NCBI GenBank assembly: GCA_009829735.1
Contig: CM020619.1
Location: 23,895,554-23,959,553 of the forward strand
Direction of reading: 5' to 3'
From: Pyropia yezoensis
Taxonomy: Eukaryota > Rhodophyta > Bangiophyceae > Bangiales > Bangiaceae
DNA: 64,000 bases
Below, one piece after another: positions 1 through 64,000 of this stretch (within the stretch, counting starts at the first letter, position 1; each line of letters opens with the position of its first letter). Made by a program: the position numbers and the translations under genes. A model generated the notes under the pieces. The model was not told the origin of the DNA. It worked only from the letters and a program-made list of their open reading frames with translations, and ran no database searches.

Positions 1-1201
1 GCCACCCCCCCCGCCAGTGGCGCACCCAACCCGCCGCCGCGGCGGCGGCGCCACGGTCACACGCCCCCACCACACGCCGCCGCCGCCGCCCGCTCCGCCG
101 GCGGCCACGCACGTGGCGACGACGCGGCGAGGCCCAACGGGCGGGGGGGGGGAAGGCGGGGGGGGGGGGGGGGTGGGGGGGGCGCCGCCCCACATGGAAT
201 GGAAGCCACGGGGGCTGGTGGCTGCCCACCACACCACACACCCCCCCCCCCACCCTCCCCCGGGTGCCCCGCCGCCGCGCAGTGGCCCATTGGCTGAGCG
301 TTGCCCGCCCGCCGCCGCCAACGATGCGACGGCGGCGGGAGGGGGGTGGCACGCGGTGGTGGGTGGGGGCGGGGGGGGGGGGGGGTGGGCAGGAGGTGGT
401 GGCAGGAGGTGGGGGGGGGGGCGCCGCGTGAGTGGGGCGCCCGCCGCACCCATCTGCTGGGCGTGATTGGGTTTTAGCGGTGGATCAGAGGCGGGGGGGG
501 GGGGGGGGGGGGGGGGGGGAGCGGAGGTGAGGGGTGCGTCGGCCCCGCGTGGCGCAGTGCCGGCGACGGTGAACAAAGAGGCCCGCGGAACGGCGCGCCG
601 TTTGGCCCAGCGTGGCAGCGGCGGCGCTATAGCCGCACGTATCGGGTCGGCCGCATGGCCACCGGCGCTGTACCAGGGAGGGGGGGGGAAGCGCGTCGGG
701 ATGGGGAGGCTACGGGAGGCCCCGGCCGGCGGCCCGCCATCTCCCCGTCGCGCCTCAACACATGGCCATGCAGGCCAACAACGTCGCGTTGGTGCAAACA
801 AGTTTATCTATCCCGTATTCCCCACGTATTTACTCTTCCACAAGGGAGCGCCTCGGTACAGTAGGATGTTCTTTTTAAGTGATTCATTTTGAGGACTTCC
901 CCCAAGTCGACCCAAGAGAGAGTTGGAAGATCGGTCGGATCGATGGTAGCTTGATCTTGTGATTCAAACAGACGGGGCACCTGTCTCGATCGACAATCGG
1001 GTCGGCCCGCGGATTGCCGCCGGCGTCACGCCACTCCGCCCCCGTGTCCCTGTCCCGCGCACCCCACCCCCCCCCAACGTCTGTCCCCCCCACGTCCACC
1101 CGGTGACGCCTCCCCGCCGCCCGTGCGTCGGCCGCCTTCACGCCGGGCACCCACCCCTCTGCTCCCCATTTGTCCGAACTCCTTCCCGTTTGCCCGTTAC
1201 C
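1..1201. other. Low-complexity G/C-rich region and RPS5 upstream region
   Basis: Positions 1-550 are dominated by long G and C homopolymer runs (for example around 150-180, 365-385 and 490-520) and give only glycine/proline/alanine-rich frames on both strands, so I call no gene. From about 780 the composition becomes normal. Roughly 1060-1201 is a pyrimidine-rich leader running up to the RPS5 start codon and probably holds its promoter and 5' UTR. I see no clear TATA box. Confidence 0.6.
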
Positions 1202-2461
1202 ATGGCCACGGAGGTGAAGCTGTTCAACCGGTGGTCGTTTGAGGATGTGGAGGTCAAGGACATTGCCCTGATTGACTACATTGCGGTCAAGCAGAAGTAC
1301 GCTGTCTTCCTGCCCCACACCGCCGGTCGCTACAATGCAAAGCGGTTCCGCAAGTCCCAGTGCCCGATTGTGGAGCGCCTGGTGTGCTCGCTGATGATGA
1401 AGGGGCGGAACAATGGCAAGAAGCTGATGGCCACCCGCATCGTCAAGCACACGTTTGAGATCATCCACCTGCTCAACGGGGAGAACCCGGTCCAGGTACG
1501 TGGGGCGTGCAGTTGGGGGCGCGGGGGGCGGTTGAGGGATCCGGCGCGGGTTGGCCACGGGCCAGCCTGCGGCGCCGCACGCGCGGTTGGCTGTCAGTGT
1601 GGGGGGGGGGGGGGTGTGGGGGGAGGGGCGGCGGCGGCAGCGTCGTCCGCGCTCCCTTTGCGTTGTCGGCCTCGTGCGGGTGCGGTCCGCGTGCCCATCG
1701 CTGGGTGGGTTGTGATGGCGGCCGCAGCCCGTTTGGATTGCCCTCTGTCCCGCCGCGAGGCGTGGCGTGGGTGCACTGGGCGTGCCGTCGTGGCCCCCGC
1801 GGTTGTTTGAGGGAATGGCTGCGACGTTTGCTTGCTCGCATGCAGGGCACGGCTGTGGCCCAGTGGCTGCAAGTACCACCGGTGCATTGGGCGTAGTGGG
1901 CGTCAGCCCGTCGTCAGGTGTATCGCCGGTTGTCGACTCTTCACCCGTCCGATGCTGCGGCCTTTGTGTGGCGACAAGACGGCGTTCTCGATTCTCGAGT
2001 AGCTGTCGTGGCTCCTAGCGTATCTCATGCGATTAATCTGCCTATGCCATGTGTCCCGCGTATCTAACCGATCGTTTTTTCCCCATTTGTGGTTCTGTGT
2101 TGACGTCTTCTCTTGCTCGGCTCGATGTGCATCGAACGGCACTGTCTCGCTGCTTCTCGCGTTCGTGGTCACCTAGGTGCTGGTCGATGCTGTTGTCAAC
2201 GCGGGCCCCCGCGAAGACTCGACGCGCATCGGCTCGGCCGGTACCGTCCGGCGGCAGGCGGTGGATGTGTCGCCGATGCGGCGGGTGAACATGGCACTGT
2301 GCCTGCTCACCACGGGCGCGCGCGAGTCGGCGTTCCGGTCCATAAAGACCATTGCTGAGTGCCTGGCGGACGAGCTTATCAACGCCTCCAAGGGCTCCTC
2401 CAACTCGTACGCGATCAAGAAGAAGGACGAGGTGGAGCGTGTGGCCAAGGCGAACCGTTGA
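1202..2461 (+). CDS. RPS5: 40S ribosomal protein S5 (uS7), two exons
   Basis: Exon 1 is 1202-1495 (98 codons) and exon 2 is 2177-2461 (94 codons plus TGA), giving a 192-residue protein, the usual length for eukaryotic uS7. It is a cytosolic small-subunit head protein that contacts 18S rRNA and the E-site/mRNA exit region. Family landmarks seen are [19 protein letters not shown] at about residues 42-60, the [10 protein letters not shown] segment (65-74), [10 protein letters not shown] after the splice junction, and the conserved C-terminus [18 protein letters not shown]. The intron starts GTACG at 1496, ends CTAG at 2176, and joins codons in phase 0 between Gln98 and Val99. The ATG has a good context (ACC before, G after). 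Upstream in-frame codons from 959 are not homologous to the family, so this start is chosen. Identification is very secure; splice sites are inferred from GT/AG and family continuity. Confidence 0.96.
1496..2176 (+). other. Intron of RPS5 (681 nt, GT-AG)
   Basis: This is the only intron I can support in the window. It starts GTACG, ends CACCTAG, and lies in phase 0. It contains a G-run at about 1602-1625. I looked for an embedded C/D-box snoRNA, as ribosomal protein introns often carry one, and found no convincing C and D box pair. Confidence 0.9.
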
Positions 2462-3159
2462 GATTTTTTCTGCTGGCGGGGGCGTCGGTGCTTGGTGGCG
2501 TGTGAGGGGTTGGGGGGAGTGGGGGGGGTGGGGTGGGTGGTGGAGTGCCTCTGTTACGCTTTAGGCTGGGTGCGGCGTGCGGTGGGCGTCTAAAAGGTCA
2601 ATACGAACACGCGTCGCACCGTGACCCGACCGGGGGTTGGCCATTCTTGTGTGCGGGGCTGTCGGGCTTGGGCGGGCGGCGGCCGTGCGGCGCGCATGAC
2701 TGTTCTCCGACGGGCCACCCGGTGGGGTCCGCAGATCACCCTGCAGAGGGGATCTGTCAATGAGGCAGTGCGAGCAGGTTAGCGCCCTGTCGGACGCAGT
2801 CAGCGCCCTGACAGGCGCTGACTACACAACCTCATGTCGGACGCATAGCCCTCGGCGGTGACTCGCTGGTCCCCGTTTCGAGGCCGCCGCCCATGACCGA
2901 AGAGATGGGCTGGTGGGTCATTGGTGCTGCCCCCTCTACTCCGTGTGTGCCAAGCGAGCCTTGTCCACCGAAGCGGCGGCGTAGCCCTCGAACGTACGCT
3001 TTGTCTGCGACCCCTGAAGGACCACGCGTGGGGCCCCCCGCTGGTCGCGTCTCGAACGCACCAGACCCTATTGCTTTAATCTATACACCCGCACGGCCTG
3101 TGTGCAGCGCCGTCCGCACATGACCATGTGCCTCTCTCGCCTCACTCTCTCCAGGCGCT
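2462..3159. other. Intergenic region between convergent RPS5 and a secreted-protein gene
   Basis: No gene is supported. A G-rich stretch occurs at 2500-2545. A small perfect hairpin lies at 2799-2822 (9-bp arms GTCAGCGCC / GGCGCTGAC, 6-nt loop), and the neighbouring motif GTCGGACGCA appears twice (about 2788 and 2837). Both flanking genes end here, so their 3' UTRs must lie within it. Confidence 0.5.
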
Positions 3160-4455
3160 CTACATCTCGGCCCCATCCGATGTCTGCTCGCGCTCCGCGG
3201 GCGGCTGCTCTGGCTCCCGCGCGTCCCGATACACCTTGCCACCTGAGGGCGCTGGCGGCGCGTCCGTGGTGGCCCTCGTTGGCGGTGGCGGCGCCTCCCC
3301 CGCCAGCGGTTGCGTGGCGTCAACCTCAATGGGTGTGGCGCCGCCCGCCCCCCCCACCCCACCCCCCCCTCCCCCACCAAACGCCTCTGCCGGCGCGTAG
3401 TCCCCCACGCCCACGTGGATGCGGATGGCCTGCGCCTCACACGGTGCGGTCCCATCGGCGGCCCAGCCGCCCGTCCGCACGTACCGCGTGGCGGGGCGCT
3501 CCTCGCACCACTCAGCGCCCCGAAAGTCACACACGTAGCTCCGCTTGACGCTGGTCATCCGCACGCACCGCCCATCCACCGCCGTCCCCGCCGCGTCACG
3601 GCGGCGGACAAGGAGGGTGTGGGACGGCTCGGGGCGGGGCGCGCACACGCAGCCGCAGCCGACGCGGAGGGCGCCGACAAACGCGCCCGTCTTGGCGCCC
3701 GCATGCGTCGTGTCGGCCTGGCTCAGCGCGTACACCACCGCCAGCTGTTCGACGGGGGTGGTGTAGTTGACGCCCACCCGCCCGAGGCGGGCATTGCGGT
3801 CATTCAGGTTGGTCACCCGCGTCCACGAGGCGTAGCTGGCCGCCGCGGCGGGGGTGTCGCCGTAGCCCGCCCAGCCAATGGCAGCCAGCCCCTCGCCCGC
3901 CACGGGCACGTCCGCCACCCCCAGCAGACTGTCGGGGGGGACAGTCAGCTCGGGGCGGAGGAGCTCCCCTGCAGACGTGCGGCCGAGCGTCGCGACGGCC
4001 TCCCGCCAGGTCATGCTGGCGTTGCCCCCCTCCCCCGGCGGGCGGGCGTCAATGTCCTCCACGACAAAGGCGGGGGTCCACCCAAAGCCGTTGGCCGCCA
4101 CCGTCAGCGCCTGGAAGCCAGTCAGGGTGGGCGTCCCGTCACCGTCCGACACAGTACATGGCCGCCCAGACGACTGGCCAATGATGGTAAACGGGGAGCC
4201 CGCCCGGAGGGCGCCGCCCGTCGGCGCGTCCGCCCGTGACCGGCAGCCGCCCACCGAGTGCGCCGCGGCGGTGAGCTGACGGCCGTCGGGGAGGGTGAAG
4301 ACGCTGTCGGGGGCGTCGAGGATGGTGTGGATCGGGACGGTGTGAGGCTTGCACGCGGGCGCCGCCACCGCCGAGGACGCAACCGCTGCGACAGTGGCGG
4401 CGGCGGCGGTTGCCGCCACCGCTGCCGCCGCGATGGACACCCGCAACGTTGCCAT
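3160..4455 (-). CDS. Putative secreted protein of unknown family
   Basis: A 431-residue ORF is read from ATG at 4455. The frame is open further upstream (to 4680), but that part is low-complexity and uses a non-ATG codon. From 4455 the protein starts with a classic signal peptide: MATLRVS followed by about 25 Ala/Val/Thr residues, ending near AVAAPAC. The mature part is cysteine-containing and ordered (about residues 35-350), with WGY/GYG-type segments, one NYT and one NAS potential glycosylation site, and a cysteine-rich patch GCGCVC near residue 265. The last 80 residues form a Gly/Pro/Ala-rich tail containing a nine-glycine run. I recognise no enzyme motif or domain. An extracellular or cell-wall location is inferred from the signal peptide alone. 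Long plus-strand ORFs over the same interval (for example 3310-4239) are antisense shadows. Confidence 0.72.
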   Translation of the reverse strand: MATLRVSIAAAAVAATAAAATVAAVASSAVAAPACKPHTVPIHTILDAPDSVFTLPDGRQLTAAAHSVGGCRSRADAPTGGALRAGSPFTIIGQSSGRPCTVSDGDGTPTLTGFQALTVAANGFGWTPAFVVEDIDARPPGEGGNASMTWREAVATLGRTSAGELLRPELTVPPDSLLGVADVPVAGEGLAAIGWAGYGDTPAAAASYASWTRVTNLNDRNARLGRVGVNYTTPVEQLAVVYALSQADTTHAGAKTGAFVGALRVGCGCVCAPRPEPSHTLLVRRRDAAGTAVDGRCVRMTSVKRSYVCDFRGAEWCEERPATRYVRTGGWAADGTAPCEAQAIRIHVGVGDYAPAEAFGGGGGGGVGGAGGATPIEVDATQPLAGEAPPPPTRATTDAPPAPSGGKVYRDAREPEQPPAEREQTSDGAEM

Positions 4456-5786
4456 GGAAAGGACAGCGAAGGGGGGGAGAAGGGGGGAGGAGGGAAGGCG
4501 GACCGTCGATATGGGAAGGAATGCAAGGGATGGGTGGAGAAAGGAAGCAGGGGGGCAGGGCAGGGTGGACTGAAGAGAGAAAAGAGACAAGCGGGGAAAA
4601 GAGGTCAATCCAACCGCCACACAGCCACCGGCTCCGCCACGAGACACCAGTGACAGGGGTGTCGACTTGAACGGCAACACCGACGCCGGCAGCCTGTCTC
4701 AAGGAAGCGGTGGCGCGGTTGGCGACGGCCTGTGTGGGCGGCCAAGTTGTTCGCGCCGTCTGTATTGCGACGAGCGCTGAAGTAGAGGAACGGCGCCCTT
4801 CCCTGCTGATACACCCGCACGACAACAGCACGGGGTTCCCGCCGACCACCACGACCGCCAACAGCCGGCTGGCCGGGGCGACCCGCCCGCTGTGCGCCCC
4901 GCAGGCGGTGTCTGGCGGGGACGAGGGCCCCGGCAGCCGCGTCGCTGCCCACTTTTCCTCTACCCGTTGCCCCCCCCCACCTCTCCTCCTCTTCCGGTCC
5001 CCTCCCCGCCCCACCTGCCATCACTCGACCGCCCGTGTAGATTGACGGTGGCCCATCCGGGCGACGCCCTGCATCCTCCGCCCACCCCCCCCACCGTCAC
5101 CCCCCCAGGGTTGCCAACCTGGCGACCCCCACGCCCACAGGCCGAGAGAGGAGCGCCACGGCGACAGCGGCAGTGGTGGTGGTGACAGGAGGGCGGGCGT
5201 GTGGGCGTGCAGGGGGGCGGGAGGAAAATCCAGGAGGGCATGGAGGAGGAGGAGGTTGTAAGGAGGTGGAGGAGGTTGTAAGGAGGGGGGATGTCTGCCA
5301 GGAGGGTAGGAAGAAAGGGCAAGTGCGTGCGCCACCCTGAGGCGTGCCACCGGGCAGTGCCCCGACTCGACCTCGTCCGCCCTAACTGCGCCCGCTCGCA
5401 TGGACAGTGGAGTGGGGTGAGAGGGGCGCGGGCGGCATTGCCGTCAGACGCTCCAGGCGGTGGTGGCGACGGATGGGAAGGGCGACGACGACCGCCGCCG
5501 TCGCGGTGGGAGTGCAAGGGCGGGGGTGGTATCTAGAGGGAAAGAGAGGGCAGGGGGGGGAGGGAGAGAGGATGCTGGGGGGGGCCCGCAGCGCACCTGC
5601 GGGCGTCGACGGAGACATCAACTGTGGTGGGGACACTGCGCGGAATTTGGTCGCTGCCGTCCACAGGTCGCTGCCGTCCACAGATCTAAATTTAGGCCTC
5701 GGACGTGCGCCCTACGCCATGCTGTGGTAGCCGTGGCACCAGTTCCAGAGATGCACAGTGATTTTATTAGCGAAGCCCCATGTGAT
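4456..5786. other. Intergenic GC-rich region
   Basis: No supported gene. It contains a short purine-rich tandem repeat at about 5240-5290 (two copies of GGAGGAGGTTGTAAGGAGG) and a 17-bp tandem duplication of GTCGCTGCCGTCCACA at about 5650-5683. Open frames on both strands are proline/arginine-rich and have no family resemblance. Confidence 0.5.
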
Positions 5787-6534
5787 TATGGTGCTTTTCC
5801 CAAAAATGGCCACCTCGGTGTGGGAACGCAACCTTCGATGCAAACAGCAACAGTATCTGGCCCACTTGATCGCGGGACTGGTCCACATCACGTGCAGCCA
5901 ATAGTAGGGCACGGAGCGCGCAGATCGCACCGGCCACAGGCTGAGATGCATGTACCTCCAGAGAATGTGACGGTTGGGCACGTCATTTAGGCCATCTGCC
6001 CACGCATGCTGAGCAATCAAATCAGCACACGTTGCAAGACAAGCCTCGTGATTACATTGACCAATCGCATGCTCGACACGTTTTCGCAGGTTGCCGGAAG
6101 CGTCCGCAACCAGCACTCGCAGGCCGCAACCCGGACTGGAAGACCCGGCCTGGTTTCACGGAACGACTCGGGTCCGCCTCTGAGATTCAAACGGCCAATA
6201 ACCATGAAGGCCTGAGGGGGTCGTGAGGCCACATAGTTAACAACCCGAGGCCCGCATTAGCACACCGGACTGGAACCACCTCGCCCATTTCACCGGTCCA
6301 CAGCAACCCACGGCAACCTGTGACACGGTTTGCGCAGTGGTCCCCGGAAGCCCGCGAACTGGCCATCGCCGAGCACGTGACCCCCACAACCAGCACTACT
6401 TACCGACACAATCGAGCTCCCCGAAAGTCTGGCGGACGTGTGACACGCCTGGAAGACCATCCAGGGGCGGTGTCGAGGTCCCGTCAAAGGTTGCATTCCA
6501 CACCGATGTGGCCATTTTTTGGAAAAGCACCATA
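5787..6534. mobile_element. Decayed non-autonomous DNA element with ~54-bp inverted ends
   Basis: The 54 bp at 5787-5840 (starting TATGGTGCTTTTCCC) recur inverted at 6481-6534 with about 85% identity by eye. The two arms enclose about 640 bp with no coding capacity, lower in GC than the surroundings. This geometry fits an old MITE or other TIR element. I cannot see a target-site duplication because the arms fade gradually at their outer ends, so the true termini may lie further out and the superfamily stays unknown. Confidence 0.55.
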
Positions 6535-6789
6535 GCGAAGCTCCAAGGTATGTGAAGCAGCCACGCTTGTTGTCGCGCTAACGCCAATTGATTGGTCCAC
6601 GTACTTGCAATATTAAATTTCTCCCAGCCACTCGTTGGACCGGCCGGTCCGCGGTACGGCTCGAGTGGCACGATGCGGCGAGCCGTCGGTCTTGTCCAGC
6701 TCCCAGCGGCCCTGGTTGGGGTTGCCTTGTGGTGCCCACTCGCTTCGGGAGGGTGGAGGGCCTGGTCGGGGAGGGGAAAGGGGGACTCG
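6535..6789. other. Intergenic region
   Basis: Mixed-composition sequence between the decayed TIR element and the G-rich array. No gene or repeat recognised. Confidence 0.4.
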
Positions 6790-9060
6790 GGGCGGGGGGT
6801 CATCCGCTGTGCCTGGGGGGGGCGCGGCTGCGGCCTGTGGCAGGGGCGGCTGCTGCGGGGGGGAGGGGGCGGCGGCTGCCTGCCAGGCGTTGGGCAGCGG
6901 CGTTCATGCGGGGTGTTGCCGCTGCCGGGCAGGGGGGGCGGCCGCGGCCGCGAGTGCGGCGGCTGAGGCCGGGTGTGGGGCGGCCTCTTTGTGAGGAACC
7001 ACCCACACTTGGGCAGCCGTCAACGTTCTCGTGATGGTGTCAGCGACACGTGCCAGCCAATAGGGCGACAGAATGCGGGGAAGATGATGAAAGTGGTGAC
7101 GGTGGTGGGTCTGAGGATGAGGACGGTGCGACGTCGGTGGTGATCGATGGGGGTTCAAGGGGTTAAGGTCGTCTTTGGTCTGTGTCTGTGGTTTGCCCGT
7201 CCGGTCTCCCCCGGTCGCGCCGACACCCACGCACTATATACTCACGTTAAGGCACCCGAGGTGCCCCAAAGCATGCGTTTCCCCGTCGCGCCGCCGGTAG
7301 GCACAAAACGGCCCAAAAACAAAGCATGGCTCTCAAAACAAAGCATGGGCGGGCGTGCGCACTAAAGGAGTGCAGCCCCAGTCTGCCGTAAACGAAAGGT
7401 TCCGGCGTGTCGCGCCTAGTGCGCCGCCCCAGCCGGCCCGAGACGCCAGTCGGTCCGCAGGTCCGAGAGGCATGTAAGCACGGTTCGATCGAGTCAACCA
7501 AATCGGCCAGCCGGCTAGCCAGTCACATTGCTGCTATGCTGCAGCGAGGACATTTTAACGGACTCGCCAGCTGTGGCAGATGTGGCTCGTCATGGGTGCT
7601 GACGGTGGCGCTTTTCGACAGGCCATGATGGGCTGTCGATGGCTGCTGTTGTGTGGCCGGCAGACACCGTCAGACAGCGGCTGACTCATCTTGAGTCTGG
7701 AAGGTACACCGCGTCATGCCCCACAATACATAGAATTGATCCATGTCGCCAGGAGTTGGTTCGGCAGGATGTGTAAGGAGAGTCACAGATATTATCCCTT
7801 AGGTATCAGGCATGGGATTAGGAGGGAAATCCTTACACTCCTCCGGGAGGGGGCTTCCGCAGGCGGCTAGCGGTGGGAGCGGGCGGCCGCTGCCTGGGAG
7901 AAGGCGGCGGCTGGCGGCTGCGGCCGGGATCGGGGCGCGGTGTTGCTGAGGATGGGGTGGCCGTGGCCGGGCAGGAGGCGGCCGCCGCAGGGTGGTTTGG
8001 GCAGCAGCAGCTGAGGGCGGGGCGGCTGCTGCCCGGGGGAGAGCGGCCGCTGATGGGGGTGGGGTGACCGCTGGCGGCTGCGGAAGGGGGTCGGGTGGCT
8101 GCTGCCTATATGGGGGCTGCGGCTGCGGCCGGATGGGGGCATTTGGCGGGCGACTAGTGCTGGGCGGGGAGTGGCTCCTGCTTGGGGTGGGGAGGCCGCT
8201 GGTGGTCAGAGTTGGGGGGTTGGCGGCTGCTGGGTGAGGTAGGGCGGCTGCGGCCGGGGGGGGGCCGGGTGCCGTCGGAGGGGGTGTTCTAGAGCGGCGG
8301 GGCCGGGTGGTCGCTGCCGGGGGGGGGGCGGCTGTGGTCGCGGGGGGGCTTAGCGTCTGCCGGGGGTGGGTGGCCGCCGCCTCGGGTGGTGGCTGGGGGC
8401 AGCGGTGGGGTGCGGGTTGGTTCGAGGTAGGGGGCGGCTGTGGACGGGTGCATAGCGGCGGGGGGCGGAGCAGGGCTGCGCGGGGGGACTGCTACAGTAG
8501 TGGGGGGGGCGGCCCGGCCACGCCTCTGAGAACGTTGGCGACCGTTGGGCTATGACCTGCATGGGCAATGTATTGGAGTAACTCCCGAGAGACGTATGTA
8601 CCAAGCAGGCAGAATGAGAAGAGGAAAAAAAAAACCTGCCGACCACGCCGCTGTGTTGTGCTTCTGGTCGCGAACCGGTTCGTGAAGCGCCACGTGGCGC
8701 CTGCCGCATGATCTCCTTGAGGAGGTTGTACTGGCGGCGGCGGCGGCGGGGAGCGGGCGGCCGCTGCTGGGAAGCGGGTGGCTGCGGCCAGCAGGGGGGC
8801 GGCTGCGGCCGGGAGGGGGCGGCTGCGGCCGCGGATAGGGCGGCTGCTGGGGCTTCGGCCAGGGTGGGAGCCCGGCCGCTGTCGGGGAGGGGGCGGCCAC
8901 GGCCGGGCGGGGGGCAGGCGCCGCTCGCTGAATAAGGCTGCTGCAGCCGGGGGGGGATCTGCTGCTGCCCAGGGGTTAGGGGCCGCTGCCGGGAGTGGGG
9001 CGCCCATAGTCGACCATGGGTGGGGGGTAGGTGGTTTCTTGGGGCGGGGCGGAGGCTGCC
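6790..9060. repeat. G-rich minisatellite-like array interrupted by a solo LTR
   Basis: Degenerate units around GGGGCGGCTGCGGCCGGG fill 6790-6989 and 7843-9060. The array is broken by the solo LTR at 6990-7837 and by a less GC-rich island at about 8520-8720. Unit length and order vary, so it is better called low-complexity/minisatellite than a regular satellite. Strand asymmetry is strong (G on plus). All ORFs crossing it are Gly/Ala/Arg or Pro-rich shadows. Confidence 0.65.
6990..7837. mobile_element. Solo LTR, family A copy 1
   Basis: The element begins TGTGAGG and ends CCTTACA (TG...CA termini with short imperfect inversion). It is 848 bp long and matches 26462-27334 along its whole length at perhaps 65-75% identity by eye. 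Landmarks shared by the two copies are CCACCCACAC near the start, a TATATA box (ACTATATACTC, about 7232), GGTGCCCCAAAGCATGCG, and the terminal TTATCCC...TCCTTACA block. Flanks CTCTT (6985-6989) and CTCCT (7838-7842) are a plausible one-mismatch 5-bp target duplication. No internal region or partner LTR lies nearby, so it is read as a solo LTR left by recombination. Confidence 0.7.
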
Positions 9061-9944
9061 GCCTCCAGCGCCGTCGCGGCGGCCGCTCTTCCAGCCCACG
9101 AGGCACCCGCCCCAGTGTCGGACCGGACCGACGAGGCGTCACCGTCGTTTGGCGACGCTCGAGCGGCCAGACCCACATTCAGATAGTTTTCGATAGTGAC
9201 GCCCAGGTGGCGGTCGCTCCCTTTGGGAGACAACCAAAAAAAGGGGGGCGCCGCAGGGCTCCCCGCCGGGCGACGAGGTATGTACGGTCAGCAGCCGCCC
9301 CCCCCCCTCCGAGGGCCCGGAGCGCCCCCTGCCACCAGCTGCCGCCCCACCCCTTACAGCGGCCACTCGCCACCGCTCTGTGAGGCGCTGGCGCGGCTGG
9401 CCCAGGGAGGGTCGCCGCGCTCGGCATCCACGTCCCCACCGCCGACACAGTGGTCGACGGCGGCTGCGGCGACAAAGGTGGCGGCGGTGCTGGTGTGGCG
9501 GCGGCGGCGGCTGAGGTGGCGGCGCGGCAGCTGCCTGTGCAGGCAGGCGCGATTGTCATGCCACTCCTTAACGCATCTCATTCGTTCTGTCCCTGTACTT
9601 GTGGACAGCTTCGCTTTTAGCCCCCCCTTGCGACCGGGGGGGGGCTCCCATTGATTGTGGCTTTGAGCACAGCCAACAAACAACAGGCCTTACGACGTTC
9701 CGAGAGCCTTATTTGTAGATAAACGTGGCAGACGTTCATTGGAGGGTGGAGCATTCCGAACACGCTTGCTGGTCTTCCTCATCCAGACCTCCTGAAATTT
9801 CGTAGAACGGGCCGCAGAGCGGGGGTACAGTCTTTCTCCATTGCTGTGACATCCTTTCTTGGGCACGGTATCTAGTAACCAATGCAGGTCGACCGACCTC
9901 TACGGTGCGATCAACGCATGTGTCAGCGTTCGATCGTTGTCACC
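9061..9944. other. Intergenic region
   Basis: The GC-rich first half (9061-9550) has no recognisable protein, and the second half is more balanced in composition. Nothing further supported. Confidence 0.4.
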
Positions 9945-10680
9945 GACCAATCAGGGGGCGGAATCAAGTTACAATCCTTGGGCTTACGGTCGCCACAAAA
10001 GGTGCCCAACAAGGGAGAAAGACAGTAGTCTCGCACGATATATTGCAGTTCCCCGAATTTCGTCTCATGGAGACAAGAACAAGAGCGTGACAACACGGCC
10101 ATGAGCCAACCGCGTGCTGGGAGCTTGCAGCGGAACAATGGGGTGCTGTAGGGCTATCCTTTTGATCAGGCGATGATTGGTGGCTGCAGTCGCGGCGGAT
10201 CTGGTACCGAACGCTGGTTGGTCAGATAGCTGTTATTTTTTCTCACGATCTCGGCGGATTTCCCTCTATCTCAACCAAATCTACTCAGGAGCACTGGGAG
10301 AGGTCGCAGCTGGTTCGTGGGATGCCTGTTCTCTTTTCGCTGTTGGCAGGAATCTCTAGAAAGTCTCAGATCGCACTGTTTCCACAGAAACGCCGAGCAC
10401 TCATTGGCCAGTGGAGCACCTGGAGCACCACTGGCCAATGAGTGCTCGGCGTTTTTGTGGAAACAGTGCGATCTGAGACTTTCTAGATCTGAGGCATGCC
10501 ACTGGCCAGTTGTGGGTCTGCTGTTGTCATTGTCGCCATGAGACAATATTCGGGGTACTGCCATATTTCGAACCGTATACCATGTCACTGTGTGTCCTGG
10601 CTTTTGCTATGTGTAGCATATCCGCACTTTGTACCGAATTCCGGCATTGTCTGGCTAGTAGCCCCCCTGATTGGTGGCCC
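9945..10680. mobile_element. Foldback-type element with long degenerate inverted arms
   Basis: Sequence at 10031-10090 (core GCAGTTCCCCGAATTT...GTCTCATGG) is found inverted at about 10516-10575 at roughly 75% identity. The similarity can be followed outwards, with gaps, to about 9945 (CCAATCAGGGGG) and 10680. The arms enclose the much more perfect 133-bp hairpin at 10355-10487. There is no coding capacity. It is best described as a non-autonomous foldback/TIR element; precise ends and target duplication are not visible to me. Confidence 0.5.
10355..10487. repeat. Near-perfect 60-bp inverted repeat (long hairpin)
   Basis: Arm 10355-10414 and arm 10428-10487 are reverse complements over 60 nt with one mismatch (CCACAGAAACG versus CCACAAAAACG), separated by a 13-nt loop (10415-10427). 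Both ends are TCTAGA. An RNA from either strand would fold into a stem of about 60 bp, similar in size to a microRNA or siRNA hairpin precursor. As DNA it is a cruciform candidate. Arm identity far above that of the surrounding element shows it formed or was corrected recently. Confidence 0.9.
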
Positions 10681-11210
10681 CAACCTTGTCGGTATGCGCC
10701 CACTTGTGGCTCGCCTTTTGGGGGACTACTTTTGTATTGTATTGTTTATCTGTCCTTGCCTTGCAGGGATCTTTTATGTTGATTGCCATGCTCGTAGCGA
10801 TCGGCCGTCCGGCTCCCGCTCGGTCGCACGACCAGCATGTTATTTCGCCCTTATTTGCGGCGTGGAGGCTCGCCACCGCCGTTCGGCCAGCTTGCTCCTC
10901 ATCAAACGTCTGGGAGCTAAAGGATTGTCTTCTTTGCCTTTACGGTAATAGCTGTCTCTTTGCCTTCAGGGCGTCGGTCGGTCCCATATCCTTTTACTGG
11001 TCAACACTTATTCCACACTATGAACGCAGTTGCGGCTTTCAGCAACTAATTATACGATGGGCTATTAATTATCTGATTGCGCAAGCGCGCAGTCTCCCGA
11101 AGCCCATTCGACTTCAAGAGAGTATGTTCCTCACATAAGCTCGGTGTGGGCTTTCTCTGCTGCTCATCTCCGCCTGCACCGCCGACGCCACACCCTATTG
11201 GTATGGGGCG
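10681..11210. other. Intergenic region
   Basis: Frames around 10600-11138 on the plus strand are cysteine- and leucine-rich but show no family motif, and they overlap the inverted arm of the foldback element. I see no supported gene. Confidence 0.4.
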
Positions 11211-11212
11211 TA

Positions 11213-11956
11213 CAGTTGGTACCCAAAATTACTAGCCCACCCCAACCGTCGGATCCTGAGATTTATACTGACTCGATGCGAGCGTCCGTTTCCAGTGCAC
11301 ACTAATACTTGGTGCCGGACCCGTTCGCTGCCACCACCCCCCGCACACGGCGGCACATGCTCTCAGTCAGTTGCTTGAAATAGGCGCTCGGTATCGACGC
11401 CCACTCTTCCTGCAGGGCAATGAAGAGCTCGTCCTTCGTCTTGGGGAGGGGGGGCCCGACTGCGGTGCTGGTTTGTCCCTGGTTGACAATTGCGGCGATT
11501 TCCGCCGTTGAGGCGAAAGGGTTGCTGTCCACCACCCGGAGGAGCCCGCGCAGCTCTCGAGGGCTGAGGAGCTTCGGCCGACATCGGTTGTCCTGGCGCG
11601 CAGTGGCCGCCGCTCGCCGCGCGTTAGCTGCGTGGTAGCTGACCACCGTCTTGGGGATGCCGAGCGCGGTGGCGATGGCCCCATTGGACTTCTTCTTCGC
11701 AACCATGGTCTTGATGGCGCCGACATCTGAGGGGCATAAGGGGTCCTGCCCTTGCCCCCCATGGTGCTGCTTTTTTCCTTCGCTGGGAGAGCAGCTATGA
11801 GCGCTTCTTTAAAGCACCATGCCCCGCAACGCTGCGCCCGAGTGACTGCAATGCGCCAGAGCGGCACCACTGAGGCCGCTTTTTGGATCTCGTCAGTGGT
11901 CGATTTGGTGCAAAAAGTGACCCGTCAGGGTGAGCAAGTAATGTGCGTACCAACTG
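11213..11956 (-). mobile_element. Internally deleted Tc1/mariner element with intact short ORF
   Basis: The 744-bp element is bounded by TA dinucleotides (11211-11212 and 11957-11958), the target duplication of Tc1/mariner. Its ends are inverted repeats starting CAGTTGGTAC, similar for about 35 bp (11213-11248 versus inverted 11921-11956, about 80%). It encodes one ORF (11302-11706, minus) made of the first and last parts of a Tc1-type transposase. The catalytic DDE core is missing, so it cannot move on its own and would need a full-length relative. Confidence 0.82.
11302..11706 (-). CDS. Tc1-type transposase, core-deleted (HTH joined to C-terminal tail)
   Basis: This is an intact 134-codon ORF from ATG at 11706. 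Residues about 1-55 look like the N-terminal helix-turn-helix of Tc1 transposases (KKKSNGAIATALGIPKTVV, then a basic RCRPKLLSPRE stretch). Residues about 88-134 match the C-terminal end of the family (LQEEWASIPSAYFKQL, then ESMCRRVRGVVAANG and a terminal GTKY). The join falls near NQGQTSTAVGPP, so roughly 200 residues carrying the DDE triad are absent. The frame is uninterrupted across the junction. The product could still bind the inverted ends and might act as a repressor of active relatives; that is inference. Confidence 0.75.
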   Translation of the reverse strand: MVAKKKSNGAIATALGIPKTVVSYHAANARRAAATARQDNRCRPKLLSPRELRGLLRVVDSNPFASTAEIAAIVNQGQTSTAVGPPLPKTKDELFIALQEEWASIPSAYFKQLTESMCRRVRGVVAANGSGTKY

Positions 11957-11994
11957 TACAACGCCCCACCGCACGCTCTTGCCGGCCGTTGTGC

Positions 11995-12375
11995 ACATCA
12001 CCTCCAATGCGCCCACTCACGGCAGCTACGAGTCCCCCACTTGTCCTCCTCCCACCCCCACCATGTAGCCTCTTCCTCATCGGCCTGGAAAATGCTTTGC
12101 CTTTCTCCTGGCCTCCATCTATCTCTACGCTATCAGGATCATCGCTCCCCCCCACTCTTTCCCTTGCTGGGTCCTCGCCCCTCCCCTCAACACTCCCCCG
12201 CCCGCAAGTGGCGCTCCGCTCGCCGCTACCGCTCCCCCCCCTCGCCCCCCCCTGTCAGTAACACACCCGTCGCCGCTGCCGTTTCCCCCGCCTCCCCCTC
12301 CCCGCGGTTGAAGCGCATGCCGCCGCTGCCGCTCCCCTCTCGTCCCGCTCCCTGCCGGTGACGCGCCTGGCGCTG
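11995..12375. repeat. C-rich ~50-bp tandem repeat, insertion site of element 1 (left part)
   Basis: Degenerate units of about 50 bp of the form GGTGACGCGCCTGG...CTGCCGCTCCCCTCTC run up to the left end of element 1 and resume after its right end (23195-23310). The array was therefore one block before insertion. The 5-bp duplication CGCTG (12371-12375 and 23195-23199) marks the exact insertion point. No gene. Confidence 0.6.
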
Positions 12376-12736
12376 TGTAGCACAATAGGGATCCGTCGCA
12401 CGTCCACTCTCAGGGAACACTCACCAAGGGGGATCGGCACCAACGTCACCGGGAGGCCAAGGTTGCTGTCCTTGGAGCGCAAGCCACGGGACCAAGATGG
12501 GAGCCCAAATGGGAGGGGTTTGTTGTTCTACCTTGGCCGGCGGTGGATTCGCCGCCGGCCCCCACGTTATAAACCCTCGGAGACACTACTAACTACCCTC
12601 CCCCCCAAGATGCAAGTCCCTCTGGTCATACGTAACTTATAGATACCGTGACCAGTACGAACTATCAAATTGGAAGTTAAGGGTTAGAAGTAGCCCCCCT
12701 AATATTAGGGTTACAACGGCCAACCATATTGCTACA
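12376..12736 (-). repeat. 3' LTR of element 1
   Basis: 361 bp with perfect inverted termini TGTAGCA...TGCTACA. A plus-strand TATAAA (12568-12573) faces the antisense ORF rather than gag. The LTR contains strong hairpins, for example a 9-bp stem at GCCGGCGGTGGATTCGCCGCCGGC (about 12535-12560). Confidence 0.95.
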
Positions 12737-12739
12737 TAT

Positions 12740-12748
12740 CCCCCCCTT
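12740..12748 (-). other. Polypurine tract of element 1
   Basis: Minus-strand AAGGGGGGG lies 3 nt from the 3' LTR boundary, the position where plus-strand DNA synthesis is primed in LTR retroelements. Confidence 0.7.
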
Positions 12749-13320
12749 AGATTCGGCCCGTCCTCGGGTCGAGTTGCATTCGGGTTACCGAATGTAAGTG
12801 GGTCGCGTGACCGTTTACCAGTCGGGTGGGGCTTTGCGCCCCGTCGCGACAGACACCCCTTCTCGAGGTTGTCTGAGGGGGGTGCCCCCCGTTGTGTGGT
12901 ACACACACGATCCGTTTTCCGGACCGTTAAATTCCCGATGCGGGTTCTGTTCACGACCCCCCTTTCCGAGGGGTGGTGCAAGCGGATCCGCCACCAGGTG
13001 TCTGGTGGTAGGGGAGCCCCTCTCGTGTTACCGAGTGAATGGGGGCGGCCGCTCCCGCTTTTCGCGGGGGCGGTTTCGGGGTGAACCCCTCTTGGTTGCC
13101 CCGTACGGGGGTGTGGCCCCGGCCCGCCCAGGTGCCTGGGTGGAGCCCGTTCGTAGCCTCGTGGGGCGCGGGTTGACCCGCGCGCCTGTGGCGCTTCTCG
13201 TGGCCGTTTGTGGTCATAAGCGCGGGTGTCCGCGCTTCCCTGGCTCGTCCCGGTTATCCCACCGTACCGGGTCGTAGCCGTCGACGGCTTGTGGGCGCGG
13301 GGGACTCCGCACCCGTTATC

Positions 13321-15768
13321 ATGTCCTATCCCCAGGTGCTTGAAGAGGAGGAAGACCTCCTGATCGGGGAGGAGATGGAGGACGACGCGCCTGTCGGTCC
13401 TGACGCCGCGCGTTACGGGGTGAGCTCGTCTGAAGACGACGAGCCTGCGGTGTCCGTCCGTCTGTCGGCCGGAGGACTGTCGTCCGTGTGCAGCGGCACG
13501 ACGGTGCCGTCGGCCGGAGGTCAACCCGGCGGTCAACCGCGCGTGGCGGCTTCTACCCCCTCTCTGCCGGCTGCCCGGATGGAGCCTGGTGCCGGTGCCG
13601 GCTCACCGCAGCTACCCCAAGATGGCCCGGCCTGCGGCGGAGGTGGCGATTCCCGGCCGAGTCCGGCCGGGCAAGGTGGTCCGGGTGTCCGGGCGGTGAC
13701 TCCTCAAGGCGGTCCCGACATTGACGCGGGTGGTGGTGGCGGTGCGACACCCGGTGCGGCGAGTCAAGACGGTGCGGGTGTCCGCACGGCCGGTGCTTCG
13801 GCTCCGGAGGCTGTCCAAGTGCCTTCCCCTTCCGAGGCGGGGGCTACGTCGACGGGTGGTGCCGGCGCCGGTACCCTACCTGCGGTGCCGCGGGCGTCGA
13901 GCGGTCAAGACGCTCCTTCCCCCATGGCGGTTGACACCGGGAGCTACTCCGGGCGGGCGCCCGCCCTTCTTCTTCCTCCTCGGCCTCGTCCACCTCCGGC
14001 GTCGGCCCCTCTGCCGGTGGGGCATCCCCCGGCGCCCCCGATTCTTCCTGGTCCTGCCCGGGTTGCCCCGTTGGGTGGCGGCGTCGCCGTGGCGGCGGGT
14101 CAACCCGCCATGTCGATGTTCGACTTGGTGGCTCGGGTTCGAGGCCTGACTGTGCAAGAGTCAATGGAGTCCGATGGGCGGATGCGGGTGGACTTCCACC
14201 TGCCCCATCCCCGTGGAGAGTCCTCCCGGCGCATCAAGGTGGACCCGAGTTGGGAGCGGGAGTTGGTGCGGCTGGTCAACCAGCCGAACGCGGTGCGAGT
14301 GGAACACCATTGGATCCTGAGTCAGCCGGACGACCGGCATGCGCAGCTCTGGCGTACTCGGGTGGGACGGGGTGAGGTCTACCTCGACCCCAACTTCGGG
14401 GTATGCGACCTGATTGCCCCCGCGTTGCCGCGGGAGATTGACTACCCGGCTAGTGCTCGGGGGATTGCGGCGGCGGCGGAGCCGGTTGCGTTTGGGGAGA
14501 CGGTGGGCAGTACCGGTCGGTATCCCGACTTTGATTACTACCCGGGGGTATCCCCGTATCTGTCGTTGACGGCCCCCTACCCGCCTATGGCGGGGTTGAA
14601 GTCGGCGTCGAGCTGGCGACGTAACCATGGTGTCATGGCGGATGCGTTTCGCACGGATATAACGTGTGCGTTGCAGACCGGCAACGGTCGTGCGCCAGTA
14701 TACACTCCCGTGCGCCCGCCGCTATGGCAGGAGGGGTGGGAACCCGCCCCTGCTTTCCGGTTTGACACCGGCTCCTGTCTCCGATACTTCGGGAGTATGT
14801 TGGCCTCCCGGCCGGTCCACCCGTTGCAGGGTACCTTCACCCTTGAGGTTACCCTCGGGCAGGCGTCCTCCTTCTTGCTGTCCGTCCGCCGGCAGGGGCG
14901 CCTGTTTCATCTTTCGACGGGTGTCCGTCGGTACATCGCGCAGTTGGGCGTGGACCTGATAGCTGCCAAGACCGGGTTGGCCCGGGAGTTCGAGGCTCTG
15001 CTGGCTGTTCACGATGCCGTGAACTGGGCTGGGGTGTTGGCCCTTCCCCCTTACCGGGACCCGCAGGCTGGGGCTACCCCCTTGCCTCGTCACTCGTTGC
15101 GTATCCGGCGTACTCAGCCGGGTGAGCCTAGTTGCCATGGGTGGGCGTCCACCGAGGCCGTTCCTGACCTGGGTATTCCCATGGTTGTCCATGACCCTCT
15201 TCAGGTCCTTGCCCCGTGGTTCGGTAACCCGATACCGGCGGCGGTTGGCCGTCGTCCCCGAGAGTGGGGCTCTGCGGGTGGGGAGCGTGAGGTGTCCCGT
15301 CGTCGGGCGGAGCCCCGCCGGGGTTACGGTGGAGCCCCTTCGGTAGGGTCCTACCGGGCCTCGTATCAGGTGCCACCGGCTCCGGTGGTAGCCGTGTCGG
15401 CTCCTGTGGCTCCTCTGGCTGCGCCAGTGTCACCTCCCGCCCCTGTCATGAATGACGGGGGTCCCCGTCTCTGGTATGAAGGCGTTGACGCCCTAGTTAC
15501 CCGCGCAATGCGGGAGGGTCTCTCTGTTAGCTGGGGGGATATCCCCCCAGGTGCTGCGCTAGTTGGGTCAGCACGTTGCTTCGGTGGCGTGCTGGACCGC
15601 CTCCAGAAAGCTCTGGAGGACGTGGAGGCTGGCCGCAGCACCCTCGTCCAGCTATGCACCGAGGTAACTCGGGTGATCGACCGTCGTGACATTGCCGACC
15701 GGTGGAGCACGGAGGTATACGCGCATACGCGTGAGTGGCCTCCCTCGGGCAGTGGGTCTACCCACTGA
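13321..15768 (+). CDS. Antisense ORF of element 1 (aORF1), unknown family
   Basis: An 815-codon ORF runs opposite to gag-pol between the 3' LTR and the end of pol. I start it at the first ATG (13321), which gives an acidic N-terminus (LEEEEDLLIGEEMEDD). Residues about 40-260 are Gly/Pro/Ala/Ser-rich and probably disordered. Residues about 265-815 look globular, with WRTRVGRGEVYLDP, GVCDLIAPALP, RRNHGVMADAFR and a C-terminal helical stretch ending DIADRWSTEVYAHTREW. I recognise no known domain and no membrane segment. Two other elements here carry an ORF in the same place: aORF2 shares a V(V)CDL...P and HGVxxxFR pattern, and aORF3 shares the C-terminal VLxxxxDRxxxA...TRxxxAxxWS pattern. Length and composition argue for real coding sequence rather than a shadow, since no gene lies opposite it. 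Confidence 0.72.
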   Translation: MSYPQVLEEEEDLLIGEEMEDDAPVGPDAARYGVSSSEDDEPAVSVRLSAGGLSSVCSGTTVPSAGGQPGGQPRVAASTPSLPAARMEPGAGAGSPQLPQDGPACGGGGDSRPSPAGQGGPGVRAVTPQGGPDIDAGGGGGATPGAASQDGAGVRTAGASAPEAVQVPSPSEAGATSTGGAGAGTLPAVPRASSGQDAPSPMAVDTGSYSGRAPALLLPPRPRPPPASAPLPVGHPPAPPILPGPARVAPLGGGVAVAAGQPAMSMFDLVARVRGLTVQESMESDGRMRVDFHLPHPRGESSRRIKVDPSWERELVRLVNQPNAVRVEHHWILSQPDDRHAQLWRTRVGRGEVYLDPNFGVCDLIAPALPREIDYPASARGIAAAAEPVAFGETVGSTGRYPDFDYYPGVSPYLSLTAPYPPMAGLKSASSWRRNHGVMADAFRTDITCALQTGNGRAPVYTPVRPPLWQEGWEPAPAFRFDTGSCLRYFGSMLASRPVHPLQGTFTLEVTLGQASSFLLSVRRQGRLFHLSTGVRRYIAQLGVDLIAAKTGLAREFEALLAVHDAVNWAGVLALPPYRDPQAGATPLPRHSLRIRRTQPGEPSCHGWASTEAVPDLGIPMVVHDPLQVLAPWFGNPIPAAVGRRPREWGSAGGEREVSRRRAEPRRGYGGAPSVGSYRASYQVPPAPVVAVSAPVAPLAAPVSPPAPVMNDGGPRLWYEGVDALVTRAMREGLSVSWGDIPPGAALVGSARCFGGVLDRLQKALEDVEAGRSTLVQLCTEVTRVIDRRDIADRWSTEVYAHTREWPPSGSGSTH

Positions 15769-16247
15769 GGAGTGTTATTGTTTGTACGGGAGAGGGACCC
15801 GGTGGCCCTTATGGTGGCCGGGTAGTAGTGAGTGTAAACTCATCCCCCGCTGGGGGCATTGCTTGCCTCTGTTTGCTGCCCTGGGGAGTACCCCTTCTGG
15901 CTCAGTGGTGCCTTGCCTCCCGTCCAACTTCTTCCGGTTGGTTCATGCTTGGGGAGGTTATCCTCCCTCACTTTGTGTCTTGGCTTTGGGAGGTCATCCT
16001 CCCGTGTAAGCCCCCTAGTTACTTCGATATTATCGAGGTTAGCCTTTACCTTTAAGTTAACTTATTAAGGTTCAGGTTTTACTTAGTTACCTAAGCTTAG
16101 TTCGACTTAGTTACCTAAGCTTGGTTCGACTTAGAAACCTAAGTCTGATTTGACTTAGAAACCTAAGTCTGCCATAACCATGTCACACCCTACTTAGTAG
16201 GTATAAGCCTCACCCCCCAACAGCCGAAGTCGGTGTCGGTTGGGTTG
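15769..16247. other. Spacer between convergent aORF1 and pol of element 1
   Basis: Non-coding region where the two opposing coding units converge. It contains paired hairpins built on GGGAGG...CCTCCC (about 15950-16000) and a 24-bp tandem repeat at 16081-16173. It is the likely place for 3' ends of both transcripts; no polyadenylation motif can be assigned with confidence. Confidence 0.5.
16081..16173. repeat. 24-bp tandem repeat with internal hairpins (about 4 units)
   Basis: Units start at 16081, 16105, 16129 and 16153 and read ACTTAGTTACCTAAGCTTAG / ACTTAGAAACCTAAGTCTG plus a short variable end. Within each unit CTTAG and CTAAG are complementary around a 4-nt loop, so the array can form a row of identical stem-loops on either strand. 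Confidence 0.85.
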
Positions 16248-19200
16248 TTACAGTAGGCGTCGTCGCCTCATGTAAGGCATGAGTAGTTGGCGGGGTATAT
16301 TCGCCGCCTGTTCCCAGGTGGGTGAGTCGTATCCGACCCACATAACCTTGACGTACCAGGGTCCTGGTAGGTCCGGGTCGGTGTGTCCGACCACGCTCTC
16401 TACTTGGTATGGGATCCCATCCGGTCCCACCGGGTCATCTGACCGGTGGGTTGTAAGAGCTTCATGTAGCAACCCAGCCGGTACCGGCTGAGGCTGTTCC
16501 GGCTTCGGAGCAGGTGTGACATCATTCACACTGATGCGTTGGATCTCCGTATCGGAGTGTAAGATAACAGAGTGGTCATCTCTGTGGAGAATCTGGTACG
16601 GTCCCTTGACCGGTTGCATGAGCTTATTGCCCCGGAACTTCTGGTGTCTGATGTAGACCCAGTCACCTGTTATCAGGGTAACGTTGCGCACCCGTAGTCG
16701 GGCGTCGAAGTTCTTCTTATAGCGAAGTTGTGTTCTGTCAAGGGCACCCTTGAGCTTAGGAATCATCCACGATAGCTTGGCCAACCAAGCTAGGAGGATA
16801 CGTTCGGCCGGTCGGCCTTTCGGTGTATCATACCGAGTGCACCTGCCTGGTGGCAGCGTCAGGTTACCGACGCCTAGTGGCATGACCCACTCCAGCGGAG
16901 CGATGTTTGTGCTCCGATGTGGCCTGGCATTGTATGCCAGGGTGAGTACGGACAGAAGCCTGTCCCAAGTGTTCGTGTGCTCGGCCACGTAGCACTGTAG
17001 CATCTTGACGATGGTGCGGTTGAACCGCTCCACCTGCCCGTTGGTTTGCGGGTGGTAGTCGGATGCCCGACGTGGTTCGATACCGAACATGCCCAGGACC
17101 TTAGTGCAGAATGCTGACGTAAGGTTTGCTCCGTTGTCGGAGAGGAGTTGCTTCATGACTCCGTATGCACTGATCCAGTGGTCAACCACTGCGTTCATGA
17201 TGGTGTATGCCGTATCATTCGGGATGGCTGCCGCTCGTGACAGCTTAGTGAACCGGTCAGACATGACCAGGATGTACCTGTTCCCTTCTTCCGTTACCGG
17301 AAGTGGCCCGAGTATGTCGATAGCGACCTGCTCGTTGGGCCCATCAGGTGGGAATAGGTTCATGGCAGACGCCTGCCTATGCAGACTCATGCGGTTACGT
17401 GCACAGGGGTGGCATCCCCTTACGTGGTCGACCACGTCGACGGCCATTGCTGGCCAGTAGAAGAACCTTCGCATTGCTGCGAACATACGTGAACCCCCCG
17501 GGTGTCCGGCTGTGGGGTTCTCGTGTTCTCGTTCCATGACGGCTTGCCGTAAGGACACGGGAACCACGACTTGATGTCGTCCATCGGCGGGTGCCCGCCG
17601 GTATATGAGTCCGTCTTCGTTCTCGGAGAAGATGCCGGCCGTACCGGCCAGGAGGTTAGCGCGATGACGTCTACAGTCGTCGTCATTGGCTTGTGCCTCG
17701 CGGAAGTCCGCGAGGGATAGTGGGCATGCTCGGTGTGCCATGGTATGGTCAACCATACCTTGGGTAGCGTTACCCACCATGCAGACCGGTACCACCGGGA
17801 TGTCCTCGTCCACCGGGCGGGTATCCCCGCTCGGGGTGTCGATTCGAGACAATGCGTCTCCGAGATGGTGGGTTGACCCAGCCTTATACACGGTACGGTA
17901 GTCGTGCTTGGCCATTTTTAGCCTCCATCGGGCTAGCCTCCCATGGCTATCGGAATCCTTGTCACCAAGGTTGGGGAGCCATCGTAGGGGTTCGTGGTCG
18001 GACCTCACGATGAACCTGGAGCCCTCCAGGTATGGATGGAGCAGTTGCACTGCCCATATAACTCCGAGGCATTCACGCTCGGTGGCACTATAGTTACGCT
18101 CAGCCGGGTTGAGTGTCCGGCTGAAGTATCCTACCGGACGTAGGTCCGGGATAACGTTATCGATACCGATCAACGTCTCTCCCTGTAACAGGGTGCATCC
18201 CACTTGTGTATCGCATGCATCGACATCGATGACGAAGGTACCCCGTCGGTGCGGTAACGCAAGGACGGGTGGGGATAGTAGGGCTCGCTTCAGCGACTCG
18301 AATGCCTCCTCTTCGCTAGGCGAAGGGGGTTGGAGTACCTTGGGCAGGGTACTGCTCGTAAGAACCGTTAACGGTTTAGCTATCCGAGCGAAGTCCTTGA
18401 CGAACCGTCGGTATACATTGCACATTCCCAGGAAGCTCTTGAGCTGTGTCTGGGTGTTAGGGAACCGGGCATCCCGGAGTGCCCGGGTATTGGCTTCGAG
18501 TACCCCTAGTTTACCAGGGGTTATCTGGTGGCCCAGATACTCGACCGTCTGTTGGAAGAAGGCGCACTTCTTCAGACGCAGGGTTACCCCGGCGTTCCTC
18601 AAAAGGGTGAGTACCTCGTCAACATGTTGCACATGGTCATCCATGTTACGCGAGAAGACGATGACGTCATCGAGGTACACTAGGCAGTTACGCCACTTCA
18701 CCCCCGACAGTATAATGTCGATAGCCCGCTGGAATGTAGCGGGGGCATTGGACAATCCGAAGGGCATCCTTAGGAACTCGTACACTCCACTGTGACAGAC
18801 GAATGCCGTCTTGGGGATATCCTCGTCCGCCACCGGGATCTGCCAGTATCCGGCATTGCAGTCGATGGTGGTAAACACCGTAGCTTCCCCCAGGGAGTCG
18901 ATGCATTCATCCATCCTTGGTAAAGGGTGGGAGTCCTTCTTGGTAACCAAGTTGAGGCGCCGATAATCGATGCAAAACCGAGGGGTTTGATCCTTCTTCG
19001 GTACGATAACGACTGGGGCACCCCACTCCGACATCGAAGGTCGTATCACCTTCGCTTCACTCATCCTCTTCACTTCTCCATCAACGATCTCTCGTTGCAT
19101 AGGTCGCGCTCGGTGCGGTTGTGACCGGGCGGGGCGTGCGCCTGGTACCAGGTCAATACGATGTTGGGTTGCCCCAATGGTACCCAGGGCTCCGCCTGTC

Positions 19201-20414
19201 CACATGACGTCATGCTTTCTTAGCATCCGTCGTACCCCTTCGGCTACGGAAGGGGGAAGGTGGTCGAGGTCAGCCTCGGCCAGTGCCCTCAATGCTTCTT
19301 GGTCCTTCGGCGGAATATCCGCCGGTAATGATGGTCGACTAGGCTTCCCGTCATCGGGTTGCTGTCGCTCGGTGGTCTCGGCGACTGCCAGCACCTCAAG
19401 TGGGTCCACTTGACCTTCCTTGTCAGGGGTAAGGATATCTCCTTCGTAGAGCTCGGCAATCCCGAGGATAGTTCCCTTCGGGAGGGTGACTGCCTTACGG
19501 CGATAGTTCGCCATCACTAGGAGGGACGACCCTCCTGATGGGAGGTCTATGAGACCGTTGGCCATGGTCAACCCATGGCGCTTGTACGTCCGCAAGTTGC
19601 ACTTGACTCTGCAGATGCCTGCGAGGTCACAGTTAACCGGGAGGACTGTCTCCGACAACGGCTCAAAGCGAGTTCGCTTGGCCAACCGAAGTGTCTTCGG
19701 CTCGACACTTGCGTACACCTCAGCCGCGTTAACGTGGCTCCCTTGTAGCGTCAGGTCCCTGACGATAGCCGTGTGTCCTCGCTTCGTCCCGTCGGCTTCT
19801 TGAAGCTCGACGGTCCTCCGGCCTGGCCGGATTGCATCAACGTGAACGTTGATGAAGGTGCACCCCAGTATGCAGGGCACCGATAGGGTCTCACACACCA
19901 GGAAGTCGACTTCCGTGGTGAGTTCCCCGATGGTAACCCGCAGCGACATCGCTGCGGTCGTACGAATGAGGCGACCATTCGCGTCCTTGATGGTGGGTCC
20001 CCGAGTCACTCTGACTCGCGGAAGCCACTTGTCCGGGAGGGTATCCTTCCGGATAAGGTTGGGTCCAGCCCCTGTATCCAGTACAGGGTAGTACGATCGT
20101 GTCGACTGGGGGTCAACCCCCAGTGTGGCTGATACCTTGAAGTTCTCCAAGGTAAACAGCACGTGGCCTACACCGATATCCGGTGTAGCTCGGGCATCCT
20201 GAACAGGGCCCTTGTCTGGTTCCATGTGACGGGGCTTCCCGTCCTCTCCTCCCAACCTTGGTGGTTGGTCATCAATCCCCTGACGCCGTGTCGTCGGGGC
20301 CGGAAGGTGTACCCGGGGGTTGATGCGGCGTCGGCTCAACCGCGCTCTCCGTGGGGCTTTCCCCGCGGTACTCCGCGGTGGCTTGCCTGGGTTACCCCAG
20401 CGCCCCCCGGTCAT
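16248..20414 (-). CDS. pol: Pol polyprotein of element 1 (PR-RT-RNase H-integrase-chromodomain)
   Basis: 1388 codons from the ATG at 20414. The frame is also open upstream through the shift site at 20435, so it is probably made as a gag-pol fusion by -1 frameshifting. Aspartic protease motif VLDTGAGPNLI is at about 111-121. Reverse transcriptase has FCIDYRRLN at about 480-488, MPFGLSNAPATFQRAI and the catalytic YLDD at about 580-583. RNase H starts with FVIDVDA, later TERECLGVIWA. Integrase has an HHCC zinc finger (HENPTAGHPG...GCHPCARNRM) and a core with SDRFTKL, LSDNGANL and HPQTNGQVERFNR carrying the D, D and E positions. The C-terminus (YVKVMWVGYDSPTWEQAANI) resembles a chromodomain, which in chromoviruses targets integration to heterochromatin. 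Confidence 0.95.
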   Translation of the reverse strand: MTGGRWGNPGKPPRSTAGKAPRRARLSRRRINPRVHLPAPTTRRQGIDDQPPRLGGEDGKPRHMEPDKGPVQDARATPDIGVGHVLFTLENFKVSATLGVDPQSTRSYYPVLDTGAGPNLIRKDTLPDKWLPRVRVTRGPTIKDANGRLIRTTAAMSLRVTIGELTTEVDFLVCETLSVPCILGCTFINVHVDAIRPGRRTVELQEADGTKRGHTAIVRDLTLQGSHVNAAEVYASVEPKTLRLAKRTRFEPLSETVLPVNCDLAGICRVKCNLRTYKRHGLTMANGLIDLPSGGSSLLVMANYRRKAVTLPKGTILGIAELYEGDILTPDKEGQVDPLEVLAVAETTERQQPDDGKPSRPSLPADIPPKDQEALRALAEADLDHLPPSVAEGVRRMLRKHDVMWTGGALGTIGATQHRIDLVPGARPARSQPHRARPMQREIVDGEVKRMSEAKVIRPSMSEWGAPVVIVPKKDQTPRFCIDYRRLNLVTKKDSHPLPRMDECIDSLGEATVFTTIDCNAGYWQIPVADEDIPKTAFVCHSGVYEFLRMPFGLSNAPATFQRAIDIILSGVKWRNCLVYLDDVIVFSRNMDDHVQHVDEVLTLLRNAGVTLRLKKCAFFQQTVEYLGHQITPGKLGVLEANTRALRDARFPNTQTQLKSFLGMCNVYRRFVKDFARIAKPLTVLTSSTLPKVLQPPSPSEEEAFESLKRALLSPPVLALPHRRGTFVIDVDACDTQVGCTLLQGETLIGIDNVIPDLRPVGYFSRTLNPAERNYSATERECLGVIWAVQLLHPYLEGSRFIVRSDHEPLRWLPNLGDKDSDSHGRLARWRLKMAKHDYRTVYKAGSTHHLGDALSRIDTPSGDTRPVDEDIPVVPVCMVGNATQGMVDHTMAHRACPLSLADFREAQANDDDCRRHRANLLAGTAGIFSENEDGLIYRRAPADGRHQVVVPVSLRQAVMEREHENPTAGHPGGSRMFAAMRRFFYWPAMAVDVVDHVRGCHPCARNRMSLHRQASAMNLFPPDGPNEQVAIDILGPLPVTEEGNRYILVMSDRFTKLSRAAAIPNDTAYTIMNAVVDHWISAYGVMKQLLSDNGANLTSAFCTKVLGMFGIEPRRASDYHPQTNGQVERFNRTIVKMLQCYVAEHTNTWDRLLSVLTLAYNARPHRSTNIAPLEWVMPLGVGNLTLPPGRCTRYDTPKGRPAERILLAWLAKLSWMIPKLKGALDRTQLRYKKNFDARLRVRNVTLITGDWVYIRHQKFRGNKLMQPVKGPYQILHRDDHSVILHSDTEIQRISVNDVTPAPKPEQPQPVPAGLLHEALTTHRSDDPVGPDGIPYQVESVVGHTDPDLPGPWYVKVMWVGYDSPTWEQAANIPRQLLMPYMRRRRLL

Positions 20415-20422
20415 CCTTCCTC

Positions 20423-22606
20423 TTACTCGTTTCCCGCCCTTGGTAGGGTGCTGTCCGCCGGGCCATCCGGCTGAGGAGGTGCCTCCTCGACGGCCAGTAC
20501 TCCACCTGGGGCTGGCTGCCTACCCGGTGCGGGTCCGGGTGCTCTGGCGGGATACCCCCCGGTGGATGCCTTGCGGTGCGCCGCTGCCCGCCGAGACTCC
20601 TCGGGGATGAGTGGGCAGGAAGACACCCAGTGCTGGGGATCCCCACACAACATACATCCGGACGTGCCGGTCCCTCCTTGAGTTCGCATCGGGGTAGCCC
20701 CGTAGCTGCGGTTGCCTCCCTCGGGCGCCCGAGTGCCTGCTCCCTGGTAGGCCTTGGGTCCTTGGGTCAACCGGAACATGGACTCCCCCAACCGGTTGGG
20801 TCGGCCCGCAATCTGCGGAGGTGCCTCCGTACGTACTGCCCATGTAGGCAGGGGCTGGTGGGGGTTACCCGTAACCGGGGAATACCCCGTCGTCCGCACA
20901 TACGGGACGCGCCGTCCCGCTCCCTCGTTGACCTGGAACTGGGTCCCAGCCGGGGCGATGTACGCTACCGTACCGTGCTCATCAATCACCGGCGTCGCCG
21001 GTAGCAACAGGTGGCCCTGTTGGTCAACTAGAGGTTCATCCTCGCCCGTAGGGGTATGTTCGGTCGCCACCAGTACTGGTGCGGCCTTACGTTCCACCTT
21101 CTCTTGCCTCGGTACCGGGGTGAGACTGGGCTTGCCTCCCTCACCCTTGGGCTTCGGGGCCAAGGCACACTCCGGGTGTAGAACCCGGTAGGCGTCCCCG
21201 AGGGACTTGCACATATGCATCAGTCGACTGAAGTTCGTCCGGGCCGTATTGGCTCCCCGAGCGGATATCCGCACGTAGTTGGGTACTCCTGCGAACAGGA
21301 TGGCCCGTAGCTCCCCTTCTCCGAGGAGCTTCCCCAGCTCGTAGTCGAGCTCTTGGATCCGGCGTCCAAACATCTCCTCATCCTCCCAGCTCTGGGCGGT
21401 CGCAGTGCGCAGGGCTCGGTAGTGGTCCTCGCACTTGTCCTCACTGAGGTTACTGCTCAGCAGCTCCTTCAGAATCCCACGGTAATCCATGGGGGTGGCC
21501 GCGACCCTCATTCCCGGCATCGGGGATGCCTGGCGATGAATGCCTCGCACCCGTTCATCAACAAAGAACAGGAGGATCTCCAGCGCCAGCCCCTCGTTAA
21601 CGGGGGCCTTGTCCGCGGCTGCCTTGAAGCTAGTTAAGAAGCCGATGACTGCCAACGGACGTCCGTTGGGGCCCCCGAACATAGGGACTCCCTTCATAAG
21701 GGTCTGCATAGAGCGGATCGCTCGGTGCGACGTATTACGCGTCGATTCCGATACGGTGGTAGAGCGGTCCTCCAAACGATAACGTTCGGGAGTCAGTACC
21801 GACCGGAAGACCTCGTTGACGATCTCCGTGTCAGCGTCCTGGATATCCAGTCGCTTCGCCAGTTGATGAGCAAACTCATCGGACTCCATCCGCTTCAGTA
21901 GGCTCGCAGTTACCTGCGCGGTCATAGCTTCCACCACTGAAGATGGTACTTCAGGCGTCGGCACTTCGGGAACCCGAGTTGCCTGGCCTCCTTCGTCGTG
22001 GGGATACTGTGAGAGGGTACCCCCTCCGCCAATAACCGACTCTCCACCGGCGTAAGTATCCGCCGGGTCGTGTCCACGGAGTCCGCTTCGGGTGCTCCGA
22101 GCGTATCGCTCCGTGTGGCTCCGTTCCAACTCTGCCGACGAGTCGGATCCATACCCCATTGTGTCCGGGGGTTGTCCAGGAGTAGCAACACCGGGGTTGA
22201 CCCTGGTGGACTCCGAAAGTAGTCCGGCCGGTTCGAACCGTACTGGTGCGGGAGGAACACGACGGGGTCCCGTCGTGTGGCGTGTTGACATCAACACTGC
22301 CATCGCGTCCTCCGTCCGCTCCTGGCGAGCGTCGAGTCCGGAAAACCGGGCCTCGATGCGGGCCAATGATGCCATCAGGGAATCCCCTGGTGAAGGAGGC
22401 GGCGGAGTGAGGTCGGTCGACGACAGTTGAGGCGGGCCCCCGCCTCCTGCCGTCCGAGCCGTGCCAAACGTCGATCCGGCACCTGAGAGCATTGGCGTCT
22501 CAATGTTGTCGATCGGGTTCCCGATCTCGGTTCCCGTAGTCACCTCCGGGGTCGGCGTCGACGCCGGTCCGTCATCTTGAACGTTCCCCGTCTCTTGGGT
22601 AGACAT
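20423..22606 (-). CDS. gag: Gag of element 1
   Basis: 727 codons from ATG at 22606; two upstream in-frame codons lead only to a GTG. The capsid-like region at about residues 270-450 contains KGVPMFGGPNGRPLAVIGFL, the equivalent of the F..FL..F segment in the other gags here. A CCHC knuckle CMLCGDPQHWVSSC (C-x2-C-x4-H-x4-C) lies near residue 660. The N-terminal 250 residues are polar and low-complexity. The protein ends two codons after the frameshift heptamer. It packages the element RNA and forms the particle. Confidence 0.93.
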   Translation of the reverse strand: MSTQETGNVQDDGPASTPTPEVTTGTEIGNPIDNIETPMLSGAGSTFGTARTAGGGGPPQLSSTDLTPPPPSPGDSLMASLARIEARFSGLDARQERTEDAMAVLMSTRHTTGPRRVPPAPVRFEPAGLLSESTRVNPGVATPGQPPDTMGYGSDSSAELERSHTERYARSTRSGLRGHDPADTYAGGESVIGGGGTLSQYPHDEGGQATRVPEVPTPEVPSSVVEAMTAQVTASLLKRMESDEFAHQLAKRLDIQDADTEIVNEVFRSVLTPERYRLEDRSTTVSESTRNTSHRAIRSMQTLMKGVPMFGGPNGRPLAVIGFLTSFKAAADKAPVNEGLALEILLFFVDERVRGIHRQASPMPGMRVAATPMDYRGILKELLSSNLSEDKCEDHYRALRTATAQSWEDEEMFGRRIQELDYELGKLLGEGELRAILFAGVPNYVRISARGANTARTNFSRLMHMCKSLGDAYRVLHPECALAPKPKGEGGKPSLTPVPRQEKVERKAAPVLVATEHTPTGEDEPLVDQQGHLLLPATPVIDEHGTVAYIAPAGTQFQVNEGAGRRVPYVRTTGYSPVTGNPHQPLPTWAVRTEAPPQIAGRPNRLGESMFRLTQGPKAYQGAGTRAPEGGNRSYGATPMRTQGGTGTSGCMLCGDPQHWVSSCPLIPEESRRAAAHRKASTGGYPARAPGPAPGRQPAPGGVLAVEEAPPQPDGPADSTLPRAGNE
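20429..20435 (-). promoter_or_regulatory. -1 ribosomal frameshift site of element 1
   Basis: On the minus strand the heptamer G GGA AAC sits in the gag zero frame, followed by GAG and the stop TAA (20423-20425). A one-base backward slip enters the pol frame, which is open from here to its end at 16248. Downstream RNA can form hairpins at once (CTGGGGTAACCCAG and CCGCGGAGTACCGCGG), as expected of a stimulator. The same heptamer in the same place is found in elements 2 and 3. Confidence 0.85.
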
Positions 22607-22831
22607 AGTCACAATCAGTCAACCGACGTAACAATCACCACGAATAAGAGAGCGAGGGGGTAGATTGGGGAGAGTAACAGTAGATCACAGTCAAACGTAA
22701 AAACTCAACACAATCGATCAGGTCGCAACACCACGAGTTCAAGAAAAGGACCGGATCCCTATCCGTGTGCCAGGGCCGAAGACGGCGTCACCACAAGGGT
22801 GACGGAAACCCGTCCCCTGCTGCTCCACCAA
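22607..22831 (-). other. Leader and primer-binding site of element 1
   Basis: The 18 nt at 22813-22830 read TGGTGGAGCAGCAGGGGA on the minus strand, one nt from the 5' LTR. They are complementary to a tRNA 3' end with CCA and an acceptor 3' strand CTGCTCC. The identical 18-mer is used by element 3. I cannot name the tRNA. Confidence 0.8.
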
Positions 22832-23194
22832 TGTAGCACAATAGGGATCCGTCGCACGTCCACTCTCAGGGAACACTCACCAAGGGGGATCGGCACCAAC
22901 GTCACCGGGAGGCCAAGGTTGCTGTCCTTGGAGCGCAAGCCACGGGACCAAGATGGGAGCCCAAATGGGAGGGGTTTGTTGTTCTACCTTGGCCGGCGGT
23001 GGATTCGCCGCCGGCCCCCACGTTATAAACCCTCGGAGACACTACTAACTACCCTCCCCCCCAAGATGCAAGTCCCTCTGGTCATACGTAACTTATAGAT
23101 ACCGTGACCAGTACGAACTATCAAATTGGAAGTTAAGGGTTAGAAGTAGCCCCCCTAATATTAGGGTTACAATACGGCCAACCATATTGCTACA
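22832..23194 (-). repeat. 5' LTR of element 1
   Basis: 363 bp, identical by eye to the 3' LTR except for two extra nt (AATACGG versus AACGG near its right end). Followed by target duplication CGCTG at 23195-23199. Confidence 0.95.
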
Positions 23195-23906
23195 CGCTGC
23201 AGCCATCCCACCTCCCTCCTCTTCGTCGCGAGTGATGCGCCCGCCGCCGGTGGCGTTTCATCCCCCTCCCTCTACGGCCGGTGAAGTGCCCGCCACTGCC
23301 TGGACTGTGGCACGAAGGTAGGCGACATCCTGCGCTTACACGGGAGCACCACGCGCTGAAATGCAGTCCGCGCCGTCACAGCTCTTGACCTGGACAAAGG
23401 GCACATCATTGCAGTCACATGGCGCCTCAGTATGTATATCTTACAGGAACAACCTGTATGCTAAAGCGGCCAGAAGCGGCGAAGTTCCTACGGGACCTCT
23501 CCATACCAAATGTCCCTACGTATGTCGGACGAACGTGGCAGGGGTTTGTCATATTCCAATGAGATTTCTGATGAGAATCCGGTTGCTGAAAGTCTCTCGT
23601 GATTCCATTTCTCCTCCTCTCCCTCTCCTGGCCGTCTGGCTGCAGCGCCTGCCGCCGCAGTCCCAATGCGGTTGGTTTTCAACGGGCGGGCCCGCGATCG
23701 ACGGTAGAGACGTGGTGTGGCTCCCGGCAGGCCTGCTACAAGAGAGAACGGCCACTTCTCTCGACGCAGTGTCAAATTTCCACACGTACGGCAAAGCATA
23801 ACCGTAGAACCCTCGCGGGGGCACCAGACCACCGCTACATGGGCACAGTTTCCCCCGCGCACCGCAACACATACCAGTGGCATGTACAGAGCAGACCCAT
23901 CACCCC
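23195..23906. other. Right remainder of the C-rich repeat and intergenic sequence
   Basis: Positions 23195-23310 continue the C-rich tandem repeat interrupted by element 1. From 23310 to 23906 there is no recognisable gene; the long minus-strand frame across it (down to 23488) is the run-off of the gag-protease relic and P450 antisense frames. Confidence 0.45.
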
Positions 23907-24158
23907 TCAAGCGCACGCTGGCGGCGGCGGCGCACCTGCCCGCCGCGTCACGCGCACATCGTACGGCGCTGGCCGAAAGGTACCGAGGTTCACCCCCCGT
24001 ACGGGCTCCTTGGTCACCAACCGCACCTGGTAGCCCCACAGAACGCACACGATGGTGGTCTTCCACTCGAGCTGCGACAGCCGCCGGCCGGGGCACGCGA
24101 TGGGGCCGAGGCCAAACGGGAAGGACATGAGAGCGGCCATCGGGCGTGCTTGCTGCAA
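23907..24158 (-). pseudogene. Cytochrome P450 C-terminal fragment
   Basis: The frame contains the P450 haem-ligand signature as SFPFGLGPIACPGRRLSQLE: F-x-x-G-x-x-x-C-x-G with the thiolate cysteine, although the usual Arg after GP is Ile here. It then has the family's typical C-terminal strands (about 60 residues, ending YDVRVTRRA) and a stop at 23907. Only about 75 residues of a protein normally near 500 are present. Immediately upstream on the same strand the sequence switches to a retroelement protease, so the rest of the gene is missing or displaced. It may be a relic, or the final exon of a gene whose upstream part was disrupted. Confidence 0.72.
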
Positions 24159-24159
24159 A

Positions 24160-25250
24160 GTCCGTTTCCTTAGTGTTCACAAGCAGGGAGGTCACTAGGC
24201 GCCTTGAGACGAAGTTGATGGGAAATCCGTCGTCACACAGCACCTTAATAACTTTGCCATTGACAGAAGCAGTAGAAAGCAGAAGCCCGAGCCGCGGGCC
24301 TTCTAACGGTGACGACATACTTTCAGGAACCGCAGAAGCGTCTTTCACAAGTGTTGATGACGGTTGCTGCTTCAGTTCCGCTGGCCTTCTCGGCAGTCCT
24401 TAGCCAAGTGCCCTTTCTCGCGACAGCGGGGGCACAGACCTTTGCGCATACAGCCCTGGCGCTCGTCTGGCGTCAGCTTGTCGACCTTGATGCTGGAAAT
24501 GTTCATTGGGATAACACCCGCCGACGGTGGCTTCCCAGAAGTGCTGCTAACATTGCTGGGAGTATGGGACACTCCAGCCTTGGCCGCTTCGACGCGCAGG
24601 GCGTCAGTCATAAGGGACTCAAGATCCGTGTAGGTCTTCAGGCACAGTGCCTGCCAGATGTCGCGCTTAAGGCCTCTGCTATAGCGGTCGATTTTTTCCG
24701 CTTCGGTGATGTCGGGGATATCCAAGAGGACGCTTAGGAACGTCCTGTTGAACGTCCCGACGTCCCTGATTTGACGCCAGGAGTGCAGCTTGTCCCGCGC
24801 CGCCTGCGTCTTGTTCAGTGGGCTGAAGCGACGGATGAGCGCAGCCCGCAGGGCAGTCCAGTAGGGGACCGCGATGGTACGATTCTAGGTATGCCACCAA
24901 GTGAACGCCTCACCCTCCAGGAAGGTGCAGGCGATCCGGCACGCTTCGTCAGGGTCAGTCAGCCGCACATAAGAGTCCATGTGCGAGCACCTCGCTTCAA
25001 TTGTCCCGGGCTTGCCGGAGAACAGCGCGGGCTTGTGCGGCCTCGCAGTCGTTGTGCCTGCACCGGTGGTCTTGGCCTTGGCGTCCGCCAGCTGTTTCTT
25101 GGCGTCCGCCAGTTCTACCTTGTGAGCCTCGAGTTCGGCGCTCATCTGCGAGACGAACGCAGTACGTTGAGTCCATGATTCCGCTGAGGGTGCGGTTGAG
25201 GCCGTGCCTGGATTGGTCGGGCTAATACCAGAAGGATTAGGGGGATCCAT
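24160..25250 (-). pseudogene. Decayed Ty3/gypsy gag-protease
   Basis: From ATG 25250 the frame runs through a coiled-coil-like stretch (ELEAHKVELADAKKQLADAK), a capsid-type region (PALFSGKPG ... CTFLEGEAFTWWHT), an in-frame TAG at 24885-24887, more capsid sequence (KIDRYSRGLKRDIWQALCL) and a CCHC knuckle CPRCREKGHLAKDC, ending at 24372. The next frame (-1 relative to gag, as in the intact elements) holds a protease-like segment with DDG in place of DTG (CDDGFPINFVSRRLV). It stops resembling pol at about 24160, where the P450 fragment begins. No RT, integrase or LTRs remain. This gag is of a different lineage from elements 1-3. Confidence 0.75.
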
Positions 25251-25604
25251 GGTAAACTTCGCAACGATCAAATCAACTAAGCAGATCTAAATCGACTTAC
25301 TCCGGTTGGGCGCCGGGCAGGTCCTTAAAGATGTGCAAAGAGTTTGATCCGTCAAAGTAGTGTTACGCGAGCTTCTGGACGTGTGCGGCCGTAGTGGCTG
25401 CAACGATTCCAAAGATGTACAACACTATTTGATGGTTCACAAGTGATGCGATGAAACAGAATTCGAAGACTCAAGCATGCAGTCGGATTTTGCCGCCGGC
25501 GTCCGCGCGCGGGCCCGAGTCGGGTCGCGCCGGATTTCCAAGCGGGGGGAATTTACGTGGCAAATCGCGCCTCTCGCACAGATCCTGGGGGGTGTTGCGA
25601 GGTG
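25251..25604. other. Intergenic region
   Basis: Lies between the gag relic's start and the zinc-finger gene's stop. No LTR end, gene or repeat recognised. Confidence 0.4.
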
Positions 25605-26054
25605 TCAACTGGTGTGGCGCGCCAGCGTGCGGTGGTGATCCTTGCCACGCTGGTGGCGTTCGAAGTGTTCCACCGTCTCGAATTTGCGATCGCAGTTGTC
25701 GCACCGCGGGCGCGTGGCTGGACGGTTGACCGAATTGCGGTGGCGCCGCGACCAGCGATGATCGCGCAGCACTGTCAGGCTGTTGCAACACACGCCACAG
25801 GGCTTGCACACGTACTTGTCCTTGGGGATGCTCTTGGCGATCCGGCGTTGTTCCCGCTGCTTCGCCGCGCGCGCCGCCGTGGGTCGGATGTGCCCATCAC
25901 GTGGGGCGGGCGGCGCAGTGTATCGCCGCGCGGGGTCCAGCGGGGGCAGCCGGAGGCCCCGACTGGCCGAGCCCGCCGAGCCAGGCGTGGCTGGGCCCTT
26001 GCCCTTGCGCGAGAAGGGGGGCTTGGATGCGGCTGCCGCCGCCGAGTCGGCCAT
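25605..26054 (-). CDS. Two-finger C2H2 (U1/matrin-like) zinc-finger protein
   Basis: 149 codons from the first ATG (26054); the frame is open further upstream, but only from a GTG through Ala/Thr-rich sequence. Two zinc fingers lie at the C-terminal half: YVCKPCGVCCNSLTVLRDH...H and PRCDNCDRKFETVEHFERH...H, each C-x2-C-x12-H-x5-H. The H-x5-H spacing is typical of U1-like/matrin or dsRNA-binding zinc fingers rather than classic DNA-binding TFIIIA fingers. The N-terminus is basic and Ala/Ser/Pro-rich. A nuclear, RNA- or DNA-binding role is inferred from the fold only. It could be a host gene or a gene carried by a lost mobile element, as everything around it is element-derived. Confidence 0.7.
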   Translation of the reverse strand: MADSAAAAASKPPFSRKGKGPATPGSAGSASRGLRLPPLDPARRYTAPPAPRDGHIRPTAARAAKQREQRRIAKSIPKDKYVCKPCGVCCNSLTVLRDHRWSRRHRNSVNRPATRPRCDNCDRKFETVEHFERHQRGKDHHRTLARHTS

Positions 26055-26461
26055 CGCCGGCACAGAGGATGACGTGGATGCCGCCGCCGGTGATGCGCGC
26101 GCCGCCGTGGTGACGCGTGCCTCCGCGGTCGTGCGCGCCGCCGGGGCGCGCGCAGTCGCCGCCGAGGAAGTCGGGGCGCCCGCCAACGCCGAGGAAGAAT
26201 ATTCGGAACCTGATTTGGCACCCACTGGGTTTCAACAATCCGTTGACCAAAAGAAAAAAACCGTGACAGGGGCCACCAGGGCAGTGTCAGGGCAGTGTTC
26301 TTTCGGTGTGATTCGTGGAACCCGCTGCGTTCGTATTACGATGCGCGAGGCACGCCGAACACAGGGGGCAGCACGAGGGCACAAACACAGGGGGGGCCAA
26401 ATCGGGAACGGAATAGCAACGTCACCGACAGGAGGAAGTCAAACTATTTGAAGCTACCACA
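26055..26461. other. Upstream region of the zinc-finger gene
   Basis: Alanine-rich open frames on both strands extend from the gene to about 26225. The remainder to the solo LTR holds nothing recognised and may include the promoter. Confidence 0.4.
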
Positions 26462-27334
26462 TGTGAGGCACCACCCACACCCGGGCAGCCCTCAACGTAC
26501 TGGTGAACGGTGTCAGCTGCCCGCGCAAGCCAATGAGGCTGCGGGGCGCGGGGAAGGTGACGGGCGAGGTGACGGTGATGGGGGTGGGGAAAAAGATGGG
26601 CGTGACGTCGGTAAGGGCCGAGGGGGTCGAGGGGTTCGAGGGTAAAGGAGGTCGTTGTGTCTGTGCTTGTTGTTCCCCCCGAGGTCTCCCCGGTTGGCGC
26701 CCTCACTCACACATTATATACCCCCGGGGGGGCACCCAGGGTGCCCCAAAGCATGCGATTGCCCGTGCCGCCGGGGGGGCGGCACCAATGGGCTCAAAAC
26801 AAGGCATAGGCTCACAGAACAAGTCAAGGTGGGTGTGCGCGCCCCAAGGCGCCCCACCAGACAGCCCCAAGCGGGGGTGGGGGCGGCGTGCAGCGCTCGT
26901 AGCGCCGCGCGGCTGGCCTCACACGCCGGTCGGCCGGAAGGGCCGCAGAGGCGTGTAAGCCAGACGCCAGTCTTCGGGTCCAAAATCTCCCGTGGGTCAG
27001 CAATTGTTGCCGTTCCCATTGGCTCGTGGGGAGATTGTTCCGGCTGGCCGATGTGTCAGAGATGTGGCTTGTCCTGAGGTCCGTTAGTCATCTGATCTGC
27101 GGAGAGAAATATCCGTCCGGGGATGAGTCAGGGTACTAACGGGTAGCCGATCCGCGGCTCTCGTGCTGACCGTCCGCGACCCGCAGAATCTCGGCCGGAC
27201 ACCGCGGCATCTCCAGATTACCAGGGAGTTGATGCGTCTTGGAAGGAGTTGGCTGAGAAGGACAGGGAAGGAGAGGCCCCAGTCCTTATCCCCGAAGCCA
27301 GAGTCTTGGGGATTTAGGGGGCATATCCTTACAT
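26462..27334. mobile_element. Solo LTR, family A copy 2
   Basis: 873 bp with termini TGTGAGG...CCTTACA, collinear with 6990-7837. It contains the family TATA box (ATTATATACCCC at about 26712) followed by GGTGCCCCAAAGCATGCG. Flanks CCACA and TCAGA do not match, so a target duplication is lacking or has decayed. It is in the same orientation as copy 1 and 19.5 kb away. The low identity between the copies makes a single giant element unlikely. Confidence 0.65.
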
Positions 27335-27566
27335 CAGACCGGCCACCACTCGAGCGGGCGGCTCGCAAGGCGGACAGAAGAGCGCGGCCACATCAACCGT
27401 CGCCCCGTCGTCCAACGACCGCGCTCGCACACCTCTCTACTGCCTTCCCCTCCCCTCCCCCCCGTCCTCCCCCCGGCATCTGCCGCCCCCCCCCCCCCCC
27501 CCCCCCCACCCGGGCGTCTGCCAGCCCCTCTCTACCTGTGTCACTCGGCTGTTTGGCGCGGCAAGC
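27335..27566. other. Short spacer before the pogo-like gene
   Basis: Ends in a C homopolymer tract (27486-27508). No feature recognised. The 5' terminal inverted repeat of the pogo-like element should lie here, but I cannot identify it. Confidence 0.4.
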
Positions 27567-27959
27567 ATGTCACCGAATCCTGGCACGCCGACCATCACTG
27601 TCCGGGAGCTGAAGCACCGGTGCGTGATAACTGCGGTTGGGCTGGTTTGGGGCGGCCGAAGCATCAAGCAGGCAATGGAGGAGGTCAACAAACAAGTGGG
27701 GCCGGATGGGCAGGCGACCGTTGGTTCCATCCAACGTGGGCTGAAGGCCTTTCCTGGCGCGTGAGAGCGACTGGGCCGCGCCCCTATCTTGCCGGCAGCG
27801 GCGGAGGAGCGTCTAAGGGACGCTATTGGTAAATTGCAAGCGCAGAGTTTTAACATTCCCAAACTTCACCATCGCCAGGCCGTGGAGGATGTCGTGGCGG
27901 AGCTGCTAGCCGAAGAACAAGCCAAGTGGAAGGGCAAGCGGCCGTCCGAGGGTAGGGTG
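27567..27959 (+). pseudogene. Pogo-like transposase, N-terminal part (split by element 2)
   Basis: The frame starts ATG 27567 and holds a helix-turn-helix-like N-terminus (VWGGRSIKQAMEEVNKQ). It has an in-frame TGA at 27762-27764 and continues in the same frame through EERLRDAIGKLQAQSFNIP to PSEGRV at 27959. Exactly there element 2 is inserted (target duplication GGGTG, 27955-27959). The reading frame resumes at 46737 with RRFCARHGLRLHHKSR, the second DNA-binding subdomain of pogo/Fot1-type transposases. It was thus one gene before the insertion. Confidence 0.75.
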
Positions 27960-28498
27960 TGTAGCAGTACTCCCAACCACCAACCCCGAGTCAGGGAAGG
28001 AAGAGGAGTATTGCCGATATCCCAACTTGGGACACCGGAAGCAAGCACCTCCAAACAACCGAACACGGAACTTGCGTGTGGTGAGCGGGTCCACTCACCA
28101 AGGCACGAACAAGATGTGTCGGAGCCAGACGGTGTTTTCTTGCTTGGCCAGCCAAGGTGGGCCCTCCCCGCCTTGCTGTCCCTCCTTATCAACCCTCCTC
28201 ACACGCTCACGCAACCCCTCAAAACACTCAGAAAATGAACCCTCAAACAAACCAATCATATCACTCCACATGCAAAGAACTCAAAGCGTAGAAATCCGTC
28301 TGGCTCCCGTGCAAAAATCCCAAGAAACAAATACCAGCAGCATTACCCTGCTCTAGTATGTCGGAAGTCCTAGTCGAATTTCCGTCCAGAAGTCAGAAGT
28401 TTCACCATCGTGGGTCGGGTGAATTTCGACTTCCGGTCAGGTCCACTTGACCCGAATCTTCAAAGTATTGGTACCGAATTCCGGCCCAATCTCCCACA
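27960..28498 (-). repeat. 3' LTR of element 2
   Basis: 539 bp, TGTAGCAG...CTCCCACA. The minus-strand polypurine tract GAGAAGGGGGAAA follows at 28499-28511. No clear TATA box on either strand. Confidence 0.93.
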
Positions 28499-28511
28499 TT
28501 TCCCCCTTCTC

Positions 28512-29502
28512 AAAAGTCCAGCCGTCCCGGTGGACGTCCAATCAGCGGCGAGTCGCAGTGACCGGGAGAGGAGGATGCAATTCCCGAGTTGAGATGCAAA
28601 GTACGGTGCATCGCTGGCGTCTAGCGTGCACCAGGGTTACGCCGGGGTTGCACTCGCGTCCGGCGGGGCCCTCCGGGAGAGGCAGTCCCTCTCCGTGGGG
28701 TGCGCTCTCTGCCCTGACACTGGGTAGAGGAGCCCCCTCCACGCGAAACAGGTGTGGGGGAAAGTCGTCCCCCACCTGGTCAGGGTGCTCCACGGGTGGA
28801 CTCACGTGTGGGTGAGCCCCCTAACCTGGGTGTCGGCGTACCTCCGCCACACCCCCTGCCCCTCAACTGGAGGAGTAGGGCGTCGACGTTCTCACTCGGA
28901 ACGTCGACCTGCACCTGCCCCTTCAGTTGGGGTACGGTTGCTCTCGGGGGGTCGGGTTGTGTCCCCCCCTTCAGCTCGATCCACCCCCAGCTGGCTCTCT
29001 GCGGGGTGTTCCTCACTCCTCCCCTCCCTTTCTAGTCAGGGTTGAGGGGTGTGCGCACCCCGAGTTGGGGGTGTTGCACTCGGTCGCCGGCGGTGGGACT
29101 CGGCCGCCGGTGCGGGGTCTTCTCTCCCCTTCGTGTGTGCGGGCGGGTGTGTGCCTTCCCGCCGCTGCTCCCTCGCGTCGGCGGGTCTGTCTCTTCCCGC
29201 CGTGCGGTTGGTGTCGTTGGTTGGGGTGGTGTCTTCCCCCTTCCGCCCCTGTGTCGGGCGTCTTCGTTGTCGGTGGGGGCGTGGGTTGTGTTCCCCCCCC
29301 TTTGTCCTCGTTGGCGGGGTTGTGTCTTCCCCGCGCTGCCCCTTGTGTCGGGCTTCTTCGTTGTCGGTGGGGGGTGTGGGTCGTGTCCCCCCCCCTTGCT
29401 CTACCTCACCGAGTCGGTCAAGGTTGGTTGTCGTCGGAGGGGGAGCGGGTCGTGTCCCCCCCCGTGCTCAACCTCACCGAGTCGGTCAAGGTTGGTCGCG
29501 TG
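28512..29502 (+). repeat. Hairpin- and tandem-repeat-rich leader of aORF2
   Basis: Positions 28620-29040 contain many GGGG/CCCC stem-loops (for example GTGGGGGAAAGTCGTCCCCCAC near 28751-28772). Positions about 29240-29500 hold degenerate tandem copies of a GTCGGGCTTCTTCGTTGTCGGTGG unit and two copies of CTCACCGAGTCGGTCAAGG (about 29405 and 29473). Frames are open but low-complexity, so I do not extend aORF2 into it. Confidence 0.6.
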
Positions 29503-30555
29503 ATGGCGGGTGAGCCGAGTCGGCCTTTGTCCCCGTCTCCGACGTCTCTGTCGGACAAGCGACGGACGGGAGAGGAGGCCCTCGGGACTGAGGAGTCTCT
29601 CAGCCGGGGGTCGGCCATGGAGACGACTCGTCCCGGGCGAGGGTCGGAGGCGGCCGCCTCAGCCGTCCCCGCCCCATCACCTCCTACTGCCCCCTCGGCC
29701 GTGGTCCCACCGGGGGATGGGTCTTCCAACCCGGTGGCGGAAGGGGATGTGACTCCCATTCCCCGCCTTCCTGAGTCACGGCTGCTACTCCCGCCGCGGC
29801 CCCGTCCTCCTATGGGGCCCCGAGCCTGGGCGCCTCCCAAGTCAGTCGGGGAGCTTCCCGACTGCAAGCTCAAGGATGTCTACTTGATCATCCCCGAGCC
29901 ACGGCGGATCGACGTATGGTACCGCCGGACTCGTCGGTACCCCAACCAGGTGACTCTACCTGATGGGGTGGTCTGCGACCTACCAGCGCTACTCTGCCCG
30001 GCGGACGCGCCTGAAGTCCAGGCGTTGTCAACCTCCCTCGCCTTGGGGTCGGGCGACAAGGAGATCGACGACACCCACGCGGTTGTGTCTACCGAGTGGT
30101 GTGCCCTTCCCCGTCCCTACCTGGGCGGAGAGGACGCCCACGCCCAACACGGCGTGGTGCGAGAGGAGTTCCGACTCCGGGGCTCCTCGGGCTTCCTCAT
30201 CCACGGGTCGCGGGTGGAGTTCACCCACGTACCTCTGGAGGAGCGTGAGCACCAGTACCCTTTTCTCCCAGGGTGGTGGGAGTGGCCGTATGGAACGCTA
30301 GAGTCAGCGGTCGAACGACTTGTTCTTTCCTTGGTGAGAAGAGTGGTGGGTATTCTTCTCGTTTTGTATTGTGCCATAGTCGGCTTTGTTAGTAGAGAAT
30401 CTTTGAAGAACCATGGTATGTGTTTGTACTCATGGTTGGCTTGCCGCTCTGCTCTGACTTGGAGCAGGGACTTCATCCCCCGACGTACGAGTGCTACGTC
30501 GGCGTATAGATATGCCCACAGTCTGGCAGTATCTACGGACCTTCTCTACTGGTAG
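29503..30555 (+). CDS. Antisense ORF of element 2 (aORF2), unknown family
   Basis: 350 codons from the ATG at 29503 (upstream open frame to 28927 is repeat-derived). The N-terminal 90 residues are Ser/Pro/Ala-rich, then there is a globular part with RIDVWYRRTRRYPNQVTLP, GVVCDLPALLCP, HGVVREEFRLRG and PFLPGWWEWPYG. The GVVCDL and HGVxxxFR segments resemble aORF1. After about residue 265 comes a hydrophobic stretch (VVGILLVLYCAIVGFV) that could be a membrane helix. The last 42 codons overlap the pol end on the opposite strand (30430-30555) and are probably not conserved. It is shorter than aORF1 and aORF3 and may be truncated. No known function. Confidence 0.58.
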   Translation: MAGEPSRPLSPSPTSLSDKRRTGEEALGTEESLSRGSAMETTRPGRGSEAAASAVPAPSPPTAPSAVVPPGDGSSNPVAEGDVTPIPRLPESRLLLPPRPRPPMGPRAWAPPKSVGELPDCKLKDVYLIIPEPRRIDVWYRRTRRYPNQVTLPDGVVCDLPALLCPADAPEVQALSTSLALGSGDKEIDDTHAVVSTEWCALPRPYLGGEDAHAQHGVVREEFRLRGSSGFLIHGSRVEFTHVPLEEREHQYPFLPGWWEWPYGTLESAVERLVLSLVRRVVGILLVLYCAIVGFVSRESLKNHGMCLYSWLACRSALTWSRDFIPRRTSATSAYRYAHSLAVSTDLLYW

Positions 30556-33500
30556 GTCCTCTACAAACTCCCATGTATCGGAAGTTGGTCCATACCCGAA
30601 CCACCTGACTCGGAGCATGAGTCGCCCCGACTCATCATATCCGTGTCCGACAAACTTGTCGAACACCGCCTCCAATGGCTTATTGGAAGAGGTCGGCAAG
30701 GATGGGACTTTCCATGCTTGCAAAGCCCTTTCCCAAGCGGGATCTCCCTCTGGGGGTTCGGGTGCGCGAGTCGCGTGATTCCCATTTATTGTCCGGATAC
30801 CATCATCACTCTCGATGGTTAACCGACGTCCATCCGTTTTAAGGATGTGATATGGTCCCAGAGTCTTGAAGACCAATTTCCCTCCCTTATTGTCGTGGGA
30901 GTTAACATAAATCCAATCTCCAACTCGGAGCGGATCGCGACGATGTCTGACTCGGACATCGAAGTACCTCTTGTAACGGGCTTGGGCCTTCTCCATAGTA
31001 GCCCGGACAAGGGGTATCATCTCCTCCAGTCTCTGGAGTAGGGAGGCTTTCGCCTGACTCGGTGTTTGAGTCGAAGTCTCACCCTCAGTCTGGGTGAGAC
31101 GCTCCACAGCTATTGACGGAAGTCGTCGGGGGCAGACGAAGGCAAACGGTGCCTCTCCCGTACTACTGTGTACCTGGGAGTTGTATGCTGTCACGAGTAG
31201 TGACGCATAACGAGCCCATGTGACTACATGGTCATGGACATAGTGACGCAATTGGCGCACTAGAGTCCTGTTGAATCGTTCCACCTGCCCATTAGTCTGG
31301 GGATGGTAAGGGGTGGCGAAGTTCGTCTGCACCCCCAACATCTTCATGACTCCCTGATACAGGACGGACGCAAACTGTGGTCCGTTATCCGAAAGGATAG
31401 AGTCGGGGATGCCATAACTGGCAACCCAGACGTCGAGTAACTCACTCAGAACGTCCACGGCTGTGATATCCTTGAGTGGGGATACCCGTGTGAGCTTAGT
31501 GAAGCGATCACACATCACCAGAAGGTACTCATATCCTTCAGGTGTTCGTGGTAGTGGACCGAGTAAGTCCACTGCTATCGCTGCAAACGGCTCTGTTGCA
31601 GGAAAGAGTCTCATGGAAGAAGTCTGCCGGGACTCCATGAGTCTATTCTTTGCGCAAGTCGCGCATGCGGCTACATATCCGTACACATCAGCCACGAGTG
31701 ATGGCCAATAGTACTTCTTACGTAGGGTCTGATACATCCTCGTAGACCCTGGGTGTCCACCCAACGGTGAGGAGTGCTCCCGTTGGAGGATACTCTTGCG
31801 TAACTCCTTGGGGACGACGACTTGCTTGTCCCCCTGGGTATATCCCTTACGGCAGAGTATGCCGTTGTCATTCAGGAAGAACCGAGTCGGTTGAGCCTGG
31901 TCGAGCTCCTTCCTGAGTCGTCGACAAAGTTTGTCGCTCTCCTGTGCCTGGACAAACTCATCCAAAGACACGGGTAATAATTTGGCCATGCCAGGCATCC
32001 TCGGGTCGAGGACAGTTCCGGAGCGAGTGGTCACTGCCACATGAGGGAGTTCCTCAGGGATAGGGGAAGTGTCTTTCCCATCCGTCGGTATGCGAGACAA
32101 CGCGTCCGCAACCGCATGCTTCGGGCCTGGCCGATATTCAACATCATAATCGAACTCAGCGAGGCAGAGTCGCCATCGATTGAGTCGGTTATTCGTACAG
32201 GCTGTAGTGGTGAGTATCCACTTCAAAGCCTTGTGGTCACATCGAATGAGGAACTTCCTTCCTTCGATGTATGGCCGTAGCATGGAGACTGCCCATACCA
32301 CGCCAAGACCCTCTACCTCCGTCACAGAATAGTTCTTCTGGGCGGGTGAGAGTCCCTTACTGAAATAGCCAACGGGTAAATACTCCCCCGAAGGCTGTTG
32401 TTGGAGTAAGCAACAACCGAGTTGGTCGTAACTTGCGTCCACATCAACGATGTAGTGAGCCCCCGGTCTCGGGATCGCTAACACCGGTGGGTTGCAGAGG
32501 AGCTCTCGCAACCTATCAAACGCTTCTTGCTCCGGGGGTTTGGGAGCATCCAAGCGCTTGGGCATCTTGGAACTTACCAAGTGGTTCAACGGTGCAGACA
32601 CTTTGGCATAGTTCGCCACAAAGCGTCTGTATACGTTACACATACCCAGGAAGCTCCTGAGTTGTGTCTGCGTCTGGGGGAACTTCGCCCGACGGATGGC
32701 CATGAGGTTCTTCTCATTGACCAGAATGCGACCTGGCCGGACTATATGGCCGAGGTACTCCACCTCATTACTAAAGAGGTGACACTTCGTAGGTTTGAGT
32801 GTTACTCCTGCTTCACCCAACAGGGTAAACACTCTGTCCAAGTGGGACAAGTGTTCTTCGGCAGTCCCGGAGAACACAATGATATCGTCCAGATACACCA
32901 GGGCGATCTGCCACTTGACTCCGGCAAGTATCAAGTCAATAGCACGCTGGAAAGTCGCAGGTGCATTGCAAAGCCCAAAAGGGAGCCGTGTACACTGATA
33001 AACTCCACAGTGACACGTGAAGGTGGTCAAGTGTCTGTCCTCCTTGCGGATGGGTATCTGCCAGTACCCCGCGTTGCAGTCCAACGTGGAAAAGTACTGT
33101 GCCTCACCGAGTGAGTCAAGGCAATCGTCCATACGGGGTAAGGGGTAACTATCCCTTACCGTCCGCTCGTTTAGCTTACGATAATCGATGCAGAACCGCA
33201 TCGTGCCGTCTGACTTGGGCACCAAGACTATGGGACTGGCCCACTCACTTGAGCAAGGCTCAATGACTCCCATGTCTTGCATCCGTTGGACCTGCTCTCG
33301 GGTGAGTTCCCGTGAGTCTGGTCCCATACGGTAGGGACTCAGGCGAACTGGCCTAGCCCCTGGCTTCAACACGATTCTGTGTTCGGTGGCCTTGATGAGC
33401 CCAAGGTCACCATTCCACAACTTGTGATGCTTCTGGATTAACTCATCCAGTCGTCCATGTAAACACTCCGGGATGTTCTCCCGATGTACCGTCGGCGACT

Positions 33501-34419
33501 TAGCCGTCGATGAACTCGATTGGTCGGCAGAGCCTGCCATTCCAATATCCTCCCATTGCTGTTGAGTCACAGCAACGACATTCCCCTCAAAGGTAGAGAT
33601 CGACGCAATCTTCATGCCTCCGGGGAGTCGTCGAGGTTCCTCCGACGTGTTGAGGACCTCCACCCACCAGGTTTGGTCATCCCCACAAGTCATGGGGCCC
33701 CAAGCAACTTGCACTTGGTGAGTATAATAGACTCGGTCCACGGGGGAAACAAGTCCATTCCCTCGAAACCGTGTGCGTACTCGCACAAAGGTCCTTGATC
33801 GGGGCGGGACTACCGTACCCTTACATACTCGTACATGGGTCGTAGAGCCTCCACCCTTGGGAGAGTTTTCCCTAGGTTGATGAGTCGTAGGGGAAACAGT
33901 CCTCCCTTTACGCAATATGGGGACAGTCTCTCCATTACGCATTCGGATTATCCCTTCCGGTCCACAGACGGCCGGGACATGGAGGTCCAGATAGTCAGTT
34001 CCCAGGAGTACGGGGACTGACATATTGGAGACTACTCCAAAGTTCACCTGCGTCTGGTAGAACCCAATGCAAACAGTCAATGCAATAGACCCAACAATGG
34101 GGAGGAGTCCCCCATTGACATCAAACATACGCCACTCGGGTGAGCCGGCGGGGCTCACATCTGTCCCCTCTGGCAATAAGTCTTGCCTAATGAGAGAGGC
34201 AGCAGAGCCTGTGTCGACTATGACACGAGAGGTAAACTCATATCCATCCTGCAGCCAGAGTCGAGCTGCGACCTGGTAGTTACTCCCTACCAGCACTGAC
34301 ACAATCCGACTCGGGTCGTGCTTCTGAGGAGGGGCCTTGTCCCTAGGTCTCACCCCTCGAGGTCGAGTCAGGACCTTCACTCTCCCATGGGTCGGTGAGC
34401 GTGAAGCAACCCGCTTCAT
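30430..34419 (-). CDS. pol: Pol polyprotein of element 2
   Basis: 1329 codons from ATG 34419, with the frame open upstream to the shift site at 34470. Protease motif VIVDTGSAASLI is at about 66-77, and RT has FCIDYRKLN at about 409-417 and YLDD at 509-512. RNase H begins YIVDVDASYDQLGC. The integrase zinc finger is HSSPLGGHPG...CATCAKNRL, and its core carries CDRFTKL, LSDNGPQFAS and HPQTNGQVERFNR. The C-terminus (LMLRVRWFGYGPTSDTWEFV) is chromodomain-like. No internal stop is present. The pol end overlaps aORF2 by 126 nt on the opposite strand. Confidence 0.95.
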   Translation of the reverse strand: MKRVASRSPTHGRVKVLTRPRGVRPRDKAPPQKHDPSRIVSVLVGSNYQVAARLWLQDGYEFTSRVIVDTGSAASLIRQDLLPEGTDVSPAGSPEWRMFDVNGGLLPIVGSIALTVCIGFYQTQVNFGVVSNMSVPVLLGTDYLDLHVPAVCGPEGIIRMRNGETVPILRKGRTVSPTTHQPRENSPKGGGSTTHVRVCKGTVVPPRSRTFVRVRTRFRGNGLVSPVDRVYYTHQVQVAWGPMTCGDDQTWWVEVLNTSEEPRRLPGGMKIASISTFEGNVVAVTQQQWEDIGMAGSADQSSSSTAKSPTVHRENIPECLHGRLDELIQKHHKLWNGDLGLIKATEHRIVLKPGARPVRLSPYRMGPDSRELTREQVQRMQDMGVIEPCSSEWASPIVLVPKSDGTMRFCIDYRKLNERTVRDSYPLPRMDDCLDSLGEAQYFSTLDCNAGYWQIPIRKEDRHLTTFTCHCGVYQCTRLPFGLCNAPATFQRAIDLILAGVKWQIALVYLDDIIVFSGTAEEHLSHLDRVFTLLGEAGVTLKPTKCHLFSNEVEYLGHIVRPGRILVNEKNLMAIRRAKFPQTQTQLRSFLGMCNVYRRFVANYAKVSAPLNHLVSSKMPKRLDAPKPPEQEAFDRLRELLCNPPVLAIPRPGAHYIVDVDASYDQLGCCLLQQQPSGEYLPVGYFSKGLSPAQKNYSVTEVEGLGVVWAVSMLRPYIEGRKFLIRCDHKALKWILTTTACTNNRLNRWRLCLAEFDYDVEYRPGPKHAVADALSRIPTDGKDTSPIPEELPHVAVTTRSGTVLDPRMPGMAKLLPVSLDEFVQAQESDKLCRRLRKELDQAQPTRFFLNDNGILCRKGYTQGDKQVVVPKELRKSILQREHSSPLGGHPGSTRMYQTLRKKYYWPSLVADVYGYVAACATCAKNRLMESRQTSSMRLFPATEPFAAIAVDLLGPLPRTPEGYEYLLVMCDRFTKLTRVSPLKDITAVDVLSELLDVWVASYGIPDSILSDNGPQFASVLYQGVMKMLGVQTNFATPYHPQTNGQVERFNRTLVRQLRHYVHDHVVTWARYASLLVTAYNSQVHSSTGEAPFAFVCPRRLPSIAVERLTQTEGETSTQTPSQAKASLLQRLEEMIPLVRATMEKAQARYKRYFDVRVRHRRDPLRVGDWIYVNSHDNKGGKLVFKTLGPYHILKTDGRRLTIESDDGIRTINGNHATRAPEPPEGDPAWERALQAWKVPSLPTSSNKPLEAVFDKFVGHGYDESGRLMLRVRWFGYGPTSDTWEFVEDLPVEKVRRYCQTVGISIRRRSTRTSGDEVPAPSQSRAASQP

Positions 34420-34457
34420 TACCGCTGGAGCCTTTGGGTCAGTCTTAGTCCCAGCGG

Positions 34458-36175
34458 CTAGGCGTTTCCCTCATCCGACTCGGATGATGGAGTATCCTTG
34501 CCACTTGAGCTGGGGGAAGAGGTTTCCCCCTTCTCAAGCGTGGACTCATCCTCTGACTTAGGTTGAGTCATGGCCGTCACACGCGTGGTGTGTGGCCGGG
34601 TATCCGAATCAGTCCTCGGAATACCGAGCTTCCCAATACGAGCCAACAGGGCTCTCAAACGAACGTCCAGAGTGGGGCATTGGGCTGCCCAGTGTCCCGA
34701 CTTGGAACACTGCCAACACGGCCGATCACTCATCGACGCCGATGGCCCCGCTTTTCCCTGTGACTTATCAGGGATAGCGGCCACCATACCTTCCGTCTCT
34801 CGAGTTGAGGACGAAGGTACTGCAGGGTACGTCCGCGTGTAGGAAGGCATCCTTGCAGTTCTGCGGAAGCGACTTGCTTCCATTCCCTTAACTTCTTTCT
34901 CTCGTTCCTTCCGCTGCTCAGACACGAGCCAGCGGTACTCATCACCCTTAGTCTGGGCGATGCGTGCCAACTCCGCCAGAGTCATGGTCGGAGTATTACG
35001 CTCTCGCACAGTCGCTCGAGCTGCTCGGTGGACACCCTCCACAAAGCGTCCCTTAATGACTCCTTGGGGATATAGGAATCCACAGAGGACGTTCAGCTGA
35101 CGGAGTCGTTCAGCGAACTCCCGTTCCTCTTCACCCTTACTCTGGGTGGCGCGGTTGAACTCTTCAACCTGCACAGCCAAGGAAGCCTCGTCTGCGTGAA
35201 GACGAAGGATCCAATTAACCAACTCCAGGTAGGAGGTCACCTCACCCGGATTCCCACCATGCCGACTTGGCATGACGTTCATCACCTCGGAGCGGAGTGG
35301 CTCCTTGGTGAAGTCCTGAAGCATGAAAAACGCTTCAGCTTCAGAGACATCATTGTCATCGCAGGCTTTTGCGAACTTCCGCAAAAACTGGAAGACCATC
35401 AGGGGTGGAGTCCCGTCCCATTCTGAACGGACCCCGAAGGATTGCGCAACGTGTTTCTTGCGCCGGCCCAGGGTACGGGCCTGGCTATTTGAGTAGGTCA
35501 ACGACTTGTTAACCAACCCATATGTCTCACAGTCGAAGACATCCTTGAACAATGGATTATTCACCACGATCTTTCCTGGGACGACTCTAGTCCCAAGACG
35601 GTCCGTGTGAGTCACACGACCATGTCGAGTAAGATCTTCTTCACCCGACTTGCCACTTGCAGAGGACTCAGACTCCGAGTCCACCTCACGACGGAGAGTA
35701 CGTCGAATCTCCCGTCGCTTCTGACGCCTCGAGGCCTGCTCAGGCGGAGGGGTGCTCCCCTTCAACGCCTTCCCCACCTCCTCTCGCACGACTTGTGCGA
35801 TGGCAGTCATCACCGAGTTATCCACGATACCGGATGATCCAGGTGGAGCTTGACTCGAGCTCCCACCCGGTCCTTCCGGCACCAGTCGTGGCGCGGACCC
35901 ACCAACCCGGGGTACAGAACTCCCTGTCCCGTCACCTCTGCCGGTCGGCGGTCCCATGCCGAAGTGAGTGTCGTCACTCCCCGAAGAGGTTGCCGGAGCC
36001 TGACGCTGGCTCGGCGCTCCCACCGGAGAAGGGCGAACTCCGCCCGTCTCTTCCGGTGACGGCCTGGGAAGGAACCTGGCCGATCGCCGTCGGGGTCCAA
36101 CCTCTGGACCCACCACATCCGCACTGCCCGGCCTGGGTGGTACTCCGCCCGTCGGGGGAGGACTACGCTCCCCCT
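34458..36175 (-). pseudogene. gag: Gag of element 2, main part (interrupted by element 3)
   Basis: This is the second and larger part of gag. It is open from the nested insertion point (36175) to the stop at 34458. It contains a Ser/Arg/Pro-rich N-terminal region, a capsid core with WDGTPPLMVFQFLRKFAKAC, and the CCHC knuckle CWQCSKSGHWAAQC. The missing start lies on the other side of element 3: reading on from 45830 in the same frame reaches an ATG at 45875 after about 15 codons. Element 3 thus inserted into coding sequence, and the 5-bp duplication CCCCT (36171-36175, 45825-45829) includes codon 17. The only start codons available in this part alone are weak non-ATG ones. Confidence 0.88.
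34464..34470 (-). promoter_or_regulatory. -1 ribosomal frameshift site of element 2
   Basis: Minus-strand G GGA AAC in the gag frame, then GCC and stop TAG (34458-34460). The -1 frame is open into pol. Same heptamer and same distance to the stop as in elements 1 and 3. Confidence 0.85.
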
Positions 36176-36747
36176 TGTGGTATAAAACTCGATCCTCTCA
36201 GACACGTGTCAATATCCCTCGGGGGAAAGGGACAGGTAACGCAGAAAGGGGAACTACGAGAATGGTATGCCTGTTGCCTCACGTGCCTGCTTGCAGGGCA
36301 AACAGATACGCACGGTAGTGCACACGGGGAAGAGGAAAGCAAACGCGCAGTTGTCTTTTTCCCTGAGGGCGCGGGCCGAGGGCGCCTCGCTGTCCCTCTT
36401 AACATGCATCTGGGGGAACCCCGGCACGTTGGCCCGGTAGCCCCCCCATAACCCCGAGTGGCCCCGACCCGAGTCTAACCTCGTCAGGTCGGGGGCCACT
36501 ATCACTACTAATTCTATTCCCACTCACTAATCTCACACTCAAATTCTCTCAAATCAAGTCCCTCACAAATATGCAAAAACACATCAGAAATCCCTCTCTC
36601 GCGTGTGGATAGCGTAGTCCACCGCATCCCAGTGCCGGGCACGGGCCACGGCCGCCAACCATCGCCACACGGCGGGCGTGTTCTGGCACCTGGTGCCCTC
36701 TGGTTGCAGTCCCGGGTCGGCGCCAAGTCGGGGCCAGGGATGCTACA
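36176..36747 (-). repeat. 3' LTR of element 3
   Basis: 572 bp, TGTGGTATAAAAC...GATGCTACA as read on plus. A plus-strand TATAAAA box (36181-36187) points towards the antisense ORF. The minus-strand polypurine tract AGGGAGGGAG lies at 36751-36760. A solo copy of the same LTR, inverted, is at 48620-49190. Confidence 0.94.
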
Positions 36748-36931
36748 TAGCTCCCTCCCTAGTCCGGCACGTCCTCGGGCCGAACCAGGTGCCACCGTGC
36801 ACAGCCTCGAGCACGTCCACACCGGTGCCGAGGTCGAGCGTCTTCACCCCGGTCACGATCACCTGCCCCGATTCTGCCCCCCCCCTCCGCTCCTTCACCT
36901 TGGCCCTCTCGTTCCCCGGAGTCTGGACGGT

Positions 36932-39049
36932 ATGTCCAGTTCCGAGATCCAAGCTGGGCCCGTGGTTCCGGCGGCGAGTGTTGCGGAGGAGAACTCGGGT
37001 CGTCGTGCCCCTCTCCTGCCTCCGGTTCCTCGGATGTCGGTGCCGGCGCCGGTCGCCACGGCGGGGACGGATCGAGTTCCCCCGGCTTCCGCGATGCACC
37101 CGGTCGAGGCCCCCCCGGAGGGTCTCCCGGAGATGCTCCTTGGGCAGGACCCTCTGGCGGCCCGGCGTTACTCCACGGTGGTTGGCAACGCCGGCGCGGC
37201 CCAGTGCCAGCAGGATTGCATGGACCTCTGGCGCAAGGAACTCCAGCGCGGGGTCTTGACCGAGATGGACAAGGCACGTCTTCATACGGCGGACCAGATG
37301 CGCCTGGCACAAGACCGCTCCCAGAGCTTCTCGGGTTCCTCTTGGGTTGCTCGTCTGGAGGATCTCCCCTTCGCACTGGTACTGGATCTACCCTTGACCG
37401 AGCGTCGCGTGTCCGCGTCCGTTCTCCGGTGGCCGGAGGAGGAAGGGTACGTCTACCGGGCGCTCAAGGTCTGGGACGAGGCGCTCAAGGGGTCGGGAAG
37501 CTTGAACTGCGACCCCCGTCCAAGCATGGTCGCTCTGGAGCCGCCTTTCTTGACCCGGAAATACTCCAAGTTGTCGCCGGCACGGGAGCAGGGTGAGCGA
37601 CGCGGGCGTCAGCGTGACTTCCTTGTGAGCTGCAACCACCAGGAGTTCTGGAAGCTGGACAAGGCTAACCGGGCGGCATACTACCCCAAGGTCATCCCGC
37701 AGCAGCAGGAAGTCGAGATCCCGGTCGGGTTTGCTCCTTCCAGCATCCCTTGCACCTGGTACTTCTTGGACGCCTTGACTCAGGCGTCGATCAAGGGCTT
37801 CTTCCACTCAATCCCGTACATGATGTACACGTCCGAGATGACAGTCTTGGCGGCCAACCACTGGCTTCATGAGGTCTTGGTGTCCAACCGGCTTTGGTTT
37901 CTCCCTGACCTCCTGATGGTCTGGATTGTCGACAAGTTGACCGTCGACTTCCTGTGCAGCCAGGACGAGGAGTACAAGGAGCTCTTCCAGGCGATGATCG
38001 ACTTCCGGCGTCTGGTGCCGGTGCATGACCGGAACTTCTTGAACGCGATTGCCGACCAGAACCGCCCGCGTCGGGATGGCTACGGTTGGGCGCAGGTGGT
38101 CTACCAGTCTTCTCCGGCTAAGGTGCAGCTGGCGACGCCGCTTCCGGCGTGGCCGCAGCTAGGTAGCTTTCCTGCTCCGGCCGCCCTTGATCTTCTGCCA
38201 GTTGGGCCGCCGGTGCAGGAGTCGGGATGGGCCGCGGCGGTCGGTCGGGCGTCTGCGGCGGCTCCGCTTCCTCCTGTTGCCCCTGTCGCCCCGGTTGCCT
38301 CGCCTGAACCGTCACCGGCGCGTCCGCGCCCTGTTCCTGCTGTGCCGGTACTTCAAGCTCCTCCGGCACCGCGCTTGTCTGCGGCGAGTCTGGGAGTGGC
38401 CGTGCGGTCGCCGACTACTCCGGTCGCTCTACCCCGGACGCCTTCTTCCAACGCCGGCGGCGCTGTGCCTCCGCTGGAGTTGGGTACTCCGGTCTCGGGG
38501 GCCGTTGTGGACCGTCCGGTAGTGTCATCCTCGGGCCGGTTCGAGATTCCGGCGCCGACTCTGCGCCTTACCCGCTTCCGGGTGCCTGACTGGTACCTGA
38601 ACCAAGGTGGTCCAACATGCGACCAGTACGACGTCGGCATGATTGAAGACCAGCTGGGTCGTCTTCCGGTGCAGGTTGAAGGCGTCGGGTCCTCTCTGGT
38701 GCTGGGTACTTACGCCAGCGTCTTGAACGACGTGGTCGACCGGGTGTTTGCTTGCGCGGACAGCGGCCAGATGTCGAACAACCCGGTGGTTGGCGAACTT
38801 CTGACGACTTTGACGCGGCATGGCTTGGCCCAGCAGTGGTCAGAGACCTTCACGGGCTTCCAGCGGCGCCGACGGACATATCTGGATGAGCGGGAGCCAC
38901 CGGCAACTACTGGTACTACTCCGATGGCGTCATACCGGGATGCGCCGCGTCCACCGCACTACGTCATCCCGTCTTCCTCCGGTTCCCGTCGTACCGCGGA
39001 GGCAACGCCGGAGGACACTCCCGCGGCTCAGCGTCCGCGCCGAGAGTAG
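36932..39049 (+). CDS. Antisense ORF of element 3 (aORF3), unknown family
   Basis: 705 codons from ATG 36932; the frame is open back into the LTR but without a better start. The N-terminal 90 residues are Pro-rich. About 100-420 is ordered with aromatic-rich segments (VEIPVGFAPSSIPCTWYF, RLWFLPDLLMVWIVDKLTVD). About 430-560 is a Pro/Ala/Val-rich linker. The C-terminal domain contains RFRVPDWYLNQGGP and VVGELLTTLTRHGLAQQWSE, then a basic RRRRTY. The C-terminal pattern (DR...A...TR...A..WS) matches the end of aORF1, and the YF...L stretch near 320 aligns loosely with aORF1. No known domain. It ends 145 nt before the convergent pol stop. Confidence 0.72.
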   Translation: MSSSEIQAGPVVPAASVAEENSGRRAPLLPPVPRMSVPAPVATAGTDRVPPASAMHPVEAPPEGLPEMLLGQDPLAARRYSTVVGNAGAAQCQQDCMDLWRKELQRGVLTEMDKARLHTADQMRLAQDRSQSFSGSSWVARLEDLPFALVLDLPLTERRVSASVLRWPEEEGYVYRALKVWDEALKGSGSLNCDPRPSMVALEPPFLTRKYSKLSPAREQGERRGRQRDFLVSCNHQEFWKLDKANRAAYYPKVIPQQQEVEIPVGFAPSSIPCTWYFLDALTQASIKGFFHSIPYMMYTSEMTVLAANHWLHEVLVSNRLWFLPDLLMVWIVDKLTVDFLCSQDEEYKELFQAMIDFRRLVPVHDRNFLNAIADQNRPRRDGYGWAQVVYQSSPAKVQLATPLPAWPQLGSFPAPAALDLLPVGPPVQESGWAAAVGRASAAAPLPPVAPVAPVASPEPSPARPRPVPAVPVLQAPPAPRLSAASLGVAVRSPTTPVALPRTPSSNAGGAVPPLELGTPVSGAVVDRPVVSSSGRFEIPAPTLRLTRFRVPDWYLNQGGPTCDQYDVGMIEDQLGRLPVQVEGVGSSLVLGTYASVLNDVVDRVFACADSGQMSNNPVVGELLTTLTRHGLAQQWSETFTGFQRRRRTYLDEREPPATTGTTPMASYRDAPRPPHYVIPSSSGSRRTAEATPEDTPAAQRPRRE

Positions 39050-39194
39050 TAGTTGGAGGCAAGGAGGGTGAGGGTCTTGGGAGAAGCGAGGAGGGAAGAG
39101 GCGGAGAGAAGGGTTGCTCGAGCGGGTGCTTGGTTTCCTTGATTGTTCCATGCTTGCATTGCGTGTTCTCCTTGATATACCCGTTCCCTTCTTC

Positions 39195-42100
39195 TCAATC
39201 CTCTGGTTCCGCATCCGTTGCGGGTGAGCTCGTCTCGTCCCGAGGGTCTTGGTTGGCCCCGTCCTCTTGGTCCTCCTCCGTGTCCGACTCCAGAATCTTG
39301 CCGGCTCTGGCCACGGGAGTGCCCTCAATCCCGTTCCGTCGCGTGTAGGCACAGACGTCCGCGATGGGTAGCCGGTTTGAGGGTTCCCATGTATCATCTG
39401 CTGGGTTAAAACCGAACCAGCGTACTCGCAGGTACAGGCGTCCATCTCTCCAGGCATGGTCGACAAACTTGACGTAGACAAATTCCCGACCTTCTTCTTG
39501 GGATAGCCAGGGTATTGCAGTCCGCTTACGCCGGGTCAAGTCCCGTTGGCTTGGCGGTGGAGCTCGGGTGACATGGTCGCTGCTCACCCGGTACGGAGAG
39601 CCATCCACGTCTAGAAGGAAGGTCCAGCCATCCGTATTGAGAATCTCATAAGGTCCATCCGTCTTAGAGTCCAGCTTCCCCCGGGTCTTGCTATGGTTGT
39701 CCACAAAAACCCAGTCGCCACCACCCAGTTCCTTGTTCTTTTCCCGGACACCCTTGTCATAGTCCCGCTTGTATCGCTCCTGGGTCTTTGAAATTGACTC
39801 CTTGACTCTTGGGAGCAGGAGCTTTAGTTGTTCCAGGAACTCATCCTTTGCCTTGGGACCTGACTTCAGTGCAGGCTGGAGACCATCCGGTATTCTTTCC
39901 AGGGAGAAGTTGGTCAGCCGCCTTGGGGTGACAAAGTCGAGTGGAGCGACTCCCGTTGTCCGGTGAACTCGGGAGTTGTAGGCTAGAGTGAGGACAGCCA
40001 GGAGCTCGTCCCAGTCTTCTTGGTGCTCCTCCACGTAGTGCCGTAGCATGTCCACTAGGGTCCGGTTGAATCGTTCCACCTGGCCGTTCGTTTGAGGGTG
40101 GTACGTCGTGGTGTACAAGTTCTTGATGCCCATCAGGTCACAGACTCCTTGGAAGAACAGGGATGCAAACTGGGGACCGTTGTCGGTTAAGACGGAGTCT
40201 GGAGGGCCGTAGGCAGCTATCCAGTACTCGCAGAAGGCCGACGTGACATCCAGAGCCGTGATGGTTCTCAACGGGATTGCTCGAGTGAACTTGGAGAACC
40301 GGTCACAAATGATGAGTAGGTATATGTTGCCACTGGAGGTCTCAGGTAGGGGCCCCAGGATGTCCATGCTTAAGCTTGCAAAGGGCTCCGCCGCAGGGAA
40401 TAGGCGTAGCTTAGAAGTCTTCTTCCTCTGGGACAACCGGTTCCTTGCACAAGAAATACAAGCCTCCAGGCACTTATGGACGTCACTGGCCATGGTTTCC
40501 CAGTAATAATGTCGTCTCATGGAAGCATACATCCGATTGATACCAGGATGCCCGGCCTGGGGAGACGAGTGCTCCAGGCGTAGGATGTCAGTCCGTAGGC
40601 TCCGGGGTACGTAGACTTGAGTTGCCCCATCGAAGGGTGACACCCGTACCAGGAGTCCGTCTGTAGACTCGGAGAAGCGACTGTTCCGGTTCAGGTCCAT
40701 TTGGTGGCGAAGCTCCAAGCATTGAGGGTCCGTCAATTGTGCCTCCAGCATCCGGTGAATGGTTACCGGTTGATGAGCGTCAGGTGTCTCGTACAGGGGA
40801 GCGTGCCAGCCACGTCCGACATTCGGGAGGATGAAGCAAGGTATTTCCTCCGGGATAGGACCGGTATCGGCTGCAGGAGTCTCCAGCCTGGACATGGTGT
40901 CGGCGCAGTGGTGCTCCCTCCCTGCTCTGGTGCACACCTTGTACTTGAACTCCGAAAGGCGTAGGCGCCACCGGGCGACCCTTCCTTGACTGCTGTCCAT
41001 GCATAGCAGCCACCTTAGACTGGCGTGGTCCGTCCGGATGAGGAACTCTTGTCCTTCAAGATATGGACGTAACAGGAAGCAAGCCCAGACGACCGCCAAG
41101 CACTCGCGCTCGGTCGTGGAATAGTTCTTCTCGGCTGGAGTCAAGACGCGACTGTAGTAGCCTATCGGGAGGAAGTGCCCCTCAGGTTGCTGCTGGAGTA
41201 GTGAGCACCCCACCTGGACGCCACAGGCATCAGTCTCCAGAACAAACTGACCCTCCCGCTTGGGTAACGCCAGTACTGGAGTGGTGGTCAGGCGCTTCTT
41301 GAGCTCTTCGAAGGCTGCTGTCTGCTTCTCGTCGAACACCGGGAGTTGTGCTGGAAGCTTCTTGCTAGTAAGCTTGGTCAAGGGCCGGGCAATCAGAGCG
41401 TAGTCTCGTACGAACCGGCGGTAGACGTTGCACATACCCAGGAAGCTCTTGAGTTCCGTCTGGGTTTTAGGTTGCCGTGCATGCCGGAGGGCCTTGATGT
41501 TCTTCTCATTGACTCGGAGCTCCCCCGGACTCAGCACGTGCCCCAGGTACTCCACCTCAGTCTCAAACAGGTGGCACTTCTCGGCCTTGAGGGTAACTCC
41601 AGCCTTGGACAGGAGGGCCAGGACCTCTCGAAGGTGCTCCAGGTGTTCCGCTGGGGTCTTGGAGAAAACGATGATGTCGTCCAGGTAGACCAAACATGTT
41701 CTCCACCTTAGCCCCGACAGGATGATGTCGATGGCTCTCTGGAAGGTTGCCGGAGCATTAGTGAGACCAAAAGGGAGACGCTTGCACCGGAACAGTCCCA
41801 TGTGGCACGTGAAGGTAGTCTTGTCCTTGTCCTCGTCAGCCAGAGGGATCTGCCAGTAACCGGCATTACAATCCAGCGTCGAGAAGAGGGTGGCATCACC
41901 AAGAAAGTCGAGGCAATCATCCATCCGGGGTATCGGGTATACATCCTTGACTGTCATCTCGTTCAGGCGTCTGTAGTCAACGCAGAAACGGAAGTGACCG
42001 CCAGGTTTCGGGACGACTACCACCGGGAAAGCCCACTCGCCATCAGACGGCTCGATAACATCCATCTTGAGCATCTTGTTAACCTGCTTCTCAATCTCAT

Positions 42101-43154
42101 CCCGGCGATGAGGTCCAGCCCGGTATGGGTGCATGTGCACTGGTTTGGCATCTGGCTTGAGTTGAATCCGGTGTAGGGTGGCGTCCATCTTGCCCAGCTC
42201 TCCAGACCACAGGTGCCGATATTCGTGGAGAAGCTTCTCCAGTGCCTCCTTCAAGTCGGGAGGGACGTTTTCTTGGTTGACCTTCGGCATCCCGGGCGGT
42301 GCTTGTTCGGGCTTCGGAGTAGTACGGCCAGCCTGCTCTTGTTCCGGAGATACGTCTAAGGCCGTCAAGTTGGATGCCAGCTCTTGTTGGAGGTTGAAGA
42401 GGTCTTCCTTGCTCATGGCGCGGGCGGACCCCCGGTAAGGCTCTGCTGTACCAACTCGAGTGCCCTTGGCGAGGGTTATTGGCTTCCGGCTCACGTTGAC
42501 GATCAGCACCGAGAACGGGGTGTGCCTCTCCACCTTCTTGTGATGTCCGTGGGCTAGGTATAATCGGTGTTTCGCCAGAAATTCCTTGCGTCCGTAGATC
42601 AGGCATTGACCTGCAGTCCGGGTCGTGACTTGAACCTTGGTCTCCGAGCGAGGAGGTAGGAGCACCGGTTTGATGAGGGTCAAGGTAGAGGGTGGGATGC
42701 GTTCCTTCTGGTTCTTGGCCACACGAACCTTGGTGTCTAGGTGCTCCAGCACTGGTGACACAAACCCATGGTTGAACTGCACCTTTCCTTCTCCGGGTAG
42801 GATGCTCTTGACATGCTGCTTCTGGAAGTCCCAGCCTAGGATGAGGGGGACTGATAAGGTCTTGACTACTAGAAAGGGAAAAAGCATTGGTTCATTGTTG
42901 ACATAGATGGCGACGGGAAGACGGCCAAGCGGTCGTAGGGTTTGACCTGATGCGTCTACAATCCGGGTCTTGGTAGGCGCTCTCCAGGCATGTCGACGCC
43001 AGCCCGGAGGTAACAGGTTCTCAGTGATGACGCTTGGTCCGGCTCCCGTGTCGACCACCGGCATAACAGCTTGGGGGAGGCTATCCCCCACACGCATACG
43101 AGCATTAATCTTGAGGTTTTCCTTACGCAGGACGAGCAAGGTCCCCTTGAACAA
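39195..43154 (-). CDS. pol: Pol polyprotein of element 3
   Basis: About 1319 codons from a TTG at 43154. There is no ATG here, but the frame is open upstream to beyond the shift site at 43295, which supports translation only by frameshifting from gag. Protease VVDTGAGPSVI is at about 33-43, RT FCVDYRRLN at about 390-398 and YLDD at 490-493. RNase H is FVLETDACGVQVGC. The integrase zinc finger is HSSPQAGHPG...CISCARNRL and its core CDRFSKF, LTDNGPQFAS, HPQTNGQVERFNR. The chromodomain-like C-terminus is LYLRVRWFGFNPADDTWEPS. An acidic tail (ESDTEEDQED) follows. Confidence 0.95.
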   Translation of the reverse strand: MFKGTLLVLRKENLKINARMRVGDSLPQAVMPVVDTGAGPSVITENLLPPGWRRHAWRAPTKTRIVDASGQTLRPLGRLPVAIYVNNEPMLFPFLVVKTLSVPLILGWDFQKQHVKSILPGEGKVQFNHGFVSPVLEHLDTKVRVAKNQKERIPPSTLTLIKPVLLPPRSETKVQVTTRTAGQCLIYGRKEFLAKHRLYLAHGHHKKVERHTPFSVLIVNVSRKPITLAKGTRVGTAEPYRGSARAMSKEDLFNLQQELASNLTALDVSPEQEQAGRTTPKPEQAPPGMPKVNQENVPPDLKEALEKLLHEYRHLWSGELGKMDATLHRIQLKPDAKPVHMHPYRAGPHRRDEIEKQVNKMLKMDVIEPSDGEWAFPVVVVPKPGGHFRFCVDYRRLNEMTVKDVYPIPRMDDCLDFLGDATLFSTLDCNAGYWQIPLADEDKDKTTFTCHMGLFRCKRLPFGLTNAPATFQRAIDIILSGLRWRTCLVYLDDIIVFSKTPAEHLEHLREVLALLSKAGVTLKAEKCHLFETEVEYLGHVLSPGELRVNEKNIKALRHARQPKTQTELKSFLGMCNVYRRFVRDYALIARPLTKLTSKKLPAQLPVFDEKQTAAFEELKKRLTTTPVLALPKREGQFVLETDACGVQVGCSLLQQQPEGHFLPIGYYSRVLTPAEKNYSTTERECLAVVWACFLLRPYLEGQEFLIRTDHASLRWLLCMDSSQGRVARWRLRLSEFKYKVCTRAGREHHCADTMSRLETPAADTGPIPEEIPCFILPNVGRGWHAPLYETPDAHQPVTIHRMLEAQLTDPQCLELRHQMDLNRNSRFSESTDGLLVRVSPFDGATQVYVPRSLRTDILRLEHSSPQAGHPGINRMYASMRRHYYWETMASDVHKCLEACISCARNRLSQRKKTSKLRLFPAAEPFASLSMDILGPLPETSSGNIYLLIICDRFSKFTRAIPLRTITALDVTSAFCEYWIAAYGPPDSVLTDNGPQFASLFFQGVCDLMGIKNLYTTTYHPQTNGQVERFNRTLVDMLRHYVEEHQEDWDELLAVLTLAYNSRVHRTTGVAPLDFVTPRRLTNFSLERIPDGLQPALKSGPKAKDEFLEQLKLLLPRVKESISKTQERYKRDYDKGVREKNKELGGGDWVFVDNHSKTRGKLDSKTDGPYEILNTDGWTFLLDVDGSPYRVSSDHVTRAPPPSQRDLTRRKRTAIPWLSQEEGREFVYVKFVDHAWRDGRLYLRVRWFGFNPADDTWEPSNRLPIADVCAYTRRNGIEGTPVARAGKILESDTEEDQEDGANQDPRDETSSPATDAEPED

Positions 43155-43282
43155 ACAGGGTGTCCAGGCGGCTACCGGTTGAGCAGGTAACTGCCGTCCT
43201 TTCTCCCGGCACGCAAGGGGAGAACAGGTAGAAGTACCCTGCCGTTGGAGATTCGGGAAGACACTTGGGGAGAGCGCCTGCC

Positions 43283-45043
43283 CTACTCGTTTCCCGGCTC
43301 CGAGGAGTCCTTAGAGGTTTCGGTCTCCAGGTCAAAGTCCGTAGGAGCTTCCCTTGCCAGAGCCTCCGTGATGCTCTGTAAGGTTGCCACTCGGATGGCA
43401 TGTACCTGTGCCTTGTCCATCTTGGAGGGTGCCCGCCGGTCAGCCCAGTTGACCGCCTTTGCAAACACCAGTCCTTGACGCTTGAGTTTCTCCTGGAGAT
43501 CCTCGGGAATGGTCGGGCACTGGTAGGACATATGATCCTCCTTCTGGCACAGCCAGCAAGACCGGAACCGCTGGTTCCTGATCTGCTTGGGGGCGACCAG
43601 GGAAGGTTGCTCCTTAGAAACGAAGCCGCCCCACTTGTCCCTTGACTCCATGGGTGAGGCCTCGCCAACTGCGAGTACCGGTACAGGGTTATCACCTCCC
43701 TTATACTTGTCGGGTCCGGGACGAACTCGCGACAACGGCTTGGGGGTTGATACCATAGGAGCCTGGAGGGCCTTGGCTTGCCGGTGCTTGCCCTGGGTAT
43801 AGGCCATCAACTGCTGGAAGGTATGTTCTTGATGTTCCTGGTTGTAGTTCTCCGCATCCACTTGAAGATATTCAGGAAGCCCCTCCGAGAAGATCATCTT
43901 GAGCCTGTCCTCAGGGTAAACGTTGCCACAAGCATCGCTCATCTCCCGGACACGACGGGCGAACGCCTCTGGAGTCTCTTGTCTCTCCATGGTTGCCCGA
44001 TTCAGCCTACCGACTGCCTTACGCAGGGAGTCCGCGTCTGCGTAGTTGGACAGGAGCCAGTTGACCGCCTCCGGATAACTCGCGACAGTACGTCCAACAA
44101 TGTGCCCGGCAGAGTCTGGTAGTACTTGTGCAAACCGCTGTTCCGCTTCTCCGGTCATGAAGTTAACCAGGAGATAGAGAGCCTTGCCCTCGGACACATC
44201 GTTGTCATTGCATGCCTTGACAAACCGGCGCAGGAAGGCAAAGATAAGCGCCGGTCTCTTCCCGGAAAACTTAGGATGTCCCCCAAAGCTCGGCTGCATT
44301 CGCCGGTTCAGGGATGCCATCTTCTTGGCCATCTTCCGGGTGTAACCTTGGTCTTGGTTCTCCAGCCGGTAGTTACCCCAATACGTGACCTTGTTCAGGG
44401 TGGCATCTCCCACTTGGTGGGCAGGGAAGTCGAACTCGACTCGCCTGCGCCGGGTAGGACCGGGAGATGCATCCCAGTCAAATCCCTCCTCAGAGCTGGA
44501 GGAACTGGTCTCGCTGGTGCTAGAGCGGCGGCGACGACGCCGACGCCTACGGCTGCTCCGGTCACCGGTCTTGGAGCTCCCCGCCCCATAGGACGCAAGG
44601 GGAGGAAAAGCTTGGCCGGTCCCAGGAGTCGAAGTCTCAGGAAGACCCGTAGAACCAGTCATAGCGGTGCCTCTGGCACTGCTAGTGCCCACAGGAAGAG
44701 GTGTATACACCCAGCTGCCATGTGTGGGTCCAGGAGTAAACACACCAGGGGCTATCCCTGGAGGTTGAAGAGTAGAACCGACAGGAGGGAGACGTCTGCT
44801 GCGAGCGGACTCAAACGCCGTTGACCCCGGGGTGGCTCCCACAGGAGGAACAGCCGGAGGAACGGGAGCAGGCGGTACTTGGCCGCCTGTAGACTCCAGT
44901 CCACTACCGGATGTCACGCCCAGGTCTGCTTCACCCGTAGGGAGAACGCCGGGTTGGGCACCGTCCCCCGCGGTGACCAGGGATGCGTCAAGGGACGCGG
45001 GGTCTACCCCTTCGGGCACCGTCGTGCCAGGGAGGGTAGCCAT
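43283..45043 (-). CDS. gag: Gag of element 3
   Basis: 586 codons from ATG 45043. A Pro/Gly/Ser-rich N-terminus (about 1-170) includes a basic RRRRRRRRSS stretch. The capsid core contains KFSGKRPALIFAFLRRFVKAC and VSEGKALYLLVNFMTGEAE. The CCHC knuckle is CWLCQKEDHMSYQC near residue 500. It ends GNE-stop immediately after the frameshift heptamer. The two F..FL..F regions of gag2 and gag3 are close, so elements 2 and 3 are nearer to each other than to element 1 in this gene. Confidence 0.93.
   Translation of the reverse strand: MATLPGTTVPEGVDPASLDASLVTAGDGAQPGVLPTGEADLGVTSGSGLESTGGQVPPAPVPPAVPPVGATPGSTAFESARSRRLPPVGSTLQPPGIAPGVFTPGPTHGSWVYTPLPVGTSSARGTAMTGSTGLPETSTPGTGQAFPPLASYGAGSSKTGDRSSRRRRRRRRRSSTSETSSSSSEEGFDWDASPGPTRRRRVEFDFPAHQVGDATLNKVTYWGNYRLENQDQGYTRKMAKKMASLNRRMQPSFGGHPKFSGKRPALIFAFLRRFVKACNDNDVSEGKALYLLVNFMTGEAEQRFAQVLPDSAGHIVGRTVASYPEAVNWLLSNYADADSLRKAVGRLNRATMERQETPEAFARRVREMSDACGNVYPEDRLKMIFSEGLPEYLQVDAENYNQEHQEHTFQQLMAYTQGKHRQAKALQAPMVSTPKPLSRVRPGPDKYKGGDNPVPVLAVGEASPMESRDKWGGFVSKEQPSLVAPKQIRNQRFRSCWLCQKEDHMSYQCPTIPEDLQEKLKRQGLVFAKAVNWADRRAPSKMDKAQVHAIRVATLQSITEALAREAPTDFDLETETSKDSSEPGNE
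43289..43295 (-). promoter_or_regulatory. -1 ribosomal frameshift site of element 3
   Basis: Minus-strand CCG GGA AAC GAG TAG contains G GGA AAC in the gag frame, followed by one codon and the stop. The pol frame overlaps gag for only about 28 nt here (an upstream stop TAA lies at 43311-43313), so the shift must occur in this small overlap. This makes the heptamer nearly obligatory. Confidence 0.9.
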
Positions 45044-45252
45044 GTTGGTCTCTTGACAGCCACAGTCCAGTTACCTGCGTGTCCAAAGATCGCAAGACCA
45101 CAAGAGAGGGGTTGGAGAGCCAGGAATGGGGTTCCCGTGAACGGGTGCAAATAATTCCCAAACCACAGAAAAAGACAGAATAGGAACAACGCAACCGCTG
45201 CTCCCAAATGTCTCTTCTCAAACACTCCAATCCCCTGCTGCTCCACCAAATA
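45044..45252 (-). other. Leader and primer-binding site of element 3
   Basis: Primer-binding site at 45231-45248 (minus TGGTGGAGCAGCAGGGGA), identical to that of element 1, 4 nt from the 5' LTR. The rest is untranslated leader. Confidence 0.8.
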
Positions 45253-45824
45253 TGTGGTATAAAACTCGATCCTCTCAGACACGTGTCAATATCCCTCGGG
45301 GGAAAGGGACAGGTAACGCAGAAAGGGGAACTACGAGAATGGTATGCCTGTTGCCTCACGTGCCTGCTTGCAGGGCAAACAGATACGCACGGTAGTGCAC
45401 ACGGGGAAGAGGAAAGCAAACGCGCAGTTGTCTTTTTCCCTGAGGGCGCGGGCCGAGGGCGCCTCGCTGTCCCTCTTAACATGCATCTGGGGGAACCCCG
45501 GCACGTTGGCCCGGTAGCCCCCCCATAACCCCGAGTGGCCCCGACCCGAGTCTAACCTCGTCAGGTCGGGGGCCACTATCACTACTAATTCTATTCCCAC
45601 TCACTAATCTCACACTCAAATTCTCTCAAATCAAGTCCCTCACAAATATGCAAAAACACATCAGAAATCCCTCTCTCGCGTGTGGATAGCGTAGTCCACC
45701 GCATCCCAGTGCCGGGCACGGGCCACGGCCGCCAACCATCGCCACACGGCGGGCGTGTTCTGGCACCTGGTGCCCTCTGGTTGCAGTCCCGGGTCGGCGC
45801 CAAGTCGGGGCCAGGGATGCTACA
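45253..45824 (-). repeat. 5' LTR of element 3
   Basis: 572 bp, identical by eye to 36176-36747. Followed by the target duplication CCCCT. Confidence 0.94.
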
Positions 45825-45829
45825 CCCCT

Positions 45830-45875
45830 CCCCAGGTACACTCGGCGCAATGGGGGGGTCTCCCTCACCAGCCAT
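45830..45875 (-). pseudogene. gag: Gag of element 2, first codons (separated by element 3)
   Basis: ATG at 45875 begins MAGEGDPP and stays open to the insertion point, in frame with the remainder that resumes at 36175. It is the native gag start of element 2, now cut off from the rest by 9.65 kb. Confidence 0.8.
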
Positions 45876-46192
45876 CTCCACAAGAGTCACGTGGAGTCAA
45901 CCAAAACGACCAAACGGTGTCCAGAGTCGGGGATCGTCAGCTAGGGAGTTCCTAGAGCACGTTCCACCCCTCCACCTGCCTCAAGGAAGGCGGTGAGGTT
46001 TCCCGAAACTCCGGGTCTCCCACCAAGACTCACGGTGGCCAACCTCGTCGCCCAGCGAACGCTCGGAACGTAGGCGAGTCGATCGTGTCACCGGAAGTCT
46101 CGGTGCCGAAGGGGGAGAGGGGCCAACTTGGTCCCGTCTCCGGTCAAGGGAGGTACCAAAGTCGATATCCTCTCCCCCGCTGATCCACCAAC
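45876..46192 (-). other. Leader and primer-binding site of element 2
   Basis: Primer-binding site at 46173-46190 (minus TGGTGGATCAGCGGGGGA), 2 nt from the 5' LTR. It differs from that of elements 1 and 3 at two positions, so a related or variant tRNA is used. The remaining leader has several short hairpins. Confidence 0.75.
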
Positions 46193-46731
46193 TGTAGCAG
46201 TACTCCCAACCACCAACCCCGAGTCAGGGAAGGAAGAGGAGTATTGCCGATATCCCAACTTGGGACACCGGAAGCAAGCACCTCCAAACAACCGAACACG
46301 GAACTTGCGTGTGGTGAGCGGGTCCACTCACCAAGGCACGAACAAGATGTGTCGGAGCCAGACGGTGTTTTCTTGCTTGGCCAGCCAAGGTGGGCCCTCC
46401 CCGCCTTGCTGTCCCTCCTTATCAACCCTCCTCACACGCTCACGCAACCCCTCAAAACACTCAGAAAATGAACCCTCAAACAAACCAATCATATCACTCC
46501 ACATGCAAAGAACTCAAAGCGTAGAAATCCGTCTGGCTCCCGTGCAAAAATCCCAAGAAACAAATACCAGCAGCATTACCCTGCTCTAGTATGTCGGAAG
46601 TCCTAGTCGAATTTCCGTCCAGAAGTCAGAAGTTTCACCATCGTGGGTCGGGTGAATTTCGACTTCCGGTCAGGTCCACTTGACCCGAATCTTCAAAGTA
46701 TTGGTACCGAATTCCGGCCCAATCTCCCACA
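46193..46731 (-). repeat. 5' LTR of element 2
   Basis: 539 bp, identical by eye to 27960-28498. Followed by target duplication GGGTG. Confidence 0.94.
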
Positions 46732-47983
46732 GGGTGCGGCGTTTCTGCGCTCGTCACGGCTTGCGGCTCCATCACAAGAGCCGAGTGGAAGGGGTGCGGG
46801 CGCGGGCCACGACCAGGCAAACGTGGCGTCCCCTCTATCCATCCTCCAGCACCTCGTTGCTACCCATGGGATTACCGCGGAGCGCATGTCCAACTGGGAC
46901 GAGACAGGGTTCTCTCTGGGCTCCTTGGCGGCAAGCAAGGCCAAGGTGCTGGTGGACCTCTACATTGGGCGGTCTTTGCCGCGGGGCGTATCCGTCAGAA
47001 AGGACGCAGAGCATGTCACCCTCGGCGCCGCTGTGGCGGCGACCGGTCATGCTGACAGCCCCATCGTCGTGCTCCCGGGGACTGAAGCCAAGTACCGCGA
47101 GCTGGCAGGGAGTGCGATTGAGACGCCGGCGGAGTCTTTCCCGAGCGGTGTCAATGTGTTTTACCGTACCCCTCAGGGTGTCATCGCCGAAGTCGTGCTA
47201 GCATGGGTGGACAGTTACCTCGCTGAAACGGAGTAGCTGCGGCGCACGGGGAAGACGCTGGTGATTTTTGATGGATACTCAAGCCATCTGTCGCTACGTG
47301 TTCTTCTTCGATGGGTGAAGAACAACGTTGTCGTCCACGCCCTTCCCGCGCACACGTCCCACTTCACGCAACCGCCGGATGTCGGCGTCTTCGGGCCAAT
47401 GAAGGAGGCCGCGAAGAGCCGCGTTAGCGACTACGTGAACAAACCGGCCAACGTGCTGAGCAGGTTTACCATCTATACCGCCTGTGAGCTGATTACCGAG
47501 GCATACGTGCTGGCTGTTACTTCTTCAAGCATCAAAGCCGGCTCTATACGCACCGGGCTGTGGCGGCTGTCTCCCGCTGCCTTCTGTGATGCGACCTTTG
47601 CCATCAGCAATGCCCACGTCGACGAGGGCGGCGCCGACGCCACTGACCCGTAGCTGGACGAGTACGAGCGTTTCTTTTTGCCGGAGGATTCGCTGGCGAA
47701 TGCAGTTGTCGTCACCAAGACGGGTACTGTGAGCACGACGGCGCGCTGCGATGTCTCGAGCAGCGCGGTGTTGGCAGTATTGTGGGCCAAGGAGGTCGCG
47801 CGGTCGCTGGCCGAGAGCAACAAGGTGAAGGCCGCGACGGCGGTGGCGCCGAAGAAGAAGGAACGGGTGGCGGCAGCAGCTGAGCGCGCGGCAGCGGCGG
47901 ACCGTGTGCGCCGTGGGAGAGAGCGAGCGGAGGAGAACCGCCTGGTGGAGTTGGCGGCAGCCCCAAAAGCTGCGCGTGGCTAA
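46732..47983 (+). pseudogene. Pogo-like transposase, catalytic and C-terminal part
   Basis: It continues the gene interrupted at 27959. After the DNA-binding segment (RRFCARHGLRLHHKSR), one frameshift at about 46825 leads into a DDE_1-type core. This has SNWDETGFSLG (first Asp), VIFDGYSSHLS (second Asp, with the DGxxSH pattern of pogo/Tigger/Fot1) and HFTQPPDVGVFGPMK (third Asp). In-frame TAG stops occur at 47234-47236 and 47651-47653, yet the same frame stays open to 47983, ending in an Ala/Lys/Arg-rich tail (KKKERVAAAAERAAA). Five lesions in total, counting the TGA and the LTR insertion, make it non-functional. Confidence 0.82.
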
Positions 47984-48614
47984 GCCCGACCGCCCCGTGT
48001 GTGCGTCGAAATTGCCAAGGAGCGGGCCTGCCGTCGCAGCTTGTGAACGGCTACACGTTGTGCTCTATTTGCTGTATGTGTGGGGGCACTTTCCGTTATA
48101 TTAAGAACTATTATTTTTGTGTCTCATGGGCCGATGCTGAGAGCAGAGTGCTCCTGGCGGCGACGTGGCCATTTTCCGCGTGGGGGGAGCTGCAACGTGA
48201 CAGGTGACAGCGCTGTTCACTGGACGCCTAAGGGTGCAGGGAGAGGACGTCCTAAGCATAGATAGGGAAGGGGGAAAGAAAAGAAGCGCGGATGAGGGCA
48301 TCTCCCCCCCCGGTCAACGCGGGCCTCCGTGGGGCTGAAGCGGTGGGAGGCTCCTCTTCCCTCTCTCAGGTGTCCAGCCCTCGCAAGCGGGGGGCGCGCA
48401 GCGTCCGTCTCTCGTACAGCCATGGCCGGGGGGAGGGCGGGGGGACGGGCATGCGTCTAGCCTTGGCAAGCGGGGCGCGCGCAGCGTCCGTCTCTTGTGT
48501 AACGATGGGCTTTGAGAGGGCGGGGAGAGGGGCGGGCTTCTTGCCCCGGCGATAGGGCGGAGAACAGCGGGGGAAGGGGAGCTGGGGGGTCGGGGAGCGA
48601 GAGGCGAGCGGATG
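47984..48614. other. Flank of the pogo-like element with a local duplication
   Basis: A ~40-bp segment (CAAGCGGGG-GCGCGCAGCGTCCGTCTC...) occurs twice about 96 bp apart (48383 and 48470). The terminal repeat of the pogo-like element should lie between 47984 and about 48200, but I cannot define it. No gene. Confidence 0.45.
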
Positions 48615-48619
48615 GGGCG

Positions 48620-49190
48620 TGTAGCATCCCTGGCCCCGACTTGGCGCCGACCTGGGACTGCGACCAGAGGGCACCAGGTGCCAGAACGCGCCCGCCGTGT
48701 GGTGATGGTTGGCGGCCGTGGCCCGTGCCCGACACTGGGATGCGGTGGACTACGCTACCCACACGTGAGAGAGGGATTTCTGATGGGTTTTTGCATACTT
48801 ATGAGGGACTTGATTTGAGAGAATTTGAGTGTGAGATTAGTGAGTGCGAATAGAATTAGTAGTGATAGTGGCCCCCGACCTCACGAGGTTAGACTCGGGT
48901 CGGGGCCACTCGGGGGTATGGGGGGGCTACCTGGCCAACGTGCCGAGGCTCCCTCAGATGCACGTTAAGAGGGACAGCGAAGCGCCCTTGGCCCGCGCCC
49001 TCAGGAAAAAAACAACTGCGTGTTTGCTTTCCTCTTCCCCGTGTGCACTACCGTGCGTATCTGTTTGCTCTGCGAGCAGGCACGTGAGGCAACAGGCATA
49101 CCACTCTCGTAGTTCCCCTTTTTGTGTTCCCTGTCCCTATTCCTCCGAGGGATACTGACACGTGTCTGAGAGGATCGAGTTTATACCACA
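48620..49190 (+). mobile_element. Solo LTR of the element 3 family, inverted
   Basis: 571 bp starting TGTAGCATCCCTGG and ending TTTATACCACA. This is the reverse complement of the element 3 LTR with scattered substitutions (roughly 94-95% identity by eye). The perfect 5-bp target duplication GGGCG lies at 48615-48619 and 49191-49195. With no internal region, it is a solo LTR from LTR-LTR recombination of an older insertion in the opposite orientation. Confidence 0.93.
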
Positions 49191-49195
49191 GGGCG

Positions 49196-49689
49196 GGATG
49201 TGGTGAGCGGGAAGATGACGCGCGTTGAAAGGGAGCGGCAGAGCGGGGTGGCGCCCGGGGGCCGGCTAGTGAGAGGGTGAGAGGGGGCAGCGGAGAAATG
49301 GTGCTCCGGCGAGGGTAGCGCGTGGGGGGTGGGCGTGCGGGAGGGGGGCTTGGTGGTCGAGTCGGGTCCAGGAGGTGGGGGCATGCGCACGTGAGCGGAC
49401 GCGCTGATTGGCTGGGGTGGGTTGGGCACAAGCGGCGGGCCGGCGCATCTCGTGCTCAGGCTGAGATCCGGTCGCAGTTACAGACTTGTCTCGGTAGTTA
49501 AGTGTTCCAGACTTCGAGCGTTTACATCATCGAGTACAACCACCTGGTGGACGACTTCCATGTGGACGCCATGGGTGAAGGCGTAAGAAAAAGACATAGA
49601 TTGCCGCAGTGGTGTTGCAGCGCAGCTTACGAGCATATGTTTCATGCCTCGTCGCACTGTCGGGGACAAGCTGCTGTATTCCCGCGTAA
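49196..49689. other. Intergenic region
   Basis: G-rich to about 49440, then mixed composition. Minus-strand frame 49527-49814 has some ordered-looking sequence (LFKRWNTFYWCYYAG) but no family match. No gene called. Confidence 0.35.
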
Positions 49690-51730
49690 TAACACCAATA
49701 AAAGGTGTTCCATCGTTTGAACAGCGTAGATACGGCCTCAGGGACAACCTTGTGGGGATCTAAGGGATCCCCCAACACTCGCGCCGGGGCACTGCCCAGG
49801 TGATACGGTGGCATACGGTGCTACCGGTGCCGAGGCACGCACACGTGGAGCCCTCACCGGGTGCCCACGCGGCTATCCGCATGGCCCCCAGACGGTGGGT
49901 CCCGCCGGCATCCTTCGGCTTACCCGGGAAAGGGGTGACCCGAGACGGGCACCGGTATCTCCCCGGGATACTGGATTTGGGTGGGCGTAAGCTCAATCCA
50001 ATTGTATGGGTTTTACCCCCGATAGGGTGCTACTTTGCTATTGCATTTCTGCATTGTTGAGGGATTTGTTGTTGTATTTGCTTCGGGGCCACTGCCTCGC
50101 TGGCTGGGATGACCCGTGGGAGGAGGGCGGAGAGTTTCCTGCTGGCACCGCTGGCCTGGAATATTATTGGCCCTCACGTGGCCCGGGGTGTAGGGTCGCT
50201 GGGTGCGAGGTGAGGGGGGTATAGCTAGTGGGTGTCAAATGTCGACCACTCTCGCTAAGATCCAAGGTTTCCGTGGACTACAAGAGAAGCACAACACACG
50301 TGCTTGTAGAGGAGACCGAGGCGAGTAAGAAGTTTTTTTTTTTTTTTCTGAGTGCTTCTGTTCTCTCTGAGCTACGAGCGAGAGAAGCCCAACGGGCTGT
50401 AAGTGTCGCTCCGGGAATGTCGACCAGACCATGAAGCCAATGAAAACACCCGGATTTGATATCAATCTGGGTCTGCGGTGCATGGTGAGCGAATCAATCA
50501 TGCTGAGTGTAGCACGACCACGCACATTGGGCCACCTGGGTGCTATTTGACGGCGTCAGAAATACACTTTGAAGTAGAGAAAGAAGCACAGCGTGGAGGG
50601 CGTTGACCCCCAGGTGTTGAGGCTGGACCAGAAAGTGGACAACGTCTACGTCCATCTGCTGGTGGAAGGTCTCAAGCCCAGGTCATGTGAGCTTCTCGTG
50701 CTGTTGGATGCAAGCAGCGGAGAAAAGTACATCCTTCAAGAATCGACCTTCTTGGGGCCGTCAGGGGGGTCGACAATTCCGGCACTGGTCGACAATTGGC
50801 ACCTACTAGCTATGTGCGCATGGGGGTGCTCGTTGCTTGTCCCCTTCGTAAAGTCAGACTTGTATGTGCGTGAATACTGCCGCTTTCGTGCGTTCTCGTC
50901 TCGTCTTAGACAGCCAGACGGTTGGGGCTCCGTATCTCACCGGTCTCCCTGTGTTTTTCCCACGGTAAGGTTCTCTGTTTTATTTGGGTGCTAGACGCTT
51001 GTACCGGGGTGAGGGACTTCGTCCTTTCTGGCCAGTTGGACGGTCTCTCTTTGTCCTACGCTTTTGTGGTTGGCTTTCTTTTCTGAACTTGGGGAAGGTA
51101 CAGATTCGAGACGTCTGATCAAGAGAAGCAAGTTCCCCCTCAGGGGGGAGTGGGAGTTTCGCTGGGAGCATCGTCAGTGACCCGGGCGTCTACCCAAGTT
51201 GGGGATGACGCGTCACGCGTCCAGGGGACTGGGAGAGCTACCTTGGACCCCCCGGCGGGGTCCTACCATCCACTCGCAACGGTGTCGGATGAGGAAGTCG
51301 AGGGAGGCGGGCCTCACCACCGTTCGGGTGCAGGGTCCGGTGAGAGAAGCCATCTGGCTTTGGCGATAACGCCGGGATTGGCCATTCGGGGGCAGCGGAT
51401 CCTGGGCGTACGCCCTCCCCTACTGCTTCGGTTCGAGGGGATCCCCCGGGGGGACCCGAAAGGGGTTTGTGGCCCCTGGGTCTGAAGCCCCCGCGGAGGA
51501 ATGGAAGCAGACGATGGTGGAGGCCATGAGTGGCCTGTCAACGCCGTTGCACCAGCGGTTGTGCTGGCCGTGGCTCTGAGCTTGGGGGTAATCCCCCTCT
51601 TGGAGTGTTCGAGTTTCTCAACCGCTTCCAGAAAGCGGCCGACGATCACGCTCAGCGCTGGACAAAGACACAAACAGGCACCTGGGTCCAGACTGGCAGA
51701 GAGGAATAACGACTGCCATACACCATCAGA
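49690..51730 (+). mobile_element. Decayed plus-strand Ty3/gypsy relic
   Basis: At 51602-51709 a plus-strand frame reads GVFEFLNRFQKAADDHAQRW, then a stop. It matches the gag core of the three intact elements (G..PL.VF.FL..F.KA.DD). Upstream sequence at 49690-50050 and 51130-51480 is dense in short stem-loops like elements 1 and 2 (for example AACACCAATAAAAGGTGTT, GGGATCTAAGGGATCCC, GGACCCCCCGGCGGGGTCC). I read it as the leader and gag of a related but broken element. A T15 run lies at about 50333-50347. LTR boundaries and pol are not recognisable. Confidence 0.5.
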
Positions 51731-51958
51731 AGCGCTGTGAGCTACTCTCTTCTAAGCGCATATTTTCCTCCTTTTATCTCTGGTGCTTCACGCTGCTTCT
51801 TGGGGTGGTCAGCCAGAAGTCCGCATGAACCCCATCTTAACCTGGCGTGCGCAGATCTGCTGCCTCTTGGGGTTCTGCTCCTGTATTTTCTCATGAAGGT
51901 CGTACAAGTGCATGTGTTTCATGACCAGAACGGCACAGCTTGGACCACATTCGTCGAC
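51731..51958. other. Left flank of the tyrosine-recombinase element
   Basis: No gene. It ends with TTGGACCACATTCGTCGACTAG (51940-51961), which occurs again at 57348-57369 on the far side of the element. Confidence 0.5.
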
Positions 51959-51983
51959 TAGCTGGGGAGGTCGGGGGTGCCAA
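51959..51983 (-). repeat. 25-bp split direct repeat, outer copy
   Basis: TAGCTGGGGAGGTCGGGGGTGCCAA shape, same as 52548-52572. It marks the outer 3' end of the element. Confidence 0.8.
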
Positions 51984-52122
51984 AAAACGTAGACGTTTAT
52001 CTAACATGGGAAACAAGATGCTATCTAGAAACAATGCAAAGCAGGGGGCTTCTACAAGGCCCACCAAGCCGAAAGGGACGCCCGACCGGCTGCGCGACAC
52101 CAAAGAGCGGGGAGGTCATGGG

Positions 52123-52549
52123 CGCGGGGCAAGCCGACGGACGCTGCCGAGCACCGAGGGGCTCGGGTACCCGCGGCGGCCGCCGTCAAGTAGGCAGGGG
52201 CGGCCTCGCCGACGGGCGGGGCGGCGGGAGGGGGCAGCGGGATACCGCGCCGACCACCACCCAGGCGGTAGACCCAGCTGCGGGCGCCCCACTGGGCGTC
52301 CTCGCGGCCGCCGGTGGCGGGAGCCGCTCCCAGTAGCGTCCGGCGTCCCCAGGCAGGAGGGGTGCGCCAGGCGAAACCACCAGGGTCGACCGTTGCGCCG
52401 ACGCAGCCGCGAAGCGGCTCGGCGGCGGGCAAGCACGCGACAAGCACCCCCTGGTTGCCCCGCCACAAATCGCCAGCCGCAATTCCGCCCCTTGGCGCGC
52501 GGGCCGGATGCCAGTTACCGGCCATAGCTTGGAGGCAAAGGGAGGAATA
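52123..52549 (-). repeat. 427-bp direct repeat, 3' copy
   Basis: Matches 56890-57316 with one visible substitution (A/G near 52378). It lies between the two 25-bp repeats. Near identity implies a recent insertion. Confidence 0.93.
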
Positions 52550-52601
52550 GCTGGGGAGGTCGGGGGTGCCAATCATGGGGGGAGATGACCGCAGCGCCGC
52601 G

Positions 52602-53699
52602 TCAAACACGGACGGGGAAGAAGCGGGAAAACAGCGCCCGTGCGGCCGGGGTAGACGGCCACTGCGCGTTGATGTAGTGTTTGTAGGCTGTATCAACCGA
52701 CGACAGCCCCATCATCTGCTGGATGAGCGGCGGCGGCAGCCCGAAGGCGTAGGCGGACGACGCGGCGCCCGCACGCGGCGAGTGGCCGGTCCACTTGACG
52801 CCTAGTGGCGGCGTGCAGGTAGTCAGCGGCAGGAGCCGCCTCAGCCAGGACGTCACCGCGTACGTAGGCAGAGGTTGAAGGGCGCTGCGTCCGGGGGGGG
52901 AGAAGATGTGCTCCTCCGCCGCGCGCCCCGACCGGTAGTGCAGGGTCCACACTCGCCGGAGCAGGCGGAGTGACGGGTCAGCAGACCAACCGTCGGCGGC
53001 GACCGGGATGGTAAACGCCAGGTGGCGCCCCTTCTTCAGCACCCCCATCTTGTACACCGGTACCTGCACCTGGAAGCCAGCCGGCCTTAGGCGCAGGTCC
53101 CGCGCTCGCACGTTTGCGGCCGCGCCGGGTCGGTTCAACATGAGGTAGGCCAGGGTGATGCCGGCGCACTCACGCCGCACCGCGTCGTTTGTGGTGGCTA
53201 GGCCGATGGCCGTCAGTTGCACCACCGCCTCGGGCGGTAAAGGACCGCGAGAGTCGGGAAGCGCGCCGACTGCGTCGGTGTGAAGACGCCGGTAGCCCAC
53301 GCGAGCGTCCGCTACGAGGGGGTCATCGGTGGGGTTCGCCTTGCCCGCCATCAGGTGCACCGCGCGGATCGCGGCCAGGTACGATGAGACGGTGTCGGGC
53401 TGGCAGGTGCCGCCGTCGTGCAGGGAACCCATGTAGCGCACGACGGCCTCGGGTGTGGCCGGAAGCGCGCGGGCGCCCACCCGGTCACAGAAGGCCACAA
53501 ACCGCTCCCAGGCGTTGATGTAGTTGCGCTTAGTTGACGGTTGGTACTTGGCGCTGACCAGCCGCCGCGCTGTGTCCGCCCCCTCGCCCCAGCCGAAGCG
53601 CCTGCTGCGTAGGCGGTCTGCGAGGTCGTTCCACCGCGTCACGCGTGGCACGGGATCTCTCTGCGACCGGCGAAGCGGAAGACGACGACCCTCCACCAT
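52602..53699 (-). CDS. Tyrosine recombinase of the DIRS-like element
   Basis: About 365 codons from ATG 53699, overlapping the end of the upstream RNase H/methyltransferase frame by 61 nt. The N-terminal SAM-like core-binding domain is at about 45-135 (SAKYQPSTKRNYINAWERF, then a helical segment with RYMGSLHDGG). The catalytic domain has the first Arg in LNRPGAAANVR, the H-x-x-R box as HSPRAGAASS, and the nucleophile Tyr in TAYKHYINAQ near the end. It would integrate the circular cDNA in place of a DDE integrase. The longer open frame upstream (to 55097) is a shadow of the pol frame. Confidence 0.88.
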   Translation of the reverse strand: MVEGRRLPLRRSQRDPVPRVTRWNDLADRLRSRRFGWGEGADTARRLVSAKYQPSTKRNYINAWERFVAFCDRVGARALPATPEAVVRYMGSLHDGGTCQPDTVSSYLAAIRAVHLMAGKANPTDDPLVADARVGYRRLHTDAVGALPDSRGPLPPEAVVQLTAIGLATTNDAVRRECAGITLAYLMLNRPGAAANVRARDLRLRPAGFQVQVPVYKMGVLKKGRHLAFTIPVAADGWSADPSLRLLRRVWTLHYRSGRAAEEHIFSPPGRSALQPLPTYAVTSWLRRLLPLTTCTPPLGVKWTGHSPRAGAASSAYAFGLPPPLIQQMMGLSSVDTAYKHYINAQWPSTPAARALFSRFFPVRV

Positions 53700-54907
53700 G
53701 GGCGCCGGGCAGGGCCCTCGCGGGTCCCGCGGGTGAAGACGCCGTCCGCGGCGGGGAGTAGGTGCAGAGCCGTGCAGGCCGCCACCGCCAGGGACCACCA
53801 AGGCTGGGACGGCCAGTGAGGAGCGACCAGGGTGACGGCGGCTCCCTGCTCGACGATCTTGGTCACCACTGGGCCGACGAGGTTGAAAGGGGGGTTGGCC
53901 CACCCGTTCTCGAGCCGCCAGTTCTGTCTCATTGCGTCCACGCCGCCGCCCCCCGGCGACGGGAAGCGGGAGAAGAAGCGCCCGCACTGCTTGTCCTCCG
54001 CGGTTGCGAACAGGTCGACGGTGTGGGGTCCATACATCCGCTCGTACTCGAGGAAGGTGCTGCGGCGGAGCGTCCACTCGGTGGAGTCCGCTGTCCGGGA
54101 GAGCCGGTCGGCCCACAGGTTGAGGGCGGAGGGGATGTACTCCGCCCGGATCGTAACACCTAGGGCCAGGCAGACCCGGTGTAGGCGGCGCAGCTCGCGC
54201 ATAAGCGCGTCGGACCTGCTGGAGCCCGTGTTGATGACATGCATGGTAACCAGCGAATCCGTGCGCAGCCGGATGATCGTCTCTGGTTGTCGGAGGAAGT
54301 CCACAAAGGACAGTAAGCCCAGCCGTACTGCTCCGAGCTCCAGGAGGTTGATGTGCGCCTTCTTGCGGGACGGGGAGTGGAAGCCTCGGGCGGGCACTAG
54401 CCCGTCCCACGTCGCTCCCCAACCCGTGCCACTGGCGTCCGTGGTCAGCACGACGTCCGCCTCCCGTGGCCACAAGGCGCGCCCCATCTCGGCGTGGGCG
54501 GCCAGCGCACGCCACCACTGCAGGTCGTGCATGCCCTGCCGCCCTAGCCGCACTCTGCCGCTGCTCTTGTCCAGGTGGTCTCGCATAGCTGAGTAGAGCG
54601 ACCGCAGGTGTAGCCTTGCCGCCGTCACCGCCAACTGCGTTGACACGGCCGTCCCGCAAAAGCTGCGCAGCGCCGAGTAGCGAACCCAACGCCGGTGAGT
54701 CTTGGCCGACGCCAGCAAGCGGCCGGCCATGCCAATAATCTTGGCCGTCCGGGCCGGCTGTAAGAGAAACAGCGGGCGCTTGGTGTCCACTAGAAAGCCG
54801 AAGAGGGGGAGGCACTGAGTGCCGTCCCAGACGCCCTTCGTCGGGTGCAGGGTCAGGCCGAGGTCGGCAAATAGTCGCCGCACCCGATGCCCCGCATCCA
54901 CCGCGTC
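53639..54907 (-). CDS. RT C-terminus, RNase H and methyltransferase-like domain of the DIRS-like element
   Basis: The frame follows the TAG at 54908-54910 and runs to 53639 (420 codons from 54901). First is the end of RT (FADLGLTLHPTKGVW, FGFLVDTKRP), then RNase H with VLTTDASGTGWGA, INLLELGAV, RTDSLVTMHVIN and NLWADRLSR. A DIRS-type adenine-methyltransferase-like domain follows, with TVDLFATAEDKQC, the catalytic-type NPPF and VTLVAPHWPSQPWW. The last part overlaps the recombinase start, so the downstream protein may need a frame change or internal initiation. Confidence 0.85.
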   Translation of the reverse strand, partial: DAVDAGHRVRRLFADLGLTLHPTKGVWDGTQCLPLFGFLVDTKRPLFLLQPARTAKIIGMAGRLLASAKTHRRWVRYSALRSFCGTAVSTQLAVTAARLHLRSLYSAMRDHLDKSSGRVRLGRQGMHDLQWWRALAAHAEMGRALWPREADVVLTTDASGTGWGATWDGLVPARGFHSPSRKKAHINLLELGAVRLGLLSFVDFLRQPETIIRLRTDSLVTMHVINTGSSRSDALMRELRRLHRVCLALGVTIRAEYIPSALNLWADRLSRTADSTEWTLRRSTFLEYERMYGPHTVDLFATAEDKQCGRFFSRFPSPGGGGVDAMRQNWRLENGWANPPFNLVGPVVTKIVEQGAAVTLVAPHWPSQPWWSLAVAACTALHLLPAADGVFTRGTREGPARRPWWRVVVFRFAGRREIPCHA

Positions 54908-55593
54908 CTACTTCGTTGCCCCTTTCCGTCTGGCGCGAGTCGGGGGGGCCCCACCGAAGTCGTCGACGTACACCACCACCCGGAAGCCCTCCCGCCGCAG
55001 CGCTTGTACCACCGGCCGGCAGACCTTCGTCCACAGGAAAGGGGCCACCTTGAGTCCGAACGGCATGGTGTTGCACTGGAAGACCCTCCCCATGCACTGG
55101 AACGCGAAGTAGGGCTTGTCCACCTCCCTCAGCCGCACGTGGTGATATGCGTCTTTGATGTCCCAGCCCAGTAAGTGGTCGTCCGGGCGCAGCTGCGGCG
55201 TCAGGTCGGCAAGGCTCTCGTACTTGAACGACCGGTCCTCGATCGCCTCGTTCTGGTAGCGGGCGTCGATCACTGCTTGCCCGCCGACCTCGTCACAAAG
55301 CCGTTTACAATCACCACCGGCTTCGACTTGTCCTCCTCGAACAGCTCCGTCCAGTACCCCAAGCGCACGCAGCGCTCCATCTCCGCCAAAGCAAACTCCT
55401 TGTCCTGCTCGGCAACCGGGAACGCACGCGCCCGGTAGTATCGCGGGCGGCGCTTCCATGGGATCTGCGCCCCGTCGAGGATGTTCCGAACCACCCAACG
55501 GGACGCCCCGAGCGCGCGCCAGGCCTTGACGGCGCGCCGGATGCGGGCGTGGGGAGGGGTGTACTGCCCGCCCCCCGCCGTACAGCCCCTCAA
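54908..55593 (-). pseudogene. Reverse transcriptase of the DIRS-like element (frameshift and stop)
   Basis: The N-terminal part is in one frame (55593 to about 55280: YYRARAFPVAEQDKEFALAE ... KSKPVVIVNGFVTR). The central part continues in another frame (AVIDARYQNEAI, LLGWDIKDAYHHVRL, MPFGLKVAPFLWTKV, and catalytic YVDD). The switch at about 55285 is explained by one missing base. A TAG at 54908-54910 then separates it from the in-frame RT end and RNase H. In an element with nearly identical terminal repeats, these lesions are either very recent, assembly errors or recoding sites. Confidence 0.8.
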
Positions 55594-55658
55594 TGGATCG
55601 CCGGCGGGGCGGGCGTTTGACCCCGCCGGCTGGCCGAAAGCTCGGCCTCGCGGCGGGC

Positions 55659-55883
55659 TTAGTGGGAGTTGCCGCCGGTGTTGCCCCCGGCAGCTGCCGG
55701 GCCTGAGCCGCCCGCGACCTTGCCTCCGCCTCCTTTCTGGCCACCCCCAGCGCCAGCCGCACCTGCGGCGCCTCCTCCGCCCTTCTTATGGCCGCCTCCG
55801 CCGCCACCTCCACCGCCGCCCTTCTTGCCCGCGCCTCCGCCGCCCTGCCCGCCACCTCCACCATCTCCGCCGCCGCCCCCGCT

Positions 55884-55922
<39 letters not shown>

Positions 55923-56816
55923 GCCCGTGCGGCGGTGGGCCCCGCGTCGGCGGCGAGGGTTTGCGACGCGCTCCTCGGCAGCCCGCTTAGTGAAGACGCG
56001 GGCCTCGTCGACGGCCACGGCGTTGAGGAACCGCTGCCAGCCCGGACCGCGGCCCTTGTTCCGCGGGACGGCATCCGTAGCGAGGTAGAGCTCCGCGAGG
56101 CCGGGCTCGGTCTTACTGGCCACGAGGTAGTCGTAGCGAGCGGCGATGATCCGGTAGTGCAGGCGGGTAGCGACGGCGAGCCAAGCAAGGCGCGACTCGA
56201 GGGCGTCCTTTGGCAGGGTCTCTCGTTGGTGGTAGAGCGCGTTGGCCGCGTTGGCGAGGTCTTGGGCGCCGGTGGCGGCAGCATAAACCGCGTTTGCTTC
56301 CTCGTGATCTTGGTCGCTGCGCGGGAAGTTGTCCAGGTGCTCGACGTCAGTGGGGGTGAAAGGGACGGGGAGCTCGTCGCGGCGGCGGATACGCTTGGAC
56401 ATCTTAAAGGCAACGAGGACGTCGTCCGGGTCCGGGATGTCGGGGTCGTCAAAGCCGTCGGGGTGTGGGCCGAGCGGACGTTGCTGCCGGCGCTGCCGGC
56501 TGAAGGTCGGCCCGCCGTCCGAGTCGGCGTCGCCGGCGGAGAACACGAGGGAGTCCGAGCCGTCGCCGTCACGAGCCGCGTCTGCTGCCGCAGCCGTTCG
56601 ATCTGCAGCTTCAAGCGCCCCGCCGCGAGCTGCGGCGTCGGCGGCAGAGGCGTCACCGGCCGCCCCCTCAGCCGGCGGCTGCGACGCTCCGCCATTGCGC
56701 AGCGACGCGGTCACCAGCTGGGCGAGGGTAGTCAGCTCGGCCCGTAGGGTCGCTAGGTCAGCCGCCGAGGCGGCCCCGGTCGGGAGTGCGTCGGTCCCGC
56801 CGGTGTTGTCACCCAT
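55659..56816 (-). CDS. Gag-like protein of the DIRS-like element
   Basis: 385 codons from ATG 56816, at the end of the 5' repeat region. Residues about 10-130 are Ala/Asp-rich. Residues about 140-280 are helical and ordered (SKRIRRRDELPVPFTPTDVE, ANALYHQRETLPKDALESR). The last 90 residues are a Gly/Lys-rich tail from a (CCG)n tract (55885-55925), probably for nucleic-acid binding in place of a zinc knuckle. The usual role, by analogy, is RNA packaging. Confidence 0.75.
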
Positions 56817-56889
56817 GCTAAACACGCAATACGCGCAGTCTGCGTCGACCACGTGCCAAGCACGGGCAGCCGACGGCTTGCCACGCAGA

Positions 56890-57316
56890 CGCGGGGCAAG
56901 CCGACGGACGCTGCCGAGCACCGAGGGGCTCGGGTACCCGCGGCGGCCGCCGTCAAGTAGGCAGGGGCGGCCTCGCCGACGGGCGGGGCGGCGGGAGGGG
57001 GCAGCGGGATACCGCGCCGACCACCACCCAGGCGGTAGACCCAGCTGCGGGCGCCCCACTGGGCGTCCTCGCGGCCGCCGGTGGCGGGAGCCGCTCCCAG
57101 TAGCGTCCGGCGTCCCCAGGCAGGAGGGGTGCGCCAGGCGAAACCGCCAGGGTCGACCGTTGCGCCGACGCAGCCGCGAAGCGGCTCGGCGGCGGGCAAG
57201 CACGCGACAAGCACCCCCTGGTTGCCCCGCCACAAATCGCCAGCCGCAATTCCGCCCCTTGGCGCGCGGGCCGGATGCCAGTTACCGGCCATAGCTTGGA
57301 GGCAAAGGGAGGAATA
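56890..57316 (-). repeat. 427-bp direct repeat, 5' copy
   Basis: 5' terminal copy of the repeat at 52123-52549, ending at 57316, the right end of the element. Confidence 0.93.
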
Positions 57317-57775
57317 TTCATCACCCAATCACAGAAAACCGCACCGTTTGGACCACATTCGTCGACTAGTCAGCACCCAATCAACAGGCGCCGGTTCAGA
57401 ACTTGCGGCTGAGCGCTATTCTAGCTTTGATCCGGGCGACCCGGCAGTTGACTAATCAGCGCCACTATTGGCGTCACGCGGAGAGCGATCGTGAGCCACG
57501 AAGTTTCCTCAGGGCTGTCCACATCGTATACAGTAAATAGTTATCTCTCTAAGTATTTGCATAGTTCGGCTCAATGATTGAGCCTCAATTCGGGTCTAGT
57601 CAAGGCTGGCGGATCTTCTTCCCACTGCATCGCACCCACCATCCGTTCCCGCTCGACTGCGGTGCTGCAAGCTGGGCTTCCAGGTGTATGTGACGCAGTT
57701 GTACTGTACCGTCGTCTTCTGCTGGCGCGTCACCATCGTCTTTTGTTGGCGCGCCCGTCGCCCCTTCCCCTTGCA
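57317..57775. other. Flank of the DIRS-like element and upstream region of the uL6 gene
   Basis: Contains the second copy of TTGGACCACATTCGTCGACTAG (57348-57369). An AT-richer stretch at 57520-57575 (ATAGTTATCTCTCTAAG) is a possible promoter region for the gene at 57776. Confidence 0.5.
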
Positions 57776-58555
57776 ATGGCCACTTCTACCGGGCCATTGC
57801 ACCTTCCCAGTATATCCCCCCGCCAACTTGCCCGCTACTTTGCTCGCACCATCCTGCATCACCCCACGTCCATGCGTGCCACCCCCCCCACGTCTGTGAT
57901 GCGGCTTCCCCCTCCTCCATCCCCTGCGGCCGTTGCCGCGGGTGAGCCCGGCGTCGGCGTTTTCTTCTACCCCGCAGCGGCCGAGGTGAAGACCGCGGCG
58001 TTTGCTACGGGCACTCTAGGCGAGACGGTCACCTCCTTGCATGATGTACGCGTGCAGACGGCGCGCGCACTCGCTGGCCGTCGTCGCGCCGAGGCGGAGC
58101 TTCTGCTGTGGGGGGCGGGTGGGACGGCCAGCCTGGTGCGGTCGGCCGTGGTGGGGGTGTCGGACGGCTACGCTGTCACCCTCCGGTTGGACGGTACGGG
58201 CTTCCGGGTGGAGAGCAAGGTAGTCGAGGCGCCCCAATTGTCAATGGCAGCTAATGGGAGGGTTATCACCGGCCTTGCTAGTGCAGAACCGGCGGCATCA
58301 GAGGAGGTGGTGGTGCTTCGCATTGGGTTCTCGAACGTCCACACTTTGCCCGCGGTGGACCCCGTGACGGGCGTGCGGCTGATTGTTCTTGGCCCACAAG
58401 CGTTGCAGGTGGCAGGCATTGACCACCAGGCGGTGCATCAGATGGCGGCCAAGGTACGAGCGCTCCGGCCGGCCGCCCGGGACCCATATAAGAATAAGGG
58501 CATTCGCTATGAGGGGGAGCCCCTTCGAAAGAAGGAGAGCAAGAAGGATTCATAG
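57776..58555 (+). CDS. Organellar (probably mitochondrial) ribosomal protein uL6
   Basis: 259 codons from ATG 57776 (context GCA ATG G); the open frame to 57578 lacks an ATG. The C-terminus is the unmistakable bacterial-type L6 signature: AAKVRALRPAARDPYKNKG followed by IRYEGEPLRKKE. Earlier family segments are visible: VRSAVVGVSDGYAVTLRLDGTGF (L6 VVGVTKGYEKKL) and VLRIGFSNVHTLPA (LSLGYSHPV). The first 45 residues are rich in Arg/Ser/Thr with almost no acidic residues (SPRQLARYFARTILHHP), consistent with a mitochondrial presequence; a plastid target cannot be excluded. About 25 extra residues lie between the two halves (ESKVVEAPQL ... EPAASEE). It binds 23S-type rRNA near the GTPase centre. 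Confidence 0.85.
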   Translation: MATSTGPLHLPSISPRQLARYFARTILHHPTSMRATPPTSVMRLPPPPSPAAVAAGEPGVGVFFYPAAAEVKTAAFATGTLGETVTSLHDVRVQTARALAGRRRAEAELLLWGAGGTASLVRSAVVGVSDGYAVTLRLDGTGFRVESKVVEAPQLSMAANGRVITGLASAEPAASEEVVVLRIGFSNVHTLPAVDPVTGVRLIVLGPQALQVAGIDHQAVHQMAAKVRALRPAARDPYKNKGIRYEGEPLRKKESKKDS

Positions 58556-58972
58556 GAGATGTACATTCGCGGCGAGTTTCTCCGCCTGCGGCGGCCGACG
58601 GGGTGGTGTCGCGCGGCTGTTGGCAGCTCCTTAAAGTCGTGCTGTTGCCGATGTCTCAACCTGTTTCTTTCGCGTGGATGTTCCACTATCGCTTTAAGCA
58701 AACTGGCGCGGTCCACTGCCTCCTTCCTTCCAGCCCGCCTCCTCATGCCCGCGGTTGCTCTTGGTGCCACGGTTTCGTTGGGAGGCAGGCGGGTGGGTGA
58801 CACGATAGCACCCTATGCGAAGGGCCATTGGCTGGACCGACCCTGGCCTCGGCGTAGCGACGATGGCGTGACCAGGCACGGGTGTGTGGAAGCCACGAGA
58901 GGGGGCGGAACGCCAGCAACTCGGTCTCGCGCGGATTTAGTACAAGTGGCAAAGCACCACTAGCTGTCCAAA
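58556..58972. other. Convergent intergenic region
   Basis: Holds the 3' ends of the uL6 and aminotransferase genes. No further feature; frames across it are shadows. Confidence 0.5.
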
Positions 58973-60430
58973 TCACTTGCTACTCGCGAGCAGGCTCGCC
59001 AGCGCGTCGTCGAGGTAGCTCACGGCCTTCTTCACCTCACTCTGCGAGATGACCAGTGGCGGTACAAACCGGACCACCCGCGTGCCAGCGGGCACCAACA
59101 GCACCCCGCTGGCCATGCACGCGGCGACCACATCACCAGCCGTAAAGGGCGCGTCCTCAGCCAGCTCCAGTCCCACTAGCAGCCCCCAGCCCCGCACATC
59201 AGACACAACTTTGGGGCCATACTTGCCCGCCACCACCTCCAGCTGCTGGACCAGCTCATCGCCCCGCGCCGTCACGTTGGCAATCACGCCCCCATTGGTC
59301 AGCGCGTCCGCCACGGTAAGGCCAGCGGCCGATGCGAGCGGGTTCCCCCCAAACGTTGACGCGTGGTCGCCGGGCTCAAAGACGTCACAGTGGGCGGCGC
59401 AGAGCATGGCGCCAATGGGGATACCCGCGCCCAGGCCCTTGGCAGTAGTCACCACGTCGGGCGTGACGTCCAGGTGCTCATGACCCCACACGCGGCCGGT
59501 GCGGCCCATCCCCGTCTGCACCTCATCCACCATCAGCAGCGCCCCCGACGCGTCACAGAGCTCCCGGGCGGCAGCGAAAAACGCCCTTGTCCCAGGATTC
59601 ACCCCGCCCTCCCCCTGCAGCGGCTCGAGGAGGATGGCCGCCACGTTGGCAGCGCCCACTGACGCGACCGTCGCGGCCAGCGCGTCGGCGTCGTTGTAGG
59701 GGGTGTAGACAAAGCCTGGCACCAGCGGGTGGAAGCCCTTGTGGTACTTGGGCTGCCCCGTCGCCGTGATGGCCGCAAGCGTGCGGCCGTGGAAGGACGC
59801 CTCGGCCGTGATGATCACTGGGGACGCCCCCGCGGGGGGCGCAAAGTCGTGCTTGGCGTGCCAGTGCTTGCGGGCAAGCTTAATGGCCGCCTCGTTGGCC
59901 TCTGCGCCCGAGTTGCAAAAGAAGGCCTTGTCGGCGGGCGAGTTGTCGACGAGCCACGCCGCCAGTTGACCCTGCGGCGTCGTGTAGTAGAGGTTGGACA
60001 CGTGGTGCACCCGGCCCAGCTGCTCCGTCACCGCCGCGATGAGCCCTGGGTGGGCGTGGCCGAGGCAGCACGTCGCGATACCCGCCACGCAGTCAATGTA
60101 GTGCTTCCCGTCCGAGTCCCACACGGACGCGCCCTGCCCCCGCTCCAGCACCAGCGGGTAGCGGCCGTACGTGCGCATGACGACAGCGTCAAAGTCCTTG
60201 ATGGCGGCGGCGGGCGTCGGCAGGTCCACAGATCCAGACGGCGGCGTCAGCGGCTCGGCGACGGCACGGAGGGTGGCGGCGCCGGGCGCCCGGGGGGGGG
60301 CCGCCCCCGCCACCACGGCGAGGCGGCCCTGCCGCCCGGGCCGCAGGGGCACCACGCCGCCTGCACAAAAGGCGCTGGACGTCGCTGACGGCAGCGCGGA
60401 CGTGAGGGTGCAGGGGGGAACAAATGCCAT
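58973..60430 (-). CDS. ARGD: Acetylornithine aminotransferase, plastid-type
   Basis: 485 codons from ATG 60430 (context CCACC ATGG). A PLP-dependent class III aminotransferase converting N-acetylglutamate 5-semialdehyde to N-acetylornithine in arginine synthesis. Residues about 1-60 are Ala/Pro/Ser/Arg-rich with few acidic residues, a likely plastid transit peptide, since arginine synthesis in algae is plastidial. Catalytic-domain landmarks are DGKHYIDCVAGIATCCLGH, FFCNSGAEANEAAIKLAR (PLP phosphate contact), SFHGRTLAA, the Asp of LLMVDEVQTGMGRTG, the Schiff-base lysine in TTAKGLGAGIPIGA, and HASTFGGNPLA. Full length, no intron. It is divergent to the sulfotransferase gene, with about 390 bp between starts. 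Confidence 0.95.
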   Translation of the reverse strand: MAFVPPCTLTSALPSATSSAFCAGGVVPLRPGRQGRLAVVAGAAPPRAPGAATLRAVAEPLTPPSGSVDLPTPAAAIKDFDAVVMRTYGRYPLVLERGQGASVWDSDGKHYIDCVAGIATCCLGHAHPGLIAAVTEQLGRVHHVSNLYYTTPQGQLAAWLVDNSPADKAFFCNSGAEANEAAIKLARKHWHAKHDFAPPAGASPVIITAEASFHGRTLAAITATGQPKYHKGFHPLVPGFVYTPYNDADALAATVASVGAANVAAILLEPLQGEGGVNPGTRAFFAAARELCDASGALLMVDEVQTGMGRTGRVWGHEHLDVTPDVVTTAKGLGAGIPIGAMLCAAHCDVFEPGDHASTFGGNPLASAAGLTVADALTNGGVIANVTARGDELVQQLEVVAGKYGPKVVSDVRGWGLLVGLELAEDAPFTAGDVVAACMASGVLLVPAGTRVVRFVPPLVISQSEVKKAVSYLDDALASLLASSK

Positions 60431-60639
60431 GGTGGGCACCAACGCCGTACCTGGGATCGCGATGGCGGAGGATGGGCAGGACGGGGGCCCCCGTGGAGGA
60501 CGGTCGCGTCTTTAATGCTCTGCTGCGCTGCACAGACGCCCTGGAGCACCACCGTCAGGCAGCGTGGTTGACGAGGAGATACGCACGAAGACTCTCGAGT
60601 CGCTGGGAATGAAAGTTGAAAAGAGTGGGATCAAACGTG

Positions 60640-60677
60640 GCGACACCACTGTCGGCCTCGGCCGACAGTGGTGTCGC
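60640..60677. promoter_or_regulatory. 17-bp perfect inverted repeat in a divergent promoter
   Basis: GCGACACCACTGTCGGC (60640-60656) and its exact complement (60661-60677) flank a CTCG loop. It lies between the starts of the divergent aminotransferase and sulfotransferase genes, about 210 bp and 145-185 bp from their start codons. It could be a dimeric regulator site, a cruciform, or a 5' UTR hairpin of the sulfotransferase. The palindrome is certain; the function is inference. Confidence 0.6.
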
Positions 60678-60822
60678 GGCAGAGAGCAAGAGCTCCGCCG
60701 AACAGCGAAAGGGACCCACTCGCACCACTCGACCGATGAGCCCAGCCCCCTTCAAGGGGGGGGATGTTCCCCCCTACCTACCCTCTCCCTTTCGCCTTCT
60801 GGCGAAAAATGCCCCATCCGCC

Positions 60823-62379
60823 ATGATGAACCGCCCCTTTGTCCGCCGCTTCACCCGCACCCTCCGCCGTCTCTGCCGCGTCCGCCTCGCCGCCGCGGCC
60901 GCCCCGCTGCTGCCCTTCGCGGTCCGTGGCGGCGGTGGCGGCAGCGGCCACAGCGGTGGTGGCGGGCGAGGAAGCCGGAGACCTCCCCCCCTGCCCCGCC
61001 CTTCCCCCCTGCTGCTCGGGCGGCTGCGAACGGTGGGCACCGCCGCGGCGGTCGTGTGGGCGCTGCGGTCGGCGCTGCGGGCGGCGACGCCCACCACCCC
61101 CGAGGCCGCCGCGGCGATTGTGGCTGCCGCCGTCGCCGCTGCCGGCGCGAGGGGGGGTGCCGGCGGGCTACCACGCCTGGCGCCCCTCCCTAGTGAGTGG
61201 TACGCGCCACCGCGGGAAAGGAGTGGTGGCGGCGGCGGCGGCGGCAGCAGCAGCGGCGGGCCAACGCCCACCCCACCCCCCCCCTTGGGCGACGAGGATG
61301 GGGTGGGTGGCCTGGCCGCCGCTGTTGCCGCCGCCGCCCGGCCTGGCGGCTACTGGAACGCCACGTGCGACGAGTCCCCCCCCTCGGCGTACGCGTTTGT
61401 GCACCTCCACAAGACTGGGGGCAACAGCCTCAAGGTCGGTCTGACGGGCTGGGCGCACCGCAACGGCCTGGAGCTGCTCCCCACCTGCCACCCGTCGCGG
61501 TTCGCCGACGCGCGGTGGGACCCGACGCCCGCCCTCGTTGGCCGCCCCCGCCGCGCCGTTGCGGGCGCTGACACGGTCTGTGACCTGGGCGACGTTGCCC
61601 GCCGCGCGCGCGCGGCGGCGCCCACCGTGCCAGACCTGGTGGTGGGGCACGGCGCCGGCGCACTCGGCCGCGTACTACCCCGCGGCGCCGCAACGGTGCG
61701 ACTGTTCACGCTCCTCCGCTCTCCACTGGCGCGTAAGCTGTCCCACTACCGGCACTTTGAGGCGGGCGCCCCGGACGGGGGCGCCCCGACCGTTGGCGTG
61801 CGTACCGCGACCGCTGACAATGCCTCGACGGCCGCGGCAGCGGACGCGTCCTTGCCCCCCCCGGCGTCCCCCCTCCCCGCCCTTGTCGCCTACCTCCTCA
61901 CCCGCAACCGGGCGTACATGACCAAGCGGCTGGCCGGCTGGGGCGGCACCTCTGAACTGGCCACCGCTGCTGCTGCCGCGGCGATTGACGCGGTCCCTGG
62001 AGTGGGCCGCGCGGCCCTCCGCGCCGCAGCCGCCACGTTGGTGCGCTCCTACTTCTTTGTGGGCACCCAAGAGGCCTACGCGGCAGGCGCGTGCGTGCTC
62101 GCGGCGCAGCTCAACGGCGCGTGCTGGGGGGGGCGCTCGGGGGTGGGCGTTAAGCGGCTGTTGGGGGCGCGCCTGGCGGGCACGCACGAGAACGTGCGCG
62201 GGGGGGGGGGGGGGGCGAGGGGCACTGCTGCCGCTGCGGCGGCTGCCGCGGGAGTGAGCCCGGCGCTGGCCACTGAGGTTGCGCAGGTGGAAGTCCTGGA
62301 TGGAGCGCTGTACGCGCTGGCCACGGCGTTGCTGGAGGAGAAGCTTCGGTGGTACCCCGAGTGTCAGGTGGAAGTATGA
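60823..62379 (+). CDS. Probable Golgi carbohydrate sulfotransferase
   Basis: 518 codons from ATG 60823 (better context than an in-frame ATG at 60736). A basic N-terminus (NRPFVRRFTRTLRRLCRVR) is followed by hydrophobic Ala/Leu-rich stretches, consistent with a type II Golgi anchor. A low-complexity Gly/Pro/Ala stem extends to about residue 180. The catalytic part has the 5'-phosphosulfate-binding motif as YAFVHLHKTGGNSLK (about 190-205) and the 3'-phosphate motif as TLLRSPLARKLSHYRHF (about 300-316). Both are typical of PAPS-dependent carbohydrate sulfotransferases of the Sulfotransfer_2 or 2-O-sulfotransferase type. Cys and Trp residues near the end (NGACWGG, WYPECQ) may form disulfides. A role in sulfated wall galactans is inferred from the presumed red-algal origin. 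Confidence 0.8.
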   Translation: MMNRPFVRRFTRTLRRLCRVRLAAAAAPLLPFAVRGGGGGSGHSGGGGRGSRRPPPLPRPSPLLLGRLRTVGTAAAVVWALRSALRAATPTTPEAAAAIVAAAVAAAGARGGAGGLPRLAPLPSEWYAPPRERSGGGGGGGSSSGGPTPTPPPPLGDEDGVGGLAAAVAAAARPGGYWNATCDESPPSAYAFVHLHKTGGNSLKVGLTGWAHRNGLELLPTCHPSRFADARWDPTPALVGRPRRAVAGADTVCDLGDVARRARAAAPTVPDLVVGHGAGALGRVLPRGAATVRLFTLLRSPLARKLSHYRHFEAGAPDGGAPTVGVRTATADNASTAAAADASLPPPASPLPALVAYLLTRNRAYMTKRLAGWGGTSELATAAAAAAIDAVPGVGRAALRAAAATLVRSYFFVGTQEAYAAGACVLAAQLNGACWGGRSGVGVKRLLGARLAGTHENVRGGGGGARGTAAAAAAAAGVSPALATEVAQVEVLDGALYALATALLEEKLRWYPECQVEV

Positions 62380-62477
62380 GAGGGGCGACACTGAGCGAGC
62401 CAGGCATCTGCTCACGCACGTGTTTTTTCTTTTAAGTGACCTCCCTGCATCTCTCTCCAAAAAAATGCACGGGTCGT
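62380..62477. other. Convergent 3' region between sulfotransferase and deformylase genes
   Basis: Only 98 bp separate the two stop codons, so the 3' UTRs probably overlap. It contains a T-rich stretch (62420-62436). Confidence 0.6.
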
Positions 62478-63251
62478 CTAGGGTGCCGCGTCGTCCCCTT
62501 CGTACTCCTCCACCAGCTCCCGCAGCCGCCCCCCCACCTCTTCCTTCTCCCGCTCTCCCTCCTCCAGCCGGTCGACGTACAACACCCCATCCAGGTGGTC
62601 GTATTCGTGCGCAAAGATGACGGCCTGCCAGCCCGTGAGCTTCATCTTAATGGGCTTCCCCTTGACATTTTGGCCCTCCACCTTGACCGACGTGGACCGC
62701 CGGACGAGGCCGTTCATGCCTGGGAAGGACAGGCACCCTTCCACGTCCACCGCCGTCTCCTTTCCCCACGACACCACCCGCGGGTTGACGAGCACCTTTT
62801 CTGCCAGCCACTTGCGCGCGTCCCCGTCTGGGTTCCACACCATCATGCGGATGTTGACGCCCACCTGCGGCGCCGCCAACCCCACCCCGTTGGCCGCGTA
62901 CATGACCTTGAACATCCCCTTGGCGAGCGCCGCCAGCTCCGCGTCAAACGACGTCACCTCCGCGTTGGGCGCCCGCAGGATGGGGGACGGGTACCGCACG
63001 ACGCGGAGGTGGGTGCCCGGCACGGCGCCGGGGTCCACCTCGTCCGCCGCCGCCACAGACGCGCGCAGGGCGGCGGCGCCACGGCGGGCGGCGCGGGCAC
63101 CGGCGGGGCCCACGGGATGCCGGCGGGTGGTGGGCCGCCGCTGCCGCAGCGGCTGCACGGGGGACCGCCGGCCGGCAGCGGTGGCGAGCGCCGCGACGCT
63201 GCCCGCCCAGCCGGTTACAAAGGCAGGGGGGCGCGGCGGGAGGGGCGGCAT
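62478..63251 (-). CDS. PDF1B: Peptide deformylase, organelle type (PDF1B-like)
   Basis: 257 codons from ATG 63251 (CACC before the ATG); the frame is open to 63524 but only from a GTG. A zinc/iron hydrolase that removes the formyl group from N-formyl-Met of organelle-made proteins. All three catalytic motifs are present: GVGLAAPQVG (motif I), EGCLSFPG (motif II, with the metal-binding Cys) and HEYDHLDG (motif III, two metal His and catalytic Glu). The N-terminal ~70 residues are Ala/Arg/Pro-rich and act as a probable transit peptide. The residue after the EGCLS motif and the HEYDHLDG form fit the plastid/bacterial-like class. Subcellular assignment is inference. A long acidic C-terminal helix follows (EEGEREKEEVGGRLRELVEE). 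Confidence 0.94.
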   Translation of the reverse strand: MPPLPPRPPAFVTGWAGSVAALATAAGRRSPVQPLRQRRPTTRRHPVGPAGARAARRGAAALRASVAAADEVDPGAVPGTHLRVVRYPSPILRAPNAEVTSFDAELAALAKGMFKVMYAANGVGLAAPQVGVNIRMMVWNPDGDARKWLAEKVLVNPRVVSWGKETAVDVEGCLSFPGMNGLVRRSTSVKVEGQNVKGKPIKMKLTGWQAVIFAHEYDHLDGVLYVDRLEEGEREKEEVGGRLRELVEEYEGDDAAP

Positions 63252-64000
63252 GGTGCCAGCAGGCGGGGCGAGCCGCGGGAAGACCGGGGTGGCGGCGGAA
63301 TGTCGCCGGGAGAGCCGTGAAAAACCGCCAAGAGCGAGCGGGCAGACAGAACAGAACAGCAACAGGACGGGAGGGCGACAGGCCAACGGGGTCGGGCGGG
63401 CGAAAGCAGGCGGAGCGGGCCTCACAACAGCGCAGATAGAGGCCGGAGAGTCTGTACCTGACAAGCGTGACGTTAAGCGGGGAGGCGAGCGGCAGGCGCC
63501 TGCAGAAGGGGGCAGAACAAACACCAGCGTACAGGGACAGCAGTGAGGGACACGGCGGCGTCGCCCGGCTGTTGTCGCTCTGCCAAGGCTGCGGCGGGTG
63601 GCCTAGGCGCGGTGGGGGAGCGGGGGGGGCGCTGTGCTCACCGTCACGGTGCCATGTGCGTGGAGATTCGTCCTCCCACGTGGGCCCGCCGTCCCACAAG
63701 AGACGGATTCGTATGAAAAGTTTGGCCCCAATTGAAAGTCCGGTCCTCCTTGTAGAAAGTACGTCCAACCCTTTTCCCATTTGCCCATCTGCGAGCAGGA
63801 CTTGGCCGCCCCCGCCGAGGCGCGGGATCTCCACCAACCGCCGCCACCGCCCACAGCCCCGCAGCGACAGGAAACCCGCCTGCGGGTCAAAGGTCGTGGG
63901 CTGCCCCACCGGGCGCCCCCGGCCACGTCACGAGACACGTCCCCCGCACCCGCCACCACCGCCCTGCATGCCCGTTGCGCGCGCGCCCGCGCGCGCGTCT
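63252..64000. other. Upstream region of the deformylase gene
   Basis: No gene supported; open frames on both strands are Pro/Arg-rich shadows. An AT-richer stretch lies at 63700-63780. The window ends in alternating CG repeats (63977-63997). Confidence 0.5.

What the first reader, a model, noticed from the sequence alone, without database searches (positions are those of the whole stretch)
12737..22831. Element 1 is paved end to end with short inverted repeats
Almost every 20-40 nt there is a local hairpin with a 5-9 bp stem and a 3-8 nt loop, in the leader, gag, pol and antisense ORF alike. Examples in pol: CTGGGGGTCAACCCCCAG and CTACACCGATATCCGGTGTAG (about 20108-20185), ATCAACGTGAACGTTGAT (19837), CCGCAGCGACATCGCTGCGG (19938), CAGTGGTCAACCACTG (17175), ACGTGGTCGACCACGT (17421). 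In the aORF1 leader: CATTCGGGTTACCGAATG, GGGGCTTTGCGCCCC, CACCAGGTGTCTGGTG, CCCAGGTGCCTGGG in close succession (12775-13140). Protein motifs are preserved throughout, so hairpins must be accommodated by synonymous choice. This looks like genome-scale ordered RNA structure, known in some RNA viruses, or repeated quasi-palindrome correction by template switching during reverse transcription. I know of no description in LTR retrotransposons at this density.
Basis: seen in the sequence. Interest (0 to 1): 0.87.

Follow-up and report, generated by a model that had tools for sequence, protein, structure and literature searches.

The report
Clade-specific hairpin code in retrotransposons
A retrotransposon in what looks like a red-algal genome carries many dozens of tiny stem-loops, in its genes and between them, that mostly share one loop pattern, and a second retrotransposon clade does the same with a different pattern, which suggests that each clade writes its own structural code into its sequence for a purpose not yet known.

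Summary
All ten quoted hairpins are present. Element 1 (E1) has 99 perfect stems of 7 bp or more against 8.4 in dinucleotide shuffles; its pol has 49 against 3.6 in 100 codon-preserving shuffles, maximum 11. Element 3, the DIRS-like ORF and the host genes tested lie within their codon shuffles.

The tools show more. E1 hairpins sit on one core: closing G-C around loop D-Y-R-H, then about 3-6 further pairs of arbitrary sequence. Element 2 (E2) and its relative E2b use another core, A-[C/G]-T centred on a base. Each rule is confined to its own clade. E2 and E2b pol are 64% identical in DNA and equally dense, yet most hairpins lie at different places.

Mutations in copies erode the hairpins and do not form core-arm pairs above chance. 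This speaks against reverse-transcriptase template switching and for selection, but the direct selection test is mixed: depletion in pol by two of three counts, none in aORF. The reader of the code is unknown; I favour an element-encoded nucleic-acid-binding protein such as Gag.

The parts
12376..12736 (-). E1 LTR (left; 3' LTR in gag-pol sense), carries no E1-rule hairpin
   Evidence: 361 bp; the right copy is 363 bp, 2-bp indel; 0 rule sites
22832..23194 (-). E1 LTR (right; 5' LTR in gag-pol sense); 5-bp target duplication CGCTG flanks the element
12737..22831 (.). E1 internal region: 78 sites obeying the E1 rule (core GDYRHC with at least 4 of 5 arm pairs), 7.7/kb
   Evidence: 21 such sites in the other 53.9 kb of the window (sum mine)
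13210..15768 (+). E1 antisense ORF (852 aa, no Pfam match at E 0.001), hairpin-rich; 23 full-arm E1-rule sites against 2.0 in 300 codon shuffles (max 7)
15769..16247. E1 non-coding stretch between aORF and pol; 7 of 9 core sites (looser core) carry at least 3 consecutive arm pairs
16248..20414 (-). E1 pol (RVT_1, RNase H, integrase domains; protease match just under its cut-off); 30 full-arm sites against 2.5 (max 8 of 300 codon shuffles)
20423..22612 (-). E1 gag (no Pfam match; CCHC knuckle seen by eye); 16 full-arm sites against 1.1 (max 5)
17422..17437 (.). example hairpin ACGTGGTCGACCACGT (core GTCGAC)
19938..19957 (.). example hairpin CCGCAGCGACATCGCTGCGG
28499..36175 (.). E2 internal region (gag-pol on -): 53 sites obeying the E2 rule (core AST with at least 5 of 7 arm pairs), 6.9/kb; 2 E1-rule sites
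45825..46192 (.). rest of E2 beyond the nested element 3: 5 E2-rule sites, 13.6/kb
36176..45824 (.). Element 3, nested in E2 (TSD CCCCT): little of either rule (5 E1-rule and 6 E2-rule sites in 9.6 kb)

Best explanation
E1 and the E2 clade each carry a heritable, clade-specific hairpin code: many interchangeable mini stem-loops with arbitrary arms and a fixed loop core (E1: G-C closing a D-Y-R-H tetraloop; E2 clade: A-[C/G]-T in the middle of an odd loop), spread through coding and non-coding parts. Shown: density, core, geometry, clade restriction, and turnover of positions with the code kept. Supported, not proven: the code is held by selection on the transposing lineage, since mutations in copies erode it. 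Inferred: the hairpins are many weak binding sites for a protein that the element itself encodes, most likely Gag/nucleocapsid, which uses them to condense, select or assemble the element's own RNA or cDNA, as dispersed packaging signals do in some RNA viruses. The figure given as confidence is for this whole statement (lowered from 0.50 on checking, because a looser count of fixed pol differences shows no depletion); the code alone, without a reader, I hold at about 0.9.
For: Excess over codon-preserving shuffles. Core profile in E1: at 230 GDYRHC sites arm pairing .58 .52 .56 .43 .37 .34 at d4-d9.27 at d10; CNYRNG sites .27 .25 .28, GNRYNC sites .34 .30 .35 at d4-d6. Run lengths from d4 have a second mode at 3-5, none above 7. 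E2 and E2b: AST sites .31-.45 at d3-d7; TSA sites and all but a sample of 7 AWT sites about background. Rule by clade, 300 codon shuffles: full sites under the E1 and the E2 rule are E1 pol 30 and 1, E2 pol 0 and 28, E2b pol 1 and 26, E3 pol 1 and 1. Fragments not used to derive the rules: E1-like L014, L018, L020, L029 .40-.54, controls .25-.29 (these share most hairpins with E1 by descent); E2-like L012 3' part .387 and L013 gag .375, controls .30 and .25. E2 and E2b pol, 64% identical, hold 44 and 41 hairpins (loop to 16), 9 at shared centres; by another setting 28 and 34, 6 shared.31 expected. Private mutations: core-arm pairs formed 12 (sim 11.4), broken 30 (sim 33.1). 85 fixed pol differences between two E1 subfamilies: hairpins lost 4 and 5 in the two directions (one-branch sim 17.3, 16.8), solid core pairs broken 1 and 2 (8.8, 9.6); the neutral two-branch expectation is about half of each sim.
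Against: Both cores are nearly their own reverse complement and wobble pairs show no consistent strand; a site read only in genomic RNA need not be symmetric. With a looser count (at least 2 other arm pairs) fixed pol differences broke 7 and 6 pairs, one-branch sim 13.4 and 14.5, that is about the two-branch neutral number. aORF fixed differences (31) show no conservation: 6 and 1 broken, sim 4.1 and 2.9; (44 shared) also shows none. Solid pairs pooled: 10 against about 12.7, not significant. Private changes make twice the simulated number of new hairpins of any kind. Element 3 lacks the code, and in the 20 loci the central kilobases with the RT are mostly 1-2-fold, so other families do without. 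In Ty1/Ty3 most internal sequence is dispensable in cis (PMC4974528, passages). E1 LTRs lack the code. No expression, probing or binding data.
Confidence: 0.47

Rival explanations
1. Templated mutation: the element's reverse transcriptase (or repair of cDNA hairpins) turns quasi-palindromes into perfect ones; the core is the fold-back seed and the clade-specific geometry is an enzyme signature.
For: Would explain near-strict Watson-Crick pairing, strand symmetry, symmetric cores and clade specificity without selection. Private changes created 20 hairpins against 10.5 simulated when any hairpin is counted. In one non-coding stretch 7 of 9 cores carry arms, in gag-pol 64 of 231, as a process filtered by coding would give (selection would give this too).
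Against: At the cores themselves private changes formed 12 pairs against 11.4 simulated and broke 30; steady state would need about as many formed as broken. Of the 11 close pairs of private changes listed, looked at by eye only and briefly, none looked like a rewritten arm. Hairpins per kb are alike in non-coding and coding parts (20 in 1.28 kb and 133 in 8.81 kb, sums mine).
Confidence: 0.14
2. Generic genome-scale ordered RNA structure: selection for overall folding, without recognition of any loop.
Against: Does not predict fixed cores, closing G-C over C-G (145 of 1,016 against 22 of 971 sites with arms), fixed size, or two different codes.
Confidence: 0.13
3. Both strands are transcribed (gag-pol and aORF); local hairpins on both RNAs hinder sense-antisense annealing and so RNA interference.
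For: Structure about equal on both strands, few wobble pairs on either strand, code runs through the antisense ORF too.
Against: Element 3 has an antisense ORF and little of either code. A fixed loop core is not needed for this. Antisense transcription itself is not shown.
Confidence: 0.12
4. Base composition, codon usage or low-complexity artefact.
For: Host stretch 57200-64000 shows a 3-fold excess over dinucleotide shuffles.
Against: The E1 and E2 excess survives codon- and dinucleotide-preserving shuffles and is absent in element 3 and in the host genes tested.
Confidence: 0.01

Closest known systems
Dispersed packaging signals of single-stranded RNA viruses (MS2 and others; PMC6281560, passages read)
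   Same: Many short stem-loops through the genome with a shared loop motif and varying stems, compatible with coding.
   Different: Here a retrotransposon; cores nearly reverse-complement symmetric; stems nearly all Watson-Crick; no coat-protein binding shown. Density was not compared.
Genome-scale ordered RNA structure (PMC7642675, PMC3695492; search listing only)
   Same: Genome-wide folding energy below shuffles in coding sequence; density kept while positions change.
   Different: Fixed loop cores and size, and two mutually exclusive clade rules.
Ty1/Ty3 genomic RNA structure and palindromes (PMC4974528, passages read)
   Same: LTR retrotransposon RNA with palindromic sequences linked to dimerisation and Gag binding; the review also says that Ty3 RNA packaging depended on UTR or POL sequences.
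   Different: There most internal sequence (Ty3 nt 429-4979) is dispensable in cis; here the whole internal region carries the hairpins.
[quoted passage not shown]
   Same: Symmetric motif linked to an element-encoded protein.
   Different: That is a weak preference at insertion sites; here individual self-complementary sites lie inside the element. E1 and E2 both have 5-bp target duplications, yet E1 hairpins have an even axis.
Ty3/gypsy elements with an antisense ORF (chromovirus-like: a chromodomain-like pol end is seen by eye only)
   Same: gag, then pol with RT, RNase H, integrase; 5-bp TSD; antisense ORF.
   Different: These elements carry the code; element 3 of the same kind has little of it.

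Membership tests
Ty3/gypsy (Metaviridae) LTR retrotransposon | LTRs, 5-bp TSD, pol order RT - RNase H - integrase | tested here: met
   (E1; E2 likewise)
Genome-scale ordered RNA structure | folding energy below shuffles through most of the genome | tested here: met
   (E1 pol, E2); E1 gag and leader+aORF weaker, mean Z -1.1 to -1.5
Genome-scale ordered RNA structure | demonstrated single-stranded RNA folding in cells | not testable with these tools
   no probing data
Dispersed packaging signals | multiple stem-loops sharing a loop motif | tested here: met
Dispersed packaging signals | motif read on the genomic RNA strand only | tested here: inconclusive
   cores near-symmetric; an apparent sense bias in E2-like loci (-2=A 57/128 against 84/347, mirror p .55) shrank without redundant copies (29/51 against 44/159, mirror 20/51 against 39/159, p .05)
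Dispersed packaging signals | binding by the element's capsid protein | not testable with these tools
   -
Quasi-palindrome template-switch mutagenesis | mutational input creates inverted repeats above chance | tested here: inconclusive
   at cores not met (12 against 11.4); any hairpin 20 against 10.5
Integrase target palindromes | symmetry axis agrees with TSD parity | tested here: not met
   E1 TSD 5 bp but even axis; E2, TSD 5 bp and odd axis, would fit

The most novel reading that the evidence does not exclude
Retrotransposon clades carry their own identity code as nucleic-acid structure: dozens to hundreds of interchangeable loop-capped hairpins read by the clade's own protein, on RNA and cDNA strands alike, so that each clade packages or processes only itself, even when nested in or co-expressed with others.
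Probability: 0.33. Interest if true: 0.93.

Novelty: new variant of a known kind. Interest (0 to 1): 0.82.

Why it matters
If the code is read, it is a further layer of information inside the protein-coding sequence of mobile elements, predictable by a one-line rule, clade-specific and re-invented at new positions. It would make it testable how these retroelements tell their own nucleic acid from others, and it gives a natural paired system: E1 and E2 in one genome with mutually exclusive cores, and element 3 with little of either. If it is instead a mutation signature, it would be a strong one, kept over a split of 64% DNA identity.

Tried and rejected
Composition artefact: rejected by codon and dinucleotide nulls. 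Double-strand DNA palindromes as such: not favoured, because the inner positions pair little above chance (E1 d1 .32, d2 .40; E2 d2 .12-.32), although E2 d1 is A-T by its core. Integrase target sites: parity does not fit E1. Regular spacing of hairpins: none (CV .71, null .74). Known RNA families: no Rfam match in the window at the gathering threshold. RNA strand from wobble pairs: an early hint for the + strand in E1 (22 G.T against 5 A.C) was weaker with core-anchored counts (G.T 16, 7.7 expected; A.C 5, 4.9 expected; Fisher p .18), and E2 and E2b lean to opposite strands. A sense-strand loop bias in E2-like loci was partly due to redundant copies, so I withdrew it. Odd loops are not universal in E2: on its aORF side even loops outnumber odd ones, 25 to 14, although the AST rule holds there (.381). 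L023 (E1-like gag, 69% aa) follows the E1 rule (.55, n=12) but its control core is also raised (.42, n=11), so I do not count it. Literature searches for a prior description: (8 searches); no listed title or abstract start describes such a code in an LTR retrotransposon; the library holds open-licence papers only.
Full report
Setting. The window is G000:C2:23895554-23959553 of a 107.5-Mb genome in 11 contigs, three of them 29-44 Mb. Of the 120 best hits listed for a host gene (argD, 58973-60442), the top ones are unnamed (up to 99% identical); among the named ones are a Gracilaria protein (60%) and many cyanobacteria. Element 1 (E1) has LTRs 12376-12736 and 22832-23194, identical over 341 bp and, by eye, the last 20, with a 2-bp indel between, and a 5-bp target duplication. 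gag and pol lie on the minus strand, an antisense ORF (aORF) on the plus strand. All 150 places scored for its RT piece match at 99-100% at protein level; all 40 places scored in a DNA search match at 98-100%.

Geometry. Loop sizes are not random. Counting overlapping stems of at least 6 bp, E1 favours even loops: 24, 47, 59, 31, 18 at loops 0, 2, 4, 6, 8 against 7, 12, 13, 12, 9 at loops 1, 3, 5, 7, 9. E2 has a broad range with more odd than even loops between 3 and 10 (58 against 34, sums mine), except on its aORF side, where even loops lead. The pol of E2b, a family 76% identical to E2 in RT protein, also favours odd loops. Anchored on the axis, E1 hairpins show two mostly unpaired inner positions (d1 .32, d2 .40), then the stem, then an abrupt end.

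The cores. In E1 the closing pair at d3 is G-C, not C-G: 145 of 1,016 G-C sites have at least 4 of 5 outer pairs, 22 of 971 C-G sites do. The loop avoids C at its first and third and G at its second and fourth position, giving G-D-Y-R-H-C. At the 230 such sites pairing at d4-d9 is .58 .52 .56 .43 .37 .34 and .27 at d10. Runs of pairs from d4 have a second mode at 3-5 and none exceeds 7. In the E2 clade the axis falls on a base, with A-[C/G]-T at the centre: 235 sites in E2 gag-pol, 47 in the rest and 147 in E2b pol show .31-.45 at d3-d7, whereas T-[C/G]-A sites, and A-[A/T]-T sites apart from one sample of 7, do not.

Clade restriction. With 300 codon shuffles per ORF, full-arm sites under the E1 rule and the E2 rule are: E1 pol 30 and 1, E1 gag 16 and 0, E1 aORF 23 and 1, E2 pol 0 and 28, E2 gag 2 and 16, E2b pol 1 and 26, E3 pol 1 and 1, E3 gag 3 and 1, argD 1 and 0; shuffle means are 0.4-2.8, and E3 gag reaches its shuffle maximum of 3 under the E1 rule. 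Over the window the E1 rule gives 78 sites in the E1 internal region and 21 in the other 53.9 kb; the E2 rule gives 66 sites in the 9.1 kb of E2, including 5 in the short piece beyond the nested element 3, and 18 in the other 54.9 kb (sums mine). The rules were learnt on E1, E2 and E2b, so fragments in other loci matter. E1-like pieces L014, L018, L020 and L029 (88-95% DNA identity) have arm pairing .40-.54 with controls .25-.29, but they share most hairpins with E1 by descent. An E2-like gag (L013) and the 3' part of an E2b-type copy in L012, regions not used to find the rule, have .375 and .387 with controls .25 and .30. E1-like pieces do not follow the E2 rule, the E2-like pieces mostly do not follow the E1 rule (L013 .42, n=9, is raised), and an E3-like piece follows neither clearly. 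L016 and L024, positive, largely repeat L043, L012 and L013 and are not counted again.

Turnover. E2 and E2b pol are 63.8% identical in DNA. With loops up to 16 they have 44 and 41 hairpins; 9 share a centre where 0.6-0.7 are expected; with loops up to 8 they have 28 and 29 and share none. By a count on odd axes 6 are shared (28 and 34 hairpins.31 expected); 4 of the 6 have AST at the centre in both, 2 have a pair changed on both sides, and in 2 the centre changed between AGT and ACT. So most of the code was rebuilt at new places while the rule stayed.

Mutation or selection. Thirteen E1 pol copies and seven aORF pieces (1,500 nt) were compared. Of 172 private changes (98 pol, the window copy's own left out; 74 aORF) core-arm pairs formed were 12 (simulated 11.4) and broken 30 (33.1). 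Counting any hairpin, private changes in the three tests (98, 60 and 74 changes) made 20 new (10.5 simulated) and lost 40 (43.6 simulated). So mutation erodes the hairpins; the twofold excess of new ones leaves room for some creation bias. For 85 fixed pol differences between two subfamilies (65 at third positions) about half lie on each branch, so the neutral expectation is about half of the one-branch simulation in each direction. Hairpins lost: 4 and 5, 9 in all against about 17. Solid core pairs broken: 1 and 2, 3 against about 9.2. Core pairs on the looser setting: 7 and 6, 13 against about 14, no depletion. In the aORF (31 fixed) solid pairs broken were 6 and 1, 7 against about 3.5; one search agrees. 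Solid pairs together: 10 against 12.7, not significant. Selection is the better reading, but its strongest argument is the density kept between E2 and E2b, not these counts.

Which strand. The cores are nearly reverse-complement symmetric, folding is about equal on both strands, and wobble pairs are few: of 38 internal mismatches in 90 E1 hairpins 16 are G.T and 5 A.C, read on the + strand (7.7 and 4.9 expected). A pair that wobbles on one strand is broken on the other, so either both strands must fold or the process acts on DNA. This is the main fact that a plain RNA packaging model does not predict.

Mechanism. I commit to selection for many weak, interchangeable sites for a clade-specific nucleic-acid-binding protein, Gag/nucleocapsid first, acting on RNA and perhaps cDNA. 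Steps shown: the code, its clade restriction, its turnover, erosion by mutation. Steps inferred: maintenance by selection, a protein reader, the role in packaging or condensation.

Known work. The nearest ideas are dispersed packaging signals (PMC6281560, passages) and genome-scale ordered structure (search listings). For yeast Ty1 and Ty3 the internal sequence is largely dispensable in cis, although Ty3 packaging is said to depend on UTR or POL sequences (PMC4974528, passages). The searches named in Tried and rejected list no description of such a code in LTR retrotransposons.

Limits. The sample of other families is small and biased: 20 of the 150 scored RT places were fetched as 10-kb stretches, many of them alike; a second set and random host controls could not be fetched, so host controls come from the window alone. 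Nothing is known of expression.

Noticed in passing
10351-10500: A near-perfect long inverted repeat (arms about 60 nt by eye, short centre), folding Z -21.5 on the + strand: looks like a foldback or MITE-like insertion, unrelated to the E1/E2 codes.
   Followed up: no
52123-57145: Element with 256-bp identical direct terminal repeats and minus-strand ORFs that by eye resemble a tyrosine-recombinase retroelement (DIRS or relative); Pfam gave no match for the ORF 52605-55097. No excess of either rule.
   Followed up: partly
G000:C2:9881009-9892975: Four matches to the E1 aORF piece spaced exactly 3,489 bp apart: looks like a tandem array of an E1-derived segment.
   Followed up: no
27960-46731 with 36176-45824: E2 carries element 3 nested near its gag end; the LTR pairs (539 and 572 bp) are identical and the TSDs intact (GGGTG, CCCCT), so both insertions look young.
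   Followed up: yes
E1 pol copies L031-L042 against the window and L010: E1 has at least two subfamilies about 4% apart in pol: the window's (40 of 40 scored DNA matches at 98-100%) and that of the 12 copies picked (mean divergence 0.9%).
   Followed up: partly
60616-62379: GC-rich (74%) host ORF with an excess of stems over dinucleotide shuffles but within codon shuffles; an 18-bp inverted repeat lies in 57200-64000, probably at about 60640-60680 (window 60601, Z -8).
   Followed up: no
27960-28498 and 46193-46731: E2 LTRs carry E2-rule hairpins (4 each, 7.4/kb) whereas the E1 LTRs carry none of the E1 rule.
   Followed up: no
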